Source of the DNA: Pseudomonas mendocina
GTDB taxonomy: Bacteria > Pseudomonadota > Gammaproteobacteria > Pseudomonadales > Pseudomonadaceae
NCBI GenBank assembly: GCA_037482215.1
Contig: CP148074.1
Span: forward strand, 4,340,001-4,404,000
Length of the DNA stretch: 64,000 nt
Reading direction: 5' to 3'
The notes beneath the pieces are model-generated. The model was not told the DNA's origin. It saw only the letters and a list, made by a program, of their open reading frames with translations, and searched no databases. A program made the position numbers and the translations under genes. Shown one piece after another: positions 1-64,000 of this stretch. Each line of letters opens with the position of its first letter. Position 1 is the first letter of the stretch.

Positions 1-135
1 TTGAAGCGACATTTTCAGGAAGGCCTAAACGCTTTATAAAACGCCCAAAACCATCACTTAACGCCTCAGCAGTAACAGCCTCTGGAAAGTCCCCTTTCAA
101 ATAACCAGATAATAATGATGCGAAAAAGGGGACAG
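1..135 (-). pseudogene. possible tyrosine-recombinase fragment, runs off the left edge
   Basis: Reading leftward on the minus strand, one frame stays open from about 135 to base 1 and ends in EALSDGFGRFIKRLGLPENV. The spacing and chemistry resemble the stretch just before the catalytic HxLRHT box of phage-type integrases, which would lie outside the window. No start codon or N-terminal domain is present: the upstream sequence is the GGGACAGATTTATTT repeat. If real, it is a decapitated gene remnant. The homology is judged by eye on about 35 residues and is weak, so it could also be a chance open frame. Confidence 0.22.
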
Positions 136-185
136 ATTTATTTATTCACGCTTTCACCGCCAGAAAAATAAATCTGTCCCCTTTT
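124..185. repeat. perfect 20-bp inverted repeat (GGGGACAGATTTATTT type)
   Basis: The left arm at 124-143 (AAAAGGGGACAGATTTATTT) is the exact reverse complement of the right arm at 166-185, with a 22-base spacer. Such hairpins are often found near REP-associated tyrosine transposases, and a transposase remnant is directly fused to the right arm here. A third, single copy lies at 401-416. The element could be the end of a mobile hairpin or a REP-like target. Confidence 0.8.
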
Positions 186-331
186 CTCGCGAAGACATCC
201 TTCAACTCTCGCAGGTCAGTAATGTACCGCTGATAATCCTCCTCATCAGCAAACACCACTTGCCTGTTGTGCCCTCGCTGAACCACATGATGTGGATAGT
301 TTGGCAAAACGATACGCCCCATCCTTGGCAT
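146..331 (-). pseudogene. REP-associated tyrosine transposase (RAYT/Y1 type), 5' fragment
   Basis: The first 46 or so residues (MPRMGRIVLPNYPHHVVQRG, then HNRQVVFADEEDYQRYITDL) are the typical N-terminus of Y1_Tnp/RAYT transposases, which are normally 150-300 residues long. The start is placed at 331 because a GAGGAGG ribosome-binding site precedes it. An ATG two codons further upstream is possible. Homology stops after LRELKDVF, exactly where the frame enters the right arm of the 124-185 inverted repeat, and a stop follows 15 codons later. The HUH motif and catalytic tyrosine are therefore missing, and the product cannot be an active transposase. Confidence 0.75.
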
Positions 332-386
332 AACCACCTCCTCACTTGAGGCCTTCAGCTTAGACGGGCTATGAATAATTTATCCT

Positions 387-572
387 TCATATTTTTCTGG
401 AAAATAAATCTGTCCCATTTCTCTTAAATATTTGGCCATACCCAAGATCGTCCCAATTATCACGCAATATTCGCCAGTCAGTAGCATTTGTACGAACAAC
501 ACCTGTCCTCGTCGTACCTGAAGACGCAACAGGCGTGGGCGGCACAACTTCGCCAGTTGCTTTTGGACCAAC
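387..572 (-). pseudogene. orphan CdiA/Rhs C-terminal toxin fragment, truncated
   Basis: A frame with no start codon begins right after a stop, 5 bases past the cdiI stop, and reads VGPKATGEVVPPTPVASSG, then TTRTGVVRTNATDWRILRDN, WDDLGYGQI. The proline-rich linker followed by a TNAxDWRxxRDxWDxxGYGxI segment resembles the beginning of toxin domains found at the ends of Rhs and CdiA proteins, recalled as HNH/endonuclease-like. The homology breaks off where the frame enters a copy of the GGGACAGATTTATTT repeat, and TGA follows. This is best read as a displaced, decayed toxin module from an earlier cdiA tail. It cannot be expressed as it stands. Confidence 0.55.
401..416. repeat. third copy of the GGGACAGATTTATTT repeat
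   Basis: AAAATAAATCTGTCCC repeats the core of the right arm of the 124-185 inverted repeat in the same orientation. It overlaps the 3' end of the orphan toxin fragment. Confidence 0.7.
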
Positions 573-576
573 TTAA

Positions 577-798
577 TTATAGCTGTTGTAAATTTTTAAC
601 TGCCTGACTCAACATAGACATAAATTCTTCAAGCTCAAAACTCCACTTCCCGCCTTCAGCAGGCGGGTATATTTCGATTTCAACTGGTCTTCCTGGTTCG
701 TGGGATACTTCAGCTAGTTGATCAGTTCCCAACCAGATTTCGAAAACCAAATTTTCTCGATCTGGAGGGCTACTCATCAAAGAGGTTAGATGTGTCAT
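577..798 (-). CDS. cdiI: candidate CDI immunity protein
   Basis: This encodes a 73-residue acidic protein with no signal peptide or membrane segment, so it is probably cytosolic. Its ATG overlaps the cdiA stop codon (ATGA, 795-798), the usual coupling between a CdiA toxin tail and its cognate immunity gene. The sequence (MTHLTSLMSSPPDRENLVFE, then a core rich in E/D and W around EIYPPAEGGKWSFELEEF) does not match a named immunity family that I can recall with certainty. Its role as inhibitor of the CdiA C-terminal toxin is inferred from position, size and acidity. The decayed orphan toxin starts 5 bases beyond its stop, which suggests this is the boundary where toxin/immunity cassettes are exchanged. 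Confidence 0.7.
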   Translation of the reverse strand: MTHLTSLMSSPPDRENLVFEIWLGTDQLAEVSHEPGRPVEIEIYPPAEGGKWSFELEEFMSMLSQAVKNLQQL

Positions 799-3700
799 GG
801 CTTCGGCGGCTCCAACAGACCAATAAATTTCCCACTAGCATCGTAGCGAAGCCCCCTTCCGTCGGGAGCAACTACATCCATAACTTTCCCAAACCTCCCG
901 GTGTCTTTGTAGGTTATGGTCGACGCGGGATTACTCAAAATATCATCAGCTATTTTTTGACCTTGAGCATTGATTTCGGAAGGACTCCCTTTAACGCTAG
1001 GGAATGCGCTACCTTCTCGGCTGCCATGCTTCTGGAGCGCTCGGCCAGCTAGTGAAAGCTGCCCTGATTTATCCGCGGGGTCCAACACTTTTCCCGCACT
1101 AGACAAATCATCAATGGTTTTCCCTGCCAACGAGCGGCCTTTTGCCCCCACGCCTTTCCAATACTCTACCGCCTTCTCAAACTGACTAATACCCGCGGGA
1201 GTAGGTGTTCCTGCCGGCCTCACATACGACTGGGATTTCCCACCAACAGCTCCGCCCGCAATCAAGGAGAACCGGTCCATGCTCGGAGCCCATTCCCCGA
1301 TCACATCGCTCAGGTGCACATAGCTGGTCAACGCTCGCTCGACCAGCGTGGCTTTGTAGCCCTCGCAGGTTGAGGTCGAGCATTGCATGGCCATCAACGC
1401 GTCAAGGCTGCCGGCAACCTGGTCTCTGCGATACTTCGCCATCATGGACCCGCTGGTCGTCATAGCGACGTCGAACAGTTCCTGGCTTTCAGCGTCATAA
1501 CCGCCACTGATCCACTTTTGTTCCTGACATTTCCCAGCATCCACCCCAGTGCACGAGGCCATGTCTTGGTCGAGGGATTTAACGTCCGGATGTTCTAGGT
1601 AGTTATATTGCGTTGAATTCTTAGCAACCCAAGATCCAACCTGCATATCCTTCTCATCACCGCCCTGTGCGGTTGCCGTAAGCACCCCAAGTACTTGCGA
1701 ATTCATCACGAGCAGACTTTTCTTCTGCTCCGGATCCATTTTTCCATACCAGTCAGAAAGGCTGTCAACCAGCGCCTCGTTAGCCCCAGCGGCTAACGCG
1801 CCTGTCTTGAAGTCACCACCTGCAGCTTCAGCAGCAAGACCACCAACAATTGCATGTAAACCTATCTTGGCAGGGCTTCCGTTTTTAAGGTCCCACCTGT
1901 TGGGGGCTGATATATCACCAGCCCAGTTGAAACCAGCAGCGGCAAAAGTACTTGCAAGACTTGCACGTAAAACATTGCTTACTGTGCTATCTCCCCCGAG
2001 AGCACGATCAAGGACAGTTGATGTTCCGTTTTGCAATAGCTGATTGCCCGCAAAGCGTCCAATACCCTCAACACTAGAAAGATCAACCTTGACCTCGCCG
2101 GTTAAGGGATTGGTCTTCGTCTGGAGCATGCCATCAAATAGTCCGGTGGTGAGTCCAGCGGTTGCTCCACTTACCAAGTAACCACGAACAGCTTCAGTGG
2201 ATGTAACATCTTTAACTACAGCCCCCAAATTGCCGCGGTTGTTAATCGTGCTAGTAGCGGCATTCGAGGCGACGGAGCTTGCAACGGTATTTGCAGCGGC
2301 AGCCTGCCAACTACCTTGCGCAGCTCCCACCATGCTTGATCCTGCCCCCCAGGTCAGGTAAGTGACAATAATCGCGATCACAATCATCGCCGGGCCACCT
2401 AGCCCTGAGTGGCTCTTGCTCCAGCTGTCATGCAGCTCGCGTACTTGCCGCCAGTCCACATCGCCACGGGCTTCGGCCTCTTTCAACCAAGCAAGACTAG
2501 GATCAGCCTTCACCATTGCATCAATGCTTTGGCTTACGGTTTGCTGGTTGATCTGCTTAACGTCGATTTTCAGTCCGCCGACCGCGTTAATCAGCACTTC
2601 ACCTTGGGCAGTGAGCTGGCTCTGGCGCAAGGTTTCATCAACCCTGCCCTTGTCTTTCATGCTGCTCCATGCCCAACTGTTTTTGCTTTTGTTGTGGCTT
2701 TCCTGGCTTTGGTCCTTAACCCCCTCAAAGGTCACTGCACCGCCGCTGGTGATGTTGATGTCCTCACCACTATCCAGCTTGGCAGCCTGGTAGAGCTGGT
2801 CACCGCCACTGACCAGGTTCAGGTTTCCACCCGTGGTGATTTCACTGCCTACGTTGGTGACTTTGGTCACTTCATCACGGCGGAAGCTCTTGCGACCCCA
2901 TGAGCCCTTTTTCTTTTTCTGGTACAGCGAGTACTCATAATCTTCCGCACTGAGCAGCGCCAGACTCTCACCGGCTACAAGGTAGGCATCTTCGCCTGCC
3001 TTGATATCGCTGGCTTGCAGGATCAGGTTCTCATCCGTGCGGATATTTACGCTGCCACCTGCTGTGATTTCTGTCGATTGCTGTTCGACACTGTCGTTCT
3101 GACGGGTGACTTTTTTGCGTTTCGAATAGGAGTGCTCTTCGTTAGCAGCAGAGGTCAACAGCGTGTTGCGTCCGGCATCAAAGTCGATATCCCTTGTGGC
3201 GGTTATATCGCTGGCCACAACGGCGATATCTCGCCCGGCTCCGATGACGATGTCGCGCCCGGACTGAAGCTCTGAACCGATCTGCCGGATACGCTCCTCA
3301 CGATTGTTTTTGCCAATGCTCTGCTGCTCAGTGGTTTCCGCCGAGGTGATGGCAACGTCACGTCCTGCCGTTATGCGCATGTCACTGCCGCTGCTAAGCA
3401 CGCTGCCAACGTTGCCGACATCCCGCCCGGCCACAAGCGTCAGGCGCTCAGCTGCCTCAATACGCGCGGCACTGTCGGCAATGTCTTGCACGTTCTGGCG
3501 GTTGCCAGTAGTGGTCTCATAACGGGAGACAGTGCGTTCGTTGATGATGTCGCCGGTCAGTGCGGTGAGGCTTACGTCACGTCCTGCAATCACGCCACCT
3601 TGGCTGTTGCGGATCGTGTCACTGGCGAGCAGGCTTAGGCGGTTGTCTGCTTCGATCAGGCCGCTGTTACTGATGTTATTGCCGACAGCGTTGAGGTTGT

Positions 3701-6700
3701 TGGACGCACGCAGGGTACCGCTGTTCTTCAGCTCACCTCCGCTGATCAGGTTGAGGTCGCGCCCCTGAATCAACGCACCGTTTGGAGCCAGACGTCCCTC
3801 TGCCTGTGCCAGGTAAAGCACCGGCACCAGGACTTTTTCGCCATTAACCTCTTGTTCTTCAAGCCAGACGATGTCGTGGGTCAGTGCAGCTATCTGTTCC
3901 GCACTGAGGCTAACGCCAACAGAGAGGTTCAGCTTTTCTTTGCTGGCGATTGCGTTGTTCATCAAGTAGCGGAAGGTGGCTTCGTCAGAGTCTGCCCCTG
4001 CAAGGAAGCGTTGCCCGGTACGGGAAACGATGGCTTCACGGATCAGGCGCTGCTCATACAGGCCATCGCCCAGGCGCTTCTGGGCCACATCGGGGTTATT
4101 ACCAAGCCCCCCCAACAGGTAATCGGAGCTGAGGAACTGTTTGAGGTTGGTCAGCTCCGGATTGGTTTCGATCAGGTATTTGCTGCTATGGGCTGGCATA
4201 GCAGTACTGAGGAAGTTTTTCGCACTCACTAATACCGGGACATTTAGCTGGCCCTTGTCTTGATTAATCGGATGCTGTCTGCCGTTCTCTGGGACAATTT
4301 GCCAGGCAGAACCTGAAAGGGTCGGGTTTTGCGGTAATAGATTGCCACCTGCGTTCGCGCCGATATCTGCGCCACGCCCTACAGCAACAGTCGAAGCAGA
4401 AAGTGGTCCATCTTGCGGTAAGGTGTAATCGCCTTTTGGCCTGACGTTTGCTCCAGTATCTGGTCCTGCCGCAACCGTAACTGCAGAGCCGGACTCCACT
4501 TTAAATTTTGACAGTTCGTGGCTGGTATTGATGCCGACAGTAGCTCCGCTCACAGTTCCGCGCTCAACGGCCGCAATGGACGATCGTCCGTTGAGCGACG
4601 ATGCTCCCTGGCCACTCAAACGGAACAAACCATTTTCACCTTGCGGTAAAGCAAACCCCGGTAATGCCAGCGGGTTGACCTGTTTTTGAGCGAGATCTGG
4701 CGGTAATTGAGGGTTGAGTTTGACGACAAAAGTCTTGCCGGTTCCGGACGTGTTTGTATTGCCTACACGGCTAGCTCCGCCTTTGTAGTTTGCACTCTCA
4801 TTAATGACGCTGTTTTCAAGGCTTTGGGTGGCGTTGATGGTGACGTTACCGCCGGCTTGGACAACAGCGTAGTGGCCTTCGCTTCCTGGAGTGACACGTT
4901 CTACATCGCTGACTAGCCGACCGTAGCTGGCTAACTTCCAGGGTGCAGGCGCGAGTGCATCCGGATTGTATTTGGAAGACTTAGGGTCATTGGCCTGGTT
5001 GTATTGGGCCATGTCACCGCCCATAAAACGCTCGACCGTTCCATCTGTTACCTGCCAGTTGTAGACGCGAACCCGCTCCACATCACCAGCGACAGCCCCT
5101 TGGTTAACGAATTGGAACGCATTGGCGGTAATGTTACGCGCCGCTGTGATGCTACTTCTCTGGTTGGTAAGTCCCCCCCCCTCGAAGATAAAGTCCCTGC
5201 CAGCGGAGATAAAGGCAGAGGGTGAGTCTTCAGTGATTGTATTCTTGTAAGTCTCTTTCAGTGTGAAATCGACATTGTAGTTATCTCCACCGCAGTCATA
5301 GCAGCGCATGGTGATGACACCAGAGGCAGGCTTACGCTCAGCTGCAAACTTCTCACTACGATTGGTCAAGGCCCAGGTACGAATCGAAAGATCACCGGAG
5401 CTTTCCAGCGTCGCAGAAATGTTCTCAACAGAAGCCTGCCCATCGATCGCACCTTCACGACCGATACGCAGATCGCCGAGGCTGTAGATATCTGCATAGA
5501 AGTTAGTAAGTCGGTCAACGTCGAGCACCATATTGGTGCCGCTGAAGATCAGGCCATTCTGGTTACGCAGGTTTGGGGCATTGATCCTCAGTTGTTGGGC
5601 GGCCCCTAGCGTGCCGTAGTTGTTCAGGGTTCCGGCATTTACCAGCATGTCCCCGGCTGAGGTCAGCTTGCCATCGTTGGTAAGCAGGCTCCGCCCCCCT
5701 ACAGTGGTCTGACCTGCACCGCTAATACTGGCGGTATTGGCGATATCCACCACATTAGCGTTCAAGGTCAGGCTGCCCAGACTTGTGAGCCTACCCGCAC
5801 TGCTGTACTTGCCCGAAAGATTAATGCTGATGCTGCCATCACTGGCAAGCAGTCCGTCGTTCGACCAGTTATTGCCTGTTCCAGTGATCGACTCACGGGC
5901 CAACAATTGCCCGCTGCCAGTCTGGCTAAACTCTCCAATGTCCAGCACCAGCTTACCGGCCTGAAGCACACTGCTGTTTTGCCAACTTGCTGCACGGATA
6001 TTGAGCAGACCGTTGCTGGTAAGGTTGCCACCAGCCTGAGTTACGAGAGCAGAACCCAAGCCAAATGTGCCGGTCCCGGTGTGAAGCACACGACCGCCCG
6101 CATTATTGAAGCTGCCGATTTGCAGATCCAGGTCTTGGTTGGCGGTTTCTACAACGCCGTAGGCGTTATTCAATCCACCACTTGCGATAAGGCGGGTTTT
6201 CCCGGCCGTTCCCAATGCTCTCAGGTTACCGACCACGTTATTGATCTGGCTGGCGCGCAGCTGCAGATCGCTTTCACTTTCCAACTGACCAAACTGGTTG
6301 TTGAGTATGCCTGACAGGCCAAAGTCGATACGACCGGCCCCGACCTTACCGCCTTGTCCCAAGGCTGCACCTTGGTTGAGGAACTGTTGACCTGCGACAG
6401 ACAGCAAACCACTAGCGTAGAGCCCCCCACCTTGGTTATCGAAATCAGTCGTATTGACCCGTGCTTCTCCCGCAAGCGCAGAGATAAAACCCTTGTGGTT
6501 ACGCACGCCGCCAGTTGCCTGAACCTCAAGCGATTTTGCCTGCGCGGTACCTGCATTGTTATTGAACAGGCCGGTTACCAGCTTGAGTAACCCTTTACTG
6601 CTGCTCAGTACACCAGCGTTGCTGTTATCAAATGATGTGCTTTCAAGGTCGAGCTTGCCGGTCTGGCTTTCCACCCGACCACCTTGGTTATTAATAGCTC

Positions 6701-9700
6701 CAGTAAGGCGCACAAGACTATCGCCCTGGCTCAGTAACGTACCGGCTTGGTTATTAAGGCTACCGGCTTGTACATCGAGGCTGCCTGCCTTGCTGTAGAT
6801 CAAACCATCGCGCTGGTTCTGCAAGGTGCCTTTGTTCAGACGTAGCAGCAGATTCCCTTGGCTTGCCAGAGTGCCTTTCTGGCTGTTATTCAGGCTATTG
6901 GCCGTAAGCGTGAGCAAGCCTTTACTGATCAGTTGCCCCGCGCTGTTATCCACATTATTGGCGACCAGCAGCAGGTTTCCGGCACTGGCCAGTTGTCCAT
7001 TCTGGATGTTAGTCAGGCTACCCTGCAGGTTGAGGTCTAGTGTGCTCTGGCTACTGAGCAATCCAGCGCTGTTGTTCAAGCTCTGAGCTTGCAGCTGGAT
7101 ACGCTGGGCATTGATTTGACCATTCTGGTTTTCAATCTGAGCCGTCTTCTGATTCAGCTCCAGAGTCTTTTTCGCAGATATCAGGCCATTCTGGGTGTTG
7201 TTGAGTTTGCCTACTATGTTGAGGTCAATATCACCCTCAGTTGAGACAATCCCATTGGCGTTATTAAGACTGGCGGCTGCAAGTGTCTGTTTGCCCAGAC
7301 TCACCATCGCGCCCTGATTACTATTATCGAGGGCACCTGCCAGCTTAATGTCGAGAGCACCTTCTTTACTTGAAAGCGTACCGGATGCACTGTTGTTGAG
7401 GCTTGTACCTTTAACAGACAACCCTTGCCAACCTGAAAGAAGGCCCTGGCCACTGTTGTCCAGATCATCCACATTCAGTTGTAAGTGCTCAGAACTGATG
7501 ATCCGTCCCTGTTGGCTGTTGTCGATAGATTTGGCCAGCAGACTGAAGCTCTGCTGACTGGATATCTCGCCTTTTTTACTGTTATTCAGTACTCGCAGAT
7601 TTTCGATACTGAGCGGGCCGCGTACACTGATAAGCCCGGCGCTGTTATCCAGATCCCCACCTTGCAGATCAAGGCTTAAACCCTTCTCTGTGATCAAGCG
7701 TCCCTGCCGCTGTATGAGCTGTTCAACCAGTAACTGCAGATCCCCTTTACTGGAAAGCTCACCACCGTCACTGGAATTCAACTGCTTGGCGGTGATGGTG
7801 AGAGCGCCCTCGCTTGTGATCAGTCCTGCAGGTTGGCCATTCACAAGAGCGCTGTTATTCAGGTTATCCGCAGAAACAGTCAAATTTTGCTTGCTGCTGA
7901 GGGCACCTGAGCGGTTATCAAGATCCGCACTGGTGATGTTCATGCCTGCCTGGCTGATCAGTTGGCCGCCTGAACGGTTGTCCAGCGTGCCTGTATTTAT
8001 TTCGAGATCAGCTTTGGCTGAGATGAGGCCCTGGTTATTGTTCTGCAATGTGCCGCTGGATGCCTTAAGCTCAGTTCCCGCAACGACATTCCCCTGATTC
8101 TGATTGTTAAAGATTCCCTTCAACTCAAGGTTGGTGTCGCCTCGGCTTACTAAGGTACCGCCATCACTGTTATTCAGGCTGTCGGCCACTACAGTCAAAT
8201 CAGCGCCAGCAGAGAGCACGCCTTTAAGACTGTTATCCAGAACTCTGGCAATACGTACCAACAGTGTTTCGCCACTGATCAGCCGTCCGCCCTGATTACT
8301 CAGTTCACTCGTCTGGAGTGTGAAGGCTTTTTGACTGGATAACTCCCCGCCCAGGCTGTTATCCACCGATGCGATCTGACGCAAAAGTAACGTTCCAGGC
8401 GTTGCTATCAGCCCCCGCTCGCGATTGGTCAGCACACCATTATTCAGGTCCAGAGTGATGCTGGTTTCACTAGTCAGCATCCCTTCTGCCTGCTGGCTCA
8501 AGGAGGTGAAGTTGGCGTCGATTGCACCCTTTGCAGCAATACGGCCTTTTTGGCTGTTATCTGCATTACCTGCCTTCAGTGTGATATCTGCGTTACTGGT
8601 AACGCTGCCCTGCTGGCTGTTATTGAGCTCTCCGGTATTGACCGTGACCACGCCTTTAGCACTGATAAGGCCTGAGTGACTGTTGTCGAGTTGGCTGCCT
8701 TGCAGGTTGAGCTGCCCATCCGCTAACAGCTTGCCGCTTTGGTTATTCAGCGCGCCTTGGCTGTTCAGCGTTAAATTGCCTGCACCGGAAAAACTGCCGG
8801 TTTGGTTGTTAATACTTGCTGCGTCAACGGTTATCCCACCTTCGCTGGTTAGCAAACCGTTTCGCTGGTTTTCCAGGCCGCCGCTAAGTACAACATCAAT
8901 TTGCTTTGCACTGCTGAGAAGGCCGCCATCTGTATTAACCAGCGAGTCACCCTTAAGGCTCAAGCCATCACGCCCCGCCAGGACACCCTTGGTTTGATTC
9001 AACAACCGAGCGACGGTCAGGGTTAGCCCACTGTCACCAATAACTGAACCGCCCTGGTTATTCAGCTGCTCAGCGGCGCTGAGACGTACAGTACCTTTAC
9101 TCGATAACTCCCCACCGCGGTTATCAAACAAGCGTGAACTGACTTGAATGCCCTGATTCGCGGAGATTTCTGCGTTCTGGTTATCAACCAAATCCGCCTT
9201 GAGCAGCAATGCACCTTGGCTAAGAAGACTACCTCCCTGCTGGATCAGAGATTTTTCGACCTCTGCAGTCAAATCCCCTTGGGCCGCTATCTGCCCCTGC
9301 GAGTTGTTGACCTCATCGGCCTTAAGGGCAAGCTTGCCATCGGCAACAATGCTGCCTGCGGCAGTATTGCTCAGCGTTTTGAGGCTAATGAGTGCCTCAC
9401 CTTTGCTGACTATTTTCCCCTTGTCAGCGTTATCCAATGTCGTGCTGGCAATGTTCAGGACTGTAACTGCGCTGACTGCCCCGCTCCGGTTATCAATTTG
9501 ACCAGCGTTCAGATTTAGCTCTGACTGGCTCGACAGCAAACCGTCTGCGCTGTTATCCAGGCTTGCGGTATCGAGGCGCTGGCTTCCCTGGCTGGCTATG
9601 CTGCCTGACTGACTGTTGTTGAGATGACCGGTGATATTTGCTGTCAGTGTCCCCTTACTGAGGAGAAGACCGTCCTGACTGTTGTCCAGACTGCCGCTGT

Positions 9701-12700
9701 CTACCTGCAAGTGCCCATCAGCCAAAATCTCGCCGCTGCGGTTATCAATACCACCCGCAATAACCTGGGTTTTCAGGCCTTGCAGCGTACCGCTTTGGTT
9801 GTTCACAGCCCCCTGAGTCTGAAGGACCAACTCACCCACACTGGAGAGCACTCCGGCCTGGTTCTCCAGCCGTGCCGTTTTAACACTGATACTGCCCGCG
9901 CTCAGCAGTCCTTGTCGCTGGTTGTCCAGCTCACCGGTCAGGGAAATGTCGATGCGTTGCTTACTGTTGAGGAGGCCGCCGTCACTGTTGTTGAGACTGT
10001 CAGCTACAAGCGTGACGCCATCTCGCCCTGCTAAAACCCCTTTGGCCTGATTCAGCAGACGCGCCACGGTCAGAGTCAGGCCATTATCACCAATGATTTG
10101 GCCGCTCTGGTTATTCAGCAGCTCACTCGCGTTGAGCAGAACAGCTCCCTTACTGGAAAGCTCACCGCCGCGGTTATCAAATGAGCGCGACTGAGTTTGA
10201 ATGCTCTTATTGGCAGCTATCTGTGCATTCTGGTTATCAATATGATCAGCCTTAAGCTGCAAGCCCCCCTGGCTAAGCAGCTTGCCGCCCTGTTGGGTCA
10301 GCCCCTTGGCAATCTCTGCGGTTAGATCGCCCTGAGCAGCTATCTGCCCCTGCGAATTGTTGACAGCATCAGCCTTGAGGGTGAGTTTTCCATCGCTGAC
10401 TATACTGCCTGAGGCCGTATTGCGCAGAGCCCCCAGAGTAAGCTGGGCATTACCTTTGCCACTCACCTGCCCTTCGTCACTGTTATCAAACGTTGCGGCA
10501 GCAATATCCAGCGTAGCACCAGCACCGATTGCACCGGTTCGGTTATCTATCTTGTCGAACTGCAGGCTCAGTTCCGCCTGACTCAGGAGCAGTCCATCGT
10601 CATGGTTGTCCAGCCCGTTGCCTGTCAAATGCAACTGGCTGTCAGACAAAATCTCTCCGTCACGGTTGTCGATATCAGTTGCATCAACCTGGACTTTGCC
10701 GCCTTTGAGGGCGCCACTCTGATTATTCACAGCCCCTAGGGACTGAAGTGTCAGTGTACCGGCACTGGAGATCACGCCCGCCTGATTGCCGAGGCGAGCT
10801 GTTTTTACAGTGATTGCTCCTGAACTAACCAGGGATCCTTCTTGCTGATTGTCCAGATCTCCGCTCAGGGTAACGTCGATGCGGCTCTTACTGTTGATGA
10901 GGCCGCCCTGGCTGTTGTTAAGGCTGTCAGCTACTAGCGTTAGTCCATCACGCCCTGCTAAGACCCCTTTGGCCTGATTCAACAAGCGCGCTACAGTCAA
11001 GCTCAGGCCAGAATCCCCAATAACCTTGCCACCTTGGTTATCCAGCTGTTCTGCAAGTTTAAGCTGTACGGCACCTTGGCTCGAAAGCACCCCGCCCCGG
11101 TTATCAATAGCACGCGCCTGGACTTGAATTCCCTGGTTCGCGACTATCTCTGCGCCCCGACTGTCAATCTGATCAGCCTTGAGCAGCAATGCCCCTTCGC
11201 TGAGCAACTTACCGCCTTGCTGGATAACCCCACCCGCAACCTCTGCCGTCAAATCTCCCTGTGCTGCGATTTGCCCCTTGGTGTTATTGACGTCACCGGC
11301 CTTCAACTTGAGCGTGCCATCACTGACGATGCTGCCTGCTGAGGTGTTGCTCAGCGTTTCAAGAGCAAGCTGGGTATTGCCCTTACTGTTAACCCTGCCT
11401 TTGTCACTGTTATCCAGCGCGGTGCTTGTAATAGTCAGGTTCTTACCAGCACTAATGCCTCCGGCTCGGTTATCAATCTGTCCTGCCTGGAGGGTTAACT
11501 CTGCCTGGCTCGAGATCAGGCCATCACGGCTGTTGTTTATGCTCCCGGCATCAATGTGCTGGCTCCCCTGACTGACCAAACTGCCTGATTGGCTATTGTT
11601 GATCGCCCCCAATACGTTAAGGGTCAGATTCTGCTTACTCGAAAGCACACCCTTCTGACTGTTGTCCAGACTGGCACTGGTCAGCTGAAAATGCTGCTCA
11701 GAAACAATTTCCCCTGAGCGGTTATTGATCGCTCCCGCGCTAATCCGGGCGGAAGCACCTTTTAAGCTCCCCCCCTGATTATCAAGACTCTGATCTGCTG
11801 AAAGTTTGAGTTCATTTCTGGCGGTGACTTTGGCCGCGCGATTATCCAACTGCGCAGTGCTGACTTTGATGTCAGCACCCGATAGCGCCCCCTTCTGATT
11901 ATCAATGGCCTGTTTGGCTTCAACAGCCAATTCACGCTCAGCCTGAATAAGCCCGTTTCGATTGTTCAACTGGCCTGCATTGATTCTTGTTTCTGTTCCT
12001 TTGAGGCCACCTGCTTGATTATTTAGCTGGCCACCGGCATTGATTTGCAGATCCCGGCTGGCTATGACACTGCCACCGTTGCGAATAGTCTGACCTGCGA
12101 GCGTCACATCTCCCTGAGCGTTACGGCTCAGATTGCTCTCAACTCCAGCTTCGATGATTCCAGCATTGCTGATCTGAGTTGCTTGTAAATTGATCTGATT
12201 ACGAGCGGCGAGGCTCTTTTGGTTATCCAGGCCCTTCTCACTCTTGATTTGGACCCGGCCTGCGGCATAGGTATTGCCCGTCAGTTCAACGGACTGGGCC
12301 GAGGCAAGCAAATTGCTCTGCGTCGATGCCTGAGCCAAGCTGAGCTTGCCACCTGCATCAATCTGAATATCACCTGCACTGGCTGCCATATTGCCGGCCA
12401 GTTTTACCCCGACTCCCTTCTCGGTGCCGACCAAGCGAATTGCTCCGGCATACATACCGCCCAAGGCACTTGAGTCGATGGCCAACTGCGGAGCATCTGC
12501 CGGATTGGCAGCACGCGGCGTCGCCGCCAGGGTCTTGGCATCTACGTCGTTTGCCCCGGCAATTATTGCAAGCTTGTTGGCGTTGATTTGCGCGTTGATC
12601 GTTGCGCTACGGGCAATCAGCTCAAAACTGTCGAGGTTACTGGCATCAATCCCTGCGCCTTCAACCACAACCTGCCCACCATCAACCTGATAGCGACTCA

Positions 12701-13208
12701 GGTTACCGTTTTCAACAATTGGTTTACCCGTAGTCAGCGTCGCTCTGGGGGTGTTGATAAAGCCACAACCGTTACAGGTAATACCGTGCGGGTTTGCCAC
12801 AATGACATGAGCCGATTTACCGGCAACTTCGGTATAGCCCAGCATCTGGCTCGCACGCGGACCTGTCACTTCATTGAGGATAACGCCCGCTGCCCGCCCA
12901 TTCAGGGCACCGTTACCAACGATAATGCCCCCAAGCTGAGTCGACTGAGTCCGTTCAGTCGAGTTGTTCAGGATCAGCCCCTGTTTACCGACGTTGTAGT
13001 CCGTAAAGCTGTTATGAGACAGGCCGCTGCCGTTAGGCGCCGCAATATTGATGATGGGTACGCCATTGCCAGCCTGCCCCAGCGTTGTATTGCCCGCAGC
13101 TTTGGCATCTACAACAACTTGTGCTGTTGCAGACATCAACGGATTGAGAAAAATAACCCCGATCAGAACACAAGCTATGTTCTGAAAAAATGGCGCTCTA
13201 ACATCCAT
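795..13208 (-). CDS. cdiA: CdiA-type filamentous haemagglutinin / contact-dependent inhibition toxin
   Basis: This is a 4137-residue TpsA exoprotein exported by the neighbouring CdiB. In order: a signal peptide (about 1-30, hydrophobic IACVLIGVIFLNPLMSATAQ); a TPS secretion domain (to about 280) with the diagnostic NPHGITCNGCGFINTPR; a very long FHA beta-helix (about 300-2600) of LDNxxGxLxSxxxLxLxA-like repeats; a middle domain with MRCYDCGG near 2634; a second FHA region (about 3140-3560, GRDxxIxAGRDI repeats); a hydrophobic pretoxin segment near 3605-3640 (GGPAMIVIAIIVTYLTWGAG); a YNYLEH motif near 3867; and a variable tail. The last 85 or so residues (ALQKHGSREGSAFP ... APDGRGLRYDASGKFIGLLE) look like a toxin domain seen at the ends of other CdiA/Rhs proteins. 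I suspect a BECR-type RNase but am not sure. GGAG precedes the ATG by 7 bases. Confidence 0.93.
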   Translation of the reverse strand: MDVRAPFFQNIACVLIGVIFLNPLMSATAQVVVDAKAAGNTTLGQAGNGVPIINIAAPNGSGLSHNSFTDYNVGKQGLILNNSTERTQSTQLGGIIVGNGALNGRAAGVILNEVTGPRASQMLGYTEVAGKSAHVIVANPHGITCNGCGFINTPRATLTTGKPIVENGNLSRYQVDGGQVVVEGAGIDASNLDSFELIARSATINAQINANKLAIIAGANDVDAKTLAATPRAANPADAPQLAIDSSALGGMYAGAIRLVGTEKGVGVKLAGNMAASAGDIQIDAGGKLSLAQASTQSNLLASAQSVELTGNTYAAGRVQIKSEKGLDNQKSLAARNQINLQATQISNAGIIEAGVESNLSRNAQGDVTLAGQTIRNGGSVIASRDLQINAGGQLNNQAGGLKGTETRINAGQLNNRNGLIQAERELAVEAKQAIDNQKGALSGADIKVSTAQLDNRAAKVTARNELKLSADQSLDNQGGSLKGASARISAGAINNRSGEIVSEQHFQLTSASLDNSQKGVLSSKQNLTLNVLGAINNSQSGSLVSQGSQHIDAGSINNSRDGLISSQAELTLQAGQIDNRAGGISAGKNLTITSTALDNSDKGRVNSKGNTQLALETLSNTSAGSIVSDGTLKLKAGDVNNTKGQIAAQGDLTAEVAGGVIQQGGKLLSEGALLLKADQIDSRGAEIVANQGIQVQARAIDNRGGVLSSQGAVQLKLAEQLDNQGGKVIGDSGLSLTVARLLNQAKGVLAGRDGLTLVADSLNNSQGGLINSKSRIDVTLSGDLDNQQEGSLVSSGAITVKTARLGNQAGVISSAGTLTLQSLGAVNNQSGALKGGKVQVDATDIDNRDGEILSDSQLHLTGNGLDNHDDGLLLSQAELSLQFDKIDNRTGAIGAGATLDIAAATFDNSDEGQVSGKGNAQLTLGALRNTASGSIVSDGKLTLKADAVNNSQGQIAAQGDLTAEIAKGLTQQGGKLLSQGGLQLKADHIDNQNAQIAANKSIQTQSRSFDNRGGELSSKGAVLLNASELLNNQSGQIIGDNGLTLTVARLLNQAKGVLAGRDGVTLVADSLNNSDGGLLNSKQRIDISLTGELDNQRQGLLSAGSISVKTARLENQAGVLSSVGELVLQTQGAVNNQSGTLQGLKTQVIAGGIDNRSGEILADGHLQVDSGSLDNSQDGLLLSKGTLTANITGHLNNSQSGSIASQGSQRLDTASLDNSADGLLSSQSELNLNAGQIDNRSGAVSAVTVLNIASTTLDNADKGKIVSKGEALISLKTLSNTAAGSIVADGKLALKADEVNNSQGQIAAQGDLTAEVEKSLIQQGGSLLSQGALLLKADLVDNQNAEISANQGIQVSSRLFDNRGGELSSKGTVRLSAAEQLNNQGGSVIGDSGLTLTVARLLNQTKGVLAGRDGLSLKGDSLVNTDGGLLSSAKQIDVVLSGGLENQRNGLLTSEGGITVDAASINNQTGSFSGAGNLTLNSQGALNNQSGKLLADGQLNLQGSQLDNSHSGLISAKGVVTVNTGELNNSQQGSVTSNADITLKAGNADNSQKGRIAAKGAIDANFTSLSQQAEGMLTSETSITLDLNNGVLTNRERGLIATPGTLLLRQIASVDNSLGGELSSQKAFTLQTSELSNQGGRLISGETLLVRIARVLDNSLKGVLSAGADLTVVADSLNNSDGGTLVSRGDTNLELKGIFNNQNQGNVVAGTELKASSGTLQNNNQGLISAKADLEINTGTLDNRSGGQLISQAGMNITSADLDNRSGALSSKQNLTVSADNLNNSALVNGQPAGLITSEGALTITAKQLNSSDGGELSSKGDLQLLVEQLIQRQGRLITEKGLSLDLQGGDLDNSAGLISVRGPLSIENLRVLNNSKKGEISSQQSFSLLAKSIDNSQQGRIISSEHLQLNVDDLDNSGQGLLSGWQGLSVKGTSLNNSASGTLSSKEGALDIKLAGALDNSNQGAMVSLGKQTLAAASLNNANGIVSTEGDIDLNIVGKLNNTQNGLISAKKTLELNQKTAQIENQNGQINAQRIQLQAQSLNNSAGLLSSQSTLDLNLQGSLTNIQNGQLASAGNLLLVANNVDNSAGQLISKGLLTLTANSLNNSQKGTLASQGNLLLRLNKGTLQNQRDGLIYSKAGSLDVQAGSLNNQAGTLLSQGDSLVRLTGAINNQGGRVESQTGKLDLESTSFDNSNAGVLSSSKGLLKLVTGLFNNNAGTAQAKSLEVQATGGVRNHKGFISALAGEARVNTTDFDNQGGGLYASGLLSVAGQQFLNQGAALGQGGKVGAGRIDFGLSGILNNQFGQLESESDLQLRASQINNVVGNLRALGTAGKTRLIASGGLNNAYGVVETANQDLDLQIGSFNNAGGRVLHTGTGTFGLGSALVTQAGGNLTSNGLLNIRAASWQNSSVLQAGKLVLDIGEFSQTGSGQLLARESITGTGNNWSNDGLLASDGSISINLSGKYSSAGRLTSLGSLTLNANVVDIANTASISGAGQTTVGGRSLLTNDGKLTSAGDMLVNAGTLNNYGTLGAAQQLRINAPNLRNQNGLIFSGTNMVLDVDRLTNFYADIYSLGDLRIGREGAIDGQASVENISATLESSGDLSIRTWALTNRSEKFAAERKPASGVITMRCYDCGGDNYNVDFTLKETYKNTITEDSPSAFISAGRDFIFEGGGLTNQRSSITAARNITANAFQFVNQGAVAGDVERVRVYNWQVTDGTVERFMGGDMAQYNQANDPKSSKYNPDALAPAPWKLASYGRLVSDVERVTPGSEGHYAVVQAGGNVTINATQSLENSVINESANYKGGASRVGNTNTSGTGKTFVVKLNPQLPPDLAQKQVNPLALPGFALPQGENGLFRLSGQGASSLNGRSSIAAVERGTVSGATVGINTSHELSKFKVESGSAVTVAAGPDTGANVRPKGDYTLPQDGPLSASTVAVGRGADIGANAGGNLLPQNPTLSGSAWQIVPENGRQHPINQDKGQLNVPVLVSAKNFLSTAMPAHSSKYLIETNPELTNLKQFLSSDYLLGGLGNNPDVAQKRLGDGLYEQRLIREAIVSRTGQRFLAGADSDEATFRYLMNNAIASKEKLNLSVGVSLSAEQIAALTHDIVWLEEQEVNGEKVLVPVLYLAQAEGRLAPNGALIQGRDLNLISGGELKNSGTLRASNNLNAVGNNISNSGLIEADNRLSLLASDTIRNSQGGVIAGRDVSLTALTGDIINERTVSRYETTTGNRQNVQDIADSAARIEAAERLTLVAGRDVGNVGSVLSSGSDMRITAGRDVAITSAETTEQQSIGKNNREERIRQIGSELQSGRDIVIGAGRDIAVVASDITATRDIDFDAGRNTLLTSAANEEHSYSKRKKVTRQNDSVEQQSTEITAGGSVNIRTDENLILQASDIKAGEDAYLVAGESLALLSAEDYEYSLYQKKKKGSWGRKSFRRDEVTKVTNVGSEITTGGNLNLVSGGDQLYQAAKLDSGEDINITSGGAVTFEGVKDQSQESHNKSKNSWAWSSMKDKGRVDETLRQSQLTAQGEVLINAVGGLKIDVKQINQQTVSQSIDAMVKADPSLAWLKEAEARGDVDWRQVRELHDSWSKSHSGLGGPAMIVIAIIVTYLTWGAGSSMVGAAQGSWQAAAANTVASSVASNAATSTINNRGNLGAVVKDVTSTEAVRGYLVSGATAGLTTGLFDGMLQTKTNPLTGEVKVDLSSVEGIGRFAGNQLLQNGTSTVLDRALGGDSTVSNVLRASLASTFAAAGFNWAGDISAPNRWDLKNGSPAKIGLHAIVGGLAAEAAGGDFKTGALAAGANEALVDSLSDWYGKMDPEQKKSLLVMNSQVLGVLTATAQGGDEKDMQVGSWVAKNSTQYNYLEHPDVKSLDQDMASCTGVDAGKCQEQKWISGGYDAESQELFDVAMTTSGSMMAKYRRDQVAGSLDALMAMQCSTSTCEGYKATLVERALTSYVHLSDVIGEWAPSMDRFSLIAGGAVGGKSQSYVRPAGTPTPAGISQFEKAVEYWKGVGAKGRSLAGKTIDDLSSAGKVLDPADKSGQLSLAGRALQKHGSREGSAFPSVKGSPSEINAQGQKIADDILSNPASTITYKDTGRFGKVMDVVAPDGRGLRYDASGKFIGLLEPPKP
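8960..11010 (-). repeat. large segmental repeats inside the cdiA filament
   Basis: The block LTVARLLNQAKGVLAGRDGL recurs three times, at about 10950-11010, 10020-10080 and 8963-9028 (residues near 733, 1043 and 1393), with near-identical DNA over at least 60 bases. The flanking segments (IVSDGxLxLKAD, QGQIAAQGDLTAE, LLSQGALLLKAD, DNRGGELSSKG) recur in the same order, which defines super-units of about 310-350 residues. This indicates tandem duplication of beta-helix blocks. Confidence 0.8.
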
Positions 13209-13246
13209 GTTGAAACTCCATTGAATCTTTGTTGATTTTTATAAAG

Positions 13247-14941
13247 TCAGAAAAAAATGTCCGCACGGAAATACACAGGATGCTCCTGGCGCTCCAGCGC
13301 ATCAGGCCGCTCCAAGGAGCGGGCAAAAGTGGCCGAAACTGCCAAGTATTTGCCTCTGGCGCTTAGCTCGATTGCATTGCCGGAAAGCCTGCCTTTTTGC
13401 TCTGGGTTATAGCTGTCACCACTGATGACACCTACGTCATAAGCAAACGCGACACCGTATTCCTGCACAAAAGGCTGCAACAGCTCCCAGCTCACAGGCC
13501 TGCGCCAACGGATCTGATTACGCCAATAAGCCCCCGTATCGCCAGTCAACGACTGATCCTTGTAACCCCGGATCGAACTAAGCCCCCCCAGGCTGATACG
13601 CTGCGGGCTGAACAACACGTCCTCGCTACGCTGGCCATTGAGCAGACTGTCAAAAGAGAAGGTCTCACCCAACAATTGAAACGGCTGCAAGTAACTCAGC
13701 GTCAGTGTGTACTTGTTGTAACGAGCTACGGGTTCACCGCCTCTTGGATGCCCTTCGTTCTGGGCATCAAAAGCACCGATACCACGCTGCCAACCGATAT
13801 CAGCATTGATATAGGCATTGCCGATACGCCGACCATGGTTAATCCCCAATTGCGCCTCTGAAAGGCGCTGGCTGGAAGTACCAATACGGTTTCCGAGAAT
13901 AAAGTTGTTGGTGCGCACATGGCTTAAACCAAAGCTAACCCCTGTCTTACTAACACTGTCACGGTGCATAACCCGCTCAGCGCGCAGGGCGTGAGTACTG
14001 CTATCGCCATCCTGATCAAACGAGAACCCATTGCTTTGGGTCTTGGTTCGGTAATAGCTCTGGTTGTAACTGTAGGCGAACGTCCACCAGCCATAGGGAA
14101 TGCTGTAATACAGGCTCTGATTATCAGATTTGCGATAGCTGTCGCTGACGGCATCCCCGCCAGCTCTAAGGCTCAACTGATCGGCAATACCTAAGGGGCT
14201 GTCCCAGTCCAGACCAAGCCCCCACTGCTGCTCGCCAGTACTCAATTGCCCATCATTGTGTCTGGACACATTAACGCGCCAGGGTTTGCTGCGCTGGCCC
14301 TGTAACTGAACGACGCTGGCTCCCACTTCTTCACCTGGAACCAGATCGAGTTGGACTTGGCGCGAAGGTAGCCGGTTGATCTGCTCAACCAACTGCTCAA
14401 GCTCCCGAAGATTAAGCATATCGCCCGTTTTGCCGGGGAAGCCCATGGCTAACTCTTTGTCAGAGGCCAGCTCAGAACTGTTCAATCCATCAAGCCGCCC
14501 CTCAACAACCGTAACGTGCAAAACTCCACCAGCAAGATCTTGCTGTGGCAAGTATGCACGGGTAGTCACATACCCTCGGTTCAGATAATGATTGGTGATG
14601 TCTTTGAGCAGCTGGTTCAACTGACCAGCGCCAAGACATTTTCCTGTGTAGTCTTCAACGAGACGGGCCTTGTCTGTTGCGCTGAGCAGTGTGGCCCCAC
14701 TCAGTTCTATACTCTGGATGGTAAAGCAGCGATCAGACTGATCAGGCGTGGGGTCTGCTGATTGCTGAGGCGACGGCCCAGGCAACTGCCGTAGTTCCTC
14801 TAGCCGTTTTTGCTGCTCTTGTAAAAGGCGGTCCTGACGCTCACGAATGAGATCGATCTCACCGGGTGTCTGCCCTAAAGACACAGTCGAATAAAACGCG
14901 AATAGCAGCCCTAGCGCCGATAAATAAACAGCGACTCTCAT
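13247..14941 (-). CDS. cdiB: two-partner secretion outer-membrane transporter (CdiB, ShlB/FhaC/HecB family)
   Basis: This 564-residue TpsB protein exports CdiA across the outer membrane. After the signal peptide (MRVAVYLSALGLLFAFYSTV) comes a charged helix (DLIRERQDRLLQEQQKRLEE), like the H1 plug helix of FhaC. Two POTRA domains follow (first starting CFTIQSIELSGATLLS), then a 16-strand barrel. The L6 loop motif appears as SSIRGYKDQSLTGDTGAYWR, and the protein ends in FF as many outer-membrane barrels do. The start at 14941 is preferred because AAAGGA lies 9 bases upstream and it begins the signal peptide. An in-frame ATG at 14998 has no good ribosome site. cdiA follows after 38 bases, so the two are cotranscribed. 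Confidence 0.93.
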   Translation of the reverse strand: MRVAVYLSALGLLFAFYSTVSLGQTPGEIDLIRERQDRLLQEQQKRLEELRQLPGPSPQQSADPTPDQSDRCFTIQSIELSGATLLSATDKARLVEDYTGKCLGAGQLNQLLKDITNHYLNRGYVTTRAYLPQQDLAGGVLHVTVVEGRLDGLNSSELASDKELAMGFPGKTGDMLNLRELEQLVEQINRLPSRQVQLDLVPGEEVGASVVQLQGQRSKPWRVNVSRHNDGQLSTGEQQWGLGLDWDSPLGIADQLSLRAGGDAVSDSYRKSDNQSLYYSIPYGWWTFAYSYNQSYYRTKTQSNGFSFDQDGDSSTHALRAERVMHRDSVSKTGVSFGLSHVRTNNFILGNRIGTSSQRLSEAQLGINHGRRIGNAYINADIGWQRGIGAFDAQNEGHPRGGEPVARYNKYTLTLSYLQPFQLLGETFSFDSLLNGQRSEDVLFSPQRISLGGLSSIRGYKDQSLTGDTGAYWRNQIRWRRPVSWELLQPFVQEYGVAFAYDVGVISGDSYNPEQKGRLSGNAIELSARGKYLAVSATFARSLERPDALERQEHPVYFRADIFF

Positions 14942-15593
14942 TACTATCAGTCCTTTGATTAGGCGCACAGTCTCCGTGTGGCGGCCGAATGAGAACATGA
15001 CCGAATGGCCATTATCAAGGCTTCAAGGATTAATTAACAGAAATAGCACCAAGGTTCAAAGTTAAAGAAAGCAAACAATCATATCTTTATGAATATATAA
15101 GACCCTAAAAATCAATAACTTATCTGATAATTGTCTTCACGCAAAATGCTGGAGTCACTGCTTAATAAAGCATTCTTAGTATTGCATTTAAACCTAGCAA
15201 AATATAAATCAGGCAAGTTAAGGAATATCAAACATCCAGAATGGAATAGCTACTCTTACAAGCACGATGCAAGCGCCATAGTTGCAACAATTTATACAGT
15301 CAATTATTAGACTGCTCGATATCTGGTAGCTCATCTGCTGCTAGCACTGGAGCAGGTTGGGCTTCTATAGCCTTTCAAGCGCCCGAGCATATTGTTCACA
15401 GATGCCGATCACCCAAGCACAGCAGCCTGATCACGCTTAGCTAAGAAAGAAGAAAAAACCGATAACCCACCAGACTCCCAGCCAGCAGATAAGAATATTC
15501 CTGTCTTTGAACCAGAACTAACACCTAGGTATGTGTGTGACGCTTGGGCGCTGAACTACAGTTAAGGCATCCTCCACTGCTGAGACTACCGAA
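14942..15593. other. AT-rich intergenic region upstream of cdiB
   Basis: No convincing gene is visible in these 650 bases. Base composition is clearly richer in A+T than the flanking genes, especially 15020-15340, consistent with acquired DNA. It must hold the minus-strand promoter for cdiBA and the plus-strand promoter for the following lipoprotein, but I cannot assign either with confidence. Confidence 0.6.
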
Positions 15594-16247
15594 ATGACGC
15601 GCCTGCCTTTAGCCATTGTTTTATCGGTTTCACTGTTTCTTACCGGCTGCGCCAGCCAAACAACTACTCCTGACCAATACTCCGGTTTTCTCAGCGATTA
15701 CTCGCAACTGAAGCCTGCTCAGTCCGCCAGTGGTGTACCGGTGATGCGCTGGGTCGCGGCGGATTTTAAGCCGCAGAACTATCACTCGATTTACGTAGAA
15801 AAGCCGGTTTTCTATCCGGCGCCGAAGCCCAATGATCAGGTCAGCCAGCAAACGTTGGATGAGATAGCCGTATATTTGCAGCAGGCGATCCAGCGTGAAA
15901 TGTCTAGCTCAATGACAATCGCCCATCACCCGGATGCCAACAGCCTGATTCTGCGCACTGCCATTAGCGCGGTGGAACTCACTCCGGAAGGGTTGAAGGT
16001 GTATGAGGTGATTCCTATCGCATTGGTGGCCGCAGCCGCGAGTACCGCAGCAGGCACCCGTGATCTTGAAACGGATGTTTACGTTGAGGTCGAAGTTCTG
16101 GATGGTGCTAGCCGCAAACCGGTGACCCGCGTTGTACGCAAAGGTCACGGTCAGCAGCTGGAGAACAGTAGCACTCAGCTGTCTCTCAAAGACATCAAGC
16201 CGGTGCTGGATGAGTGGGCGAAGGACGTTCGTAACTTCAAGCCCTGA
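15594..16247 (+). CDS. DUF3313 family lipoprotein
   Basis: This is a 217-residue predicted lipoprotein. The signal peptide (MTRLPLAIVLSVSLFLTGC) ends in a lipobox with cysteine at position 19. The body has the DUF3313 pattern: a conserved PxxYxxIYVEKPVFYP region, then NSLILRTAISAVELTPEGLK, and an alanine-rich turn VAAAASTAAGTRDLETDVYV. Family members are small outer-membrane-anchored proteins of unknown function in pseudomonads and relatives. It stands alone between the CDI locus and a convergent cupin gene, so context gives no functional hint. Confidence 0.8.
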   Translation: MTRLPLAIVLSVSLFLTGCASQTTTPDQYSGFLSDYSQLKPAQSASGVPVMRWVAADFKPQNYHSIYVEKPVFYPAPKPNDQVSQQTLDEIAVYLQQAIQREMSSSMTIAHHPDANSLILRTAISAVELTPEGLKVYEVIPIALVAAAASTAAGTRDLETDVYVEVEVLDGASRKPVTRVVRKGHGQQLENSSTQLSLKDIKPVLDEWAKDVRNFKP

Positions 16248-16260
16248 TCATTGGACCGAA

Positions 16261-16602
16261 TCAGGCAAATACGAAGTATTTGCGTACGGTTTCCACCACT
16301 TCCCAGGTGCCCTTCATGCCGGGTTCGACGATAAAAATATCGCCCGCCCGCAAGTGAATGGGCTCCTGGCCTTCTGGCGTGATGATGCAGTAGCCCTCCT
16401 GAAAGTGGCAGTACTCCCACTTCTCGTAAGCGACCTGCCACTTGCCGGGCGTGCAGATCCAGGTACCCATGATCTTGCTGCCATCTTCGGAAGTGTAAGC
16501 ATTCAGGTTGACGGTGTGAGGCTCGCCGTCGATTCGAGTCCACTTGCAGGCATCAAGTACGGGAACAGGGGTAGTGTCACGCAGGACGGTTATCGGTTTC
16601 AC
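16261..16602 (-). CDS. small single-domain cupin (DUF861 / Cupin_3)
   Basis: This 113-residue protein is essentially one cupin barrel. It shows the DUF861 pattern with GTWICTPGKWQVAYEKWEYC in the first strand set, HFQEGYCIITPEGQEPIHLR, then AGDIFIVEPGMKGTWEVVET. Relatives include ureidoglycine aminohydrolase-like cupins, but many members have no known substrate. The usual metal-binding histidine positions are partly replaced (E and C around the WEYCHFQEG stretch), so metal binding is uncertain. It lies convergent with the lipoprotein gene, 13 bases apart. Confidence 0.8.
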   Translation of the reverse strand: MKPITVLRDTTPVPVLDACKWTRIDGEPHTVNLNAYTSEDGSKIMGTWICTPGKWQVAYEKWEYCHFQEGYCIITPEGQEPIHLRAGDIFIVEPGMKGTWEVVETVRKYFVFA

Positions 16603-16792
16603 AGGTCGCTCCAGATAATGGGTCAGTAGTCCCCAAGCCTATGGCTGCAGGCGGTCTCAGACTGTTCTGATCTCGACCTCAATCTGCTTTATTCCGCACC
16701 CGCCAAATCAACCGACCGAATAATGCATATTCACTAAAATCCCAGGCGGGACTCTGGGCGCTTAGTAGAAGAGCGATGTAAGCTGTCCGCCC

Positions 16793-17923
16793 ATGACAAC
16801 TCCCTACATCACCGTTCCGTCACCGACAGATGAGACCGCCAGCTTACTGATTGGCGGTGACTGGACGCTCGCTCACTATGCGACCTTAGAGCCGCTGGTA
16901 CACGGCCAGCGCCAGCACGTGAGCGCCAATATTGCCGTTGACCTGAGCCAGTTGGGTGCTCTAGACACTGCTGGGGCTGCGCTGTTAGTTGAGTTACTCG
17001 GCAGTCAGCGTTTAGCAGAAGTGGCCTCAACAGGCCTAAGCAAAGAGCGCCGTGGTTTGCTGATGGCAGTGGGTACGGCCATGGCGGATAAGTGTGATAC
17101 CCCGCCTGCCAGACCGGTTCCGCTGTGGCGTGAGCTGCTCGGGCAGATCGGCCGCGGCGTTGAGGATCTGTGGCAGCAAGCCGTTGCCCTGACCGGCTTT
17201 ATCGGTATGACGCTGGCCGCGATGCTCGCCATTATCCTGAAGCCCCAACGCTGGCGCATGACTTCACTGGTTGCCCACCTCCAGCAGAGTGGGCTCAATG
17301 CCGTGCCGATCGTGGCACTGCTGACGTTTCTGGTTGGGGCTGTGGTGGCTTTTCTCGGTGCCACCGTGCTGGCGGACTTTGGCGCCAGTATTTACACAGT
17401 AGACCTGGTTGCCTTCTCGTTTCTAAGGGAGTTTGGCGTACTGCTGACTGCCATCCTCATGGCGGGCCGAACAGCCAGTGCCTTTACCGCCCAAATCGGC
17501 TCAATGAAAGCCAACGAGGAAATTGATGCCATTCGTACACTCGGCCTCAATCCGATGGAATTGCTGGTGTTGCCACGTGTGTTCGCCCTGCTGATTGCCC
17601 TGCCGATTCTGACTTTTATCGCCATGCTCAGCGGCCTGCTCGGTGGTGCGGTGGTCAGCGCACTGAGCCTGGATATTTCCCCGACGCTGTACCTGAGCAT
17701 GCTCAAAGAGGACATCGAGCTGCGACACTTCTTTGTCGGCCTCGGCAAGGCTCCGCTGTTCGCCTTTCTGATCGCGGTGATTGGCTGCCTTGAGGGCTTC
17801 AAGGTGACCGGCAGCGCACAGTCGGTGGGCGAGCGAACCACCAGCAGCGTGGTGCAGTCAATTTTCGTGGTCATCCTGTTGGATGCCCTTGCCGCACTGT
17901 TCCTGATGGAGATGGGCTGGTGA
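16793..17923 (+). CDS. MlaE-family ABC permease with N-terminal STAS domain
   Basis: This is a 376-residue inner-membrane permease of an MCE/Mla-type lipid transporter. Residues 1-95 form a STAS-like domain (SLLIGGDWTLAHYATLEPLV, then AVDLSQLGALDTAGAALLVE). The MlaE/DUF140 permease fold follows from about 130, with the typical RTASAFTAQIGSMKANEEID loop and EEIDAIRTLGLNPMELLVLP. The fusion supplies in one chain what MlaB provides separately in E. coli. It is the first gene of a tightly packed four-gene operon: its stop overlaps the GTG start of the ATPase. The probable role is phospholipid traffic between inner and outer membranes. Substrate and direction cannot be read from sequence. Confidence 0.9.
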   Translation: MTTPYITVPSPTDETASLLIGGDWTLAHYATLEPLVHGQRQHVSANIAVDLSQLGALDTAGAALLVELLGSQRLAEVASTGLSKERRGLLMAVGTAMADKCDTPPARPVPLWRELLGQIGRGVEDLWQQAVALTGFIGMTLAAMLAIILKPQRWRMTSLVAHLQQSGLNAVPIVALLTFLVGAVVAFLGATVLADFGASIYTVDLVAFSFLREFGVLLTAILMAGRTASAFTAQIGSMKANEEIDAIRTLGLNPMELLVLPRVFALLIALPILTFIAMLSGLLGGAVVSALSLDISPTLYLSMLKEDIELRHFFVGLGKAPLFAFLIAVIGCLEGFKVTGSAQSVGERTTSSVVQSIFVVILLDALAALFLMEMGW

Positions 17924-18708
17924 CGAAAGAGTCCATCATCGAAGTCCGTCATCTGGTTAATCGCTTTGGCAGCCAGACCGTGCACCAGAACCTCAACCTT
18001 GATCTGTATCGGGGTGAGATTCTCGGCGTGGTAGGCGGCTCAGGCACGGGTAAGTCAGTCCTTCTGCGTAGTATTCTGGGCTTGCGCCAAGCCAATGAGG
18101 GCACGGTCCATGTATTCGGTGAGGAGTTGCTGGCACTGCCAACCGAACGCCGCTCGGAATTAGAGAGACGCTTTGGCGTGCTGTATCAGCGCGGAGCCCT
18201 GTTCTCCTCACTAACGGTGACTGAAAATATCGCCTTACCTCTGATTGAACATGCAGGTCTGAGTCGCACCAGCGCTGAACGGCTGGCTCAGGTGAAGCTG
18301 GCCTTGGTCGGACTGCCGCTGGAGGCGGGCGATAAATACCCCACAGAACTGTCTGGCGGAATGGTCAAACGCGCCGCGTTGGCCCGCGCGTTGGCACTGG
18401 AGCCTGACATCCTGTTTCTGGACGAACCGACCGCAGGGCTGGACCCCATCAGCGCGGCAGCGTTTGATCAGTTGATTCTAACCCTACGCGATGCGCTGGG
18501 CTTAAGCGTGTTTCTGGTCACCCATGATCTGGACACGCTATACACCATCTGCGACCGGGTAGCGGTGCTGGCAGAAAAACACGTGCTGGTGGCTGACCGC
18601 CTGGATGTGGTCGCCGCGTATGACAACGCCTGGATTCATGATTATTTTCACGGCCCCCGCGGACGCGCCGCCGGACAAGCCGCCCGTGACATATCGAGGA
18701 GAAGTTGA
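17920..18708 (+). CDS. MlaF-type ABC transporter ATPase
   Basis: This 262-residue ATPase of the MCE transporter starts at a GTG that overlaps the permease stop (GTGA). Walker A is GGSGTGKS (about residues 39-46), the signature is LSGGMVKRAALARAL, and Walker B is ILFLDEPTAGLDPISAAAFD. The H-loop lies in FLVTHDLDTLYTICDRVAVL. The LSGGM(V/R)KR form of the signature is characteristic of the MlaF/Ttg2A group rather than general importers. The C-terminal tail (HGPRGRAAGQAARDISRRS) may contact its partner, as known for MlaF. It should form a dimer on the cytosolic face of the permease. Confidence 0.92.
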   Translation: MTKESIIEVRHLVNRFGSQTVHQNLNLDLYRGEILGVVGGSGTGKSVLLRSILGLRQANEGTVHVFGEELLALPTERRSELERRFGVLYQRGALFSSLTVTENIALPLIEHAGLSRTSAERLAQVKLALVGLPLEAGDKYPTELSGGMVKRAALARALALEPDILFLDEPTAGLDPISAAAFDQLILTLRDALGLSVFLVTHDLDTLYTICDRVAVLAEKHVLVADRLDVVAAYDNAWIHDYFHGPRGRAAGQAARDISRRS

Positions 18709-19626
18709 ATGGAGCCCCGTGCCCATCATGTACTGATCGGTTTGTTCACCCTCATCGCATTGGCAGCAGCCCTGGCCTTTGCCCTGTGGCTGAACCACTC
18801 CAGCTCCGATGAAGAGATGAACGACTATGTGGTGATCTTCAATGAAGCGGTGACAGGCCTGACGCCCGGCAGTGTTGTGCAATACAGCGGCATCAAAGTC
18901 GGCGATGTGCTGAGTCTGTCCCTGGATAAGGATGATCCGCGCAAAGTCCGCGCGCACATCCGTGTGACCGCCTCAACCCCGATTCGCCGTGACACCCGCG
19001 CGCGCCTTTCGATCACCAGCATTACCGGTGCAGCACTGATTCAACTGCATGGCGGTACACCGCACAGCCCCAAACTGAAAGGTGAAGATGGCAATCCTGG
19101 GGAGATCGTCGCTGACCCTTCGCCGTTGACGCGACTCATGTCCAACGGTGAGGACTTGGTGCTCAATGTCACCAGCTTGCTCAATCGCGCCAATGACCTG
19201 TTCTCCGACGCCAACATCGAGCACATCACCCACTCGCTGGAAAACATTGAGCAAACCACCGCGAGCATCGCCGGCCAGCGTGAAGAGCTGCGCACGGCTC
19301 TGCAACAGATGAGCAGCGCCAGCCGTGAGGCCGCCGAGCTGATGCGAAATGCTAACGCCCTGCTGAGTAATCAGGGCCGAGATGCGATGGATAATGCCCA
19401 ACGCACTCTGGCGTCACTGGAGCGCAGCAGTAGCGTGGTAGAGCAGCTGCTTAACGACAACCGCAACGCCATCAATGGGGGTATGCAAGGTATGAGCGAG
19501 CTTGGCCCAACAATCGCTGAACTGCGTAAAACCCTAAACAATCTGCAATCTTTTACCCGCCGCCTTGAAGAAGACCCAGCCGGTTATCTGCTACGCAATG
19601 ACAGCATTAAGGAGTTCCAGCCATGA
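18709..19626 (+). CDS. MlaD-family MCE substrate-binding protein
   Basis: This 305-residue protein has one N-terminal transmembrane anchor (VLIGLFTLIALAAALAFALW) and an MCE domain (about 38-115, with GLTPGSVVQYSGIKVGDVLS and ITSITGAALIQLHGG). A long helical, Q/E/N-rich region follows (about 160-295, e.g. SLENIEQTTASIAGQREELR) that probably forms a coiled-coil barrel reaching into the periplasm. It starts immediately after the ATPase stop. Similar single-MCE proteins bind lipids in a hexameric ring on the permease. The helical tail is longer than in E. coli MlaD and recalls the tunnel-forming MCE proteins. Confidence 0.9.
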   Translation: MEPRAHHVLIGLFTLIALAAALAFALWLNHSSSDEEMNDYVVIFNEAVTGLTPGSVVQYSGIKVGDVLSLSLDKDDPRKVRAHIRVTASTPIRRDTRARLSITSITGAALIQLHGGTPHSPKLKGEDGNPGEIVADPSPLTRLMSNGEDLVLNVTSLLNRANDLFSDANIEHITHSLENIEQTTASIAGQREELRTALQQMSSASREAAELMRNANALLSNQGRDAMDNAQRTLASLERSSSVVEQLLNDNRNAINGGMQGMSELGPTIAELRKTLNNLQSFTRRLEEDPAGYLLRNDSIKEFQP

Positions 19627-20237
19627 AGCCCACTCGTCTTCTGCTGACATTGGCCTTGCTGGGCGGCTGCTCAATTCTGCCTGAAAGTGAGCCGTTGGAT
19701 ATTTACCCCCTGCCAGCCAAAGAGCTGCCCGCACAAAGCCCGACCGTCAATTGGGCACTAAAGGTAGAAACACCCAACAGCGAGCGCATGCTAGATAGCA
19801 CACGCATATTGGTTGTACCCAAGGCTGCCCACATCAATGCATACCAGGGCGCACGCTGGAGTGAACATGCACCGGAGTTAGTGCGAAATCGCCTGCTGGA
19901 TGCATTTCGTGATGACGGACGCATTCAAGCGTTGAGCAGTGACGAACAAAACCTCTATGCAGACCTTGCCTTGACCAGCACCCTGCGGCGATTTAACAGC
20001 CGGTATGAGGATGGCATCGTCAGTACGCAGATCCAGTTGGACGCACAACTGGTGAATGTCCGAGATCAAAGCATTGTTGCCAGTCGGCGCTTTAAAGTGA
20101 GCACGCCTAGCGCAACCGCGCAGATCGGCCAAGTCGTCGCTGCATTTGGCACGGCCGCTGACGAGCTCAGCCAGCAGGTTATTCACTGGGTTGTAGAGAC
20201 AGGTTCTGGACTAGCCTTGGCCCAGCCGCCAAAGTGA
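19623..20237 (+). CDS. PqiC-like / ABC_trans_aux lipoprotein of the MCE transporter
   Basis: This 204-residue lipoprotein has signal peptide MKPTRLLLTLALLGGC with the lipobox cysteine at 16. The body has the ABC-type transport auxiliary (PqiC/DUF330) pattern: VKTPxSxRMLDSTRILV-like strand, AHINAYQGARWSEHAPELVR, then a beta-rich C-terminus. PqiC-type proteins link the MCE tunnel to the outer membrane. The ATG overlaps the MCE-protein stop (ATGA), which closes a fully coupled four-gene operon. A GC-rich palindrome (20239-20252, AGCCCCGCGGGGCT) follows and may aid termination, though it has no T tract. Confidence 0.85.
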   Translation: MKPTRLLLTLALLGGCSILPESEPLDIYPLPAKELPAQSPTVNWALKVETPNSERMLDSTRILVVPKAAHINAYQGARWSEHAPELVRNRLLDAFRDDGRIQALSSDEQNLYADLALTSTLRRFNSRYEDGIVSTQIQLDAQLVNVRDQSIVASRRFKVSTPSATAQIGQVVAAFGTAADELSQQVIHWVVETGSGLALAQPPK

Positions 20238-20425
20238 CAGCCCCGCGGGGCTACAGGCTATCGAAATAGGCAATGACAACGATCAGCGTTAGCGATTTCC
20301 CAGACCTCAGATAGCAGTCTAGGATTAGTACTGCTCCTGATAACAAACGCATAAGCGGCGTCGAATAAGGTTATTCAGACCTCGCAAACAGAGCTCAAAA
20401 CTTGCACTGCAAACAGGTAACTCTC

Positions 20426-20674
20426 ATGCGCATATTCGCTCTTGCATTATCACTGCTCGCCTTTTCCAGCTGGGTACAAGCCAATGACTCTCAGGCCGAT
20501 ACGTACCGCTACGGCAACAAGCTGGATATTGCCCGTGTCCTGTCCATCAAGCACCCTCAGGATAGCCAAATCTGCCAGCCTGGGACTGCGGTCATGACCT
20601 ATGAAGACTCCAAAGGCCAAGTCCGCAAACTGTCGTATCAGACCTTCTCAGAGAACTGTCTGATCCAGAATTGA
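20426..20674 (+). CDS. DUF2790 family small secreted protein
   Basis: This 82-residue protein has a signal peptide (MRIFALALSLLAFSSWVQA). The mature part has the DUF2790 pattern (YRYGNKLDIARVLSIKHPQD, then TAVMTYEDSKGQVRKLSYQT). The family is essentially restricted to Pseudomonas. Members are periplasmic, of unknown function, and some are recalled as metal- or stress-responsive. The ATG at 20426 is preferred over an upstream in-frame TTG because it starts a clean signal peptide and follows an AGG element. Two cysteines (in SQICQPG and ENCLIQN) could form a disulfide. Confidence 0.85.
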   Translation: MRIFALALSLLAFSSWVQANDSQADTYRYGNKLDIARVLSIKHPQDSQICQPGTAVMTYEDSKGQVRKLSYQTFSENCLIQN

Positions 20675-20694
20675 TGGGTTTGTTAGGACCGCTC

Positions 20695-20716
20695 GAAGCC
20701 GCCCCACGGCGGCTTC
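20695..20716. terminator. hairpin between convergent genes
   Basis: GAAGCCGCC (20695-20703) pairs with GGCGGCTTC (20708-20716) around a CCAC loop. It sits between the stop codons of the DUF2790 gene and the convergent histidine kinase. The T tract is weak on both strands, so termination is probable but not proven. Confidence 0.5.
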
Positions 20717-20731
20717 AAATCACCGCTGAAC

Positions 20732-22060
20732 TTAAGCAGGCAGCGTCAAGGTAAATACGGCTCCGCCACCTTCGGCATTCATCACCTCAAGTGATCCTCC
20801 GTGCCACTCTGCAAGCGTACGGGCGATGGGCAGACCGAGGCCTATACCTGCCACGCTCAGGTTGTTTTCAGAGCGGTAAAAACGCTCGAAAATCAGCGAC
20901 TTTTCTTGCTCAGACACACCCGGCCCATAGTCGCGTACAGCACACTTAAAATGTCCGCCTTGGCGCACCAGGGAAATTTCAATTGGGTATCCTGGCGGGC
21001 TGTATTTGTGTGCGTTTGAAACAAGATTACAGATGATTTCGATACACCACGTCTTGTCGCAATTCACTGTAAAGTCTGTGTTTTTCCCGTCCTGATGACG
21101 GCGAATCTCACGATCATGCAGTAAATCGCCAAAGCGCTCCAAAGACGACTCGACCAACTCAAGCCAGTTGCAAGGCTGTAGATCCAAACGCCTCTCACCG
21201 TCACTGCCGTTCACCCCTTCATCCAGACGCAAACCTTCAAGCACCCGACCAATCAGGTAGTTGAGGTGGTTGACTGAGTTCCGGATCAGTTGCGAGCGCT
21301 CCTTCACGCTGGCCTCGTGAAGCGTTGCGTCGGTGAGCTGGCGCTTGAGCCGCTGGGCTGTTGAATCAATCACGGCAAGCGGGGTACGAAGTTGATGAGA
21401 CATCAGCGAAACAAAGTCCCGGTAACGCATGCGTACCGAGCGCTCCTGCTGAAGCACCTCAAGCAAACGCTGGGTTTGTAAGTGCTGAAGTTGCAGGGCT
21501 TCCTTGGCCTGCGTGGCCATTCGCAGATTGCGCAACATTTGCCAACATAGCAGCGATCCTGCAACTAGCAGTCCAACGACCGTCAAGATCACTTGAAGTA
21601 CTAATCGGCGGTGATCCTCACGGCGCCGGCCTGCATCTTCGCGCTCAGCAAGCATGACAGTATTGCCAACCTGACGCAGCGTTCTGGTGACAAGCTCGTA
21701 GTTGATGGGCAGGTGATCCAAACTGAAAATGACATCGCGGATGCGAGCGTCCACACCACTGCGCTGCATGTAGCGCAGTTGAGGCCCCTGATTCAGGATC
21801 ATCAAGCTGGATTTGAGTAAATCAAGATGAAGCGCGAGGTCCGACTTGGAGTCCGCAGTAGGCGGTGACACCTGTGCAGCGCGCTCCAGTTGAACACTCT
21901 GGTACACACTCTGGCTGATTGCCCAGACCATATTCTCGCCAATGTCAGCGCTTATCTCAGATTGCAGATTAAGCAGCTTGTATAGGGCATAGCCCAGCAT
22001 CAGCGCAAATATCAGGATCGCCGCGAATGCCAGGCTTCGTACTTGCCGTTGTCGCTTCAT
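20732..22060 (-). CDS. membrane sensor histidine kinase
   Basis: This 442-residue hybrid-free kinase has two transmembrane helices (about 9-30 and 170-195) around a periplasmic sensor of about 140 residues with no recognisable family. The HisKA domain holds the phospho-acceptor histidine in FVSLMSHQLRTPLAVIDSTA. HATPase_c shows the N box (CNLVSNAHKYSPPGYP), G1 (VRDYGPGVSEQEKSLIFERF) and G2 (GIGLGLPIARTLAEW). The start at 22060 overlaps the regulator stop (ATGA), so kinase and regulator are translationally coupled. It is transcribed away from the Tad operon together with the regulator and a molybdopterin-fold protein, and probably senses a periplasmic or membrane cue for them. Confidence 0.88.
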   Translation of the reverse strand: MKRQRQVRSLAFAAILIFALMLGYALYKLLNLQSEISADIGENMVWAISQSVYQSVQLERAAQVSPPTADSKSDLALHLDLLKSSLMILNQGPQLRYMQRSGVDARIRDVIFSLDHLPINYELVTRTLRQVGNTVMLAEREDAGRRREDHRRLVLQVILTVVGLLVAGSLLCWQMLRNLRMATQAKEALQLQHLQTQRLLEVLQQERSVRMRYRDFVSLMSHQLRTPLAVIDSTAQRLKRQLTDATLHEASVKERSQLIRNSVNHLNYLIGRVLEGLRLDEGVNGSDGERRLDLQPCNWLELVESSLERFGDLLHDREIRRHQDGKNTDFTVNCDKTWCIEIICNLVSNAHKYSPPGYPIEISLVRQGGHFKCAVRDYGPGVSEQEKSLIFERFYRSENNLSVAGIGLGLPIARTLAEWHGGSLEVMNAEGGGAVFTLTLPA

Positions 22061-23112
22061 CTGCTGCGAGTACGTAGCTCGGAAACCGCAGCAGGCAAAC
22101 TGGGAATCGCCCACCCCGTGGAAAGAATCAGCGCCACCAACTCCGACTGACGTGTCACGCAGGTTTTTGAAAAAATATTGCGTAAGTGGAACGCCACAGT
22201 CGTCGAAGAAACTCCCAGCTCGTGGGAAACATCTTCAGTACGCATGCCTTGAGCCATCAACAAGGCAACATTGGCCTCGGTGGGGGTCAAACCAAACACT
22301 TCGCGCAATGTCCCCACATCCGGCAAGGTGCGGCTGTAAGTCGAAGACAGAAACACAGCTAACAAGCAGGTGGAGTCACCTTTTGCGTATCCATCATCCA
22401 GACACACAACGCTCGCGGCTACAGCTGCATCGCCACTGTGACGCTCCATCGCAAGCGATTTGCGCTCTCCAGCGGTTTTAAGATCAGCCAGTGCCTTAGC
22501 GATTTTCTCGGCGCTGCTTGCCTTAAAGGCCGGCCAGCAAAGCGCTCCACCGGCATTTACCTGCCAAAGGTTTTCTTCCGCAGAGATGTGCTTGGCTTTG
22601 GGTGTTGCATAGAACAAATGGCCACGCTGGTCACACAACAGCACAGCACCCGGTAGCTGATCAAATACGCCGCTGAGTCGTGACAAAATATCCTGCTGGC
22701 CCCGCTGCGCGTGGCTTCTGAAGCGAGCAACTTGCGCCAGCCGCGACTCGATGGTGGCCAGCAACATGTCGTAGTCCACTGGCTTGACCAAGTAATCATC
22801 AACGCCTTGGCGCTTGGCTTCAAGCAAAGCGTCACGCTGGCCGAGTGCAGTCAGAAACAGAAAAGGCGTTTCAGCTAAATCGGGCCGTTGAGTGCGTAGG
22901 TACTGATGGATGAAGTAGCCATCACGCTGGGCATCGCCCCCCAGCATAACGTCACTTAAAATCAGATCCGGTCGCGTGAACTCAAGGTGCGCAAGCGCCT
23001 CGTCCACTGAGCGAGCCGCCAACACTTGATAGTTGGCGCTCTCCAGCTCCTCACAAAGATCGCGCAACAAAGTCGCCTCATCCTCGATGCATAAAATACA
23101 CGCACGCATCAC
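22057..23112 (-). CDS. response regulator, REC and LuxR-type HTH with a PAS-like middle
   Basis: This 351-residue regulator has a REC domain at residues 1-125, with acidic pair in CILCIEDEATLLRDL, phospho-acceptor aspartate in LILSDVMLGG and lysine in GVDDYLVKPVDYDML. A central region of about 130 residues (starting LSGVFDQLPGAVLLCDQRGH) resembles a PAS fold. The C-terminal 65 residues form a LuxR/GerE HTH (FGLTPTEANVALLMAQGM, then ELGVSSTTVAFHLRNIF). REC-PAS-LuxR is an uncommon order. It lies between a periplasmic protein and its kinase in one operon divergent from the Tad operon, so the Tad promoter is a natural target. That is inference from position only. Confidence 0.87.
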   Translation of the reverse strand: MMRACILCIEDEATLLRDLCEELESANYQVLAARSVDEALAHLEFTRPDLILSDVMLGGDAQRDGYFIHQYLRTQRPDLAETPFLFLTALGQRDALLEAKRQGVDDYLVKPVDYDMLLATIESRLAQVARFRSHAQRGQQDILSRLSGVFDQLPGAVLLCDQRGHLFYATPKAKHISAEENLWQVNAGGALCWPAFKASSAEKIAKALADLKTAGERKSLAMERHSGDAAVAASVVCLDDGYAKGDSTCLLAVFLSSTYSRTLPDVGTLREVFGLTPTEANVALLMAQGMRTEDVSHELGVSSTTVAFHLRNIFSKTCVTRQSELVALILSTGWAIPSLPAAVSELRTRSR

Positions 23113-23120
23113 AGGTACTC

Positions 23121-23675
23121 TCAGGGCTCAATGACAATGGTTCGAAGCATCCAAGCCCAGCGATGATCGACGCGGGAATCCTGAAGCTCCTCATGCTGGT
23201 CACGGGGATAGACCACCCAAAGCGGCCCTTTGGTGCTGCGGGTCAAAGCCTTGCCGTCCTGCTCATACGCGACAATGACATCCCAGGTCAGAAAGTCCCT
23301 GATCGCGACCTTCACCTCGTATTCGTTCAAGGCAATAAGTCTGGCTGTAGCTGTCTCAGCGACTGGCTTATCCAATAGGCTCAGTACATCCCGTAGCAGT
23401 GGCCCTTTAAATTCCCTAACGCCATCGGTCCAGGCGGTCGACGTACGTAGCTGTTGTTGCGGCAAAGACTCGATCTGCTCCCGGGTGATATCGAGGGTTT
23501 GGTCCGCACTGCGCACAGAAAGCAGCACCTCTGCGTGGGATACGGGACCACACATCACGCTCAACACGAAAATGACAAATACAGCCCACAACCTGGGCCG
23601 AGATTGACGGCTTATCCGAGCCGAGCAAAAGCCTAGAACGCTTAGAGTAGTTCTGTTTGAAGAGATGAGAGACAC
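23121..23675 (-). CDS. periplasmic molybdopterin-binding-fold protein
   Basis: This 184-residue protein has a hydrophobic N-terminal segment (LWAVFVIFVLSVMCGPVSHA) that should act as a signal peptide. The rest resembles a shortened oxidoreductase molybdopterin-binding domain (SUOX fold): ITREQIESLPQQQLRTST, FKGPLLRDVLSLLDKPVAET, and VAYEQDGKALTRSTKGPLWV followed by VYPRDQHEELQ. The cysteine that ligates molybdenum in true sulfite-oxidase-type enzymes is absent, so it is probably a ligand-binding or sensing relative. It is the first gene of the operon with the regulator and kinase, 8 bases upstream of the regulator, and may feed information to the kinase. The true start could be internal. Confidence 0.72.
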   Translation of the reverse strand: MSLISSNRTTLSVLGFCSARISRQSRPRLWAVFVIFVLSVMCGPVSHAEVLLSVRSADQTLDITREQIESLPQQQLRTSTAWTDGVREFKGPLLRDVLSLLDKPVAETATARLIALNEYEVKVAIRDFLTWDVIVAYEQDGKALTRSTKGPLWVVYPRDQHEELQDSRVDHRWAWMLRTIVIEP

Positions 23676-23987
23676 CGAAATTACCCTTGGTTAACTCCGG
23701 CGATAGAGCAGTTCCTTGCGCAGGTATCGCCAAGCTTTTTGTTATCGCTGCTCACGACCGCAAAACGCACTGCGTTTCTGTAGCCGGTCTAAGCCATTAC
23801 CCAGGTGGGAACCTTCCAGGTTTCCGCCTGAGCCAAAAACCAAACTGATAGAGATTAAAAAAAATCAATCAATACCAATGTGGAATATGAATTTCGTCTG
23901 GAATGGATTAAACCGCTCTTTGGTGACGTTTTACCAGCGCCGGAAGCACAACAAACCCATTTAGTTCCCACTATATTTCGTAAATAT

Positions 23988-24003
23988 TGTGATTTGCATC
24001 ACA
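23988..24003. promoter_or_regulatory. CRP/Vfr-type binding site
   Basis: TGTGATTTGCATCACA is a perfect TGTGA-N6-TCACA palindrome, flanked by A/T on both sides (ATAT before, TTTT after), as in the best CRP sites. In pseudomonads the matching regulator is Vfr, which controls pili and virulence functions. The centre lies about 428 bases upstream of the pilin ATG. That is too far for direct class I/II activation of that start unless the leader is long. Confidence 0.65.
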
Positions 24004-24026
24004 TTTTTACAAATTAATGACGCTTT

Positions 24027-24179
24027 ATTGGTGCCACAAAAATGGCACCAATCGTATGGAATACGGACACATAGAAACGCCACTCACCCCATACCCAAAA
24101 CAGCCTTGAGCCCGCACATCATAAGGATTCCTCGCCCTCTCTGAATTACGAGCGGCTGCTCGGCTTAGCCGCTTTTTTC
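24027..24179 (+). ncRNA. candidate small RNA or attenuated leader
   Basis: A perfect 10-bp inverted repeat (ATTGGTGCCA at 24027-24036, TGGCACCAAT at 24043-24052, loop CAAAAA) lies just downstream of the CRP-type site. About 100 bases later there is an intrinsic terminator: AGCGGCT (24151-24157), a 9-base loop, AGCCGCT (24167-24173) and a T-rich run. A transcript activated at the CRP-type site would begin near 24036-24057 and be about 120-145 nt long. With the earlier start it has a 5' hairpin and a 3' terminator, the typical build of an sRNA. The alternative is a leader that terminates early before the Tad operon. No sequence match to a named RNA is recognised. Confidence 0.35.
24151..24179 (+). 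terminator. intrinsic terminator upstream of the Tad operon
   Basis: The stem AGCGGCT/AGCCGCT (24151-24157 and 24167-24173) is followed directly by TTTTTCTT on the plus strand. No plus-strand protein gene precedes it within the non-coding region, so it must end a non-coding transcript or act on the operon leader. Confidence 0.65.
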
Positions 24180-24423
24180 TTCAAAAAAAAATCCCTGATC
24201 TCAAGTATTTTTAATTTTCAAAAACAGACCCTATTCAAACAAACGGGGCTTTCTTCCCCCGCCCTCCGCTACTGTCCCGCCCCAATAGGCATCCTGACCG
24301 TTCGAACAACTGAGCAGTCTGCATGACCTATCCGCTTGAGCCGCACAGGCTGCCAACCCTGTGTGTCCGAGCCCGCTCAGTCACTCAGCCAACACACGAC
24401 TCACAGGGTCAAAGGGGATTTTC

Positions 24424-24681
24424 ATGTCACTCAAATCACGCGCCCGCCAGCTTGGTCAGGGCATGACCGAATACATCATCATCGTGGCGTTGATCGCCAT
24501 TTCCGCCATCGTTGTATACAACCTGTTCGGCAGTACCGTTCGTGAACAGGTGGGAGATATGGCTGCTGAGCTGGGTGGTGGTCAGGCTGACCAGTCCGCA
24601 CGGCAAACAGGTGACGAGGCCAAAGCAGCAGGTACCACGTCTCATAACCTCGGCCAGTTCCAGCAAGAAGAACGTCAGTAA
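24424..24681 (+). CDS. Flp-type pilin / pilin-like protein
   Basis: This 85-residue protein has a class III (type IVb) prepilin leader. A short basic N-terminus (MSLKSRARQLGQ) is followed by G-MTEYIIIVALIAISAIVV, with the cleavage glycine, the conserved E5-equivalent glutamate and the Y of Flp pilins, then a hydrophobic helix. The C-terminal half is hydrophilic, rich in Q, A and G, and without cysteines. The start at 24424 has AGGGGA upstream. It is the first gene of the Tad operon and probably encodes the major subunit, although it is longer than typical Flp pilins (50-70 residues). A prepilin peptidase is needed for maturation and is not encoded nearby. Confidence 0.82.
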   Translation: MSLKSRARQLGQGMTEYIIIVALIAISAIVVYNLFGSTVREQVGDMAAELGGGQADQSARQTGDEAKAAGTTSHNLGQFQQEERQ

Positions 24682-24684
24682 GCC

Positions 24685-26730
24685 ATGCGCGGCGTCATGA
24701 ACCGGAAGCTCCAACAAGGGCAGGCCATGGTATTTGGCCTGCTTTTTGTTGGCATCACGCTGATCGCCCTGATTGTCATGTTCAATCAGGGCATTCTCAC
24801 GCGTGACCGTGTGCAGTTGGAAAACGCTGCTGACGCCGCCGTTTACTCACAGGCAAAACTTTTTGCCCGTCACCAGAACCTGATCGCTTACACCAACCGC
24901 GCCATCATCGCTAACGAGCTATCGGTTGGGCAGGTGGTTGCGCTGATGTCGTGGTCCAAGCGCTACGCCAATATTGCAGGCTGGGTTAACTCCTTCCCGG
25001 CTTACCAGATTCCAGTCGCGCCTCCGGCCCCCAAGCCGATGATCAGCGACATCTTGTCGGTTGTGACCTTGCCGTATCAGATCATCGGTATGGGTGTTCA
25101 GGCCGCTGCGACACCTGTGGTGTCGATCTATCCACGGGTGGTCTCCAGCTTCAACATGATCATGGGCTTCTTCCAGAAAGCCTTCTCGATTGCGACCTTC
25201 GAGGCACAAATATCGGTGCCCCAGGAGGTGGTCAAACAGCACAGAATGACCCACAGGTCAGACGACAACCTAGAGGTTGCGACCATGTCGCAACTGTTCC
25301 TGATCCAGAACTTCATCCTGACCTATTTCGCTGATTACCTGTCGCTTGCGGATCTGATCAATGCTGCGACCGGCGCCAATAATGAACCGGCAGCCCCCAC
25401 GCCGGGAACACCACCAGGTCCATCCTCAACGGGCATGGAAATAGAAGAAAGTAACCCGACACCTGGCAGTATCGTTTCGGACTTTCTGGGTGGTTCACCG
25501 GCGTCCATGCTGGTCAGCAACTCCCCGGAAATGCATAACCGAACGCCGAATAGCTTGAGCAGTATTGATGCTCGAAACTCTGCCCGGTATTTCGCAGCGT
25601 TGCTCAACGGCAGCCGTAACGATTGGCTGAGCAAGCGAAATTTCAACGCGACGGTGGGCTTTGGGATTCCGGAAATCCCAATCTACTTAGGTTTTATCAA
25701 TATCAAGCTGGGCTTCAGTTTCGAAGTGGGGGTATTCAACAACGGCGGCACCGCCTTTGTGTACAACCCGCTGAGTATCGCCAACGCCAGTAAGGGCATC
25801 CCCGTCTACGGCTGGTCCTCTCTGGATTACAGCTCCATGGGAGCAGAATTCAACATTTCACTGGCGGTTGAGTTGTGCATGCCTTTTGTGGGCTGCGTGT
25901 CGATTTTTGACGGCGAATTTGGATTAGGTTTTGGCTTGCCACTGGGAGCCGGTACGCATCAGCTGGTCACCAACCAGGGCGACCAAAAGTTGTTCCCCTC
26001 ACAGTGGGGAACACCTGCCGATGCCATGCTGTACAAAAAGAATGTCCCCTACGGTGACGCGATGCGACCGGTACACGCCACGACGTGGGGCTGGGCGCAT
26101 ATGCCCATTGTGCCGACCTCGCACGGGCATATGCCTTCTGACGTAACCATCGGCTACAGCGGTTCACCTTCGTTTTTCAGCTTGGGTTCAGACCATGCCG
26201 AAACCGGTGTGAGCAAGGAGTTCACGGTTGCCGTCTCCAAGCCGCTGGAGAGCATTCGCACCAGCGATAATCCAGACAGCCTGAATCTTCGTCAGGGTCG
26301 CTTTGCTCTGGAGACCAACGGTGTGGATGACAACCCGCTGGTATTTCTGTGGGGCGATGGCGAACGGATGATGACTGTCTCCTCAGCCGAGACCTTCTTT
26401 GCGCCACCGTCAGGACGGGACGAATCTGCCAACCAGTACAGCCCGTTCTGGGATGCACGCCTGCGCGAGCCAAGCCGGTTTATCGAGTTTATTGCCTCGG
26501 GCAAGATCGATATTCAAGAGCTCCTGGGCATGCTGAGTATCACGCCCTCCTATGTCGCAGGTTTCTTGATCGACTTGGCTTTTGACAACGTGGTCAAACC
26601 GGGGCGCGACGTCATGCTCGACAAGATTCCGGCACCGCTGAATACCTTTGCCAGAGGCCCCATCGAGGAAATTACCGACAAGGTTCTGGACGAAGCCAAA
26701 GACGGCATTATCGGAGCGATTCCGCAATGA
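24685..26730 (+). CDS. TadG-like pilus-assembly protein
   Basis: This 681-residue protein has an N-terminal TadE/TadG-type segment. A basic start is followed by QGQAMVFGLLFVGITLIALI, then the conserved LENAADAAVYSQAKLFARHQ of Tad_N proteins. The bulk is a large extracytoplasmic domain without a recognised family. It is G/P-rich in the middle (about 230-260) and has hydrophobic stretches near 115-165. Members are thought to be minor pilins or tethers of the Tad apparatus. It begins 3 bases after the pilin stop, and its own stop overlaps the next gene (ATGA). An alternative ATG lies 12 bases downstream. Nothing indicates an enzymatic role. Confidence 0.8.
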   Translation: MRGVMNRKLQQGQAMVFGLLFVGITLIALIVMFNQGILTRDRVQLENAADAAVYSQAKLFARHQNLIAYTNRAIIANELSVGQVVALMSWSKRYANIAGWVNSFPAYQIPVAPPAPKPMISDILSVVTLPYQIIGMGVQAAATPVVSIYPRVVSSFNMIMGFFQKAFSIATFEAQISVPQEVVKQHRMTHRSDDNLEVATMSQLFLIQNFILTYFADYLSLADLINAATGANNEPAAPTPGTPPGPSSTGMEIEESNPTPGSIVSDFLGGSPASMLVSNSPEMHNRTPNSLSSIDARNSARYFAALLNGSRNDWLSKRNFNATVGFGIPEIPIYLGFINIKLGFSFEVGVFNNGGTAFVYNPLSIANASKGIPVYGWSSLDYSSMGAEFNISLAVELCMPFVGCVSIFDGEFGLGFGLPLGAGTHQLVTNQGDQKLFPSQWGTPADAMLYKKNVPYGDAMRPVHATTWGWAHMPIVPTSHGHMPSDVTIGYSGSPSFFSLGSDHAETGVSKEFTVAVSKPLESIRTSDNPDSLNLRQGRFALETNGVDDNPLVFLWGDGERMMTVSSAETFFAPPSGRDESANQYSPFWDARLREPSRFIEFIASGKIDIQELLGMLSITPSYVAGFLIDLAFDNVVKPGRDVMLDKIPAPLNTFARGPIEEITDKVLDEAKDGIIGAIPQ

Positions 26731-27677
26731 TCCGTCGGCCTGAATGCCACCGCCAGAACGGCCAGGCCATGACCGAGTTTGTAGTCATGACCGCCGGTTT
26801 TCTGTTGATCCTATTTGTACTGGTCCCAGTGGTCGCCAAGCTCTCTGACATGTCGTACAAGGCGCAAGAAGCCGCACGTTATACCGCTTGGGAGCGTACT
26901 GTCTGGTACCAGACTAACGGCGTTGAAGGCGAGACCATGCCAAGCCAGATGAACCTGGAGGATGGTTATCTGGCCACGCGTAACGACGAAGACATCCTCA
27001 ACACAGCTGAGCGCCGCATCCTCAGTTTCAGTCGTGATCCCCAGCCGTTTGATGCGCAGGACATCGACCCGCAAACCGCTACGCGGGCCAACAACTTTTG
27101 GCGCTGGACCCACGGTGAAGGCGGCCAGCCTATGACCGGGCCTGGCGATATGGCCGAGTCCTCCGCCATTGCCAATCAGGCAACGCCGTCAACCGCGTAC
27201 AGCATCGTGGATGGCTATAACACGGTGATGGGTGTGGTGGCCGATGTGCTGAACGTCATCAGCTTCGGCCAGGGTGATCAGGACTTTATGCAGATCGCCC
27301 ACCCAACCCGCAACTTCTACACCACCTCAGTCAACATTCCGGTGCCGATTGCAGGTGGCAGTCAGTTGGGCAACCAGCCTCTATTTGGCGACCGCTTTAA
27401 CGAGCTCAATGTCGGCGCCCGTTCAGCGGTTCTGGCCGACGGCTGGGTCGCCCAAACCGAGGACGGTGAAGGCAGCCATTTCGATGAGAAGGTGGACGAT
27501 TTCGTACTGGGTACGCTGATCGACGAGAACCCGATCTTCGAGACCGTGCAATCAATCATCGGCATCTTCGAGCCCTCGTTTAAGACACTGGATCTGGCAC
27601 CGGTTGATACCGCTCCGATCAACGACAGCAAACCTCGATGCAATGTCACCACCGGCTTCTGCTACTTCGATGAATAG
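26727..27677 (+). CDS. TadE-like minor pilin protein
   Basis: This 316-residue protein has a pilin-like N-terminus: MIRRPECHRQNGQ, then AMTEFVVMTAGFLLILFVLV, with the glutamate after the putative cleavage site. It is followed by SYKAQEAARYTAWERTVWY, a motif common to TadE/TadF-type proteins. The remaining 250 residues are a soluble domain of unknown fold, ending with two cysteines (SKPRCNVTTGFCYFDE) likely to form a disulfide. It overlaps the previous gene by 4 bases and the next by 8, so translation is coupled. It probably forms a minor subunit or tip protein. Confidence 0.75.
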   Translation: MIRRPECHRQNGQAMTEFVVMTAGFLLILFVLVPVVAKLSDMSYKAQEAARYTAWERTVWYQTNGVEGETMPSQMNLEDGYLATRNDEDILNTAERRILSFSRDPQPFDAQDIDPQTATRANNFWRWTHGEGGQPMTGPGDMAESSAIANQATPSTAYSIVDGYNTVMGVVADVLNVISFGQGDQDFMQIAHPTRNFYTTSVNIPVPIAGGSQLGNQPLFGDRFNELNVGARSAVLADGWVAQTEDGEGSHFDEKVDDFVLGTLIDENPIFETVQSIIGIFEPSFKTLDLAPVDTAPINDSKPRCNVTTGFCYFDE

Positions 27678-28341
27678 GTTTATGCGCACATATTGGCCTT
27701 TGATGGCTCTGAGCATCTGCCTGCACGCTCAGGCCGACTGTGATTTTGACGATTTCCCGCGCATGGATGACATGCTCGTCAGCAGTATTGGCGACAGCAT
27801 TCAGTGGAATCACACGCCACTCAACGCACGGGCTTTCCGCGTTCCAAGCACAGTCAGTGGGGTGAAGGGCTTCTACGCGGGCGAGTGGGCTGACGCCGTC
27901 GACTTCACCGAGTTCGATGGCTGGGACCAGATCCTGCACATCAACGAAGACTGCATGATGATGGTTCAGGTCAAAGCTCAAAATGAGCGTTTCAGCTATG
28001 GCCGCATGACCATCACCAATCCACCTGAAAACGGTGGCGCGACCCTGGAATTGGGCAGCGGCATGCCAGTGCAGCCAGATGCTCAAGTCGTCAGCGACAT
28101 GCGCAGTGACGACAAGATTCGCAAAGGCCGCATGGTGCTCATCCTCAGCCACGACACCATGCATGCGACCCGTGCCTGGTACGAAACCGAGTTGCTGCAT
28201 CAAGGCTGGAAACTGGAGCACCGCAGTGTGCAGGACAACGCCACTGTACTGAGCTTTGCAAAAGGCCGTGAGCTGATGACAGTGGGCCTGCTGCGCCATG
28301 CGGAAAAAACCCAAGTGCTACTCAACAGGATGGATCGCTGA
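27670..28341 (+). CDS. periplasmic protein of unknown function in the Tad operon
   Basis: This 223-residue protein has signal peptide MNRFMRTYWPLMALSICLHA followed by QADCDFDDFPRMDD. No named family is recognised. The C-terminal 60 residues (ATRAWYETELLHQGWKLEHR, then NATVLSFAKGRELMTVGLLR) look like a small alpha/beta domain found in many periplasmic hypotheticals, where a helix with W or Y precedes GWxL. The ATG at 27670 overlaps the upstream gene. A second start at 27682 is possible. The stop TGA overlaps the next ATG (TGATG). It is clearly an operon member, probably an accessory of the outer-envelope part. Confidence 0.7.
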   Translation: MNRFMRTYWPLMALSICLHAQADCDFDDFPRMDDMLVSSIGDSIQWNHTPLNARAFRVPSTVSGVKGFYAGEWADAVDFTEFDGWDQILHINEDCMMMVQVKAQNERFSYGRMTITNPPENGGATLELGSGMPVQPDAQVVSDMRSDDKIRKGRMVLILSHDTMHATRAWYETELLHQGWKLEHRSVQDNATVLSFAKGRELMTVGLLRHAEKTQVLLNRMDR

Positions 28342-29339
28342 TGAGAAAGCAACTGGGCCAATCCATGACTGAATATCTGGTAGTGCTGGGCGTTACCGGC
28401 GCTGCCCTGCTGGCTGCAACCACAGATGTCACTGAGCTGTTTGACAATGTTCAGGACAGTTATCACACCCAGTCCAGTGAGATGAACAAAGTTCAACTCT
28501 ATGGAAACCCCAAGTTCCAAACCAGCACAGCCATCCGCGATGAAGGGGATGGCGATGATGGTGATCGCTCACCAGAAACCCCTGTGGACATTCCGCCACC
28601 AGACTATCCCCCCGTTATTACGACCGTGTTTGACGCCTCAGGCCAAGCCGTGGGCAAACTGGATCGCAATAACCGCCTGATTGACGAGAACGGCAAAGAA
28701 ATCGCTTGGTGCCGTCCAATCACGACTCCAGGGCCGAATTACGGTCAGTGCGAGTTCGTCGATACAGAAACCGGTGAAGTCATTGACGGCTACAGCACCG
28801 GCTCGGAGTGGGCGGATGATGATGGCAACCCTCTTCAGCTTCTCGCGCTGAGTCGTGGAAATGCCGTTGTAGGTTTTGCCTACCTCTACAACGACAACTA
28901 TTACGACGCAGTGTCTCGCAAGCGGCTCGACCCGCAGCCAACCAACCTCACGGCAGTACAAACCCGCCCTGTGATCAGCCTGGATGGAAACGGCAAGCCT
29001 TTTATCTCCGGCCGTGAAGCAAACGGTTTTATCTACACCGAAAGCAGCGTTCAAACCGACACACAGGACTTTTCGAAGACTAAAACCATTGAGGGTGAAC
29101 TGGTCACAGTCATTTTTGAAAACTCTCAGTTACCCATATCCGAGCCTAAAAAATACAAACCGTGCGTCGTGACCGAAAACAACTGGAGCACCGGTATGAA
29201 CAGCTCATTACTGAACACGTTTGGCTTGGGTGACCAGTTATTCCTGCAGCCCAGTAGCTACGTCGATACGAGCAGTGCCGACTGCCGGACCAGCAAGACC
29301 GTTGTACTCAAGACGGATGGCAACTGGGAGTTGCGCTAA
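28341..29339 (+). CDS. large pilin-like protein with a CpaB-type repeat unit
   Basis: This 332-residue protein begins with a minimal pilin leader, MRKQLGQS-MTEYLVVLGVTGAALLAA, closely matching the small pilin of the operon. It goes on to a large soluble part. After an acidic linker (about 65-85, DEGDGDDGDRSPETP) comes VFDASGQAVGKLDRNNRLID, then ENGKEIAW. This is one to two units of the same short repeat that fills the extension of the downstream CpaB protein. Four further cysteines are scattered in the C-terminal half. It may be a minor pilin or adhesin that displays a folded domain. It is translationally coupled to the gene before it. Confidence 0.72.
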   Translation: MRKQLGQSMTEYLVVLGVTGAALLAATTDVTELFDNVQDSYHTQSSEMNKVQLYGNPKFQTSTAIRDEGDGDDGDRSPETPVDIPPPDYPPVITTVFDASGQAVGKLDRNNRLIDENGKEIAWCRPITTPGPNYGQCEFVDTETGEVIDGYSTGSEWADDDGNPLQLLALSRGNAVVGFAYLYNDNYYDAVSRKRLDPQPTNLTAVQTRPVISLDGNGKPFISGREANGFIYTESSVQTDTQDFSKTKTIEGELVTVIFENSQLPISEPKKYKPCVVTENNWSTGMNSSLLNTFGLGDQLFLQPSSYVDTSSADCRTSKTVVLKTDGNWELR

Positions 29340-29425
29340 GCGCGTCACAAAGAATCGCCATACGGCCACACACTTAATAAAAGCTAGATCCGCGCCTTGT
29401 GCGCCTTTGCTTGATGGGGAGAAAC

Positions 29426-31465
29426 ATGTCATCTGTTTCAGGAAAAAAACTGCTGATCATTGCCATCGCCTGTGGCGTGCTGGCAGCACTGCTGGGCTGG
29501 GCCTATCTGAAGGCCAAAGAATCTCAGTACAAAGCTGCCTACCGCCCGGCCAATCAGGTCAAGCTGTCGGTTATTGTCCCCAATAACAACATTGGCAAGT
29601 CACAGACCATCAAGCGCGAGCTCGTGGCTGCACTCGATGTACCGCGTGAATACCTGCCCTCCAACGCCGTCATGGCTGAAGACTGGCCGCGCTTAGAAGG
29701 CCGTATGACCCTCATGGAGCTGCAAAAAGGTCGCCCGATTACCTGGGATGCGGTAGAGCGTGACGGCGTAACTCGATTCTCGGAAAACGTCGAGCTGGGC
29801 AAGCGCGTTAAAACCGTCAAGGTCAGCAAGATCAACTCCTTCGATGGCATGCTGCGCCCCGGCGACCGTATCGACCTGCTTGGCACCTTTACCGCTGAAG
29901 AAGTCGGTCTACAAGCTCAGCCCAATTACGCTGACGATGTGGTCATGACTGTGCTCGAAGACGTCGCGGTACTGGCAGCAGGCCGCGAGGACGCCAACGG
30001 TCGCAAGTACGAGAACTTCTACGACCGCAGCACACCAGACGGCTTCAACATGAACTTCTCGACCTTGTCCCTGATGCTCACCCCCGCTCAGGTAGCACGT
30101 GTCGAGCTGGCAGAAAAGTCAGGCGAACTGGTTGCCGTACTGCGTCACCCGAAAGACACCAGCAACGCAAACCTTGGGCAGATCACAGTCTCCAACCTGC
30201 TTGACCCGCCACCGGTCGAAACCGTGGATGTTGTGCTGGATGCCGAAGGCAACCTGCTGGGCCGCATCGTCGGTGACAACATTATTGATGCCAACGGCAA
30301 GATCATCGGCAAGATCGTTGAAGGTCAGGCCATTGGTCTGGACGGAAAAGTCATGGGTCGTATTGTCCGCGGCCTGTCCCCAGATGATCCGCTGCTGCGC
30401 ATGCGTGAAAAAGCGACTGTGGTACGAGATGCACAAGGCAATGTGGTCGGTCGTATTGTCGATGGCAAAGTGGTCGATGCCGCGGGCAACCCGATTGGCA
30501 CCCTTGTGGATGGTAAAGCCGTTGGCTTAGATGGCAAGTCACTGGGCACAGTCGAGAAAAATGCTGCATTGGATGAACATGGCCGGGTGATCGACATGCG
30601 CACCTCGCAAGTGCAGCCATCCACCACCACAGACACCAACCGTGAACGTCAGGTTGTGCGCGACGCCAACGGCAACATCATCGGCTACCGCGTCGGCGAT
30701 GAAATCCATGATGAAAATGGCAATTTGATCGGTCATTTCCGCGACGGCAAAGCCTACGGCCTAGACGGGAAATTGTTGGGTGAAGTCAGCACCGTGCTGA
30801 TGGATGCCAACAACAAAGTCGTCGGTGAAATGGGCGAAGTGGTCCGTGACAAAGACGGCAAAATCATCGGCACTGTCAAAGACGGCAAGCTGGTCGATGC
30901 CAGCGGTAGAGTCTTGGGTTCAGTGAAGGACGGCCAAGTAGTGGACAGCAGCGGCAAGGTCTTGGGCAAAGTCGAGCAAACCATGCTCGACAAAGACGGC
31001 CGCCCGGTAGCCGACAACACCCGCGTGGTGCGTGACGCACAAGGCAATGTGATCGGCACTGTATCCGGCAACGACATCATCGATGCACAGGGCCGCAAGG
31101 TCGGCACCGTTAAGGATGGCCAGGTTCAAGATATGTCCGGCAACGCGATTCAGGGTGCTGAAGTTGGCGTTGAGCAAGACATGGTTCAAGTGGTTCGCGA
31201 CGCCAGCGGCACCATCATCGGCGTACTGCGTGGCGACTCGGTGTACGGCATGGACGGCAAGCTGATCGGCACACTGGTAGACGGCAAAATCGTAGATGCC
31301 AACGGCAACGTGCTGTATCGCGGCGTGACCATCGGCCTGGAAGCCCCGAAAGCCACTGACACAACACCCGCCAAACGCACCGAAGCCGCCCGGATGATCC
31401 AATTCATACCCGGCGGTACCGGCAAAGAAGGGGTTCTTCCGGTCAAGACCCTGCGTCAGGAATAA
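29426..31465 (+). CDS. CpaB/RcpC-like Tad assembly protein with a long repeat extension
   Basis: This is a 679-residue protein, while typical CpaB/RcpC proteins have 250-350 residues. Residues 1-35 hold a membrane anchor (KKLLIIAIACGVLAALLGWA). An SAF domain lies at about 45-120 (VKLSVIVPNNNIGKSQTIKR ... MELQKGRPITWDAV), followed by the RcpC core to about 260 (VKTVKVSKINSFDGMLRPGD, ELVAVLRHPKDTS). From about 267 to 632 the chain is some 20 repeats such as DAQGNVVGRIVDGKVVDAAG and DGKLLGEV. The tail to 679 is disordered in appearance. CpaB proteins stabilise the secretin in the periplasm. The start at 29426 follows GGGGAGAAAC. The gene is separated by 86 bases from the pilin-like gene and by 67 from the secretin. 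Confidence 0.85.
   Translation: MSSVSGKKLLIIAIACGVLAALLGWAYLKAKESQYKAAYRPANQVKLSVIVPNNNIGKSQTIKRELVAALDVPREYLPSNAVMAEDWPRLEGRMTLMELQKGRPITWDAVERDGVTRFSENVELGKRVKTVKVSKINSFDGMLRPGDRIDLLGTFTAEEVGLQAQPNYADDVVMTVLEDVAVLAAGREDANGRKYENFYDRSTPDGFNMNFSTLSLMLTPAQVARVELAEKSGELVAVLRHPKDTSNANLGQITVSNLLDPPPVETVDVVLDAEGNLLGRIVGDNIIDANGKIIGKIVEGQAIGLDGKVMGRIVRGLSPDDPLLRMREKATVVRDAQGNVVGRIVDGKVVDAAGNPIGTLVDGKAVGLDGKSLGTVEKNAALDEHGRVIDMRTSQVQPSTTTDTNRERQVVRDANGNIIGYRVGDEIHDENGNLIGHFRDGKAYGLDGKLLGEVSTVLMDANNKVVGEMGEVVRDKDGKIIGTVKDGKLVDASGRVLGSVKDGQVVDSSGKVLGKVEQTMLDKDGRPVADNTRVVRDAQGNVIGTVSGNDIIDAQGRKVGTVKDGQVQDMSGNAIQGAEVGVEQDMVQVVRDASGTIIGVLRGDSVYGMDGKLIGTLVDGKIVDANGNVLYRGVTIGLEAPKATDTTPAKRTEAARMIQFIPGGTGKEGVLPVKTLRQE
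30226..31323 (+). repeat. tandem short beta-repeat array within the CpaB-like protein
   Basis: About 20 degenerate units of 13-18 residues follow the pattern [VI]xDxxGxx[IVL]G-x-[IVL]-x-D-G-[KQ]. Examples are VVRDAQGNVIGTVSGND, IIDANGKIIGKIVEGQ, VVDSSGKVLGKV and VGLDGKSLGTV. Units often fall in triplets that open with VVRDAxGN and close with GLDGKxLG. The pattern recalls DUF3659-type repeats. The DNA copies are diverged, so the array is old, not recently expanded. Confidence 0.85.
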
Positions 31466-31475
31466 CTAAGCAATA

Positions 31476-31497
31476 CCGTGCCGGGGTACCGGCACGG
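31476..31497. other. mid-operon hairpin before the secretin gene
   Basis: CCGTGCCGG (31476-31484) pairs with CCGGCACGG (31489-31497) around GGTA. No T tract follows, so it is more likely an mRNA processing or stability element, or a partial attenuator, than a terminator. Confidence 0.5.
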
Positions 31498-31532
31498 GAC
31501 ACAATTTATCTGCGTAATACGCTGGGGCAACA

Positions 31533-33020
31533 ATGAATATTCAAAAAGCTTTGGGGTTCTTCTGCGCCACGGCCTGGGGAGTAAGCGCCCAGGCCTATGA
31601 CATCCCACCCTCCATCGTCCTGTATGACGGCGACGTCAGTGTGCTTGAAGCACCAGGCGTTGAGCGTGTGGCGGTCGGTAATGTGGAGATCATCAGCGCC
31701 ACCATGCTGAAGAACGAGGAAGTCGTGGTCACCGCCCAAAAAGACGGCGAAACCACTGTGCATTTCTGGTTCGATGACGGCACCCGCCACAAAATGAGCG
31801 TGGTCGTCGCCAAAGCCAATGGCTACCGCCAGCAGGCAGAATTGAAAGCCATGCTGGCCAACATTCCGGGTCTGAAAATCCGCACCGTTGGCCGTCAGGT
31901 TGTGCTTGAGGGCCGCCTGAGCCCTGAATACCTGAACCGGGTAAAAGAAGCCGCCAAGTTCTATGACAACGTGCTGGTTCTGGCCGAGGAACAAGGCGGC
32001 GCAGCGACCAAGGTCGACTCGGCTGAAATCCTCACCGAAGTTCAGGCCATGCTTGGCCAAATTCCAGGCATCAAGATCAAGCCGGTAGGCCGCCAGATTG
32101 TTATCGATGGCGATCTGCACGAGATCGACATGGCTCGTATCGACCTGCTCAAAGAACGTTACCCGGATGTTTTGGTACTGGCTCAGGAGATGTCCGAATT
32201 CCTTGCGCCAATGATCTACTTCGATGTGCGTATCACTGAGTTCGCCAAAGACGATGTAGAGGAATTGGGCGTTAACTGGAGCACCAACATCAACGGCCCT
32301 ACGTTTGCCTTTAATGCGGATGGTGGCACCAACAACCTGTATCGCGGCCAATTTACTGGAGACACCTTCAAAGGTCTCAATGCACAAGTCGGTGATGTGG
32401 GATCGCACGCTTACTGGGGTATCGCCAGCGAGCTGACTTCTCGTATCAACCTGCTGGAGAAAAACGGCTCAGCCCTGACCCTTGCCTCCCCGCGCCTGAG
32501 CGCACGCAGCGGCGGTAAAGCCGAACTGACCGTGGGCGGCCAGGTACCGGTGGTCACCAGCAGCATCAATGGCCCTTCCGTTGAATATAAAGACTACGGG
32601 GTCATGCTCAATATTGCCCCGCAACTGTACGGCAGCGAAATGGTGTCCACCCACGTCATGGCTGAAATCAGCCAGGTGGACAAGGCGAACCAAGTACAGG
32701 GCTATCCGGCCTTTAAAACCCGTCGCACGGAGAACGAAGTCCAGCTGAAAGTCGGTGAAACACTGGTGCTTTCAGGTCTGGTTTCCGAAGACGCTCAAGC
32801 CACTGTTGAAGGTATCGCCTTCCTCAAAGACCTGCCTCTGATTGGCGGCCTGTTCCGCAATAAGAGCGCTCAGGGCAAGCGTACCGAGCTGGTTATTTTC
32901 ATCACCCCACGCCTGATGACTAACGGCCCAGGTTCTGTGACGGAAGAAGCTCAGAAACAACAGGACGAGATGATCAAGAAGTATCAGAAATCCTTCGGCA
33001 ACATCGAACTGATCGACTGA
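31533..33020 (+). CDS. Tad-type secretin (RcpA/CpaC family)
   Basis: This 495-residue outer-membrane secretin has signal peptide MNIQKALGFFCATAWGVSAQ. The N-terminal pilus-formation domain follows (about 25-100, VLEAPGVERVAVGNVEIISA), then two BON-like modules with the repeated IPGLKIRTVGRQVVLEGRL and IPGIKIKPVGRQIVIDGDL (about 105-215). The C-terminal secretin domain (about 240-475) has LASPRLSARSGGKAELTVGG, then VPVVTSSINGPSVEYKDYGV and TELVIFITPRLM. It forms the channel for the pilus or secreted substrate. It sits between the CpaB-like gene and the ATPase, as in other Tad loci. Confidence 0.92.
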   Translation: MNIQKALGFFCATAWGVSAQAYDIPPSIVLYDGDVSVLEAPGVERVAVGNVEIISATMLKNEEVVVTAQKDGETTVHFWFDDGTRHKMSVVVAKANGYRQQAELKAMLANIPGLKIRTVGRQVVLEGRLSPEYLNRVKEAAKFYDNVLVLAEEQGGAATKVDSAEILTEVQAMLGQIPGIKIKPVGRQIVIDGDLHEIDMARIDLLKERYPDVLVLAQEMSEFLAPMIYFDVRITEFAKDDVEELGVNWSTNINGPTFAFNADGGTNNLYRGQFTGDTFKGLNAQVGDVGSHAYWGIASELTSRINLLEKNGSALTLASPRLSARSGGKAELTVGGQVPVVTSSINGPSVEYKDYGVMLNIAPQLYGSEMVSTHVMAEISQVDKANQVQGYPAFKTRRTENEVQLKVGETLVLSGLVSEDAQATVEGIAFLKDLPLIGGLFRNKSAQGKRTELVIFITPRLMTNGPGSVTEEAQKQQDEMIKKYQKSFGNIELID

Positions 33021-33027
33021 GGCGTCC

Positions 33028-34674
33028 ATGTTTGAGATAGAAGTCACTTACAAGGATGGCCAGCCAGTCGACAAACTGAGCTGCGCCAGCGCCTCCTGCG
33101 AACTGGGCAAAGCACGTACCGGACTGGTCAGGCTGCGCGGCTGGAAAGTCGCGCCTGTCCATGCGCGCATTGAGCAATGCCTAGCGGGCCTGTTTGTTGA
33201 AGATGTCAGCCGCGGCTATGAGGTCAGGGTCAACGGCCAGGTCGTCAACCGGCATGGTCCGCTGGCACCGACCGATGTGATTGCTATCGGCGGCTACCAT
33301 ATCCGCGTCAATTCGCTGGAGCAGAAGGTCTGCGAAGAAAAAGTCCCGGAGGCTCACGAGCACGAAACGCTGGAGCTTGAGCCAGAAGACGAACTGCCTT
33401 ACATGGAGTGGTCACAGTTCATCCACACCGAACTGTTCCGCGCCCTCGATTTACGCCGGATGAATTTGGATGATCTGGGCCCGGATGAAGTCCGTGAGAC
33501 CCTGTCTGAACTTATCGACGGCATCATCGAACAAATTGCAGCACGACTGCCCGCAAACATAAGCACCGATGTACTTCGCAAAATCGTACTGGATGAAGCC
33601 GTCGGCCTCGGTCCATTGGAAGACCTGCTGGCAGACAAAACCGTCAGCGAAATCATGGTAAACGCGCACAACGACATCTACGTTGAGCGCGCCGGCCGCC
33701 TGGAACGGACACCGATCAACTTCAGCTCCAACGCAGCGGTTCTGTCCACCATCGAGCGGATCATCTCGCCGCTAGGCCGTCGTATCGACGAAAGCTCACC
33801 CATGGTCGACGCACGTCTTAAAGACGGCTCCCGGGTTAACGCCATCATCCCACCGTTGGCCCTGCGCGGTCCGTGCCTGACCATCCGTAAGTTCTCCGAG
33901 AAGAAGCTCACCACCGACGATCTGATCAAGTTCGGCTCGATCAACGAACCGATGGTGGAGTTCTTGCGTACAGCGGTAGAGCAGCGCATGAACATCGTGG
34001 TATCCGGTGGTACCGGCTCAGGTAAAACCACGCTGCTAAACATCCTTTCCAACTTCATCCCGATGGAAGAACGGGTAGTGACGGTGGAAGACGCCGCCGA
34101 ACTAAAACTGGTGCAGCCTCACGTGGTAGCACTGGAAGCTCGCCCGGCTAACATGGAAGGTAAGGGGCAGGTCACCATCCGTGACCTGGTTCGAAACTGT
34201 CTGCGGATGCGTCCTGATCGTATCGTGGTCGGTGAGTGCCGGGGCGGTGAAGCACTGGACATGTTGCAGGCCATGAACACTGGCCACGACGGCTCACTCA
34301 CCACCGGCCACGCCAACTCACCACGGGACATGCTGCGCCGCCTGGAAGTGATGGTGCTGATGGCAGGCATGGACTTACCGGTACAAGCGATCCGCGAACA
34401 AATCGCCTCAGCCGTGCAAATCATCGTCCAGCAAACCCGTTTCGGTGACGGTTCCCGTCGCATCACCAGCATCACCGAAATCACCGGCATGGAGCAGAGC
34501 ACCATTCAGCTCAACGAAATCTTTACCTTCCAACAACAAGGTTTCGATGAGAACGGACGGGTTAAAGGCTATTACCAGGCCACCGGGCTAATTCCGGAGT
34601 TCTATGAAGAACTCCGCGAGCGCGGGATTGGGGTGAACATGGACATCTTCCGCACGGTACCGCGCCATGTCTGA
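33028..34674 (+). CDS. tadA: TadA/CpaF secretion ATPase with N-terminal FHA domain
   Basis: This 548-residue traffic ATPase powers pilus assembly. Residues 1-97 have an FHA-like fold ([62 protein letters not shown]), a phosphothreonine-recognition module. A linker and the CpaF N-terminal helical domain follow (about 130-230), then the RecA-like core. Walker A is GGTGSGKTT (near 328), the Asp/Walker B box is [20 protein letters not shown], and the His box is [18 protein letters not shown]. Standard TadA/CpaF proteins lack FHA. The domain suggests control by Thr phosphorylation or a phospho-partner. The stop overlaps the TadB start by 8 bases. Confidence 0.92.
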
Positions 34675-35524
34675 GATGCTGCTTTATTTGTGTGCGTTGT
34701 TGCTGGCAGTGGCAGGCTTCGCCGCGGCCATGTTGTTGACGGACAAGGTCAGCGATCAGCTGGCCTTTTACCGCAGCCAGTTCTCCCGCAGTACCGAACT
34801 GGATATGGCGGATATGTTCATCTTCGCCAGCGGCAAACAGTTCTTCATCGCCAATGCCATGCTCATGGTATTGATTCCCCTGTTCCTGCACGTGGTGTTC
34901 GGCATCCTCGTCGTCACCATTGCCGGTGCGGTGCTGATGCTGTTCGTGCCAAAGCTCATCATCAACCAGATGCGCAAAACCCGCCTGAAGAAGTTCGAAG
35001 AACAACTGCCCGACGCCTTCATGCTGCTCTCCAGCAGCCTGCAATCAGGTGCCAGCCTGAACATGGCGCTGGAGAATGTGGTGCAGCAATCCCCTGCCCC
35101 GCTTAATCAGGAGTTCGGCCTGCTGGTCAAAAACATCCGCCTCGGTATCACCCTGGAAGATGCCCTGCTCAAGTTGGAAAAACGTCTACCTCTGCCCTCC
35201 TTCATCATGGCCAGTTCAGCGATTCGCATCAGCCGTGAAGTGGGGGGCAACTTGGTAGAAACCATCAACTCCATGGCCGCTATGCTGCGCCGCAAGCGAG
35301 TGATGGAAGGCAAGATCGACAGTCTGACCGCTCAAGGTAAAGCTCAGGGTACGTTCATGGCGATGCTGCCGATTTTCCTCGCCGGCATTCTCAGCGTGAT
35401 TGAGCCGGAAGCCATGAGCCAGCTGTACACCACACGCAACGGCCTGATCGTGTTGACCGTCATGGTCATCATGGAAGTTCTGGGCTTCTTGTTCATTCGT
35501 AAAATCACCACGATCGACGCCTAA
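34667..35524 (+). CDS. tadB: TadB inner-membrane platform protein
   Basis: This 285-residue type II/IV secretion F-domain protein has an N-terminal hydrophobic helix (MLLYLCALLLAVAGFAAAML) and a pair of membrane segments near 60-105. The T2SSF domain includes FEEQLPDAFMLLSSSLQSGA, SLNMALENVVQQSPAPLNQE and a SREVGGNLVETINSMAAMLR stretch. C-terminal membrane helices lie near 232-280. It forms the platform with TadC that couples the ATPase to pilin extrusion. It overlaps the ATPase gene by 8 bases, and TadC begins 2 bases after its stop. Confidence 0.92.
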   Translation: MSEMLLYLCALLLAVAGFAAAMLLTDKVSDQLAFYRSQFSRSTELDMADMFIFASGKQFFIANAMLMVLIPLFLHVVFGILVVTIAGAVLMLFVPKLIINQMRKTRLKKFEEQLPDAFMLLSSSLQSGASLNMALENVVQQSPAPLNQEFGLLVKNIRLGITLEDALLKLEKRLPLPSFIMASSAIRISREVGGNLVETINSMAAMLRRKRVMEGKIDSLTAQGKAQGTFMAMLPIFLAGILSVIEPEAMSQLYTTRNGLIVLTVMVIMEVLGFLFIRKITTIDA

Positions 35525-35526
35525 TC

Positions 35527-36405
35527 ATGAACGAGATCCTTGTCCTGCTCAGCAGCGCCAGCCTCGGCGTTACCGTCACCTGTACGCTGCTGCTGATCAT
35601 TTCTCTGCTGTCGCTACTGCCAGACGAAAACCGCGCCTACATGGACCCGGTGCCCGGCTGGATTCGTCCGATCTGGCCGCTGGTACGTTTGGTCAGTCAT
35701 CACTTTTGCAGCAACATGCCACCGCGAGTGATGGATAAGCTCGACGTCAAACTGCAAAAAACCGGTGCCCTTTATGTACTCACAGCCGAAGAGTTTCTGG
35801 CCCTGTGCATAACCATGGCCATCCTGTTTCCGCTGATTTCTATCCTGCCGATGGCCAGTGGTAAAAGCGGCATTATCTGGCCCGTGGTGTTGGTGATGAT
35901 GCTTTTAGGTGCAGCCCTGCCGTGGATGTGGATAACCGACATGCACAAGCGCCGCGACCGCGACATTATCCGCAACCTGCCGGTGTTCCTCGAATACCTG
36001 ACCATGTGCGTGGATGCTGGTCTGAACTTTCTTGGAGCCCTGCAACAGGCCGTGGACAAAGGCCCGGATGGCGCCATGAAAAATGAATTCCGTATTGTCC
36101 TGCGTGATATCCGCTCCGGCCTGCCCCGCGCAGAAGCCCTCAACCGCATGGATGAGCGGGTCAATCTGAAAGACCTGTCCACCTTTGTTCGCTCAGTCAT
36201 CCAGGCTGAAAAAATGGGTAGCAGTCTGCGTAATACCTTGCAGATTCAAGCCCAACAGCGGCTTGAAGAACGCTTCCAGCGTGCTGAAAAAACCGCCATG
36301 CAAGCACCCGTAAAATTGATCATTCCACTGATCACCTTCATCTTCCCGCTGACCTTCGTGATCCTACTGTTCCCGATCGTGGTCAAATTCCTCGGGGAAG
36401 CCTGA
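35527..36405 (+). CDS. tadC: TadC inner-membrane platform protein
   Basis: This 292-residue second F-domain protein has an N-terminal helix (ASLGVTVTCTLLLIISLLSL) and central membrane helices near 80-140. The cytosolic T2SSF domain carries IIRNLPVFLEYLTMCVDAGL, NFLGALQQAVDKGPDGAMKN and FVRSVIQAEKMGSSLRNTLQ. The C-terminal helix ends in LTFVILLFPIVVKFLGEA. These are standard TadC features. Its TGA overlaps the ATG of the DUF192 gene (TGATG). Confidence 0.92.
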   Translation: MNEILVLLSSASLGVTVTCTLLLIISLLSLLPDENRAYMDPVPGWIRPIWPLVRLVSHHFCSNMPPRVMDKLDVKLQKTGALYVLTAEEFLALCITMAILFPLISILPMASGKSGIIWPVVLVMMLLGAALPWMWITDMHKRRDRDIIRNLPVFLEYLTMCVDAGLNFLGALQQAVDKGPDGAMKNEFRIVLRDIRSGLPRAEALNRMDERVNLKDLSTFVRSVIQAEKMGSSLRNTLQIQAQQRLEERFQRAEKTAMQAPVKLIIPLITFIFPLTFVILLFPIVVKFLGEA

Positions 36406-36749
36406 TGGCGCACAAGCTCTACCGCCCTGATGGCACATACGTTCCCCTTGAGCTAACCCTGGCTGATAGCCTCCTATCACGCCTTAAGGGACTGCTCGGG
36501 CGTGCAGGCCTAAATCCAGCCGAAGGCATTTGGATCAGTCCATGTAACTCGGTGCACTGCTTCTTTATGCGCTTCGCCATCGACGTGGTTTACCTGGACA
36601 GCAACCATCAGATTGTAGCGATCCGACCAAACCTGGCCCCATGGCGTATTAGCCTGTGCTGGAAAGCCAAAAGTGTTATCGAACTGGCCGCTGGTGAATG
36701 CCAGCGCCTAGGTATTACCCCCGGAGATAAGATCAAATGCGCCTCCTGA
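36405..36749 (+). CDS. DUF192 protein in the Tad operon
   Basis: This 114-residue protein consists of one DUF192 domain: SRLKGLLGRAGLNPAEGIWI, NSVHCFFMRFAIDVVYLDSN, then ELAAGECQRLGITPGDKIKC. There is no signal peptide, so unlike many DUF192 proteins it seems cytosolic. The function of the family is unknown. It is coupled to tadC at its start and overlaps the next gene by 13 bases. This implies a fixed role in the apparatus and not chance insertion. Confidence 0.85.
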   Translation: MAHKLYRPDGTYVPLELTLADSLLSRLKGLLGRAGLNPAEGIWISPCNSVHCFFMRFAIDVVYLDSNHQIVAIRPNLAPWRISLCWKAKSVIELAAGECQRLGITPGDKIKCAS

Positions 36750-37171
36750 GCACCGTCATGCTCGCACTGCTGATCAGCGGTTGCGCAAACCTGCAGCCGA
36801 AAAATCAGATTATCGACCTGCAGCGCCAGGCTGATAACGCCTACTCACAGGGCGATTTCGCCACCTCAACCAAGCTTTACGGCCAGCTTGCGAAGAAAAT
36901 GCCCACCGATGCAGGTGTGCGCTACCAGCTTGGTAACAGCCAGGCTCGCCAGGGCGATAACCAAGCCGCCATCGCCAGCTACCGCGATGCGCTTGTACGC
37001 GACCCACAGCACGCCCGCAGTTGGCATAACCTGCTGCAAGTACAACTTCGCGAAGCGAGTGTCACGGCCTCAGAAATGCGCCGCTACCTGAACGATCAGA
37101 CACCGTATGCCGACAAGGCGCTACAGCGCGCCGATAAATTGCTCGAAGTCTTTCCGCAGGCGGAGGAGTAA
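36737..37171 (+). CDS. TadD-like TPR lipoprotein
   Basis: This 144-residue protein has signal peptide MRLLSTVMLALLISGC with the lipobox cysteine at 16. Tetratricopeptide repeats follow (about 30-105, AYSQGDFATSTKLYGQLAKK, VRYQLGNSQARQGDNQAAIA, ALVRDPQHARSWHNLLQVQL). TadD-type TPR lipoproteins act as pilotins or scaffolds for the secretin. It is shorter than typical TadD (about 250 residues). The ATG lies inside the end of the DUF192 gene, and TadE follows 5 bases after the stop. Confidence 0.85.
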   Translation: MRLLSTVMLALLISGCANLQPKNQIIDLQRQADNAYSQGDFATSTKLYGQLAKKMPTDAGVRYQLGNSQARQGDNQAAIASYRDALVRDPQHARSWHNLLQVQLREASVTASEMRRYLNDQTPYADKALQRADKLLEVFPQAEE

Positions 37172-37176
37172 CCCCA

Positions 37177-37866
37177 ATGAGGCGTCGTCAATCAGCCCAG
37201 GCGATGATCGAGTTTCTGATCATCATCCCCGTTCTGATCATGCTGATCTTCGGCGCTGCACAAGTGGCGTTTATTTATTCTGCAAAGAATGGCTTGAACT
37301 ACGCCACGTTTCAGGCCGCTCGTATTGGTGCAATGAACCATGCCCTGTACAGCGATATGCGCCGCGGCTTAATTCGAGGCATGTACCCAATGTTCTCGCA
37401 GATCGACGACGAGAAAGAGCGCATGACACACACAGCCACCGAAGTGGACAACTTTGTGATGATCACGCGTATCAGCCCGAACAGCGAAGCCTTCGCACAG
37501 TTTGGGGAGGAGGTCGAAGCACTGGGCGCAAGCGCTATTCCCAATGACAACCTGATGTTCCGTTCACCTGCACAGGGGCCGGTCTCTATCCAGGATGCCA
37601 ACCTGCTGAAGATCCGCGTGCAGTACTGCATGCGCCTGATCGTACCCATGGCGGAAAGGCTGTTCAGCTCGGCCTCTGCCTTCAATACCAGCAAAACCAG
37701 AACTGGCCTGAACGAAAACGCCCGCCTCAATCCAGACTATGAAGAGGTCTGTGGTGGACGTAACGGTTTCATTATCACCTCTGAAGCCACCGTGCGCATG
37801 CAGAGTGCTGCGATCAACGACGAAACCTATTGCAGCACCACCCCAAGAAAGCTGAACTGCCCGTAA
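37177..37866 (+). CDS. TadE-like pseudopilin
   Basis: This 229-residue protein has a basic start (MRRRQSAQ) and the TadE-type pilin-like helix AMIEFLIIIPVLIMLIFGAA, followed by KNGLNYATFQAARIGAMNHA, the hallmark after the TadE helix. The rest is a soluble domain with two likely disulfide cysteine pairs (VQYCMRL, EEVCGG, ETYCSTTPRKLNC). It is the last gene of the operon, and an intrinsic terminator lies 55 bases after the stop. Confidence 0.85.
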   Translation: MRRRQSAQAMIEFLIIIPVLIMLIFGAAQVAFIYSAKNGLNYATFQAARIGAMNHALYSDMRRGLIRGMYPMFSQIDDEKERMTHTATEVDNFVMITRISPNSEAFAQFGEEVEALGASAIPNDNLMFRSPAQGPVSIQDANLLKIRVQYCMRLIVPMAERLFSSASAFNTSKTRTGLNENARLNPDYEEVCGGRNGFIITSEATVRMQSAAINDETYCSTTPRKLNCP

Positions 37867-37920
37867 TACATGGAATTCCAAGCGACCTAGAGCAGCCCAC
37901 TTCAGCAGTAATACACCCAT

Positions 37921-37952
37921 AAAAAAACCGCCGATAATATCGGCGGTTTTTT
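37921..37952. terminator. bidirectional intrinsic terminator between Tad operon and pckA
   Basis: CCGCCGA (37928-37934) pairs with TCGGCGG (37940-37946) around TAATA. The stem is flanked by A7 on the left and T6 on the right, so it can terminate both the Tad operon and the convergent pckA transcript. Confidence 0.88.
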
Positions 37953-37971
37953 GTTCAGCAGCTGCCGCGAC

Positions 37972-39513
37972 TTACAGTTGCGGACCGGCTTTTTTGATCG
38001 CGTCGCTGACATCGAACTTCTGGAAGTTGTCGATGAACAGCTTAGCCAGGCCTTTGGCGGCCTCGTCGTAAGCAGCCTTGTCAGCCCAAGTGTTACGAGG
38101 GTTGAGCAGGTTGGTTTCAACGCCCGGAACAGCCTTCGGCACGTCCAGGTTGATGATTGGCAGGTGCTCAGTTTCAGCACCAATCAGCGCGCCGCTCTGG
38201 ATAGCTGCAATCACACCACGAGTAGTCGGGATGTTGAAGCGCTTGCCAACGCCGTAACCACCACCAGTCCAACCCGTGTTAACCAGGTAGACCTTGGAAC
38301 CAAACGCGTTGATACGCTTGATCAGCAGCTCAGCGTATACGCCAGCCGGACGCGGGAAGAACGGTGCGCCGAAGCAGGTGGAGAAGGTCGACTTGATGCC
38401 GCCGCCGGAGCCCATCTCAGTGGAGCCGACCAGTGCAGTGTAGCCAGACAGGAAGTGATAAGCAGCCTGTTCATTGTTCAGGATCGAAACCGGCGGCAGT
38501 ACACCAGTCAGGTCGCAGGTCAGGAAGATCACAGCGTTCGGCTCGCCACCGAGGTTTTTCTCGCTGCGCTTCTCAACATACTCCAGCGGGTAAGCAGCGC
38601 GGCTGTTCTGAGTCAGGCTGTCATCGCTGTAGTCTGGAGTACGCTGCTCGTCGAGCACTACGTTTTCCAGAACGGTGCCGAACTGGATAGCTTTCCAGAT
38701 CACCGGCTCGTTCTTCTCGGACAGGTCGATGCACTTGGCATAGCAACCGCCTTCGATGTTGAACACAACACCTTCGCCCCAACCGTGCTCGTCGTCACCG
38801 ATCAGGTAGCGGGATTCATCAGCCGATAGGGTGGTTTTACCGGTGCCAGACAGACCGAAGAACAGGGTTACGTCGCCTTCTTCGCCAATGTTGGCGGCGC
38901 AGTGCATCGGCAGTACGTCTTTTTCCGGCAGCAGGAAGTTCTGCACGGAGAACATGGCTTTCTTCATTTCACCGGCATAGCGCATGCCAGCGATCAGCAC
39001 TTTCTTGGCGGCGAAGTTGATGATCACGCAACCATCAGAGTTGGTGCCGTCACGCTCAGGCACGCACTCGAAATTGGCGACGTTCAGCACTTGCCACTCA
39101 TCTTTGCCGCTCGGGTTGTACTGAGCAGGGTTGATGAACAGCTGACGGCCGAACAGGTTCTGCCAAGCAGTAGCAGTGGTCATTTTGACCGGCAGGTAGT
39201 GTTCTTCAGCAGAACCAACATGCACGTACGATACGAAGCTGTCTTGAGCATCGGAGAACGCCTGAACGCGATCCCACAGTGCGTCAAACTTGTCGGCCGG
39301 GAACGGACGGTTGATCGCGCCCCAGGCGATCTGCGCCTCGGTGCTCGGCTCTTGCACGATGAAGCGATCAGCCGGCGAACGACCAGTACGGTGGCCGGTA
39401 CGCACTACCAGCGCGCCATTGGCGGCCAGTTCACCCTCACCGCGACGAAGGGCTTCTTCGACCAGTTGGGCAGCGCTAATGTCTGTGTACACGGCGTTGT
39501 TGGCTTGCGTCAT
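37972..39513 (-). CDS. pckA: phosphoenolpyruvate carboxykinase (ATP)
   Basis: This 513-residue cytosolic gluconeogenic enzyme converts oxaloacetate and ATP to phosphoenolpyruvate, CO2 and ADP. The substrate loop [16 protein letters not shown] lies near residue 40. The kinase-1a P-loop is [20 protein letters not shown] (about 222-240), and the metal/kinase-2 segment is [20 protein letters not shown]. The C-terminal adenine-binding region includes [20 protein letters not shown]. Length is normal for the ATP-dependent family. GGGGA precedes the ATG. It stands alone, ending at the shared terminator. Confidence 0.97.
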
Positions 39514-39673
39514 GAGGTTCCCCGTCGGCCACTAGGCCGAGTCTTACGAACGTTTGTAGTGCAAATTTAACACTACTACATTGAAAAAAGTGCGCCGGAT
39601 TATGCCAGAAAAAAGCACGCTGCGGGTGCAGTCTCTATTCAAATCGTACCGGCGCGGTTCTCTTGCACTTATT

Positions 39674-40561
39674 TTAGTGGCGCGTATCCGAGGGTGCCTC
39701 GGTACTGCCGTCAATGAACAGCTGGAGCACGTCAGCTGCATCAAATAGGTAACGCTGGTTGCAGAACTGGCAGTCGATTTCTACGCTGCCTCCGTGTTCA
39801 CGCACCAAGGCCTCAGCATCCGTCTGGCCCAAGCTGATCAACGCCCGACCGGAGCGCTCGCGGGAGCAGCTGCAGCGGAACTGTAAACCGCGGGGGTCGA
39901 ACAAACGCAGGGCGTCCTCATGGTAGAGGCGATGCAACAAGGTTTCATTGTCCAAACTGAGCAATTCTTCAACTGTCAGGGTATCGGCCAGAGTCGCCGC
40001 ATGCTGCCAGCTGGCCTCTCGCTCGTCCGGGTCAGTGATCCGGTCGGCAGGCAGTTGCTGCAGCAGCAATCCGCGCGCACGCTGGCCATCAGCGCTCAGC
40101 CAGAAGCGCGTTGGCAGCTGCTCAGAGGTCTGAAAATAAGTAGTCAGACATTCAGCCAAGGTGTCGCCGTCGAGATCAACGATGCCCTGATAACGCTGGC
40201 CGAGCTTGGGATCGATGGTCATGGCCATCACGCCGTCTGGCATCAGTTCGCGCAGAGTGGCATTTTCCGCAACTTGGTCGGCGTCGTAACGGGCGATCCC
40301 CCGCACATCCCCATCACTGGAGACTTCTACCATCAGCGTAGGTACCGCGCCGCTTGAGCGGGTCTGCAAGATCAGCAGTCCGTCAAACTTGAGCGTGCCG
40401 ATGAGCAACGATGCAGCGGCCAACAGCTCACCCAGCAACTGGGCGACTGGTTGCGGATAGGGATGCTTGGCCAGGACGTGGTGGTAACTGTCAGTCAGGC
40501 TGACCAGCTCGCCGCGAATGTCACTGTCATCGAACAAAAAGCGTTGGGTAAAATCAGACAT
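39674..40561 (-). CDS. hslO: Hsp33 redox-regulated chaperone
   Basis: This 295-residue cytosolic holdase is activated by oxidation. The conserved N-terminal core ([40 protein letters not shown]) is followed by the C-terminal zinc switch CSCSRERSG ... [10 protein letters not shown], where the CxC and CxxC cysteines release zinc on oxidation. The start at 40561 (MSDFTQRF) is preferred over an ATG 18 codons upstream because it matches the family N-terminus. It is codirectional with hslR, 152 bases apart, an arrangement seen in other pseudomonads. Confidence 0.95.
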
Positions 40562-40713
40562 GCCAGCTATCACTGAATGTAACGTGGCCGGCAATTTTAG
40601 GCGCAAACGCGCCATTGACCAAGCGCCTCTTAGCTATCGGCTGCGCGGGTAATTTCTATTACCCCACCCTGAGCCCAGTCGGAACGCGGCTTGCAGGGCA
40701 TCGGCAGGGCCTT

Positions 40714-41106
40714 TCAGCCCTGCAAATCGTGAAAGTTCAGAATTTGCCGACGCTGTTTCTTGGTCGGCCGCCCGTCGGTTTGCACACCCAAGGCCCCAGC
40801 TTTGCGCTGCTGCGCAGCGGCCTCGCGCTTGGCAATGCTTTCTGGCGTTTCGCAATACAGCAGTTGCGCTTCTGGTGCACCGCGACGCACCACGGATAAA
40901 GCACGCACCACAATGGTGCGATCATCAAAACCAGTGCGGACGACATACTCGTCCCCAACCTTGGGCTCTTTGCCAGGTTTGCAGCGTTCACCACGGTGGT
41001 GCACTTTACCACCTTCGATGGCGGCCTTCGCCAAGGCGCGGGTTTTGTAGAAACGCGCGGCCCAGAGCCATTTGTCCAGCCGGACTTTGTCGTCGTTATC
41101 GTTCAT
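40714..41106 (-). CDS. hslR: Hsp15 ribosome-associated RNA-binding protein
   Basis: This 130-residue S4-domain protein recycles free 50S subunits carrying nascent chains. The S4 motif is VRLDKWLWAARFYKTRALAK, followed by AAIEGGKVHHRGERCKPGKE. The C-terminus is basic and ends PTKKQRRQILNFHDLQG. The start at 41106 (MNDNDDKVRLDKW) is preferred. An ATG six codons upstream is possible. It is paired with hslO on the same strand. Confidence 0.93.
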   Translation of the reverse strand: MNDNDDKVRLDKWLWAARFYKTRALAKAAIEGGKVHHRGERCKPGKEPKVGDEYVVRTGFDDRTIVVRALSVVRRGAPEAQLLYCETPESIAKREAAAQQRKAGALGVQTDGRPTKKQRRQILNFHDLQG

Positions 41107-41195
41107 TGGGTATCCATCACGCACAGTGCTCTGGCAGGCATTTTGCCTGATGCAGTTGTCATAAGCGCCTACTAGAATGCTTTGGAGACTATCGG

Positions 41196-41672
41196 ATGGA
41201 ACCTGTGAAAACCACTTATCTGCCTAACGTTATTGGCCTGCGTGAATGGATTAACCTGCCTGAACTGGGCATGGTGGGCCTGCGTGCCAAAATCGACACA
41301 GGCGCCAGCACGTCTAGCTTGCATGCTACAGACATTCAGGTGTTTGAACGCGCAGGTGAACAATGGGTGCGTTTCACCGCGCACTTAGGCACACTGGTGC
41401 AACGTCGCCATCGCTGTGAGGCGCCGCTTGTTTCAGTGAAAACGATCAAGAGTTCCAACGGCCAAAGTCAGTCTCGTTATGTCATACGCACCCATTTGGC
41501 GCTCGGAGAACAGCAGTGGCCAGTAGAGTTCACCCTGGCCTGCCGCAAAACCATGCGCTATCGCGTGTTGCTGGGCTCCAAAGCGCTGGTGGCAGGTAAT
41601 CTGCTGGTCAATCCGGCCCTCTCCTACGTGCAATCCAAACCCTTACTTGCCGACTCTTCTGGTGCCGAATGA
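41196..41672 (+). CDS. rimB: RimB-type retropepsin-like protease of the rimK operon
   Basis: This 158-residue protein belongs to the putative ATP-dependent zinc-protease family (PF05618). Its aspartic-protease-like motif is [17 protein letters not shown], and the second half has [20 protein letters not shown]. In Pseudomonas the rimA-B-K system modifies ribosomal protein S6 with glutamate tails, with RimB recalled as the protease partner. The stop overlaps the rimK start (ATGA). No rimA-like gene lies between or beside them here. Confidence 0.85.
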
Positions 41673-42574
41673 AGATTGCTGTGCTGTCCCGAAACCCCCG
41701 CTTGTATTCCACCCGCCGTCTGGTAGAGGCCGGTCAGGCCCGGGGCCACGAGATGGTCGTTATCGATACGCTGCGCGCTTACATGAACATCGCCAGCCAT
41801 AACCCACAGATTCACTACCGCGGCAAAGCCCTTGAAGGTTTTGATGCGGTGATTCCTCGCATCGGCGCCTCAGTGACGTTTTACGGCTGCGCGGTGCTGC
41901 GCCAGTTTGAAATGATGGGTGTGTTCCCGCTGAACGAGTCGGTCGCCATTGCCCGCTCGCGGGACAAACTTCGCTCGCTGCAACTGCTGTCCCGACGAGG
42001 CATCGGCATGCCAGTCACTGGCTTCGCCCACTCGCCGGATGACATCGACGACCTGATCCAAATGGTTAACGGCGCACCGCTGGTGATCAAGGTGCTAGAA
42101 GGCACTCAAGGCATCGGCGTGGTGCTGTGTGAAACGGCTAAAGCGGCTGAGTCAGTAATTGAGGCTTTTATGGGCCTGAAACAGAACATCATGGTGCAGG
42201 AGTACATCCAGGAAGCCGGTGGTGCAGACATCCGCTGTTTTGTCGTGGGTGATAAGGTCATCGCAGCCATGAAGCGGCAAGCCAAGCCCGGCGAGTTCCG
42301 CTCAAACCTGCATCGCGGTGGGACTGCCAGCTTGATCAAAATCACTCCGGAAGAGCGCAAAACCGCCATTCATGCAGCAAAAGTGATGGGGCTGAGCTTG
42401 GCCGGAGTGGATATTTTGCGCTCCCAGCGCGGCCCGCTGGTGATGGAAGTCAACTCCTCCCCTGGTCTTGAGGGAATCGAAACCACTACGGGTAAGGACG
42501 TGGCTGGACTGATTATTCAGCACCTGGAAAAGCATGCGGGCCCCAACCTGACACGCACCAAAGGGAAAGGTTAG
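41669..42574 (+). CDS. rimK: RimK ribosomal S6 glutamate ligase
   Basis: This 301-residue ATP-grasp ligase adds glutamates to the C-terminus of ribosomal protein S6 and can make poly-glutamate. The N-terminal domain has [20 protein letters not shown] and [20 protein letters not shown]. The ATP-grasp core has [40 protein letters not shown] and [20 protein letters not shown]. It is coupled to rimB by a 4-base overlap. Its stop codon overlaps the stop of the convergent c-di-GMP gene. Confidence 0.95.
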
Positions 42575-45500
42575 GTGGCAGGCTCCGTGTGGGCCTGTAC
42601 TAACCATTGGGTAAACTCTTCCTCACTCAGCGGGCGACTGAAATAGTAGCCCTGGCCCAGCTCACAGCCCTGCTCACGTAAGCAGGCCAGTTGCTCCTGA
42701 CTTTCGATGCCCTCTGCAACACACTCCAGCCCTAGGTTGCGGGCAATGACTAGAATCGTCTGCACAATCATCAGGCCATTGCCATCGGCCGCATCCATAT
42801 CCCAGATAAAGCTGCGGTCGATTTTCAGGCGATCCAGCGGCAGGCGCTTGAGGTAGGTCAGCGAGGAGTAGCCCGTGCCAAAGTCATCAATGGAGAAGCG
42901 CACGCCAAGCGTTTTCAGGGCCTGCATGTTGCTGATGCACTGCTCAACATCTTCGACCAGAACACCTTCGGTGATCTCAAGCTCCAGTGACTGCGGGGCA
43001 ATATTGTGGCGCTGCAAACAATCGCGAACACGAGATACGCAGTTCCGCTGACGCAGCTCACGAGGGCTGAGATTAATCGCCAGAACGAAGTCCGGCCGCA
43101 TGACAAGCCATTTATTGAGTTGCGCACACGCTTGCTCAAGCACCCAAGTGCCGAGCTCCTCGATCAGTCCGGTCTCTTCTGCCAAAGGAATGAAGTCTCC
43201 GGGCATAACCTCGCCACGCTCAGGATGCCCCCAGCGCAGCAGCACTTCAGCACCGGAAACACGGTTACTGTGCAGTTCCAGCTGAGGCTGGAACATAAGC
43301 CTTAACTGGCCACGCTGTACCGCCAGCCGCAGCTCGTTTTGCATCTGCAATCGCTGGTCGATAACCGCCTGCATCTCCGGGGCAAAGAAGTGAAATGCAT
43401 TACGCCCACCCTGCTTGGCCTGATACATAGCCGTGTCTGCTTGTTTCAGCACATCTGACGCAGCTTGGCGCCCCAACGGGTGCAAGGCGATACCGATACT
43501 GGCGCTGATGGACAACTCATGACCATCAATCCAGCAACTGCGATCCACCAACGCTTTAAGTAGTTTCTTTGCGGTGATGGCAGCAGATTCGGCAGCCACC
43601 TCCGGATCTTTATCCAGACCTTCGAGCAACACGACGAATTCGTCGCCGCCCATCCGCGCGAGCGTGTCCTGCGCTCGCAAGGCACTGACCAAACGTAGCG
43701 TGACCTCTCGCAACAACCCATCACCGACTTGGTGCCCGAGGCTGTCGTTGACTGTTTTGAAATGGTCCAAGTCAATGAATAACAAGGCCCCCGTTGTGCC
43801 TTCGCGCAACTCACGCTGCATAGCGTGCTGCAAGCGGTCCAAAAGTAAACGTCGATTGGGCAGTCCTGTGAGCTCGTCACTGTAGGCTAGCCGCTCAATC
43901 TCTTGCTGATAGTGCTGGCGCTCGGAGATATCCATCACCGATCCACGAATCAATACCGGCTCACCTGGCATACGTACCAGCCGCACTTCGCAGGGGATAT
44001 TGCGACCACTGCTGTCACGGTGAAGCCACTCGAAGACCGGCGCGCCTCCAGCAATCGCTTGTTCCAGTTGTAAGCGGCCATATTCTTGGGACGGCCGGCC
44101 ATTAGCCTGTTTGGCCGGGCTCAAATCAAACAGTGTCTTAGTGGTGATAGCCTCACGGGTGTAACGCAACAGTCGCAGAGTGTTCTCATTGCAGTCCACC
44201 ATCCGCCCTTGGACATCGACCAACATGATGGCTTCAGGCGCATTCTCCACCAACGTACGGTAGCGCGCTTCGGCCTGAAGTCGGCCACTGATGTCTTCGA
44301 CCAATAACAGAAACATCCTCACCCGGCCGGTACTGTGGCGCACGGCTCGCAGGCTGACTCGGGTATGCACGAGACTGCCGTCAGCGCGGCGGAAACGTTT
44401 TTCCAACTCAAACCCTTCACGTTCTCCGCCGTGCACCTGATCGAGCAGAGACCGCTCAATAACCAACTCTTCCTCAACTGAAAGCGACGCCCACGTACAC
44501 GTCATCAAGTCATCGTGACTGCGACCAAGCATGCTGCAGAAACGTTGGTTGACCTCTTCCCAGGCAAAGCTCGGACTGGTCATGGCCATGCCGATTAGCG
44601 GCGCTTCAAAAAACAGGTTGAGGCGCTCATCCCGTTCGCGCAGCTGTTGTTCAGCAAATTTGCGCGCGCTGATGTCCTGGATCGCGCCATAGATGCGAAC
44701 CAACTCGTTTTCATCCCACTCAGTGATGCCCCGCAAGCGCAACCAACGTGACTTACCCTTAGCGGTGAGAATCCTCACTTCAAAGTCAAAATGATCCTGT
44801 CCGCGCCCAGAAACCAATTCCGCCAGTTTCGCCTCCGTCAACTCCCGACTACTGGTGTCCATGTAGCTTAGGGCCCCTGTCAACTGAGGCGTACCTTGGC
44901 CGGGGTCAAGCTCATAGATACGGAAGCAGCCAGCACTCCAATCCATGGTTCCTGATGGCAGGTTAAGCACCCAGCCGCCTAAGTCAGCAATGTTTTCTGT
45001 TTGGCTGAAGAGATAACTCTGCTTGAGCAGCTCATCGCTTTGCGCACGCACCTGACTGGCCAACTGCTCCCGCGCTGTAACGTCAGACTGCATGACTACA
45101 AAATGGCTGATACCGACATCGTCGTAGATAGGCGAAAGCGTTAACTGCGCCCACATTGACTGAAGATCCTTACGATAGAGGCGCAAGACCACATCACAAG
45201 CAATGCCATCTTCAATGGCTTGACGCAGGCGCATGAAGCCTTCTTGCTGGCGATCCTCACGCACCAGAAAGTCCCAGCTTTTTCCTATCGTCTCGGCGTT
45301 GGAGTAGCCGCTCATGCGCTCGAAGGCAGGGTTGCAATAGATCAACGGCATATGCGGCTGACGCACGTCGACGATCACCACCCCCAGAGGGCTCGCGTCC
45401 AGCGCCAAATGGGCCAATGAAAGTTGCTCTTGCATTCTGGAGCTACGCGCTAATGACTGGCGCAGATCGCTCAAGCTTCGACCAAGAAGAAGGGAGGCGA

Positions 45501-46362
45501 GTGTGAAGAGCAACACCCCCAAATGCAGATTCATGCGCTGCGCATCAGCCCATGGGGCAAAACCCACCCACTCACGTAAAAAGGGCAAGCTGATGACCAT
45601 AAGCGCACTGAGTGCAGCGCCACACAATGCACCGGGGAACCCCCACTTCAACGCGAGGGCAAACAGCATCATGCCGAACAGTGGCAGATTGAGTTCCAGA
45701 TAGGTGTTGGCCAACATCCATGGCATAGCGATCAACAGGGCTAACAGGAGTAGCCCAGGCGGCAGTTTACTCAGGTTTTCCTGCAACGGTTCAGCGCTGC
45801 TGACAGGACCATTGATCAGCCAGCCCCGTTTCTTCAGCCAAGGCGTAAGGTAGACCAGAAGAATTGTCCCACCCCCAAAGGCGACGAGACAGCTCATCAA
45901 CCACAATGTCAGGCTCGCCGTCGGCAGTTGTGCTAGCTGTAAACCGTACTGGGCCCAACTCACCAGCATGCCCCCGAAGCACAGGGTCGTTGCAGGCAGC
46001 AATACGCCCCAAAGCATGTAGCGCACCAAGTGACGAACGCTCGGCACAGTTGGATCAAACAACCGCAGATAAAGAAGCAACCAGGCCAAGCCGAGTGCGG
46101 TGGTCATAGGCAGCGCACAAAGCGCAGCCGTTTGCCAACTTAAACCGTTATAGACACATGACAAAATGCCACTCAGGTAAGCCGCTGGCAGCACCCGCGG
46201 CCCCCACCAAATCACCAGCAGGACACCCAGGGCAAAAGGCAGATACCAAAGCGCCACACCGCTCATAAAGGGTGTGGCCAAGGAAAACCCAGTAGTCAAC
46301 AGGAGCAATGGTAAGGGGATTAACCATGTCCAAAGCGAACGGTAAACTGAGACTGCCGGCAT
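42571..46362 (-). CDS. MASE1-PAS-GGDEF-EAL membrane protein
   Basis: This 1263-residue c-di-GMP signalling protein has a MASE1-like sensory membrane domain at residues 1-310 with about eight helices ([20 protein letters not shown] onward). Several PAS/PAC modules follow (about 315-810, e.g. [20 protein letters not shown] and [20 protein letters not shown]). GGDEF lies near 815-985 with an intact [17 protein letters not shown] lies near 1000-1245, where the signature reads EVLLRW while the [20 protein letters not shown] loop is conserved. It is likely a phosphodiesterase or a dual-domain enzyme. The gene occupies the place between rimK and envZ. Confidence 0.93.
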
Positions 46363-46429
46363 GCTGACCTCGAGACGGTACTACCGAACAAGCATAGACG
46401 AGCAACTTAGGCCCGCATGCTACCTCGAA

Positions 46430-47743
46430 TCAAGCAGCATCGCGTGGTAATAACAACCCCAAAGGCAGACAAACTCTGGCTTCCAGACCACCCCCAACCC
46501 GGTTGCGCAGCTCTACGCTGCCGCCGTGAAGGGCGGCAATGCGTTTAACGATGGCCAATCCCAGACCAGTTCCCTGCCCACCACGAGCCCGATCACCACG
46601 GATGAATGGATTGAAAATATTGTCGAGTTCAGCAGGATCAATCCCAGTGCCTCGATCAAGCACGCTGATCACCACATAGGGCGCGCTGTGATCACCGGAA
46701 ACCGATGCCAGCACTTCTACCTGATTACCGCCATAACGCAGCGCATTCTCAATCAGGTTGACCAACAGGCGTTTGAAGGAAATCCGCCGCAGAGGAAATG
46801 CAGGCACTGGCTCGAGATACAGACGTACCACTTCCCCTTTTTGATTGTAGGGCGCAGCGACTTCATGGATCAGCTCGCGCACATCCAATTCTTCCAGTGG
46901 CTCACCGCTACCATCGCGAATAAAGGCCAGGAACTGATCAAGAATCGCGTCCATGTCTTCAATGTCGCGGACCATGTCTTCGGTCAGCTCAGAGTCTGTG
47001 TCCAAAAACTCCAATGACAAGCGTAAGCGAGTCAGCGGTGTACGCAAATCGTGGGATACCCCAGCCAACATCAACTCACGCTCACGGGCCGCCTGCTCAA
47101 CATCCTCCGCCATTTGGTTGAACGCCCGGTACACCTCGGTCATTTCACTGGGCGTATCACTAATCGGCAGGCGCACACTGCGCCCCTTACCCAGTTGGCG
47201 AGCCGCAAATACCAAGCGTTTGAGCGGGGCATTGAGCTGACGCACAAAAATCCAGGCAGCAGCTGTCGAGAGCAAGCCAATACCAAGGAACCAGCCCAGC
47301 ACGCTCCAGATTTTCTGCCCGCGTAATGGGTGCGGATACAACGGCACGCGCAACCAGTCATCACCCAGCGAAGGCGCCCTGACCCACAACGCAGGCGGGT
47401 TTAAAGCACGCACCCGGACCTCGGTGTCCGGCCCCAGCTCCGAACGCATTTGCTCTTCGAAGATTTCACTGTAGGGCCAGTGCTCTTCAGTTTCCGGCAC
47501 ATCACCGGCGGCCACCCACTGAAGGCCTGCAGCGCGACCAATCACATCCCGCGCATCAGGATCAGCCGCCCAATACGCACGGATAGTCAGGGCCGCACCA
47601 TGGCTGTACTGGCGGTCCACCAACACGTCTTCGTTGATCATCAGATAGACCAACGTCAACGCCTTGGAAAACAGCACGACGATCAGCACCAGCCACAGCG
47701 TGCGGGCGAAGAAGCTCTGCGGAAACCAGACAGGTGCCTGCAT
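46430..47743 (-). CDS. envZ: EnvZ-type sensor histidine kinase (AmgS-like)
   Basis: This 437-residue kinase has a first membrane helix (TLWLVLIVVLFSKALTLVYL), a periplasmic domain (about 40-155) and a second helix near 160. HAMP follows, with RLVFAARQLGKGRSVRLPIS. The phospho-acceptor histidine is in MLAGVSHDLRTPLTRLRLSL, and the ATP-binding domain has LLVNLIENALRYGGNQVEVL and GGQGTGLGLAIVKRIAALHG. It begins 5 bases after ompR in the same operon. From family knowledge, the P. aeruginosa counterpart (AmgS) handles envelope stress and aminoglycoside tolerance. Confidence 0.94.
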   Translation of the reverse strand: MQAPVWFPQSFFARTLWLVLIVVLFSKALTLVYLMINEDVLVDRQYSHGAALTIRAYWAADPDARDVIGRAAGLQWVAAGDVPETEEHWPYSEIFEEQMRSELGPDTEVRVRALNPPALWVRAPSLGDDWLRVPLYPHPLRGQKIWSVLGWFLGIGLLSTAAAWIFVRQLNAPLKRLVFAARQLGKGRSVRLPISDTPSEMTEVYRAFNQMAEDVEQAARERELMLAGVSHDLRTPLTRLRLSLEFLDTDSELTEDMVRDIEDMDAILDQFLAFIRDGSGEPLEELDVRELIHEVAAPYNQKGEVVRLYLEPVPAFPLRRISFKRLLVNLIENALRYGGNQVEVLASVSGDHSAPYVVISVLDRGTGIDPAELDNIFNPFIRGDRARGGQGTGLGLAIVKRIAALHGGSVELRNRVGGGLEARVCLPLGLLLPRDAA

Positions 47744-47748
47744 CAGAA

Positions 47749-48483
47749 TTACTTATTGCCGTCCGGCACGAACACGTAACCCACACCCCAGACTGTTTGG
47801 ATGTAGCGTGGCTTGGAGGGGTCCGGCTCGATCAGGCGGCGCAGACGGGAAATCTGCACATCAATGGAGCGCTCCAGCGCATCCCACTCACGGCCACGGG
47901 CCAGGTTCATCAGTTTGTCGCGGGTCAGCGGCTCACGGGCATGCTGCACCAGCGCCTTGAGAACGGCGAACTCACCGGTGGTCAGCATGTGGACTTCATC
48001 GCCTTTACGCAGCTCGCGGGTGGCCAGGGACAGCTGATAGTCACCAAAGCTGACGACCTCATCCTCACTGCCCGGCGCCCCCGGTACAACCGGCGCCTGG
48101 CGACGCAGTACCGCTTTAATACGCGCCAACAACTCACGCGGGTTGAATGGTTTGGCCAGATAATCGTCAGCGCCCAGCTCCAGCCCCTGAATACGGCTGG
48201 CCTCATCGCCCTTGGCGGTGAGCATGATGATCGGCACCTGATTGTTCGACTCACGCAGGCGACGGCAGGCGGACAAGCCATCCTCACCCGGCAGCATCAG
48301 ATCCAGCACCACCAGATTGAACAGCTCACGGGCCAGCAGGCGGTCCATCTGCTCGACATTCTCAACCGCACGGACACGATAGCCCTGCTCATCAAAAAAA
48401 CGCTCAAGCAGACGACGCAGGCGTGCATCGTCATCAACGATCAGGATTTTTTCGCCTTCGGCAGGCAGCGCAGTGTTGCTCAT
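47749..48483 (-). CDS. ompR: OmpR-type response regulator (AmgR-like)
   Basis: This 244-residue regulator has a REC domain (KILIVDDDARLRRLLERFFD, phospho-acceptor in LVVLDLMLPGEDGL, lysine in GADDYLAKPFNPRELLARIK) and a C-terminal winged helix (VHMLTTGEFAVLKALVQHAR, RSIDVQISRLRRLIEPDPSK, YIQTVWGVGYVFVPDG). This is the OmpR/PhoB layout. It is divergent from tex, with a 275-base gap that should hold both promoters, and is cotranscribed with envZ. Confidence 0.96.
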   Translation of the reverse strand: MSNTALPAEGEKILIVDDDARLRRLLERFFDEQGYRVRAVENVEQMDRLLARELFNLVVLDLMLPGEDGLSACRRLRESNNQVPIIMLTAKGDEASRIQGLELGADDYLAKPFNPRELLARIKAVLRRQAPVVPGAPGSEDEVVSFGDYQLSLATRELRKGDEVHMLTTGEFAVLKALVQHAREPLTRDKLMNLARGREWDALERSIDVQISRLRRLIEPDPSKPRYIQTVWGVGYVFVPDGNK

Positions 48484-48758
48484 TCACAACTCCTTGTTCA
48501 GACATCCACAGGCACAAATGCGCAGGTGGTGTGCAATGGGCGCATTATGGCCCAGGTGGCTCCACTCAAGGCTAGGCCATTGTTAGCAGATTTTTCCCCG
48601 ATGGTTTCCGGAGAAGGCCTGAGCAATGTTTATAATGCGGCCCTTTCGCGTCCGGCCTGCCGGTGCAGTGCCGTTTTGTCGTCACAGGGCTTTTTTGAAA
48701 ACCAGCGCTTCAGCCCGCGGTTTTCGGGAGCCTTACATGAGTGTGGATAGCCGTACAT

Positions 48759-51074
48759 ATGGATAGCATCAACAACCGTATCGCCACTGAACTGGGCGTT
48801 CGCCCGCAGCAGGTTGCCGCCGCTGTAGCCCTGCTGGATGAAGGTTCGACCGTACCGTTCATCGCCCGCTATCGTAAAGAAGTCACCGGCAGCCTGGATG
48901 ACACTCAGCTGCGTACCCTCGAAGAGCGCCTGCGCTACCTGCGTGAGCTGGACGAACGCCGCGCCAGCATCCTGGCCAGCATCGAGGAACAAGGCAAACT
49001 GACTCCCGAATTGGCCCGCGAAATCAACCTCGCAGACACCAAAACTCGTCTTGAAGACCTGTACCTGCCGTTCAAGCAAAAACGCCGCACCAAAGGCCAG
49101 ATTGCTTTGGAAGCTGGCCTGGGTGAACTGGCAGACGCACTGTTTAATGATCCAAGCCTGACCCCGGAAAGTGAAGCCGAGCGCTTTATCGACGCCGAGA
49201 AAGGCTTTGCCGACATAAAAGCTGTGCTCGAAGGTGCCAAATACATCCTGATGGAGCGTTTTGCTGAAGACGCCAACTTGCTGGCTAGCCTTCGCAGCTT
49301 CATCAAGGACAACGCCACCCTCAGCGCCCGCGTCGTCGCAGGTAAAGAGGAAGAAGGGGCGAAATTCCGCGACTACTTCGAGCATGACGAAAAGCTCAAA
49401 GGTGCGCCGTCGCACCGTGCTTTGGCGATCTTCCGTGGCCGTAATGAAGGCATCCTCAGCGTCAGCCTGAAAGTCGGCGACGAACAGCCGGGCACCATGC
49501 ACCCGTGTGAAGTGATGATTGGCGAGCGTTTCGGCATCAGCAACAAAGGCCGTGCAGCCGACAAATGGCTGGGCGAAGTGGTGCGCTGGACTTGGAAGGT
49601 CAAGCTCTACACTCACCTGGAAACCGACTTGCTGGGCGAACTGCGCGACGGTGCAGAAGACGAAGCCATCAGCGTATTTGCCCGTAACCTCAATGACCTG
49701 CTGCTGGCCGCCCCGGCTGGCCCGCGCGCAACACTGGCGCTAGACCCCGGCCTGCGTACCGGCTGCAAAATCGCCGTAGTCGATGCCACCGGCAAACTGC
49801 TCGAGACGACTGCTGTTTACCCGCACGCTCCGCGCAATGATTGGGATGGCACCATCAACACCCTGGCAAAACTGTGCGCCAAACATAACGTCGAGCTGAT
49901 CGCCATCGGCAACGGCACTGCCAGCCGCGAAAGCGACAAGCTGGTGATCGAACTGATCAAAAAGTATCCACAGCTCAAGCTCACCAAAATCATGGTCAGC
50001 GAAGCCGGTGCATCGGTGTACTCAGCCTCCGAGCTGGCTGCCAAAGAATTCCCGGACCTGGACGTATCCCTGCGTAGCGCCGTCTCCATCGGTCGCCGCC
50101 TGCAAGACCCGTTGGCCGAACTGGTGAAAATCGACCCGAAATCCATTGGTGTCGGCCAGTATCAGCACGACGTGTCCCAGCTCAAGCTCGCCCGCTCGCT
50201 GGATGCCGTGGTTGAGGACTGCGTAAACGCCGTGGGCGTGGATGTGAACACTGCCTCCGCCGCCCTGCTCACCCGCATCTCCGGCCTTAACGCCACGCTG
50301 GCGCAGAATATCGTCAACTACCGCGATGCCAACGGCGCCTTCAACAGCCGTGCTGAACTGCTGAAAGTGCCGCGCCTGGGTGAGAAGACCTTTGAACAGG
50401 CCGCAGGCTTCCTGCGCATCATGAACGGCAGCAACCCGCTGGACGCCTCCGCCGTTCACCCGGAAACCTACCCACTGGTACAACGTATTGCCGCCGACAC
50501 CGGCCGCGACATTCGCTCACTGATCGGCGACAGCAGCTTCCTCAAGCGCCTAGACCCGAAACAATTTACGGATGAGCAATTTGGTCTGGTCACCGTCAGC
50601 GACATCCTCAGCGAGCTAGAAAAACCAGGGCGCGACCCGCGTCCTGAGTTTAAGACTGCCGAGTTCCAGGAAGGCGTGGAAACCCTGAAAGACCTCAAAC
50701 TGGGCATGATCCTTGAGGGCGTGGTCACCAACGTCACCAATTTCGGTGCGTTCGTGGATATTGGCGTGCACCAGGATGGTCTGGTACACATCTCCGCGCT
50801 GTCTGAAAAATTCATCAAAGACCCGCACGAAGCCGTCAAAGCCGGTGACGTGGTCAAGGTGAAGGTCATGGAAGTGGACATCCCGCGTAACCGTATCGCC
50901 CTGTCGATGCGCATGGGCGACACGCCGGGCGAGAAAACCGAAGGCCCGCGCACAGGCGGTAACCGCGGCGGCAATACCCCTCGCAGCGAGCGACACTCCC
51001 GCGAAGACAAACCGGCTCCGGCCACCGGCGGAATGGCGGCCCTGTTCGCCAATGCCAAACAGCTGAAGAAGTAA
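48759..51074 (+). CDS. tex: Tex transcription accessory RNA-binding protein
   Basis: This 771-residue Tex/YhgF protein has the N-terminal helical domain ([40 protein letters not shown]), a YqgF RNase H-like domain (about 325-450, [20 protein letters not shown]), helix-hairpin-helix modules (about 490-560, [20 protein letters not shown]) and an S1 domain (about 650-725, [20 protein letters not shown]). The C-terminal tail is basic and G/R-rich. The ATG at 48759 matches the family start better than an upstream in-frame GTG. The family acts in transcription fidelity and stress. Confidence 0.95.
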
Positions 51075-51083
51075 GCGGCGGCA

Positions 51084-51114
51084 CTGGGCTGGTGTCTTCA
51101 GAGCACCAGCCCAG
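51084..51114 (+). terminator. strong hairpin after tex
   Basis: CTGGGCTGGTG (51084-51094) pairs perfectly with CACCAGCCCAG (51104-51114) over a 9-base loop, 10 bases after the tex stop. No T tract follows, so it may act with Rho or as a 3' stability element. Confidence 0.5.
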
Positions 51115-51270
51115 CTAGGCCACCCTCACACAGGGCGCCTGTTTCTACCGTTGATGATGCATTCGGATTGAAAACTGCATTAATCTGGTAGGAAGTTTCC
51201 TATTGGCCCTTGTAGAGCGCAGTCGTTACCCCCATATCCCGGCGACCGATGCGTGTTAAGGAATGCAAAC

Positions 51271-52851
51271 TTGAGCGACTTGTTATCCCGCCGCCTGCAC
51301 CAGCTTGGCGAGCGCGCCAACCTCACCCTGCTTTCCCAATGCCTGCACGGCATCGAACGCGAATGCCTGCGCGTTGACGGCAACGGCCAACTGGCACTGA
51401 CGCCTCACCCGCAGCCACTGGGTTCAGCGCTGACCCATCCGCAGATCACTACGGACTATTCCGAATCGCTGCTGGAGTTCATCACCCCGGCAGAAGCGAA
51501 TCCGGCAGACACCCTGTCAGACCTGGATCAGATCCACCGATTCGTCTACTCCAAACTGGATGGCGAACTGCTGTGGAGCCCGTCCATGCCCTGCGAGCTG
51601 CCAGACGAAGACACCATCCCTATCGCCCGCTATGGCAGCTCCCACATTGGCGAGCTGAAATATGTCTACCGCAAAGGCCTGGCCCTGCGTTACGGCAAAA
51701 CCATGCAGTGTATTGCAGGCATCCACTACAACTTCTCCGTACCGGAGGCGCTGTGGTCCCTGCAACAACAGGCGGAAGGCAACACCCGCAATGCACGCGA
51801 CTATCAGTCGTCGCGCTACATCGCCCTGATCCGCAATTTCCGCCGCTACAGCTGGCTGCTGATGTACCTGTTCGGTGCCTCGCCAGCCCTTCATAAAGGC
51901 TTTATGCGCGGTCGCCCTCACCAATTGCAGGAGCTGGATGCTGAAACCCTCTACCTGCCTTACGCCACAAGCCTGCGCATGAGCGACCTGGGCTATCAAA
52001 GCTCTGCCCAGAGCGGGCTGACCCCTTGCTACAACGATCTGGCCAGCTACACCGACAGCCTGCGTCAGGCCGTTGCCACGCCCTACCCGGAATACGTGGC
52101 CGCTGGCACGAAAAAAGACGGTGAATGGCAGCAGCTGAACACCAATATTCTGCAAATCGAAAACGAGTACTACTCAAGCATTCGTCCCAAGCGCGTCACT
52201 TACAGCGGCGAGCGGCCGATCCAGGCCCTGGTGGCCCGCGGAGTGCAATATGTTGAGGTACGCTGCCTGGACATTAACCCATTCCTGCCGCTGGGGATTG
52301 ATCTGACCGAAGCCCGATTCCTCGATGCCTTCCTGCTCTACTGCGCATTCGAGGAAAGCCCGCTGCTGCAAAACGGCGAGTGCGGTCAGTGCAGCAGCAA
52401 CTTCCTTAAAGTCGTCAAAGAAGGTCGTCGCCCAGGCCTGCATCTGCAACGCAACGGCGAGCAGGTCACTCTGCAAAGTTGGGCTGAAGAGCTATTGGAG
52501 AACATTCGCCCACTGGCAGAAGTTCTGGACCGCAGCAACGGCGATCACGCCCACATCGAAGCCCTGAATGCACAACTGGCAAAGGTCGCCGACAGCAGCC
52601 TGACACCCTCCGCACAAGTGCTGGCAGCCTTACAAAAGGGCCAAACGTTCACCGAGTTCGCCCTCAAGCAGAGCCAGTTGCATGCCGAGTACTTCCGCAA
52701 CCAACCTCTGACTGCCGAGCAAGCTGCCCGTTTCGAGAGCAGCGTCAGCCAATCCATTCAGGAACAGGCTGAGCTGGAAGCAACCGAGCAGGGCGATTTC
52801 GACAACTTCGTTGCCGCCTATCAAGCCAGCATCCTGGCGCTCGCTGTCTGA
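51271..52851 (+). CDS. gshA: glutamate-cysteine ligase
   Basis: This 526-residue enzyme catalyses the first step of glutathione synthesis, joining glutamate and cysteine with ATP. The N-terminal part has [20 protein letters not shown] and [20 protein letters not shown]. The active-site region includes [20 protein letters not shown] and YKALR-like [20 protein letters not shown], followed by [10 protein letters not shown]. Further on is [20 protein letters not shown]. The start is assigned to the TTG at 51271: it gives the family N-terminus M-SDLLSRRL and has AAGGA 9 bases upstream. A GTG at 51253 would add six residues that do not match relatives. Confidence 0.95.
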
Positions 52852-52865
52852 CTCCTGATGAGGGC

Positions 52866-52886
52866 CCGGCGGTTGTAAGCCGCCGG
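52866..52886 (+). terminator. hairpin after gshA
   Basis: CCGGCGG (52866-52872) pairs with CCGCCGG (52880-52886) around a 7-base loop, 15 bases after the gshA stop. No T tract follows, so confidence is moderate. Confidence 0.4.
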
Positions 52887-52984
52887 AGCCCCCTCACTAA
52901 GGGTTGGATTTTCAGTATCAATGGCAATTAATAGCGGCAAAAACAGTTTAATATAGGATTAACGTACCCCTAGAGATTGCCAAC

Positions 52985-53188
52985 ATGTCTTTTGATGAGC
53001 ACTCACAGAAGTTGAGCCTGGAAAGCCTCGATAAAGCCTACCAACAAGGGTACATGGCCGGCCTCACAGGCCACGCCAAACAGCCGCGCAACGCGGAACT
53101 CCAAGCCGATGTTCTTCTGGCCGCTTGGGAAGCCGGTTGGGATGACGGCAACGAGCAGTTCGAACTGCACAAACGCTTCAGCGCCTAA
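52985..53188 (+). CDS. Rmf/CrpP-family small protein
   Basis: This 67-residue protein contains the ribosome-modulation-factor-like core LDKAYQQGYMAGLTGHAKQP, then a second half AAWEAGWDDGNEQFELHKRF with the WxxGWxxG pattern of the Rmf/CrpP family. It is acidic overall, unlike classical basic Rmf, which argues against direct ribosome binding in the same way. CrpP relatives have been discussed in quinolone resistance, a role that cannot be inferred here. An AT-rich leader precedes it, and it stands between gshA and aguB. Confidence 0.72.
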   Translation: MSFDEHSQKLSLESLDKAYQQGYMAGLTGHAKQPRNAELQADVLLAAWEAGWDDGNEQFELHKRFSA

Positions 53189-53245
53189 CTCCTCCCCCCT
53201 CGTACTGCCCACAGCGCCTGCGCTGTATTTCCTCTCGCCTCAAAA

Positions 53246-53324
53246 TATCGATTTTTATTCGATAAATATCCAATATTTTTTCAAAAAATGGCATTAATAC
53301 ACTTTAAAAGCCGATTTTTATCGG
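53246..53324. promoter_or_regulatory. two related palindromes upstream of aguB
   Basis: TATCGA-N7-TCGATA at 53246-53264 and CCGAT-TTTT-ATCGG at 53311-53324 share a CGATTTTTATtCG-like core. They lie in a markedly AT-rich stretch 100-180 bases before the aguB start. Position and similarity suggest paired operator sites for a regulator of the agmatine operon. No regulator gene (aguR) is adjacent. Confidence 0.45.
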
Positions 53325-53426
53325 ATATAAATAGTCCATACGCTCACAGATGCCTGCGTGCAACCGCATGTTCACCGGACTCTGCTAGTGTGCCCCGACA
53401 ACCCGACCGCTCCTGAGGTGCCAAAC

Positions 53427-54308
53427 ATGACCCGTAACGTTACTGTCGCCGCCACCCAAATGGCCTGTTCCTGGGATACCGCTGCGAATATCGCCAACGC
53501 CGAGAAACTGGTACGCCAGGCAGCGGCCAAAGGCGCCCAGATCATCCTGATTCAAGAGCTGTTCGAAACCCCGTACTTCTGCCAGAAGCCGAACCCGGAC
53601 TACATGCAGCTGGCCACCCCGGTTGAAAGCAACCCGGCCATCCTGCACTTCCAGAAAATCGCTAAAGAGCTGCAAGTCGTTCTGCCGATCAGCTTCTTTG
53701 AGCTGGCTGGCCGTGCCCGCTTCAACAGCATCGCCATCATCGACGCGGACGGTACCAACCTCGGGATTTATCGGAAAAGCCACATCCCGGACGGCCCTGG
53801 CTACCACGAGAAGTACTACTTCAACCCGGGCGATACCGGCTTCAAAGTGTGGAACACCCGCTACGCGAAGATCGGCGTGGGCATCTGCTGGGATCAGTGG
53901 TTCCCGGAATGCGCCCGCAGCATGGCCCTGCTCGGTGCAGAAATCCTTTTCTACCCGACTGCCATCGGCAGCGAGCCACATGACCCGACTATCAGCTCCC
54001 GCGATCACTGGCAGCGCGTACAGCAAGGCCACGCCGGTGCCAACCTGATGCCGCTGGTGGCCAGCAACCGCATTGGTCGTGAAGACCAGGACGGCTACCA
54101 CATCAACTTCTACGGTTCCTCTTTCATTGCCAACCAGTTCGGCGAGAAAGTCGAAGAGCTGAATGAGACCGAAGAAGGCATCCTCGTGCACAGCTTCGAC
54201 CTCGATCAGCTGGAGCACATCCGCAGTGCCTGGGGCTCGTTCCGTGACCGTCGCCCGAACCTGTACGGCCCGGTACTGACCCTCGACGGCAAACTGGCCA
54301 GCGAATAA
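53427..54308 (+). CDS. aguB: N-carbamoylputrescine amidohydrolase
   Basis: This 293-residue nitrilase-superfamily enzyme hydrolyses N-carbamoylputrescine to putrescine, CO2 and ammonia. The catalytic triad is visible: glutamate in ILIQELFETPYFCQKPNPDY, lysine in GIYRKSHIPDGPGYHEKYYF and cysteine in GVGICWDQWFPECARSMALL. The ATG at 53427 is preferred because it has a GAGGTG element and matches the family start (MTRNVTVAATQMACSWD). It works after AguA in the arginine decarboxylase route of polyamine synthesis or agmatine use. aguA lies 57 bases downstream, behind a hairpin. Confidence 0.96.
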   Translation: MTRNVTVAATQMACSWDTAANIANAEKLVRQAAAKGAQIILIQELFETPYFCQKPNPDYMQLATPVESNPAILHFQKIAKELQVVLPISFFELAGRARFNSIAIIDADGTNLGIYRKSHIPDGPGYHEKYYFNPGDTGFKVWNTRYAKIGVGICWDQWFPECARSMALLGAEILFYPTAIGSEPHDPTISSRDHWQRVQQGHAGANLMPLVASNRIGREDQDGYHINFYGSSFIANQFGEKVEELNETEEGILVHSFDLDQLEHIRSAWGSFRDRRPNLYGPVLTLDGKLASE

Positions 54309-54319
54309 TCCCGTTTATG

Positions 54320-54342
54320 GAAGGCTGCTTTAAGCAGCCTTC
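54320..54342 (+). other. hairpin between aguB and aguA
   Basis: GAAGGCTGC (54320-54328) pairs with GCAGCCTTC (54334-54342) around TTTAA. It lies in the 57-base gap of the operon and could lower readthrough into aguA or protect the upstream mRNA. Confidence 0.55.
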
Positions 54343-54365
54343 TCGCTTAATAGGCAGGAAAAACC

Positions 54366-55466
54366 ATGACACTCAGCAGCACACCCCGCGCCGACGGTTT
54401 CCGCATGCCAGCGGAATGGGAACCCCACAGCCAAACCTGGATGGTCTGGCCTGAGCGCCCGGACAACTGGCGCAACGGCGGCAAGCCCGCACAGGCCGCT
54501 TTTACTGCCGTGGCCAAAGCCATCGCCGAATTCGAGCCAGTGACCATCTGTGCCTCGGCGGCCCAGTATGAAAACGCCCGCGCCCGCCTGGATCACGCCA
54601 ACATCCGCGTGGTGGAAATCACCACCGACGACGCCTGGGTGCGCGACACCGGCCCGACTTTCGTCACCAACAACCAAGGCGAAGTACGCGGCGTGGATTG
54701 GGGCTTCAACGCCTGGGGCGGTTTTAACGGCGGCCTGTACTGGCCATGGCTGCGTGACGACCAAGTGGCACGCAAGATTCTCGAGATCGAGCACTGCAAA
54801 CGCTATCGCACCGAAGGCTTCGTCCTCGAAGGCGGCTCGATTCACGTCGACGGCGAAGGCACCCTGATCACCACCGAAGAATGCCTGCTCAACGCCAACC
54901 GCAACCCGCACCTGTCCCGCGAAGAGATCGAAGCAGTCCTGCGCGATCACCTGAGCATCGACACTGTGATCTGGCTGCCGGAGGGCCTGTACAACGACGA
55001 AACCGACGGCCATGTGGATAACTTCTGCTGCTACGTGCGCCCCGGTGAAGTTCTGCTGGCCTGGACTGATGATCAGAACGACCCGAACTACCCACGCTGC
55101 CAAGCCGCCATGCAGGTGCTTGAAACCGTGCGTGACGCAAAAGGCCGCAAACTGGTCGTACACAAAATGCCAATCCCCGGCCCGCTCCACGCCACCGCAG
55201 AAGAATGCGCAGGCGTTGATATGGTCGACGGCACACAAGAGCGCGATCCGTCGATCCGCCTGGCGGGGTCCTACGTCAACTTCCTGATCGTCAACGGCGG
55301 CATCATCGCCCCTTGCTTCGACGACCCGAAAGACGAAGAAGCCCGCGCCATCCTCGAGCGCATCTTCCCCGAGCACCGCGTGGTCATGGTGCCGGGACGG
55401 GAGATTCTGTTGGGCGGTGGCAATATCCACTGCATTACCCAGCAGCAACCTGCACCGCAGAAGTGA
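54366..55466 (+). CDS. aguA: agmatine deiminase
   Basis: This 366-residue enzyme of the guanidino-group-modifying superfamily converts agmatine to N-carbamoylputrescine and ammonia. Family motifs include [80 protein letters not shown] and the catalytic cysteine in [11 protein letters not shown] near the C-terminus. Length and motifs are typical. It forms an operon with aguB and is followed by a strong terminator. Confidence 0.97.
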
Positions 55467-55471
55467 TAAAC

Positions 55472-55503
55472 AAAACGCCCGGCAAATGCCGGGCGTTTTT
55501 TAT
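55472..55503. terminator. intrinsic terminator after aguA
   Basis: CGCCCGGC (55476-55483) pairs with GCCGGGCG (55488-55495) around a short AAAT loop, with AAAA before and TTTTT after. It can serve aguBA and the convergent peroxidase gene. Confidence 0.9.
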
Positions 55504-55514
55504 TGCGCTACCGA

Positions 55515-56504
55515 TTACTCGAAAGGCTTCGGAATCGGAGTGCTGGCAGTGGACGGCGGCAGGATCGGCAGGGCGAAGCTTGGCTGATCACCGGTCAGGG
55601 TTTTCAGGAAAGCGGTGATTTTGCCGATTTCGTCGTCGCTCAGCTTACGGCCCAGTTGCAGGCGTGCCATGACGTCAACCGAGTCTTCCAGCTTCCAGTA
55701 CGCGCCGTCGTGGAAGTAGGGGTAGGTCAGCTCAACGTTACGCAGGGTCGGCACTTTGAACTTGAAGCGGTCAGCGTCTTTGCCGGTCAGGCCAGCAACA
55801 CCTTCAGCCGGGTTCTCGGTTTTGTACGGCTCAACCAGACCCATTTTCTGGAAGGAGTTGCCGCCCAGTGCCGGACCATTGTGGCAAGCCACGCAGCCGA
55901 TGGATTTGAACAGGTCGTAACCTTCCTGCTCAGTCTTGGTGATGGCGTTCTTGTCGCCTTTGAGCCATTTGTCGAAGCGGGAGTTTGGCGTGACCAGGGT
56001 CTTTTCAAACTCGGCGATGGCGTCGGTTACTGCATCAAGGGTGATCTCATCAACCTTGTAGACCTTTTTAAAGGACTCGCGGTATTGCGGAATAGAACGC
56101 AGTACGTCGATGGCCAGGATGTGGGTGAAAGCCATCTCTTTCGGGTTGGCGATCGGGCCTGCGGCCTGCTCTTTCAGGTCAGCCGCACGACCATCCCAGA
56201 ACTGCGCCAGGTTGAGGCTGGAGTTCAGTACGGTTGGCGAGTTGATCGGACCTTCCTGCCAGTTGTGACCAATAGAGGTCGGCAGGTTGTCACTGCCGCC
56301 CATGGACAGGTTGTGGCAGGAGTTACAGGAAATGAAGCCCGAACGGGACAGGCGCGGATCAAAGAACAGCTGCTTGCCGAGTTCCACTTTGGCCGGGTCA
56401 GTGATTTCAGCAGGTGCAATTGGCTGGACTGGCTCGCTGGCGGGAACAGCGGCCCAAGCTCCGGCACTCAGGCACAAACCGGCCATCAGGCTCAGGGTGC
56501 GCAT
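55515..56504 (-). CDS. ccpA: di-haem cytochrome c peroxidase
   Basis: This 329-residue periplasmic bacterial peroxidase has signal peptide MRTLSLMAGLCLSAGAWA. The first haem site is CNSCH (residues 60-64) and the second is CVACH (near 203). The region RYNTPTLRN-equivalent reads VPTLRNVELTYPYFHDGAYW. It reduces H2O2 to water using electrons from small c-type cytochromes or azurin. The start at 56504 has GAGGAG 6 bases upstream; a longer frame upstream lacks this. An ANR-type box about 80 bases upstream suggests low-oxygen induction, as known for the P. aeruginosa enzyme. Confidence 0.93.
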   Translation of the reverse strand: MRTLSLMAGLCLSAGAWAAVPASEPVQPIAPAEITDPAKVELGKQLFFDPRLSRSGFISCNSCHNLSMGGSDNLPTSIGHNWQEGPINSPTVLNSSLNLAQFWDGRAADLKEQAAGPIANPKEMAFTHILAIDVLRSIPQYRESFKKVYKVDEITLDAVTDAIAEFEKTLVTPNSRFDKWLKGDKNAITKTEQEGYDLFKSIGCVACHNGPALGGNSFQKMGLVEPYKTENPAEGVAGLTGKDADRFKFKVPTLRNVELTYPYFHDGAYWKLEDSVDVMARLQLGRKLSDDEIGKITAFLKTLTGDQPSFALPILPPSTASTPIPKPFE

Positions 56505-56580
56505 AGGTATCTCCTCAGTTGTTGTATTGGCTTGCGTAACTATCTTAACCCGACCATGAAGGCCGATAGCCATCACCGCA

Positions 56581-56594
56581 TTGACCCATATCAA
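56581..56594 (-). promoter_or_regulatory. ANR/FNR-type box upstream of ccpA
   Basis: On the minus strand the site reads TTGATATGGGTCAA, matching TTGAT-N4-ATCAA with one mismatch. It is centred about 83 bases upstream of the peroxidase ATG, a plausible distance for a -41.5 activator site. Confidence 0.7.
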
Positions 56595-56809
56595 CACTTG
56601 CCACTGAGTTTTACCGATGGCGTGAGACGCGCGATTTAGACGGGCTAGCGTCAAATCTCCACAACGCGCGCAGGGCCTTGCCTACAGACTGATTCAGTCG
56701 CCAACCTCTGAATATTTCATGACAAACAATCTTACAAAATTACTCACCGCGTAATGGCCCGCCAATAGCTGAATCGCCTTGAAAGCCATTGCCACGCGCC
56801 CGAATCCCA

Positions 56810-58537
56810 TCAGCCGTAGTGATGGTGGATTGCCGATTCGGCGAACAACGGGTCAAGGGTGCACAGTGCCTTGTACTGGCTGACAAATACTTGGCCGCCA
56901 AAGTTTTGTAAAAAGTCTGAGCGCTGCAGACGATCCATCACCGGCCCCTTCACTTCCGCCAGGTGCAGTTGGATACCCGCACTGAGCAGCCGCCCGCTGA
57001 TGGCGTCCAGTGCATCTACAGCACTGGCATCAATCTGGTTAACACCAGAACACATTAAAACCAGATGGCGGATCTGAGGCCGGGTTGAAACCAGCGCCCC
57101 AATACGCTCCTCAAGGTAACGGGCATTGGGAAAATAGAGGCTTTCATCCACCCGAACCGACAGCACCGTTGAGCTCTCGACCACCTCGTAACGCTCAACG
57201 TTTCTGAAGTGTTCGGTACCGGGCACCTGCCCCACAACGGCCATGTGTGGTCGGCTGGTGCGCCACAGAAACAGCACCAGCGAGAGCCCAACACCCAATA
57301 GAATCCCGGTTTCCATGCCATGCAGCAGCACACCGAGAATGGTCGCTAACTGCGCAGCGCCTTCCTGCCGAGAATAGCGCCAGGTCCGGCGCAAACTTGC
57401 GATATCGATCAGGCCTACGACCGACACCACGATGGTCACCGCCAGCACGGCCTGCGGCAGATGTTCCAGCATGGGTGCTAATCCCAACACGGCGGCCAAC
57501 ATCAAGGCTGCGGCAAACGCGCCCACCAGTGGGGTCGCCACGTTTTGCTGCAACGCCAGTCCCGAGCGGGAGAAGCTGGCCGCCACCGGCATGCCCCCAC
57601 TAAAGGCCGAGGCGATGTTGGCTGCACCCTGCCCGACCACTTCCAGATCAGGATCAATCGATTGCCGTTTGCGCATAGCCAAGCTCTGGGCAATCGAGAT
57701 GGACTCAACAAACCCGACTAAGGCGATCAGGACCGCCGCCGGCAGCAATTCACGCAGCAGTCCTGGGTCAAGGCTAGGCAAGCTGAAGCCCGGCAAGCCT
57801 GTCACAACTTGCCCCACAACCACGACACCCTGTTGCTCCAGTTTCAAAAAAGCCCCAAAGCCCATTGCCAGCATCATCAAAATCAAAGCGGCAAATTGGC
57901 GGACACGCTGAACCAGCGATTTTTTAAGCCCGAACCACTGCAAATTCCGCAGTACCAGCAACAGACCAAGGCTGACAGCCGAGAGCACCAGGGTGGGCAG
58001 GTGGATCTCTGGCAGTTGCCGATACAACGCAGGAAGCACGTCGAGCAGGGTCAGACCGCTGACAGACACGCCCAGCAGGTACTTAAACTGGCTGGCCGCA
58101 ATGAGTATTGCCGCGCCGCTGACAAAACCCGAGATCACCGGATGGCTAAGGAAGTTGGCGATAAAGCCCAAGCGCAGTATGCCCATGGCCAGCAACAGAA
58201 TACCCACCATAAGGGTCAAGCTGGTTGCAGCCACCAGATATGCGGCAGTGCCGGGCTCTGCGAGAGGAGCTAACGCAGCAGCCGTCATCAGTGAGAGCAC
58301 GGCTACCGGCCCAAACGACAAAGCCACCCCTGGACTGCCGCCAATCAAGGCATACACCAGCAGGGGCAGCATGCTTGCGTAAAATCCAGTCACAGCAGGC
58401 AGGCCAGCCAGTTGCGCATACGCCAGCGCCTGCGGCACCAGCATCAGACACACCAGCACGGCGGCCAGCATGTCTCGCCCAGCTTGGTCGCGGTCATACC
58501 CGCGCAAGGTCGTCAGCAACGGCCATTTGGCAAACAT
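56810..58537 (-). CDS. SulP-family anion transporter with STAS domain
   Basis: This 575-residue inner-membrane transporter has the SulP N-terminal signature RDMLAAVLVCLMLVPQALAY, AQLAGLPAVTGFYASMLPLL and GVALSFGPVAVLSLMTAAAL, then about 10-12 membrane helices to near residue 420, including the conserved EVVGQGAANIASAFSGGMPV. The C-terminal STAS domain lies at about 440-560 (LYFPNARYLEERIGALVSTR, LMCSGVNQIDASAVDALDAI). Substrates in the family include sulfate, bicarbonate and dicarboxylates; the specific one cannot be told. It is monocistronic, upstream of the peroxidase on the same strand with about 305 bases between. Confidence 0.92.
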   Translation of the reverse strand: MFAKWPLLTTLRGYDRDQAGRDMLAAVLVCLMLVPQALAYAQLAGLPAVTGFYASMLPLLVYALIGGSPGVALSFGPVAVLSLMTAAALAPLAEPGTAAYLVAATSLTLMVGILLLAMGILRLGFIANFLSHPVISGFVSGAAILIAASQFKYLLGVSVSGLTLLDVLPALYRQLPEIHLPTLVLSAVSLGLLLVLRNLQWFGLKKSLVQRVRQFAALILMMLAMGFGAFLKLEQQGVVVVGQVVTGLPGFSLPSLDPGLLRELLPAAVLIALVGFVESISIAQSLAMRKRQSIDPDLEVVGQGAANIASAFSGGMPVAASFSRSGLALQQNVATPLVGAFAAALMLAAVLGLAPMLEHLPQAVLAVTIVVSVVGLIDIASLRRTWRYSRQEGAAQLATILGVLLHGMETGILLGVGLSLVLFLWRTSRPHMAVVGQVPGTEHFRNVERYEVVESSTVLSVRVDESLYFPNARYLEERIGALVSTRPQIRHLVLMCSGVNQIDASAVDALDAISGRLLSAGIQLHLAEVKGPVMDRLQRSDFLQNFGGQVFVSQYKALCTLDPLFAESAIHHHYG

Positions 58538-58633
58538 TCAGCAAATCCCGGCTTACAGGTGAATATCTGTTACATCTTGGCCTGTGCCGCGGGCAGCTTC
58601 AATCTATGCGGCCATTCTCAGGCCATAAAAACA

Positions 58634-58655
58634 AAGCCCGCCATAAGGCGGGCTT
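58634..58655 (-). terminator. intrinsic terminator of the desaturase gene
   Basis: AAGCCCGCC (58634-58642) pairs with GGCGGGCTT (58647-58655) around ATAA. On the minus strand it is followed by TTTGTTTTT, so it ends the desaturase transcript. Confidence 0.85.
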
Positions 58656-58673
58656 GCTCGATAACTCACCGCA

Positions 58674-59861
58674 TTAAACTGCAGCAGTAGGACGCAGCGA
58701 GTAGGTTTTGAGCTGCTCAGCAAACTCTTTAAGGGAGTGAATGCCGCTGGCCTCTGCATCGCTGACCCAATGCTTGATGGCTTCAAGCATGTCGTGGCCA
58801 TTGGCACTGGTCTTGGCCCAGATTTGCTGCAACGCCAAACGCTTTTCGTAGATGACCTTAAGCGCCTGGCTCTGCTCCAGAATGCGCTGGATGCGAGCAT
58901 GGTGGCCTTCGTGCAACAGGCTTGGCTCACGGGACAGTAAGCGCTTGGCTCGGTGGAAGTGATGACGCACAGACGCATCAGCCTTAGCCAGCTCTTGCTT
59001 AACCAATGGCGCAATCACCAACTTGCGGTACTGAGCCATGATCTGGAAGCGGTTATTGAGGATGGCCATCGCAGTGTCCATATCCAAGTGACGCTTACCT
59101 TCAACACGGTGCGCGATCGGCGCAACCCGCTGTACCTTGGCCAAACCGAAGAAACTGAACAGTTTGATCCAGAACCAGCCCATGTCGAACTCCCATTTGC
59201 GCACAGAGAGCTTGGCGGAGTTCGGATAGGTGTGATGATTGTTGTGCAGTTCTTCACCGCCAATCAGGATGCCCCACGGCACCAGATTGGTCGCTGCATC
59301 ACGGCACTCAAAATTGCGGTAGCCGACAGCGTGGCCAAGGCCATTGATGACACCAGCAGCCCAGACTGGAATCCACATCATCTGGATCGCCCAAACGGTG
59401 ATGCCCAGTGCACCAAACAGCAGCAGATCAATCACTGCCATCAGCGTTACGCCTGCGATTGGGAAACGCGAATAAACATTACGCTCGACCCAGTCATCCG
59501 GGCAGTTCTTGCCATAGATGCGCAGGGTGTCCTCGTTTTTCGCCTCTTCGCGGTACAGCTCTGCGCCTTTACGCAGCACTGTGCTCAGACCTTTAACCAC
59601 CGGGCTGTGCGGGTCATCGACCGTTTCACATTTGGCGTGGTGCTTACGGTGGACGGCGGTCCACTCACGGGTGTTCTGGGCGGTGGTCAGCCACAGCCAG
59701 AAACGGAAGAAATGCTTAAGTGCGGGGTGAAGTTCCAGCGCACGATGCGCTGAATAGCGGTGCAGATACACCGTTACACTGACGATGGTGATGTGTGTCA
59801 TCACCAAAGTGACAACCACCAGTTGCCAGATCGACAGGTAAAGTAAACCGTTATGCCACAT
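58674..59861 (-). CDS. membrane fatty-acid (acyl-CoA/phospholipid) desaturase
   Basis: This 395-residue di-iron desaturase has three histidine boxes: HRYSAHRALELH, EWTAVHRKHHAKCETVDDPH and EELHNNHHTYPNSAKLSVRK. Membrane helices flank them (LSIWQLVVVTLVMTHITIVS, LMAVIDLLLFGALGITVWAI). It introduces a double bond into saturated acyl chains and so adjusts membrane fluidity. A C-terminal extension of about 110 helical, charged residues (from MAQYRKLVIAPLVKQELAKA) goes beyond the core and is found in DesA/DesB-type proteins of pseudomonads. It is divergent from a c-di-GMP gene, with a palindrome in the shared region. Confidence 0.92.
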   Translation of the reverse strand: MWHNGLLYLSIWQLVVVTLVMTHITIVSVTVYLHRYSAHRALELHPALKHFFRFWLWLTTAQNTREWTAVHRKHHAKCETVDDPHSPVVKGLSTVLRKGAELYREEAKNEDTLRIYGKNCPDDWVERNVYSRFPIAGVTLMAVIDLLLFGALGITVWAIQMMWIPVWAAGVINGLGHAVGYRNFECRDAATNLVPWGILIGGEELHNNHHTYPNSAKLSVRKWEFDMGWFWIKLFSFFGLAKVQRVAPIAHRVEGKRHLDMDTAMAILNNRFQIMAQYRKLVIAPLVKQELAKADASVRHHFHRAKRLLSREPSLLHEGHHARIQRILEQSQALKVIYEKRLALQQIWAKTSANGHDMLEAIKHWVSDAEASGIHSLKEFAEQLKTYSLRPTAAV

Positions 59862-59968
59862 GGAGGAGAAGCCTCATTACATAGGAGGATATGCCAGCTT
59901 TTTGCGCGCATACCGTTTAACATTATCCAATAGCAATAACAAAAAATCAGTAACCGGCACACATTTAG

Positions 59969-59985
59969 GTGATGTTATGCATCAC
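59969..59985. promoter_or_regulatory. palindrome in the shared promoter region
   Basis: GTGATG-N5-CATCAC is a perfect 6-bp inverted repeat just upstream of a TATACT sequence (59992-59997) that fits a -10 box for the c-di-GMP gene. It lies 108 bases before the desaturase start. The half-site spacing does not fit CRP or ANR. Confidence 0.4.
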
Positions 59986-60033
59986 AATCTCTATACTTTG
60001 CCACCATATTTATAAAACCAAAGATCACCATCC

Positions 60034-62313
60034 ATGAACTTATCGTTCAGTGCCTGGCGTCTGATCCTGAGCTACATCGTGATCGCCAGTAGTTGGGTGT
60101 TTTTTAGCGACGGACTGCTTTCAGCTCTGCAGCTCTCACCGGCAGAAACCGAGTTGGCCCAACGTCTGAAGGGTCATGGGTTTGTACTGGTCACAGCATT
60201 GCTGCTGTACATCGTATTACGTGCTCACCAACGCCAATATTGCATAGCGGGAGAAGCTGTCAAACGCAGTGAGAAGCGTTTGCTCCAAGCATTAGAAGCA
60301 GCAAAAGATGCAATGTGGGACTGGGATATGTCCAGCGACAAGGTGTATTGCTCACCTAGCCTGGCGGCCATGCTCGGACTTTCTCACATACCGCCGGAAA
60401 CGCCGCCAAACTTCTGGCTGGATCGTCTGCACCCGGATGAAAAAGCCACTTTTGAACGAAACTTTCGAGAGCGCCTGCAAACGCGGGACACGCAACCGTA
60501 CGAATACAGTCACAGGATGCTGCACACCGATGGCAGCTACCGTCTGATCCATTTCCGCGGACGCTTGATTCTGGATAACAACCAGCAGCCAGAACACCTG
60601 ACAGGTACAGCCAGCGACATCACCCAACGTCGCCAGGATGAAGAAGACCTTCGTACCGCTGCCGCCGTCTATAACGTCACCCAAGAGGGTGTATTGGTTA
60701 CGGGTGCAGATAAGTTAATCGTTCACTGCAACCCTGCCTTCGTCCGCATCACCGGTTACACCCTCGACGAAATCGTCGGTAAATCGCCGGGCCTGCTCAA
60801 ATCTGGGCGCCATGACCGCACGTTCTACAGCAACATCTGGAAGTGTGTGGCAGAGCATGGCACCTGGAGTGGCGAAATCTGGAACCGCCGTAAAAGTGGC
60901 GAGATTTATCCTCAATGGCAGAGCATTCGCGCAATCCGCGATCCTCATGGCGAGATCACCCACTACGTTGCAGTGTTCTCTGACATCAGCGCCCTCAAAC
61001 GCTCACAGCGTGAATTGGACTATCTGGCCCACCATGACCCGCTGAGCAACCTGCCCAATCGCCTGCTGTTTACCGAACGTGTCGAGCACGCCCTGGATCG
61101 CGCGGTGTCAGAACAACTTCGCGGTGCGGTACTGCTGATTGACCTTGATCACTTCAAGCACATCAACGAAAGCCTGGACCATACCACTGGCGACCTGCTG
61201 CTCAGAGCCGTGGGCGAACGCCTGAGCCAAAACCTGAATGACCGCATGACCCTTGCCAGACTGGGAGGGGATGAGTTCGGCGTGCTCTACGAAAACTGCA
61301 ACAACACCGAACAAGCGGCTGTCATGGCCCAGCATCTATTGAACTGCCTGAAGCAGCCCTTTGAGATAAACGGCCATGAGCTGTTCATCACCGCCAGCCT
61401 CGGCATCGGCCTGTACCCCGATGACGTCAGTGATGCCAGCCAAATCCTGCGTAATGCTGACTCTGCCTTGTTCAAAGCCAAAAACGCCGGCCGTGAAAAC
61501 TATGCTTTTTACACGCAAGAGCTGACTGAACTAGCGCGCCAGCGTGTAGAAATAGCCAGTGCCTTGCGCCATGCCATTGATCACAACGAACTGCGTGTTT
61601 TCTACCAACCGCTGCTGTGCTTGAGCACTCGGAAGATGATTGGCGTGGAAGCACTTGTTCGCTGGCAACACCCGGTTCGCGGGCTGGTTCCACCGGGAGA
61701 GTTCATTCCGGTAGCCGAAGAGATCGGCCTCATCGCCGCGATTGATGATTGGGTTCTGGTTCAGAGCTGTCAGCAAATGGTCGCCTGGCAGGAGTCAGGT
61801 TATACCCTTGATTTTATTGCAGTGAACATTTCAAGCCGACTGTTCACTCGGGGCGGACTGGATCAGCGGGTTGCTCAGGTACTTAAAGAGACGGGCCTCA
61901 ACCCAGCTCACCTCGAGCTGGAGGTCACCGAAAGCGCGATCATGATCAACCCCAATGCGGCACAGGTACAGCTGCAGACCCTGCGCGACCTTGGACTGCG
62001 CCTGGCCATCGACGACTTCGGTACTGGCTACAGCTCTCTGGCTCGCCTCAAACGCCTGCCCGTGCACAAACTAAAGCTGGATCAGAGCTTTGTTGCCGGC
62101 CTGCCTAAGGATCATGACGACGTAGCCATCGCCCGCGCCGTCATTGCCTTGGGCCACAGTATGGGGCTCAATGTGCTGGCTGAAGGCGTCGAGAATGAAG
62201 ACCAAGTGGATATGTTGATTCGCCTCGGCTGCGACCATGCCCAAGGCTACTACTTCGCACGTCCACAACCGGCAGAACAGTTGAGCTGCGCACCAACAAA
62301 ACCCAGCGAATAA
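60034..62313 (+). CDS. PAS-PAS-GGDEF-EAL membrane protein
   Basis: This 759-residue c-di-GMP enzyme has two N-terminal membrane helices (RLILSYIVIASSWVFFSDGL; GHGFVLVTALLLYIVLRA), two PAS/PAC domains (about 85-205, MWDWDMSSDKVYCSPSLAAM; and 210-330, YNVTQEGVLVTGADKLIVHC), GGDEF (about 335-500, ARLGGDEFGVLYEN) and EAL (about 515-750, IGVEALVRWQHPVRG with [20 protein letters not shown]). Both signatures are intact, so it may have both activities or use GGDEF as a GTP-sensing module. It is followed after 40 bases by another sensor gene in the same direction, so the two may be cotranscribed. Confidence 0.94.
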   Translation: MNLSFSAWRLILSYIVIASSWVFFSDGLLSALQLSPAETELAQRLKGHGFVLVTALLLYIVLRAHQRQYCIAGEAVKRSEKRLLQALEAAKDAMWDWDMSSDKVYCSPSLAAMLGLSHIPPETPPNFWLDRLHPDEKATFERNFRERLQTRDTQPYEYSHRMLHTDGSYRLIHFRGRLILDNNQQPEHLTGTASDITQRRQDEEDLRTAAAVYNVTQEGVLVTGADKLIVHCNPAFVRITGYTLDEIVGKSPGLLKSGRHDRTFYSNIWKCVAEHGTWSGEIWNRRKSGEIYPQWQSIRAIRDPHGEITHYVAVFSDISALKRSQRELDYLAHHDPLSNLPNRLLFTERVEHALDRAVSEQLRGAVLLIDLDHFKHINESLDHTTGDLLLRAVGERLSQNLNDRMTLARLGGDEFGVLYENCNNTEQAAVMAQHLLNCLKQPFEINGHELFITASLGIGLYPDDVSDASQILRNADSALFKAKNAGRENYAFYTQELTELARQRVEIASALRHAIDHNELRVFYQPLLCLSTRKMIGVEALVRWQHPVRGLVPPGEFIPVAEEIGLIAAIDDWVLVQSCQQMVAWQESGYTLDFIAVNISSRLFTRGGLDQRVAQVLKETGLNPAHLELEVTESAIMINPNAAQVQLQTLRDLGLRLAIDDFGTGYSSLARLKRLPVHKLKLDQSFVAGLPKDHDDVAIARAVIALGHSMGLNVLAEGVENEDQVDMLIRLGCDHAQGYYFARPQPAEQLSCAPTKPSE

Positions 62314-62353
62314 CCGCCATGCACACGCACCTACCCGTTCAGGCCCATCACTC

Positions 62354-64000
62354 ATGAGTGCGGGCAGCAAACCTCGCACCATATACTGGATTACTGGTCT
62401 AGGAAGCCTAGGCCTTGCAATCCTGTTCACGGTGCTGGGTGCGATTGCCCTGAACGAACGCGACAACCTTTGGCACCTGCAACTTGAACGCCAGCACCAG
62501 TTACACACTGCGGCTCTGCGCAGCGACCAACAAGAACTGCAACAGAAGGCCAAGCTGTTGGCCGAAACGCTCGCGTCGGATACACAGGTTGTAGAGCTGG
62601 TTAATCAAGCCCATGCGTTACAGCTTTCCAAGAAAGGCGACAGTCAAAACCTGAGCGCCATACGCCAGCAGCTCTACAGTCGTCTGGCGCCGCGCTGGCG
62701 CAAACTCCAAGAAACCCAGCCCTTCAGCCTGTTTTTACACCTAGCTCCCAGCTCCGAAGTTCTGCTGCGTGTGCACGAACCCAAGTGGTTTGGCGATTAC
62801 CCCATCGCACAGCGCACCATGCTTCAAGAGGTTTTGAACAAGTCGGTTCCCAGCAGCGGGCTGGCCGTTTCCCCCAACGGATTAAGCATCAGGGCATTAG
62901 TACCCTTGCATGTCGACGACGGCGATGCACTTTCGACTGTGGGCGCGCTGGAAGTCAGCATCGACATGTTGCCGGGCCTTAACATGTTGAATACGGACTC
63001 GGACCAAGGGATCGCTTTGCTCTATAAGCAAAGTACGCTAAAGGCCTATGACAGCGGGGAAACCTTACGTGGGCTGGGCACTGACAATGACTACTGGAAC
63101 CTTGAAGGCTTCGAACAACCGCAAATTCAGCACTGGCACAAGGAACGCCTACTTCCGGGCCCCGACGCCGGGACAACCTACAGCGTACTTCAGGAAAGTA
63201 AACGTACCTACTTGCTCAACCAGCTTCCCCTGAAGGACCACCGCATCTCTGTCTCTGATCAAGACAACAATGTCGTAGCACTGATTTGGCGCGATATCAC
63301 CACGCTCAATGACCAGCACACAACGGGCCTGCACCGGGTCATCGCCAAGTGGCTGTTCGCTTGGGCGGCGACAGAACTGTTACTGATTCTGCTGTTGCTG
63401 GCCACCCGCAACAGTACGCGTACGCTGATGCGCACACATAACGACGAACTGCGCGTCAAGCATCAGCAGAGTGAAGAAGCTCGCCATTTGCTGGCCATCA
63501 TGGCACAGGCTCAGGCTGCCTATATCAGCGCTGAAAACCAGAAAGAAGCCTTTACGGCCTTGTTGCAGAGCATTCTCCAGTTCACTGATAGCCAGTTTGG
63601 ATTGATCGGAGAAATTCTCCACGACGAACGTGGCGCCCCCTTTATGCGCACGTTCGCCATCAACCTCAGCAGTTGGCAGGATGCCGTCCCGCCAGAATAT
63701 AAGCAGGCCGCTGAGCAGGGTCTGGAATTCCGCAACCAATACAGCCTGTTTGGGCAGGTCATCCGCAATGGTTTGCCCTTAATCACCAATGCCCCGGAGA
63801 AACACCCTCACCGCTCTGGCGTGCCAGATGGCCATCCGCCGCTGAAGAGCTTTGCCGGATTGCCGATTCATACCAACGGAGAACTGGTCGGCATGCTGGC
63901 CTTAGCCAACCGTTCATGCGGTTATCCGGTCGACTTTGCAGAACGCCTGAAACCGTTGCTAGCGACCCTCGGACAGCTGCTGGATGCCTTGCGCAGAGAC
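62354..64000 (+). CDS. membrane sensor protein with GAF domain, cut by the window edge
   Basis: The reading frame is open for 549 codons from the ATG at 62354 to the last base, so the gene is partial at its 3' end. One membrane helix lies near 10-32 (WITGLGSLGLAILFTVLGAI). A periplasmic sensor of about 290 residues follows (FSLFLHLAPSSEVLLRVHEP; SALEVSI-like GALEVSIDMLPGLNMLNTDS), then a second helix near 340 (ATELLLILLLLATRN). A coiled linker and a GAF domain come next (about 385-549, AFTALLQSILQFTDSQFGLI; SFAGLPIHTNGELVGMLALA). The layout resembles sensors that end in PAS, GGDEF/EAL or kinase modules, but the output domain lies outside the window. Confidence 0.85.
   Translation, partial: MSAGSKPRTIYWITGLGSLGLAILFTVLGAIALNERDNLWHLQLERQHQLHTAALRSDQQELQQKAKLLAETLASDTQVVELVNQAHALQLSKKGDSQNLSAIRQQLYSRLAPRWRKLQETQPFSLFLHLAPSSEVLLRVHEPKWFGDYPIAQRTMLQEVLNKSVPSSGLAVSPNGLSIRALVPLHVDDGDALSTVGALEVSIDMLPGLNMLNTDSDQGIALLYKQSTLKAYDSGETLRGLGTDNDYWNLEGFEQPQIQHWHKERLLPGPDAGTTYSVLQESKRTYLLNQLPLKDHRISVSDQDNNVVALIWRDITTLNDQHTTGLHRVIAKWLFAWAATELLLILLLLATRNSTRTLMRTHNDELRVKHQQSEEARHLLAIMAQAQAAYISAENQKEAFTALLQSILQFTDSQFGLIGEILHDERGAPFMRTFAINLSSWQDAVPPEYKQAAEQGLEFRNQYSLFGQVIRNGLPLITNAPEKHPHRSGVPDGHPPLKSFAGLPIHTNGELVGMLALANRSCGYPVDFAERLKPLLATLGQLLDALRRD

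Follow-up and report, generated by a model that had tools for sequence, protein, structure and literature searches.

A Tad pilus locus of Pseudomonas mendocina encodes a 679-aa protein that by profile and fold is RcpC/CpaB, and in which a 374-residue array of short β-repeats stands between the ring domain and a conserved C-terminal tail. The anatomy of this protein (core, inserted array, and tail) is well supported, and we infer that the arrays of the assembled subunits form a collar around the pilus channel. The gene is located on the plus strand of the window, a 64,000-nucleotide stretch of contig CP148074.1 in which all coordinates are given, and GGGGAGAAAC precedes its ATG at 29426. The gene and protein comprise these features:

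29426..31465, plus strand: cpaB/rcpC gene with the inserted array, a single open reading frame (ATG 29426, stop 31465, 679 aa)
29441..29542, plus strand: N-terminal helix, residues 6-39, a helix in the predicted model
29546..29761, plus strand: D1 or SAF-like domain, residues 41-112
29777..30151, plus strand: D2 or RcpC ring domain, residues 118-242 (PF16976 at 118-240; 9GZR alignment)
30152..30223, plus strand: segment approximately at the site of the RcpC L3 linker, residues 243-266 (position after D2)
30224..30379, plus strand: β-flower block B1, residues 267-318 (Pfam, model, alignment)
30380..30415, plus strand: link between B1 and B2, residues 319-330, with a short helix at 322-325 (model, alignment)
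30416..30613, plus strand: β-flower block B2, residues 331-396 (model, alignment)
30647..30835, plus strand: β-flower block B3, residues 408-470, mostly absent from some relatives (alignment)
30836..31021, plus strand: β-flower block B4, residues 471-532 (Pfam, model, alignment)
31022..31183, plus strand: β-flower block B5, residues 533-586 (model, alignment)
31184..31345, plus strand: β-flower block B6, residues 587-640 (best PF21784 stretch 589-654; model, alignment)
31346..31387, plus strand: variable linker, residues 641-654 (alignment of 44 homologues)
31388..31462, plus strand: conserved tail, residues 655-679, a proposed secretin-facing β-hairpin (alignment; pLDDT below 50 in the model)

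The CpaB model TIGR03177 matches the protein with 113.5 bits (cut-off 71), and the RcpC domain model PF16976 matches residues 118-240 with 59.5 bits (cut-off 28.8). The solved RcpC structure 9GZR is the top Foldseek match to the full-length predicted model (E 8.3e-10), and its D1-D2 fold is recovered, with residues 45-252 aligned by VIA-align to 9GZR residues 54-260; the rmsd (13.0 over 170) reflects the placing of the domains. These results uphold the CpaB/RcpC identity given in a first-pass annotation of the same DNA. The full-length model, built with 44 sequences, has a mean pLDDT of 74.7 and a pTM of 0.36, and pLDDT is below 50 in its last 37 residues. By analogy with RcpC as described in the available part of PMC12307814, the N-terminal helix is taken as an inner-membrane anchor. 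Alignment to RcpC and the construct description in the same source place the start of the array near the end of the RcpC linker.

The array occupies residues 267-640 (30224-31345) and consists of 21 hairpin units, with 16 residues as the commonest glycine-glycine spacing. The first-pass annotation had placed about 20 repeats at 30226..31323, which fits these coordinates, the array being about 22 bases longer. A unit profile finds 21 matches in the array and a mean of 1.37 (maximum 4) in 200 shuffles, a comparison that is circular, as the profile was built from the same units. The Pfam families Bflower (PF21784; E 1.7e-35, 122.4 bits, gathering threshold 25) and Bflower_2 (PF21785; E 6.4e-34, 116.6 bits, gathering threshold 38) each match six stretches of the array. 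The earlier likening of the repeats to DUF3659 is borne out by a match to that family (PF12396; E 6.5e-19, 68 bits, gathering threshold 24.8, five stretches), but the β-flower families score better. At the level of sequence, then, β-flower appears to be the best named family for the array and DUF3659 the second. A PRC-barrel model also exceeds its cut-off (29.4 against 21.2 bits), although its best stretch is merely 504-527.

Structural predictions agree with a chain of small hairpins. Short β-strands run along the whole array in the full-length model, in which block pLDDT is mostly in the 70s and 80s, and repeated short strands are also found when the array is modelled alone (mean pLDDT 81.1, pTM 0.53, 16 sequences). 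The available part of PMC10584680 presents β-flowers as barrels of small size that have the motif [DNEQ]xxG at their tips, some of them being lipoproteins. Closed barrels of 4-, 5- or 6-fold symmetry characterize the family, and the blocks here may form such barrels. The window array shares with these proteins the [DNEQ]xxG tips on short β-hairpins, seen in its 21 units and in the short strands of both models, as well as profile matches over cut-off. It differs in that a component of a pilus machine contains several β-flower blocks in succession; neither CpaB nor a pilus is named in the available text of PMC10584680. Sequence searches at an E threshold of 0.001 revealed no solved structure related to the array, and fold searches gave no confident match. 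The weak fold rows include Rhs, fascin, and sialidases, together with adenovirus fibre and MORN-repeat proteins from the viral models; Tubby is absent among the fold-search rows listed. These negative results do not count against any family.

We read the array as six blocks (B1-B6) of three or four units each. A partly triplet arrangement had been suggested before; on this reading the blocks are not plain triplets. Some DNA copies within the array lie 186 nt (62 residues) apart, and the copies listed are 60-88% alike (the floor of the tool is about 60%), so an origin as fresh tandem copies or a tandem-slippage artefact is unsupported. In a genome-wide search, PF21784 has four matches at E 0.001 or better, all of them inside cpaB.

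The cpaB gene is adjacent to the secretin gene in a Tad locus that comprises, in order, a Flp-like pilin, a TadG-like gene and three further accessory genes, CpaB, secretin, FHA-CpaF, TadB, TadC, a DUF192 protein, a TPR protein, and TadE. The genes besides cpaB are:

24424..24681, plus strand: Flp-type pilin, with a GQGMTEY motif read by eye and no Pfam match
24685..29339, plus strand: four minor-pilin or accessory genes (TadG-like 24685-26730; 26727-27677; 27604-28341; 28341-29339)
31533..33020, plus strand: secretin CpaC/RcpA (PF00263, T2SS-T3SS_pil_N at 27-92, and a BON-like domain)
33028..34674, plus strand: motor ATPase CpaF/TadA with an N-terminal FHA domain at residues 26-88 (T2SSE 219.4 bits)
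34667..35524, plus strand: TadB (T2SSF)
35527..36405, plus strand: TadC, assigned by position and conserved layout only
36405..36749, plus strand: DUF192 protein (Pfam)
36737..37171, plus strand: TPR protein (Pfam), TadD-like by position
37177..37866, plus strand: TadE (Pfam)

The T2SS-T3SS_pil_N domain of the secretin is presumably an N0-like domain, and the FHA domain of CpaF is just over its cut-off (21.1 against 20.7 bits). For the TadG-like protein, the Tad TadE/G-like model falls just below cut-off, and no Pfam family matches the products of 26727-27677, 27604-28341, or 28341-29339. All four accessory genes are conserved in position among the loci compared. The protein encoded at 28341-29339 contains a stretch, VFDASGQAVGKLDRNNRLIDENGKEIAW, that by eye resembles two β-flower units; among the loci fetched, matches to this protein above 80 bits occur in Pseudomonas or Pseudomonas-like loci only.

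As set out in the available part of PMC12307814, RcpC of P. aeruginosa (9GZR) is a dodecamer whose periplasmic ring is a conduit across the periplasm, and its C-terminal β-hairpin, absent from the construct RcpC1-259, is modelled as completing the sheet of the secretin N-domain and is required for Tad-mediated aggregation. This protein and the window protein have in common a putative N-terminal anchor, D1, D2, a post-D2 linker, and a C-terminal element that probably faces the secretin. However, RcpC has 303 residues, with an array unmentioned in that part of PMC12307814, whereas the window protein has 374 β-repeat residues between D2 and tail. CpaB of Caulobacter crescentus belongs to an alignment subcomplex and has a C-terminal β-hairpin directed toward the outer-membrane part, as is proposed here, although the model packs that hairpin against CpaI, and neither "repeat" nor "flower" occurs as a word in the available text of PMC13170226.

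Across 44 homologues, mean majority identity is 80% in the tail (655-679) and 33% in the linker that precedes it (641-654). With a conserved tail behind it, the array is an insertion, and the earlier statement that the chain is extended after its core does not hold. As this tail also comes after a variable linker, it is probably equivalent to the secretin-facing β-hairpin of RcpC, for which the motif evidence is weak. A tail profile made from array-bearing CpaBs was compared with 34 array-less CpaBs: two of them (L117, 5.6 bits; L082, 4.5 bits) score above the best of 680 shuffled controls (3.6 bits), and ten have no match at all. A tail-like motif ends the array-less proteins L116 and L117 after the core and is contained within L080 and L082; in L080 and L116 it is seen by eye, with low profile scores. 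This similarity to array-less CpaBs is suggestive only. A similar tail also ends deeper relatives that have other repeats.

The best explanation of these observations, to which we give somewhat less than an even chance, is that the β-flower arrays of the RcpC subunits form a collar above the alignment ring and around the pilus channel. Twelve subunits would assemble into a periplasmic ring, and the tail would be a β-hairpin facing the secretin N-domain, both as in P. aeruginosa RcpC. In this proposal the array stands in for the plain linker that joins ring to hook, so that a collar or sleeve made of all twelve arrays would lie above the D2 ring. Blocks B1-B2 might be its more constant base, packed against the ring or against one another, and B3-B6 a variable outer part that changes by whole blocks. 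Such a collar would enclose the space from ring to secretin, shield the peptidoglycan from the sticky filament, and stiffen the joint. If the ring is a dodecamer, a sleeve of twelve copies of about 21 hairpins would contain nearly 4,500 residues.

Conservation along the array bears on this proposal. In the alignment of 44 homologues, mean majority identity is 0.76 in B1, 0.84 in the link, and 0.75 in B2, all with zero gaps; it is 0.64-0.71 in B3-B6, with 1-17% gaps and with B3 mostly absent from several relatives, and 0.82 in D2 and 0.67 in D1. In the two most distant of seven homologues compared individually (P0087 and P0099), identity to the window is 56-65% for B1 and B2, 54-56% for D2, 36-39% for D1, and 38-54% for B3-B6. 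In the other five, D2 (79-92%) equals or exceeds B1 and B2 (54-88%), and in P0056, B5 (67%) exceeds both B1 (58%) and B2 (65%). By sequence, B1-B2 is the more constant part, yet because of these cases it is not conserved like the ring throughout. A search with the distal array of homologue P0058, which admits proteins 0.55-1.75 times the query length only, revealed the RcpC domain in 116 of the 120 best-listed matches. The other four have 396-482 aa, the longest contigs being 1969-3160 bases, and are probably fragments.

The collar is favoured because of the RcpC identity, the predicted short β-strands, the conserved tail, the gap-free B1-B2, the presence of the RcpC domain in nearly all distal-array matches, the low dN/dS of the array reported below, and, from P. 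aeruginosa, the requirement for the RcpC hairpin and the role of the ring as a conduit. It is the reading that best accommodates the ring context, an insertion site immediately ahead of the proposed hook, and an array whose base is more constant and whose outer blocks vary. Against it are the low pTM of both models, the weak similarity of the tail to array-less CpaBs, above all shuffled controls in only two of 34, the five of seven homologues in which B1-B2 falls below D2, the high B5 in P0056, and the existence of array-less FHA-type Tad systems. Two points in the available part of PMC12307814 also count against it: RcpC lacking the hairpin continues to co-purify with the secretin N-domain, whereas the construct lacking linker L3 does not, and 21 of the roughly 24 nm are already covered by the modelled RcpA-RcpC, so that little axial room is left. 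The general form of this proposal, that in one Tad lineage the alignment ring bears a periplasmic β-flower sleeve of variable repeat number enclosing the pilus between ring and secretin, is put forward tentatively, as a possibility that may well prove wrong.

The array-bearing cpaB gene is not rare. In the sample of the taxonomic family, CpaB exceeds the cut-off in 104 of 248 genomes, and eight of the 104, all in the genus group of the window, have long CpaB frames (636-866 aa), each with the array. The remaining CpaB frames over cut-off have about 265-414 aa (read for short arrays in part). The length is thus unusual for CpaB, as had been supposed, and the reservation that most Pseudomonas CpaBs might carry the array is not borne out in this sample. 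Three of the eight genomes (G095, G159, and G194) also contain a CpaB of ordinary length, and in the window genome a single CpaB exceeds the family cut-off. In the class sample, CpaB exceeds the cut-off in 39 of 274 genomes, and DxxG arrays occur in at least nine of these, including the window (G000, G255, G282, G366, G367, G433, G483, G487, and G492); 17 loci were first fetched, two of them below cut-off, and short-frame CpaBs were read in part. PF21784 matches ten of the 274 genomes, but lies inside CpaB in G000 and G282 only, so divergent arrays were judged by reading the sequence and not by Pfam. In the phylum sample, CpaB exceeds the cut-off in 165 of 398 genomes, the best-scoring ones listed having 393 aa or less, and a profile of the window CpaB matches through the array in three (G000, G095, and G102) and in the core alone in five more.

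In 32 loci from named genomes, the array is in frame with the core in 27, is cut by a contig end in three (L055, L059, and L063), and is absent from two (L067 and L068). Because homologues share the core-array-tail layout, the array is not a separate gene misjoined to cpaB, a doubt raised with the first-pass annotation. Carriers include Pseudomonas dryadis, P. alcaligenes, P. guineae, and P. anguilliseptica and, beyond Pseudomonas, Gilvimarinus, Methylophaga, Cellvibrionales, Halieaceae, and Piscirickettsiaceae; Stutzerimonas nitrititolerans is among the homologues found. Where the source names these proteins, they are mostly labelled CpaB. We found no description of arrays in CpaB/RcpC among the open-licence PMC papers searched, in line with the first annotator's knowledge of none. 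One long frame (L069, in G505) was rejected as an array CpaB, being extended upstream and having no array, and L084 and L085 were left out for a weak match (27 bits).

On a CpaF tree of 67 loci, all 34 array loci fall within one set of 43 (support 100/99), and the array label changes twice on the tree, compared with a shuffled mean of 22.6. Because many loci were fetched with an array-bearing query, the proportions on this tree are not a census. The set includes nine array-less loci, two of them Polyangiaceae, so FHA-type Tad systems without the array exist as a branch of the lineage. Besides that of the window, seven of seven CpaFs sampled from the set (four array, three array-less) have the FHA domain, as do none of three sampled outside it. 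In deeper array-bearing members, repeats of another wording (VTVDADGKIVTRDG...) occupy this position ahead of a similar tail. DUF3659 is over cut-off in three of the divergent CpaBs scanned (L073, L074, and L075). Among eight other CpaBs scanned, L066, L070, and L072-L075 have no β-flower match at E 0.01, L081 has one match under cut-off, and L058 is over cut-off. Because differently worded repeats stand at the same site, position and β-repeat character seem to outweigh exact sequence in these arrays.

Such freedom of wording also agrees with the main rival to the collar, a rather unlikely one in our estimate, in which the arrays reach sideways as a binding scaffold or flexible tether and anchor the machine to peptidoglycan, a minor pilin, or another partner. 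Array length would then be free because only binding surfaces matter, and inserts do range from about 117 to 606 residues across 34 loci. However, the array has no Pfam match to a named cell-wall-binding family, and it is the constant blocks that adjoin the ring and the far ones that vary.

It is improbable that the array is a loose repeat expansion, a harmless bulky linker with little specific function. Variable repeat number and the array-less FHA-type branch would be expected of such a linker, and in seven of seven pairs the array has evolved more rapidly than the core (dN/dS 0.06-0.27 and 0.03-0.13, respectively; in the pair L046-L048 the array stretch extends into the tail). Nevertheless, an array dN/dS of this size is still low, B1-B2 is gap-free, the array is present in 34 of the 43 lineage members on the tree (most loci having been fetched with an array-bearing query), and the listed DNA copies are too divergent to be fresh. 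For the tail, dN/dS is 0-0.29 (29-35 codons, six pairs).

Equally doubtful is the ruler or spacer that the first-pass annotation had offered as one possible role, in which the array fixes the distance from the inner-membrane ring to the outer-membrane secretin. Its position between ring domain and proposed hook is suitable, but the wide range of insert lengths does not follow secretin length (Spearman rho 0.04, p 0.81, 34 loci, relatedness not corrected), and a simple ruler set by secretin length was rejected on this ground. In that comparison, the window is outside the set and the values for L071 and L073 are overstated, the core alignment having stopped inside D2. TadG length, tested likewise in 29 loci, shows no relation either (rho 0.21, p 0.27). 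One locus, L081 (2222-3409), encodes a 396-aa CpaB whose array is very short (the profile detects two units, and three are visible by eye). A linker rich in proline and glycine and a tail of the same kind follow, and the protein is possibly an intermediate form. That the array is a C-terminal extension whose tail is unrelated to the secretin is most improbable, for although 32 of the 34 array-less CpaBs fail to beat the shuffled tail controls, the tail is far better conserved than the linker, is kept in deeper relatives with other repeats, and resembles a motif present after the core in array-less L116, L117, L080, and L082.

Only recently was it resolved how the Tad pilus traverses the periplasm. 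The joint between ring and secretin can be elaborated, as is shown by a lineage in which the ring subunit is more than doubled at this site, and the natural series of insert lengths offers a means to test what sets the length of the insert. The β-flower fold, whose function is left open in the available part of its first description (PMC10584680), gains a fixed machine context in which piliation, aggregation, and biofilm can serve as readouts. If the sleeve is true, this fold would have a defined place in a nanomachine, and Tad machines would have an adjustable conduit.

The Tad-like Kil system of Myxococcus xanthus has an ATPase, KilF, with an N-terminal FHA domain, and its secretin KilC is said to lack N0 (PMC8460266, in the part available). 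The window CpaF is likewise FHA-fused, though just over cut-off, and the two Polyangiaceae loci adjoin the window lineage on the CpaF tree, with array-less CpaBs (frames of 251 and 282 aa). However, the T2SS-T3SS_pil_N domain at 27-92 suggests that the window secretin is not of the N0-less type, and the system is not filed as Kil.

Other genes of the region were also noted. The DUF192 gene recurs in many members of the FHA-type lineage, array-less ones included. Upstream of the Tad locus, the minus strand encodes a filamentous-haemagglutinin-like protein of 4137 aa that has a TPS secretion domain (798-13208), together with its ShlB/FhaC-type transporter (13250-14998). A Mla-type lipid transport operon (MlaE, ATPase, MlaD, and an auxiliary lipoprotein) is found near the locus at 16793-20237, and is followed by a histidine kinase and response regulator pair on the minus strand (20735-23112).
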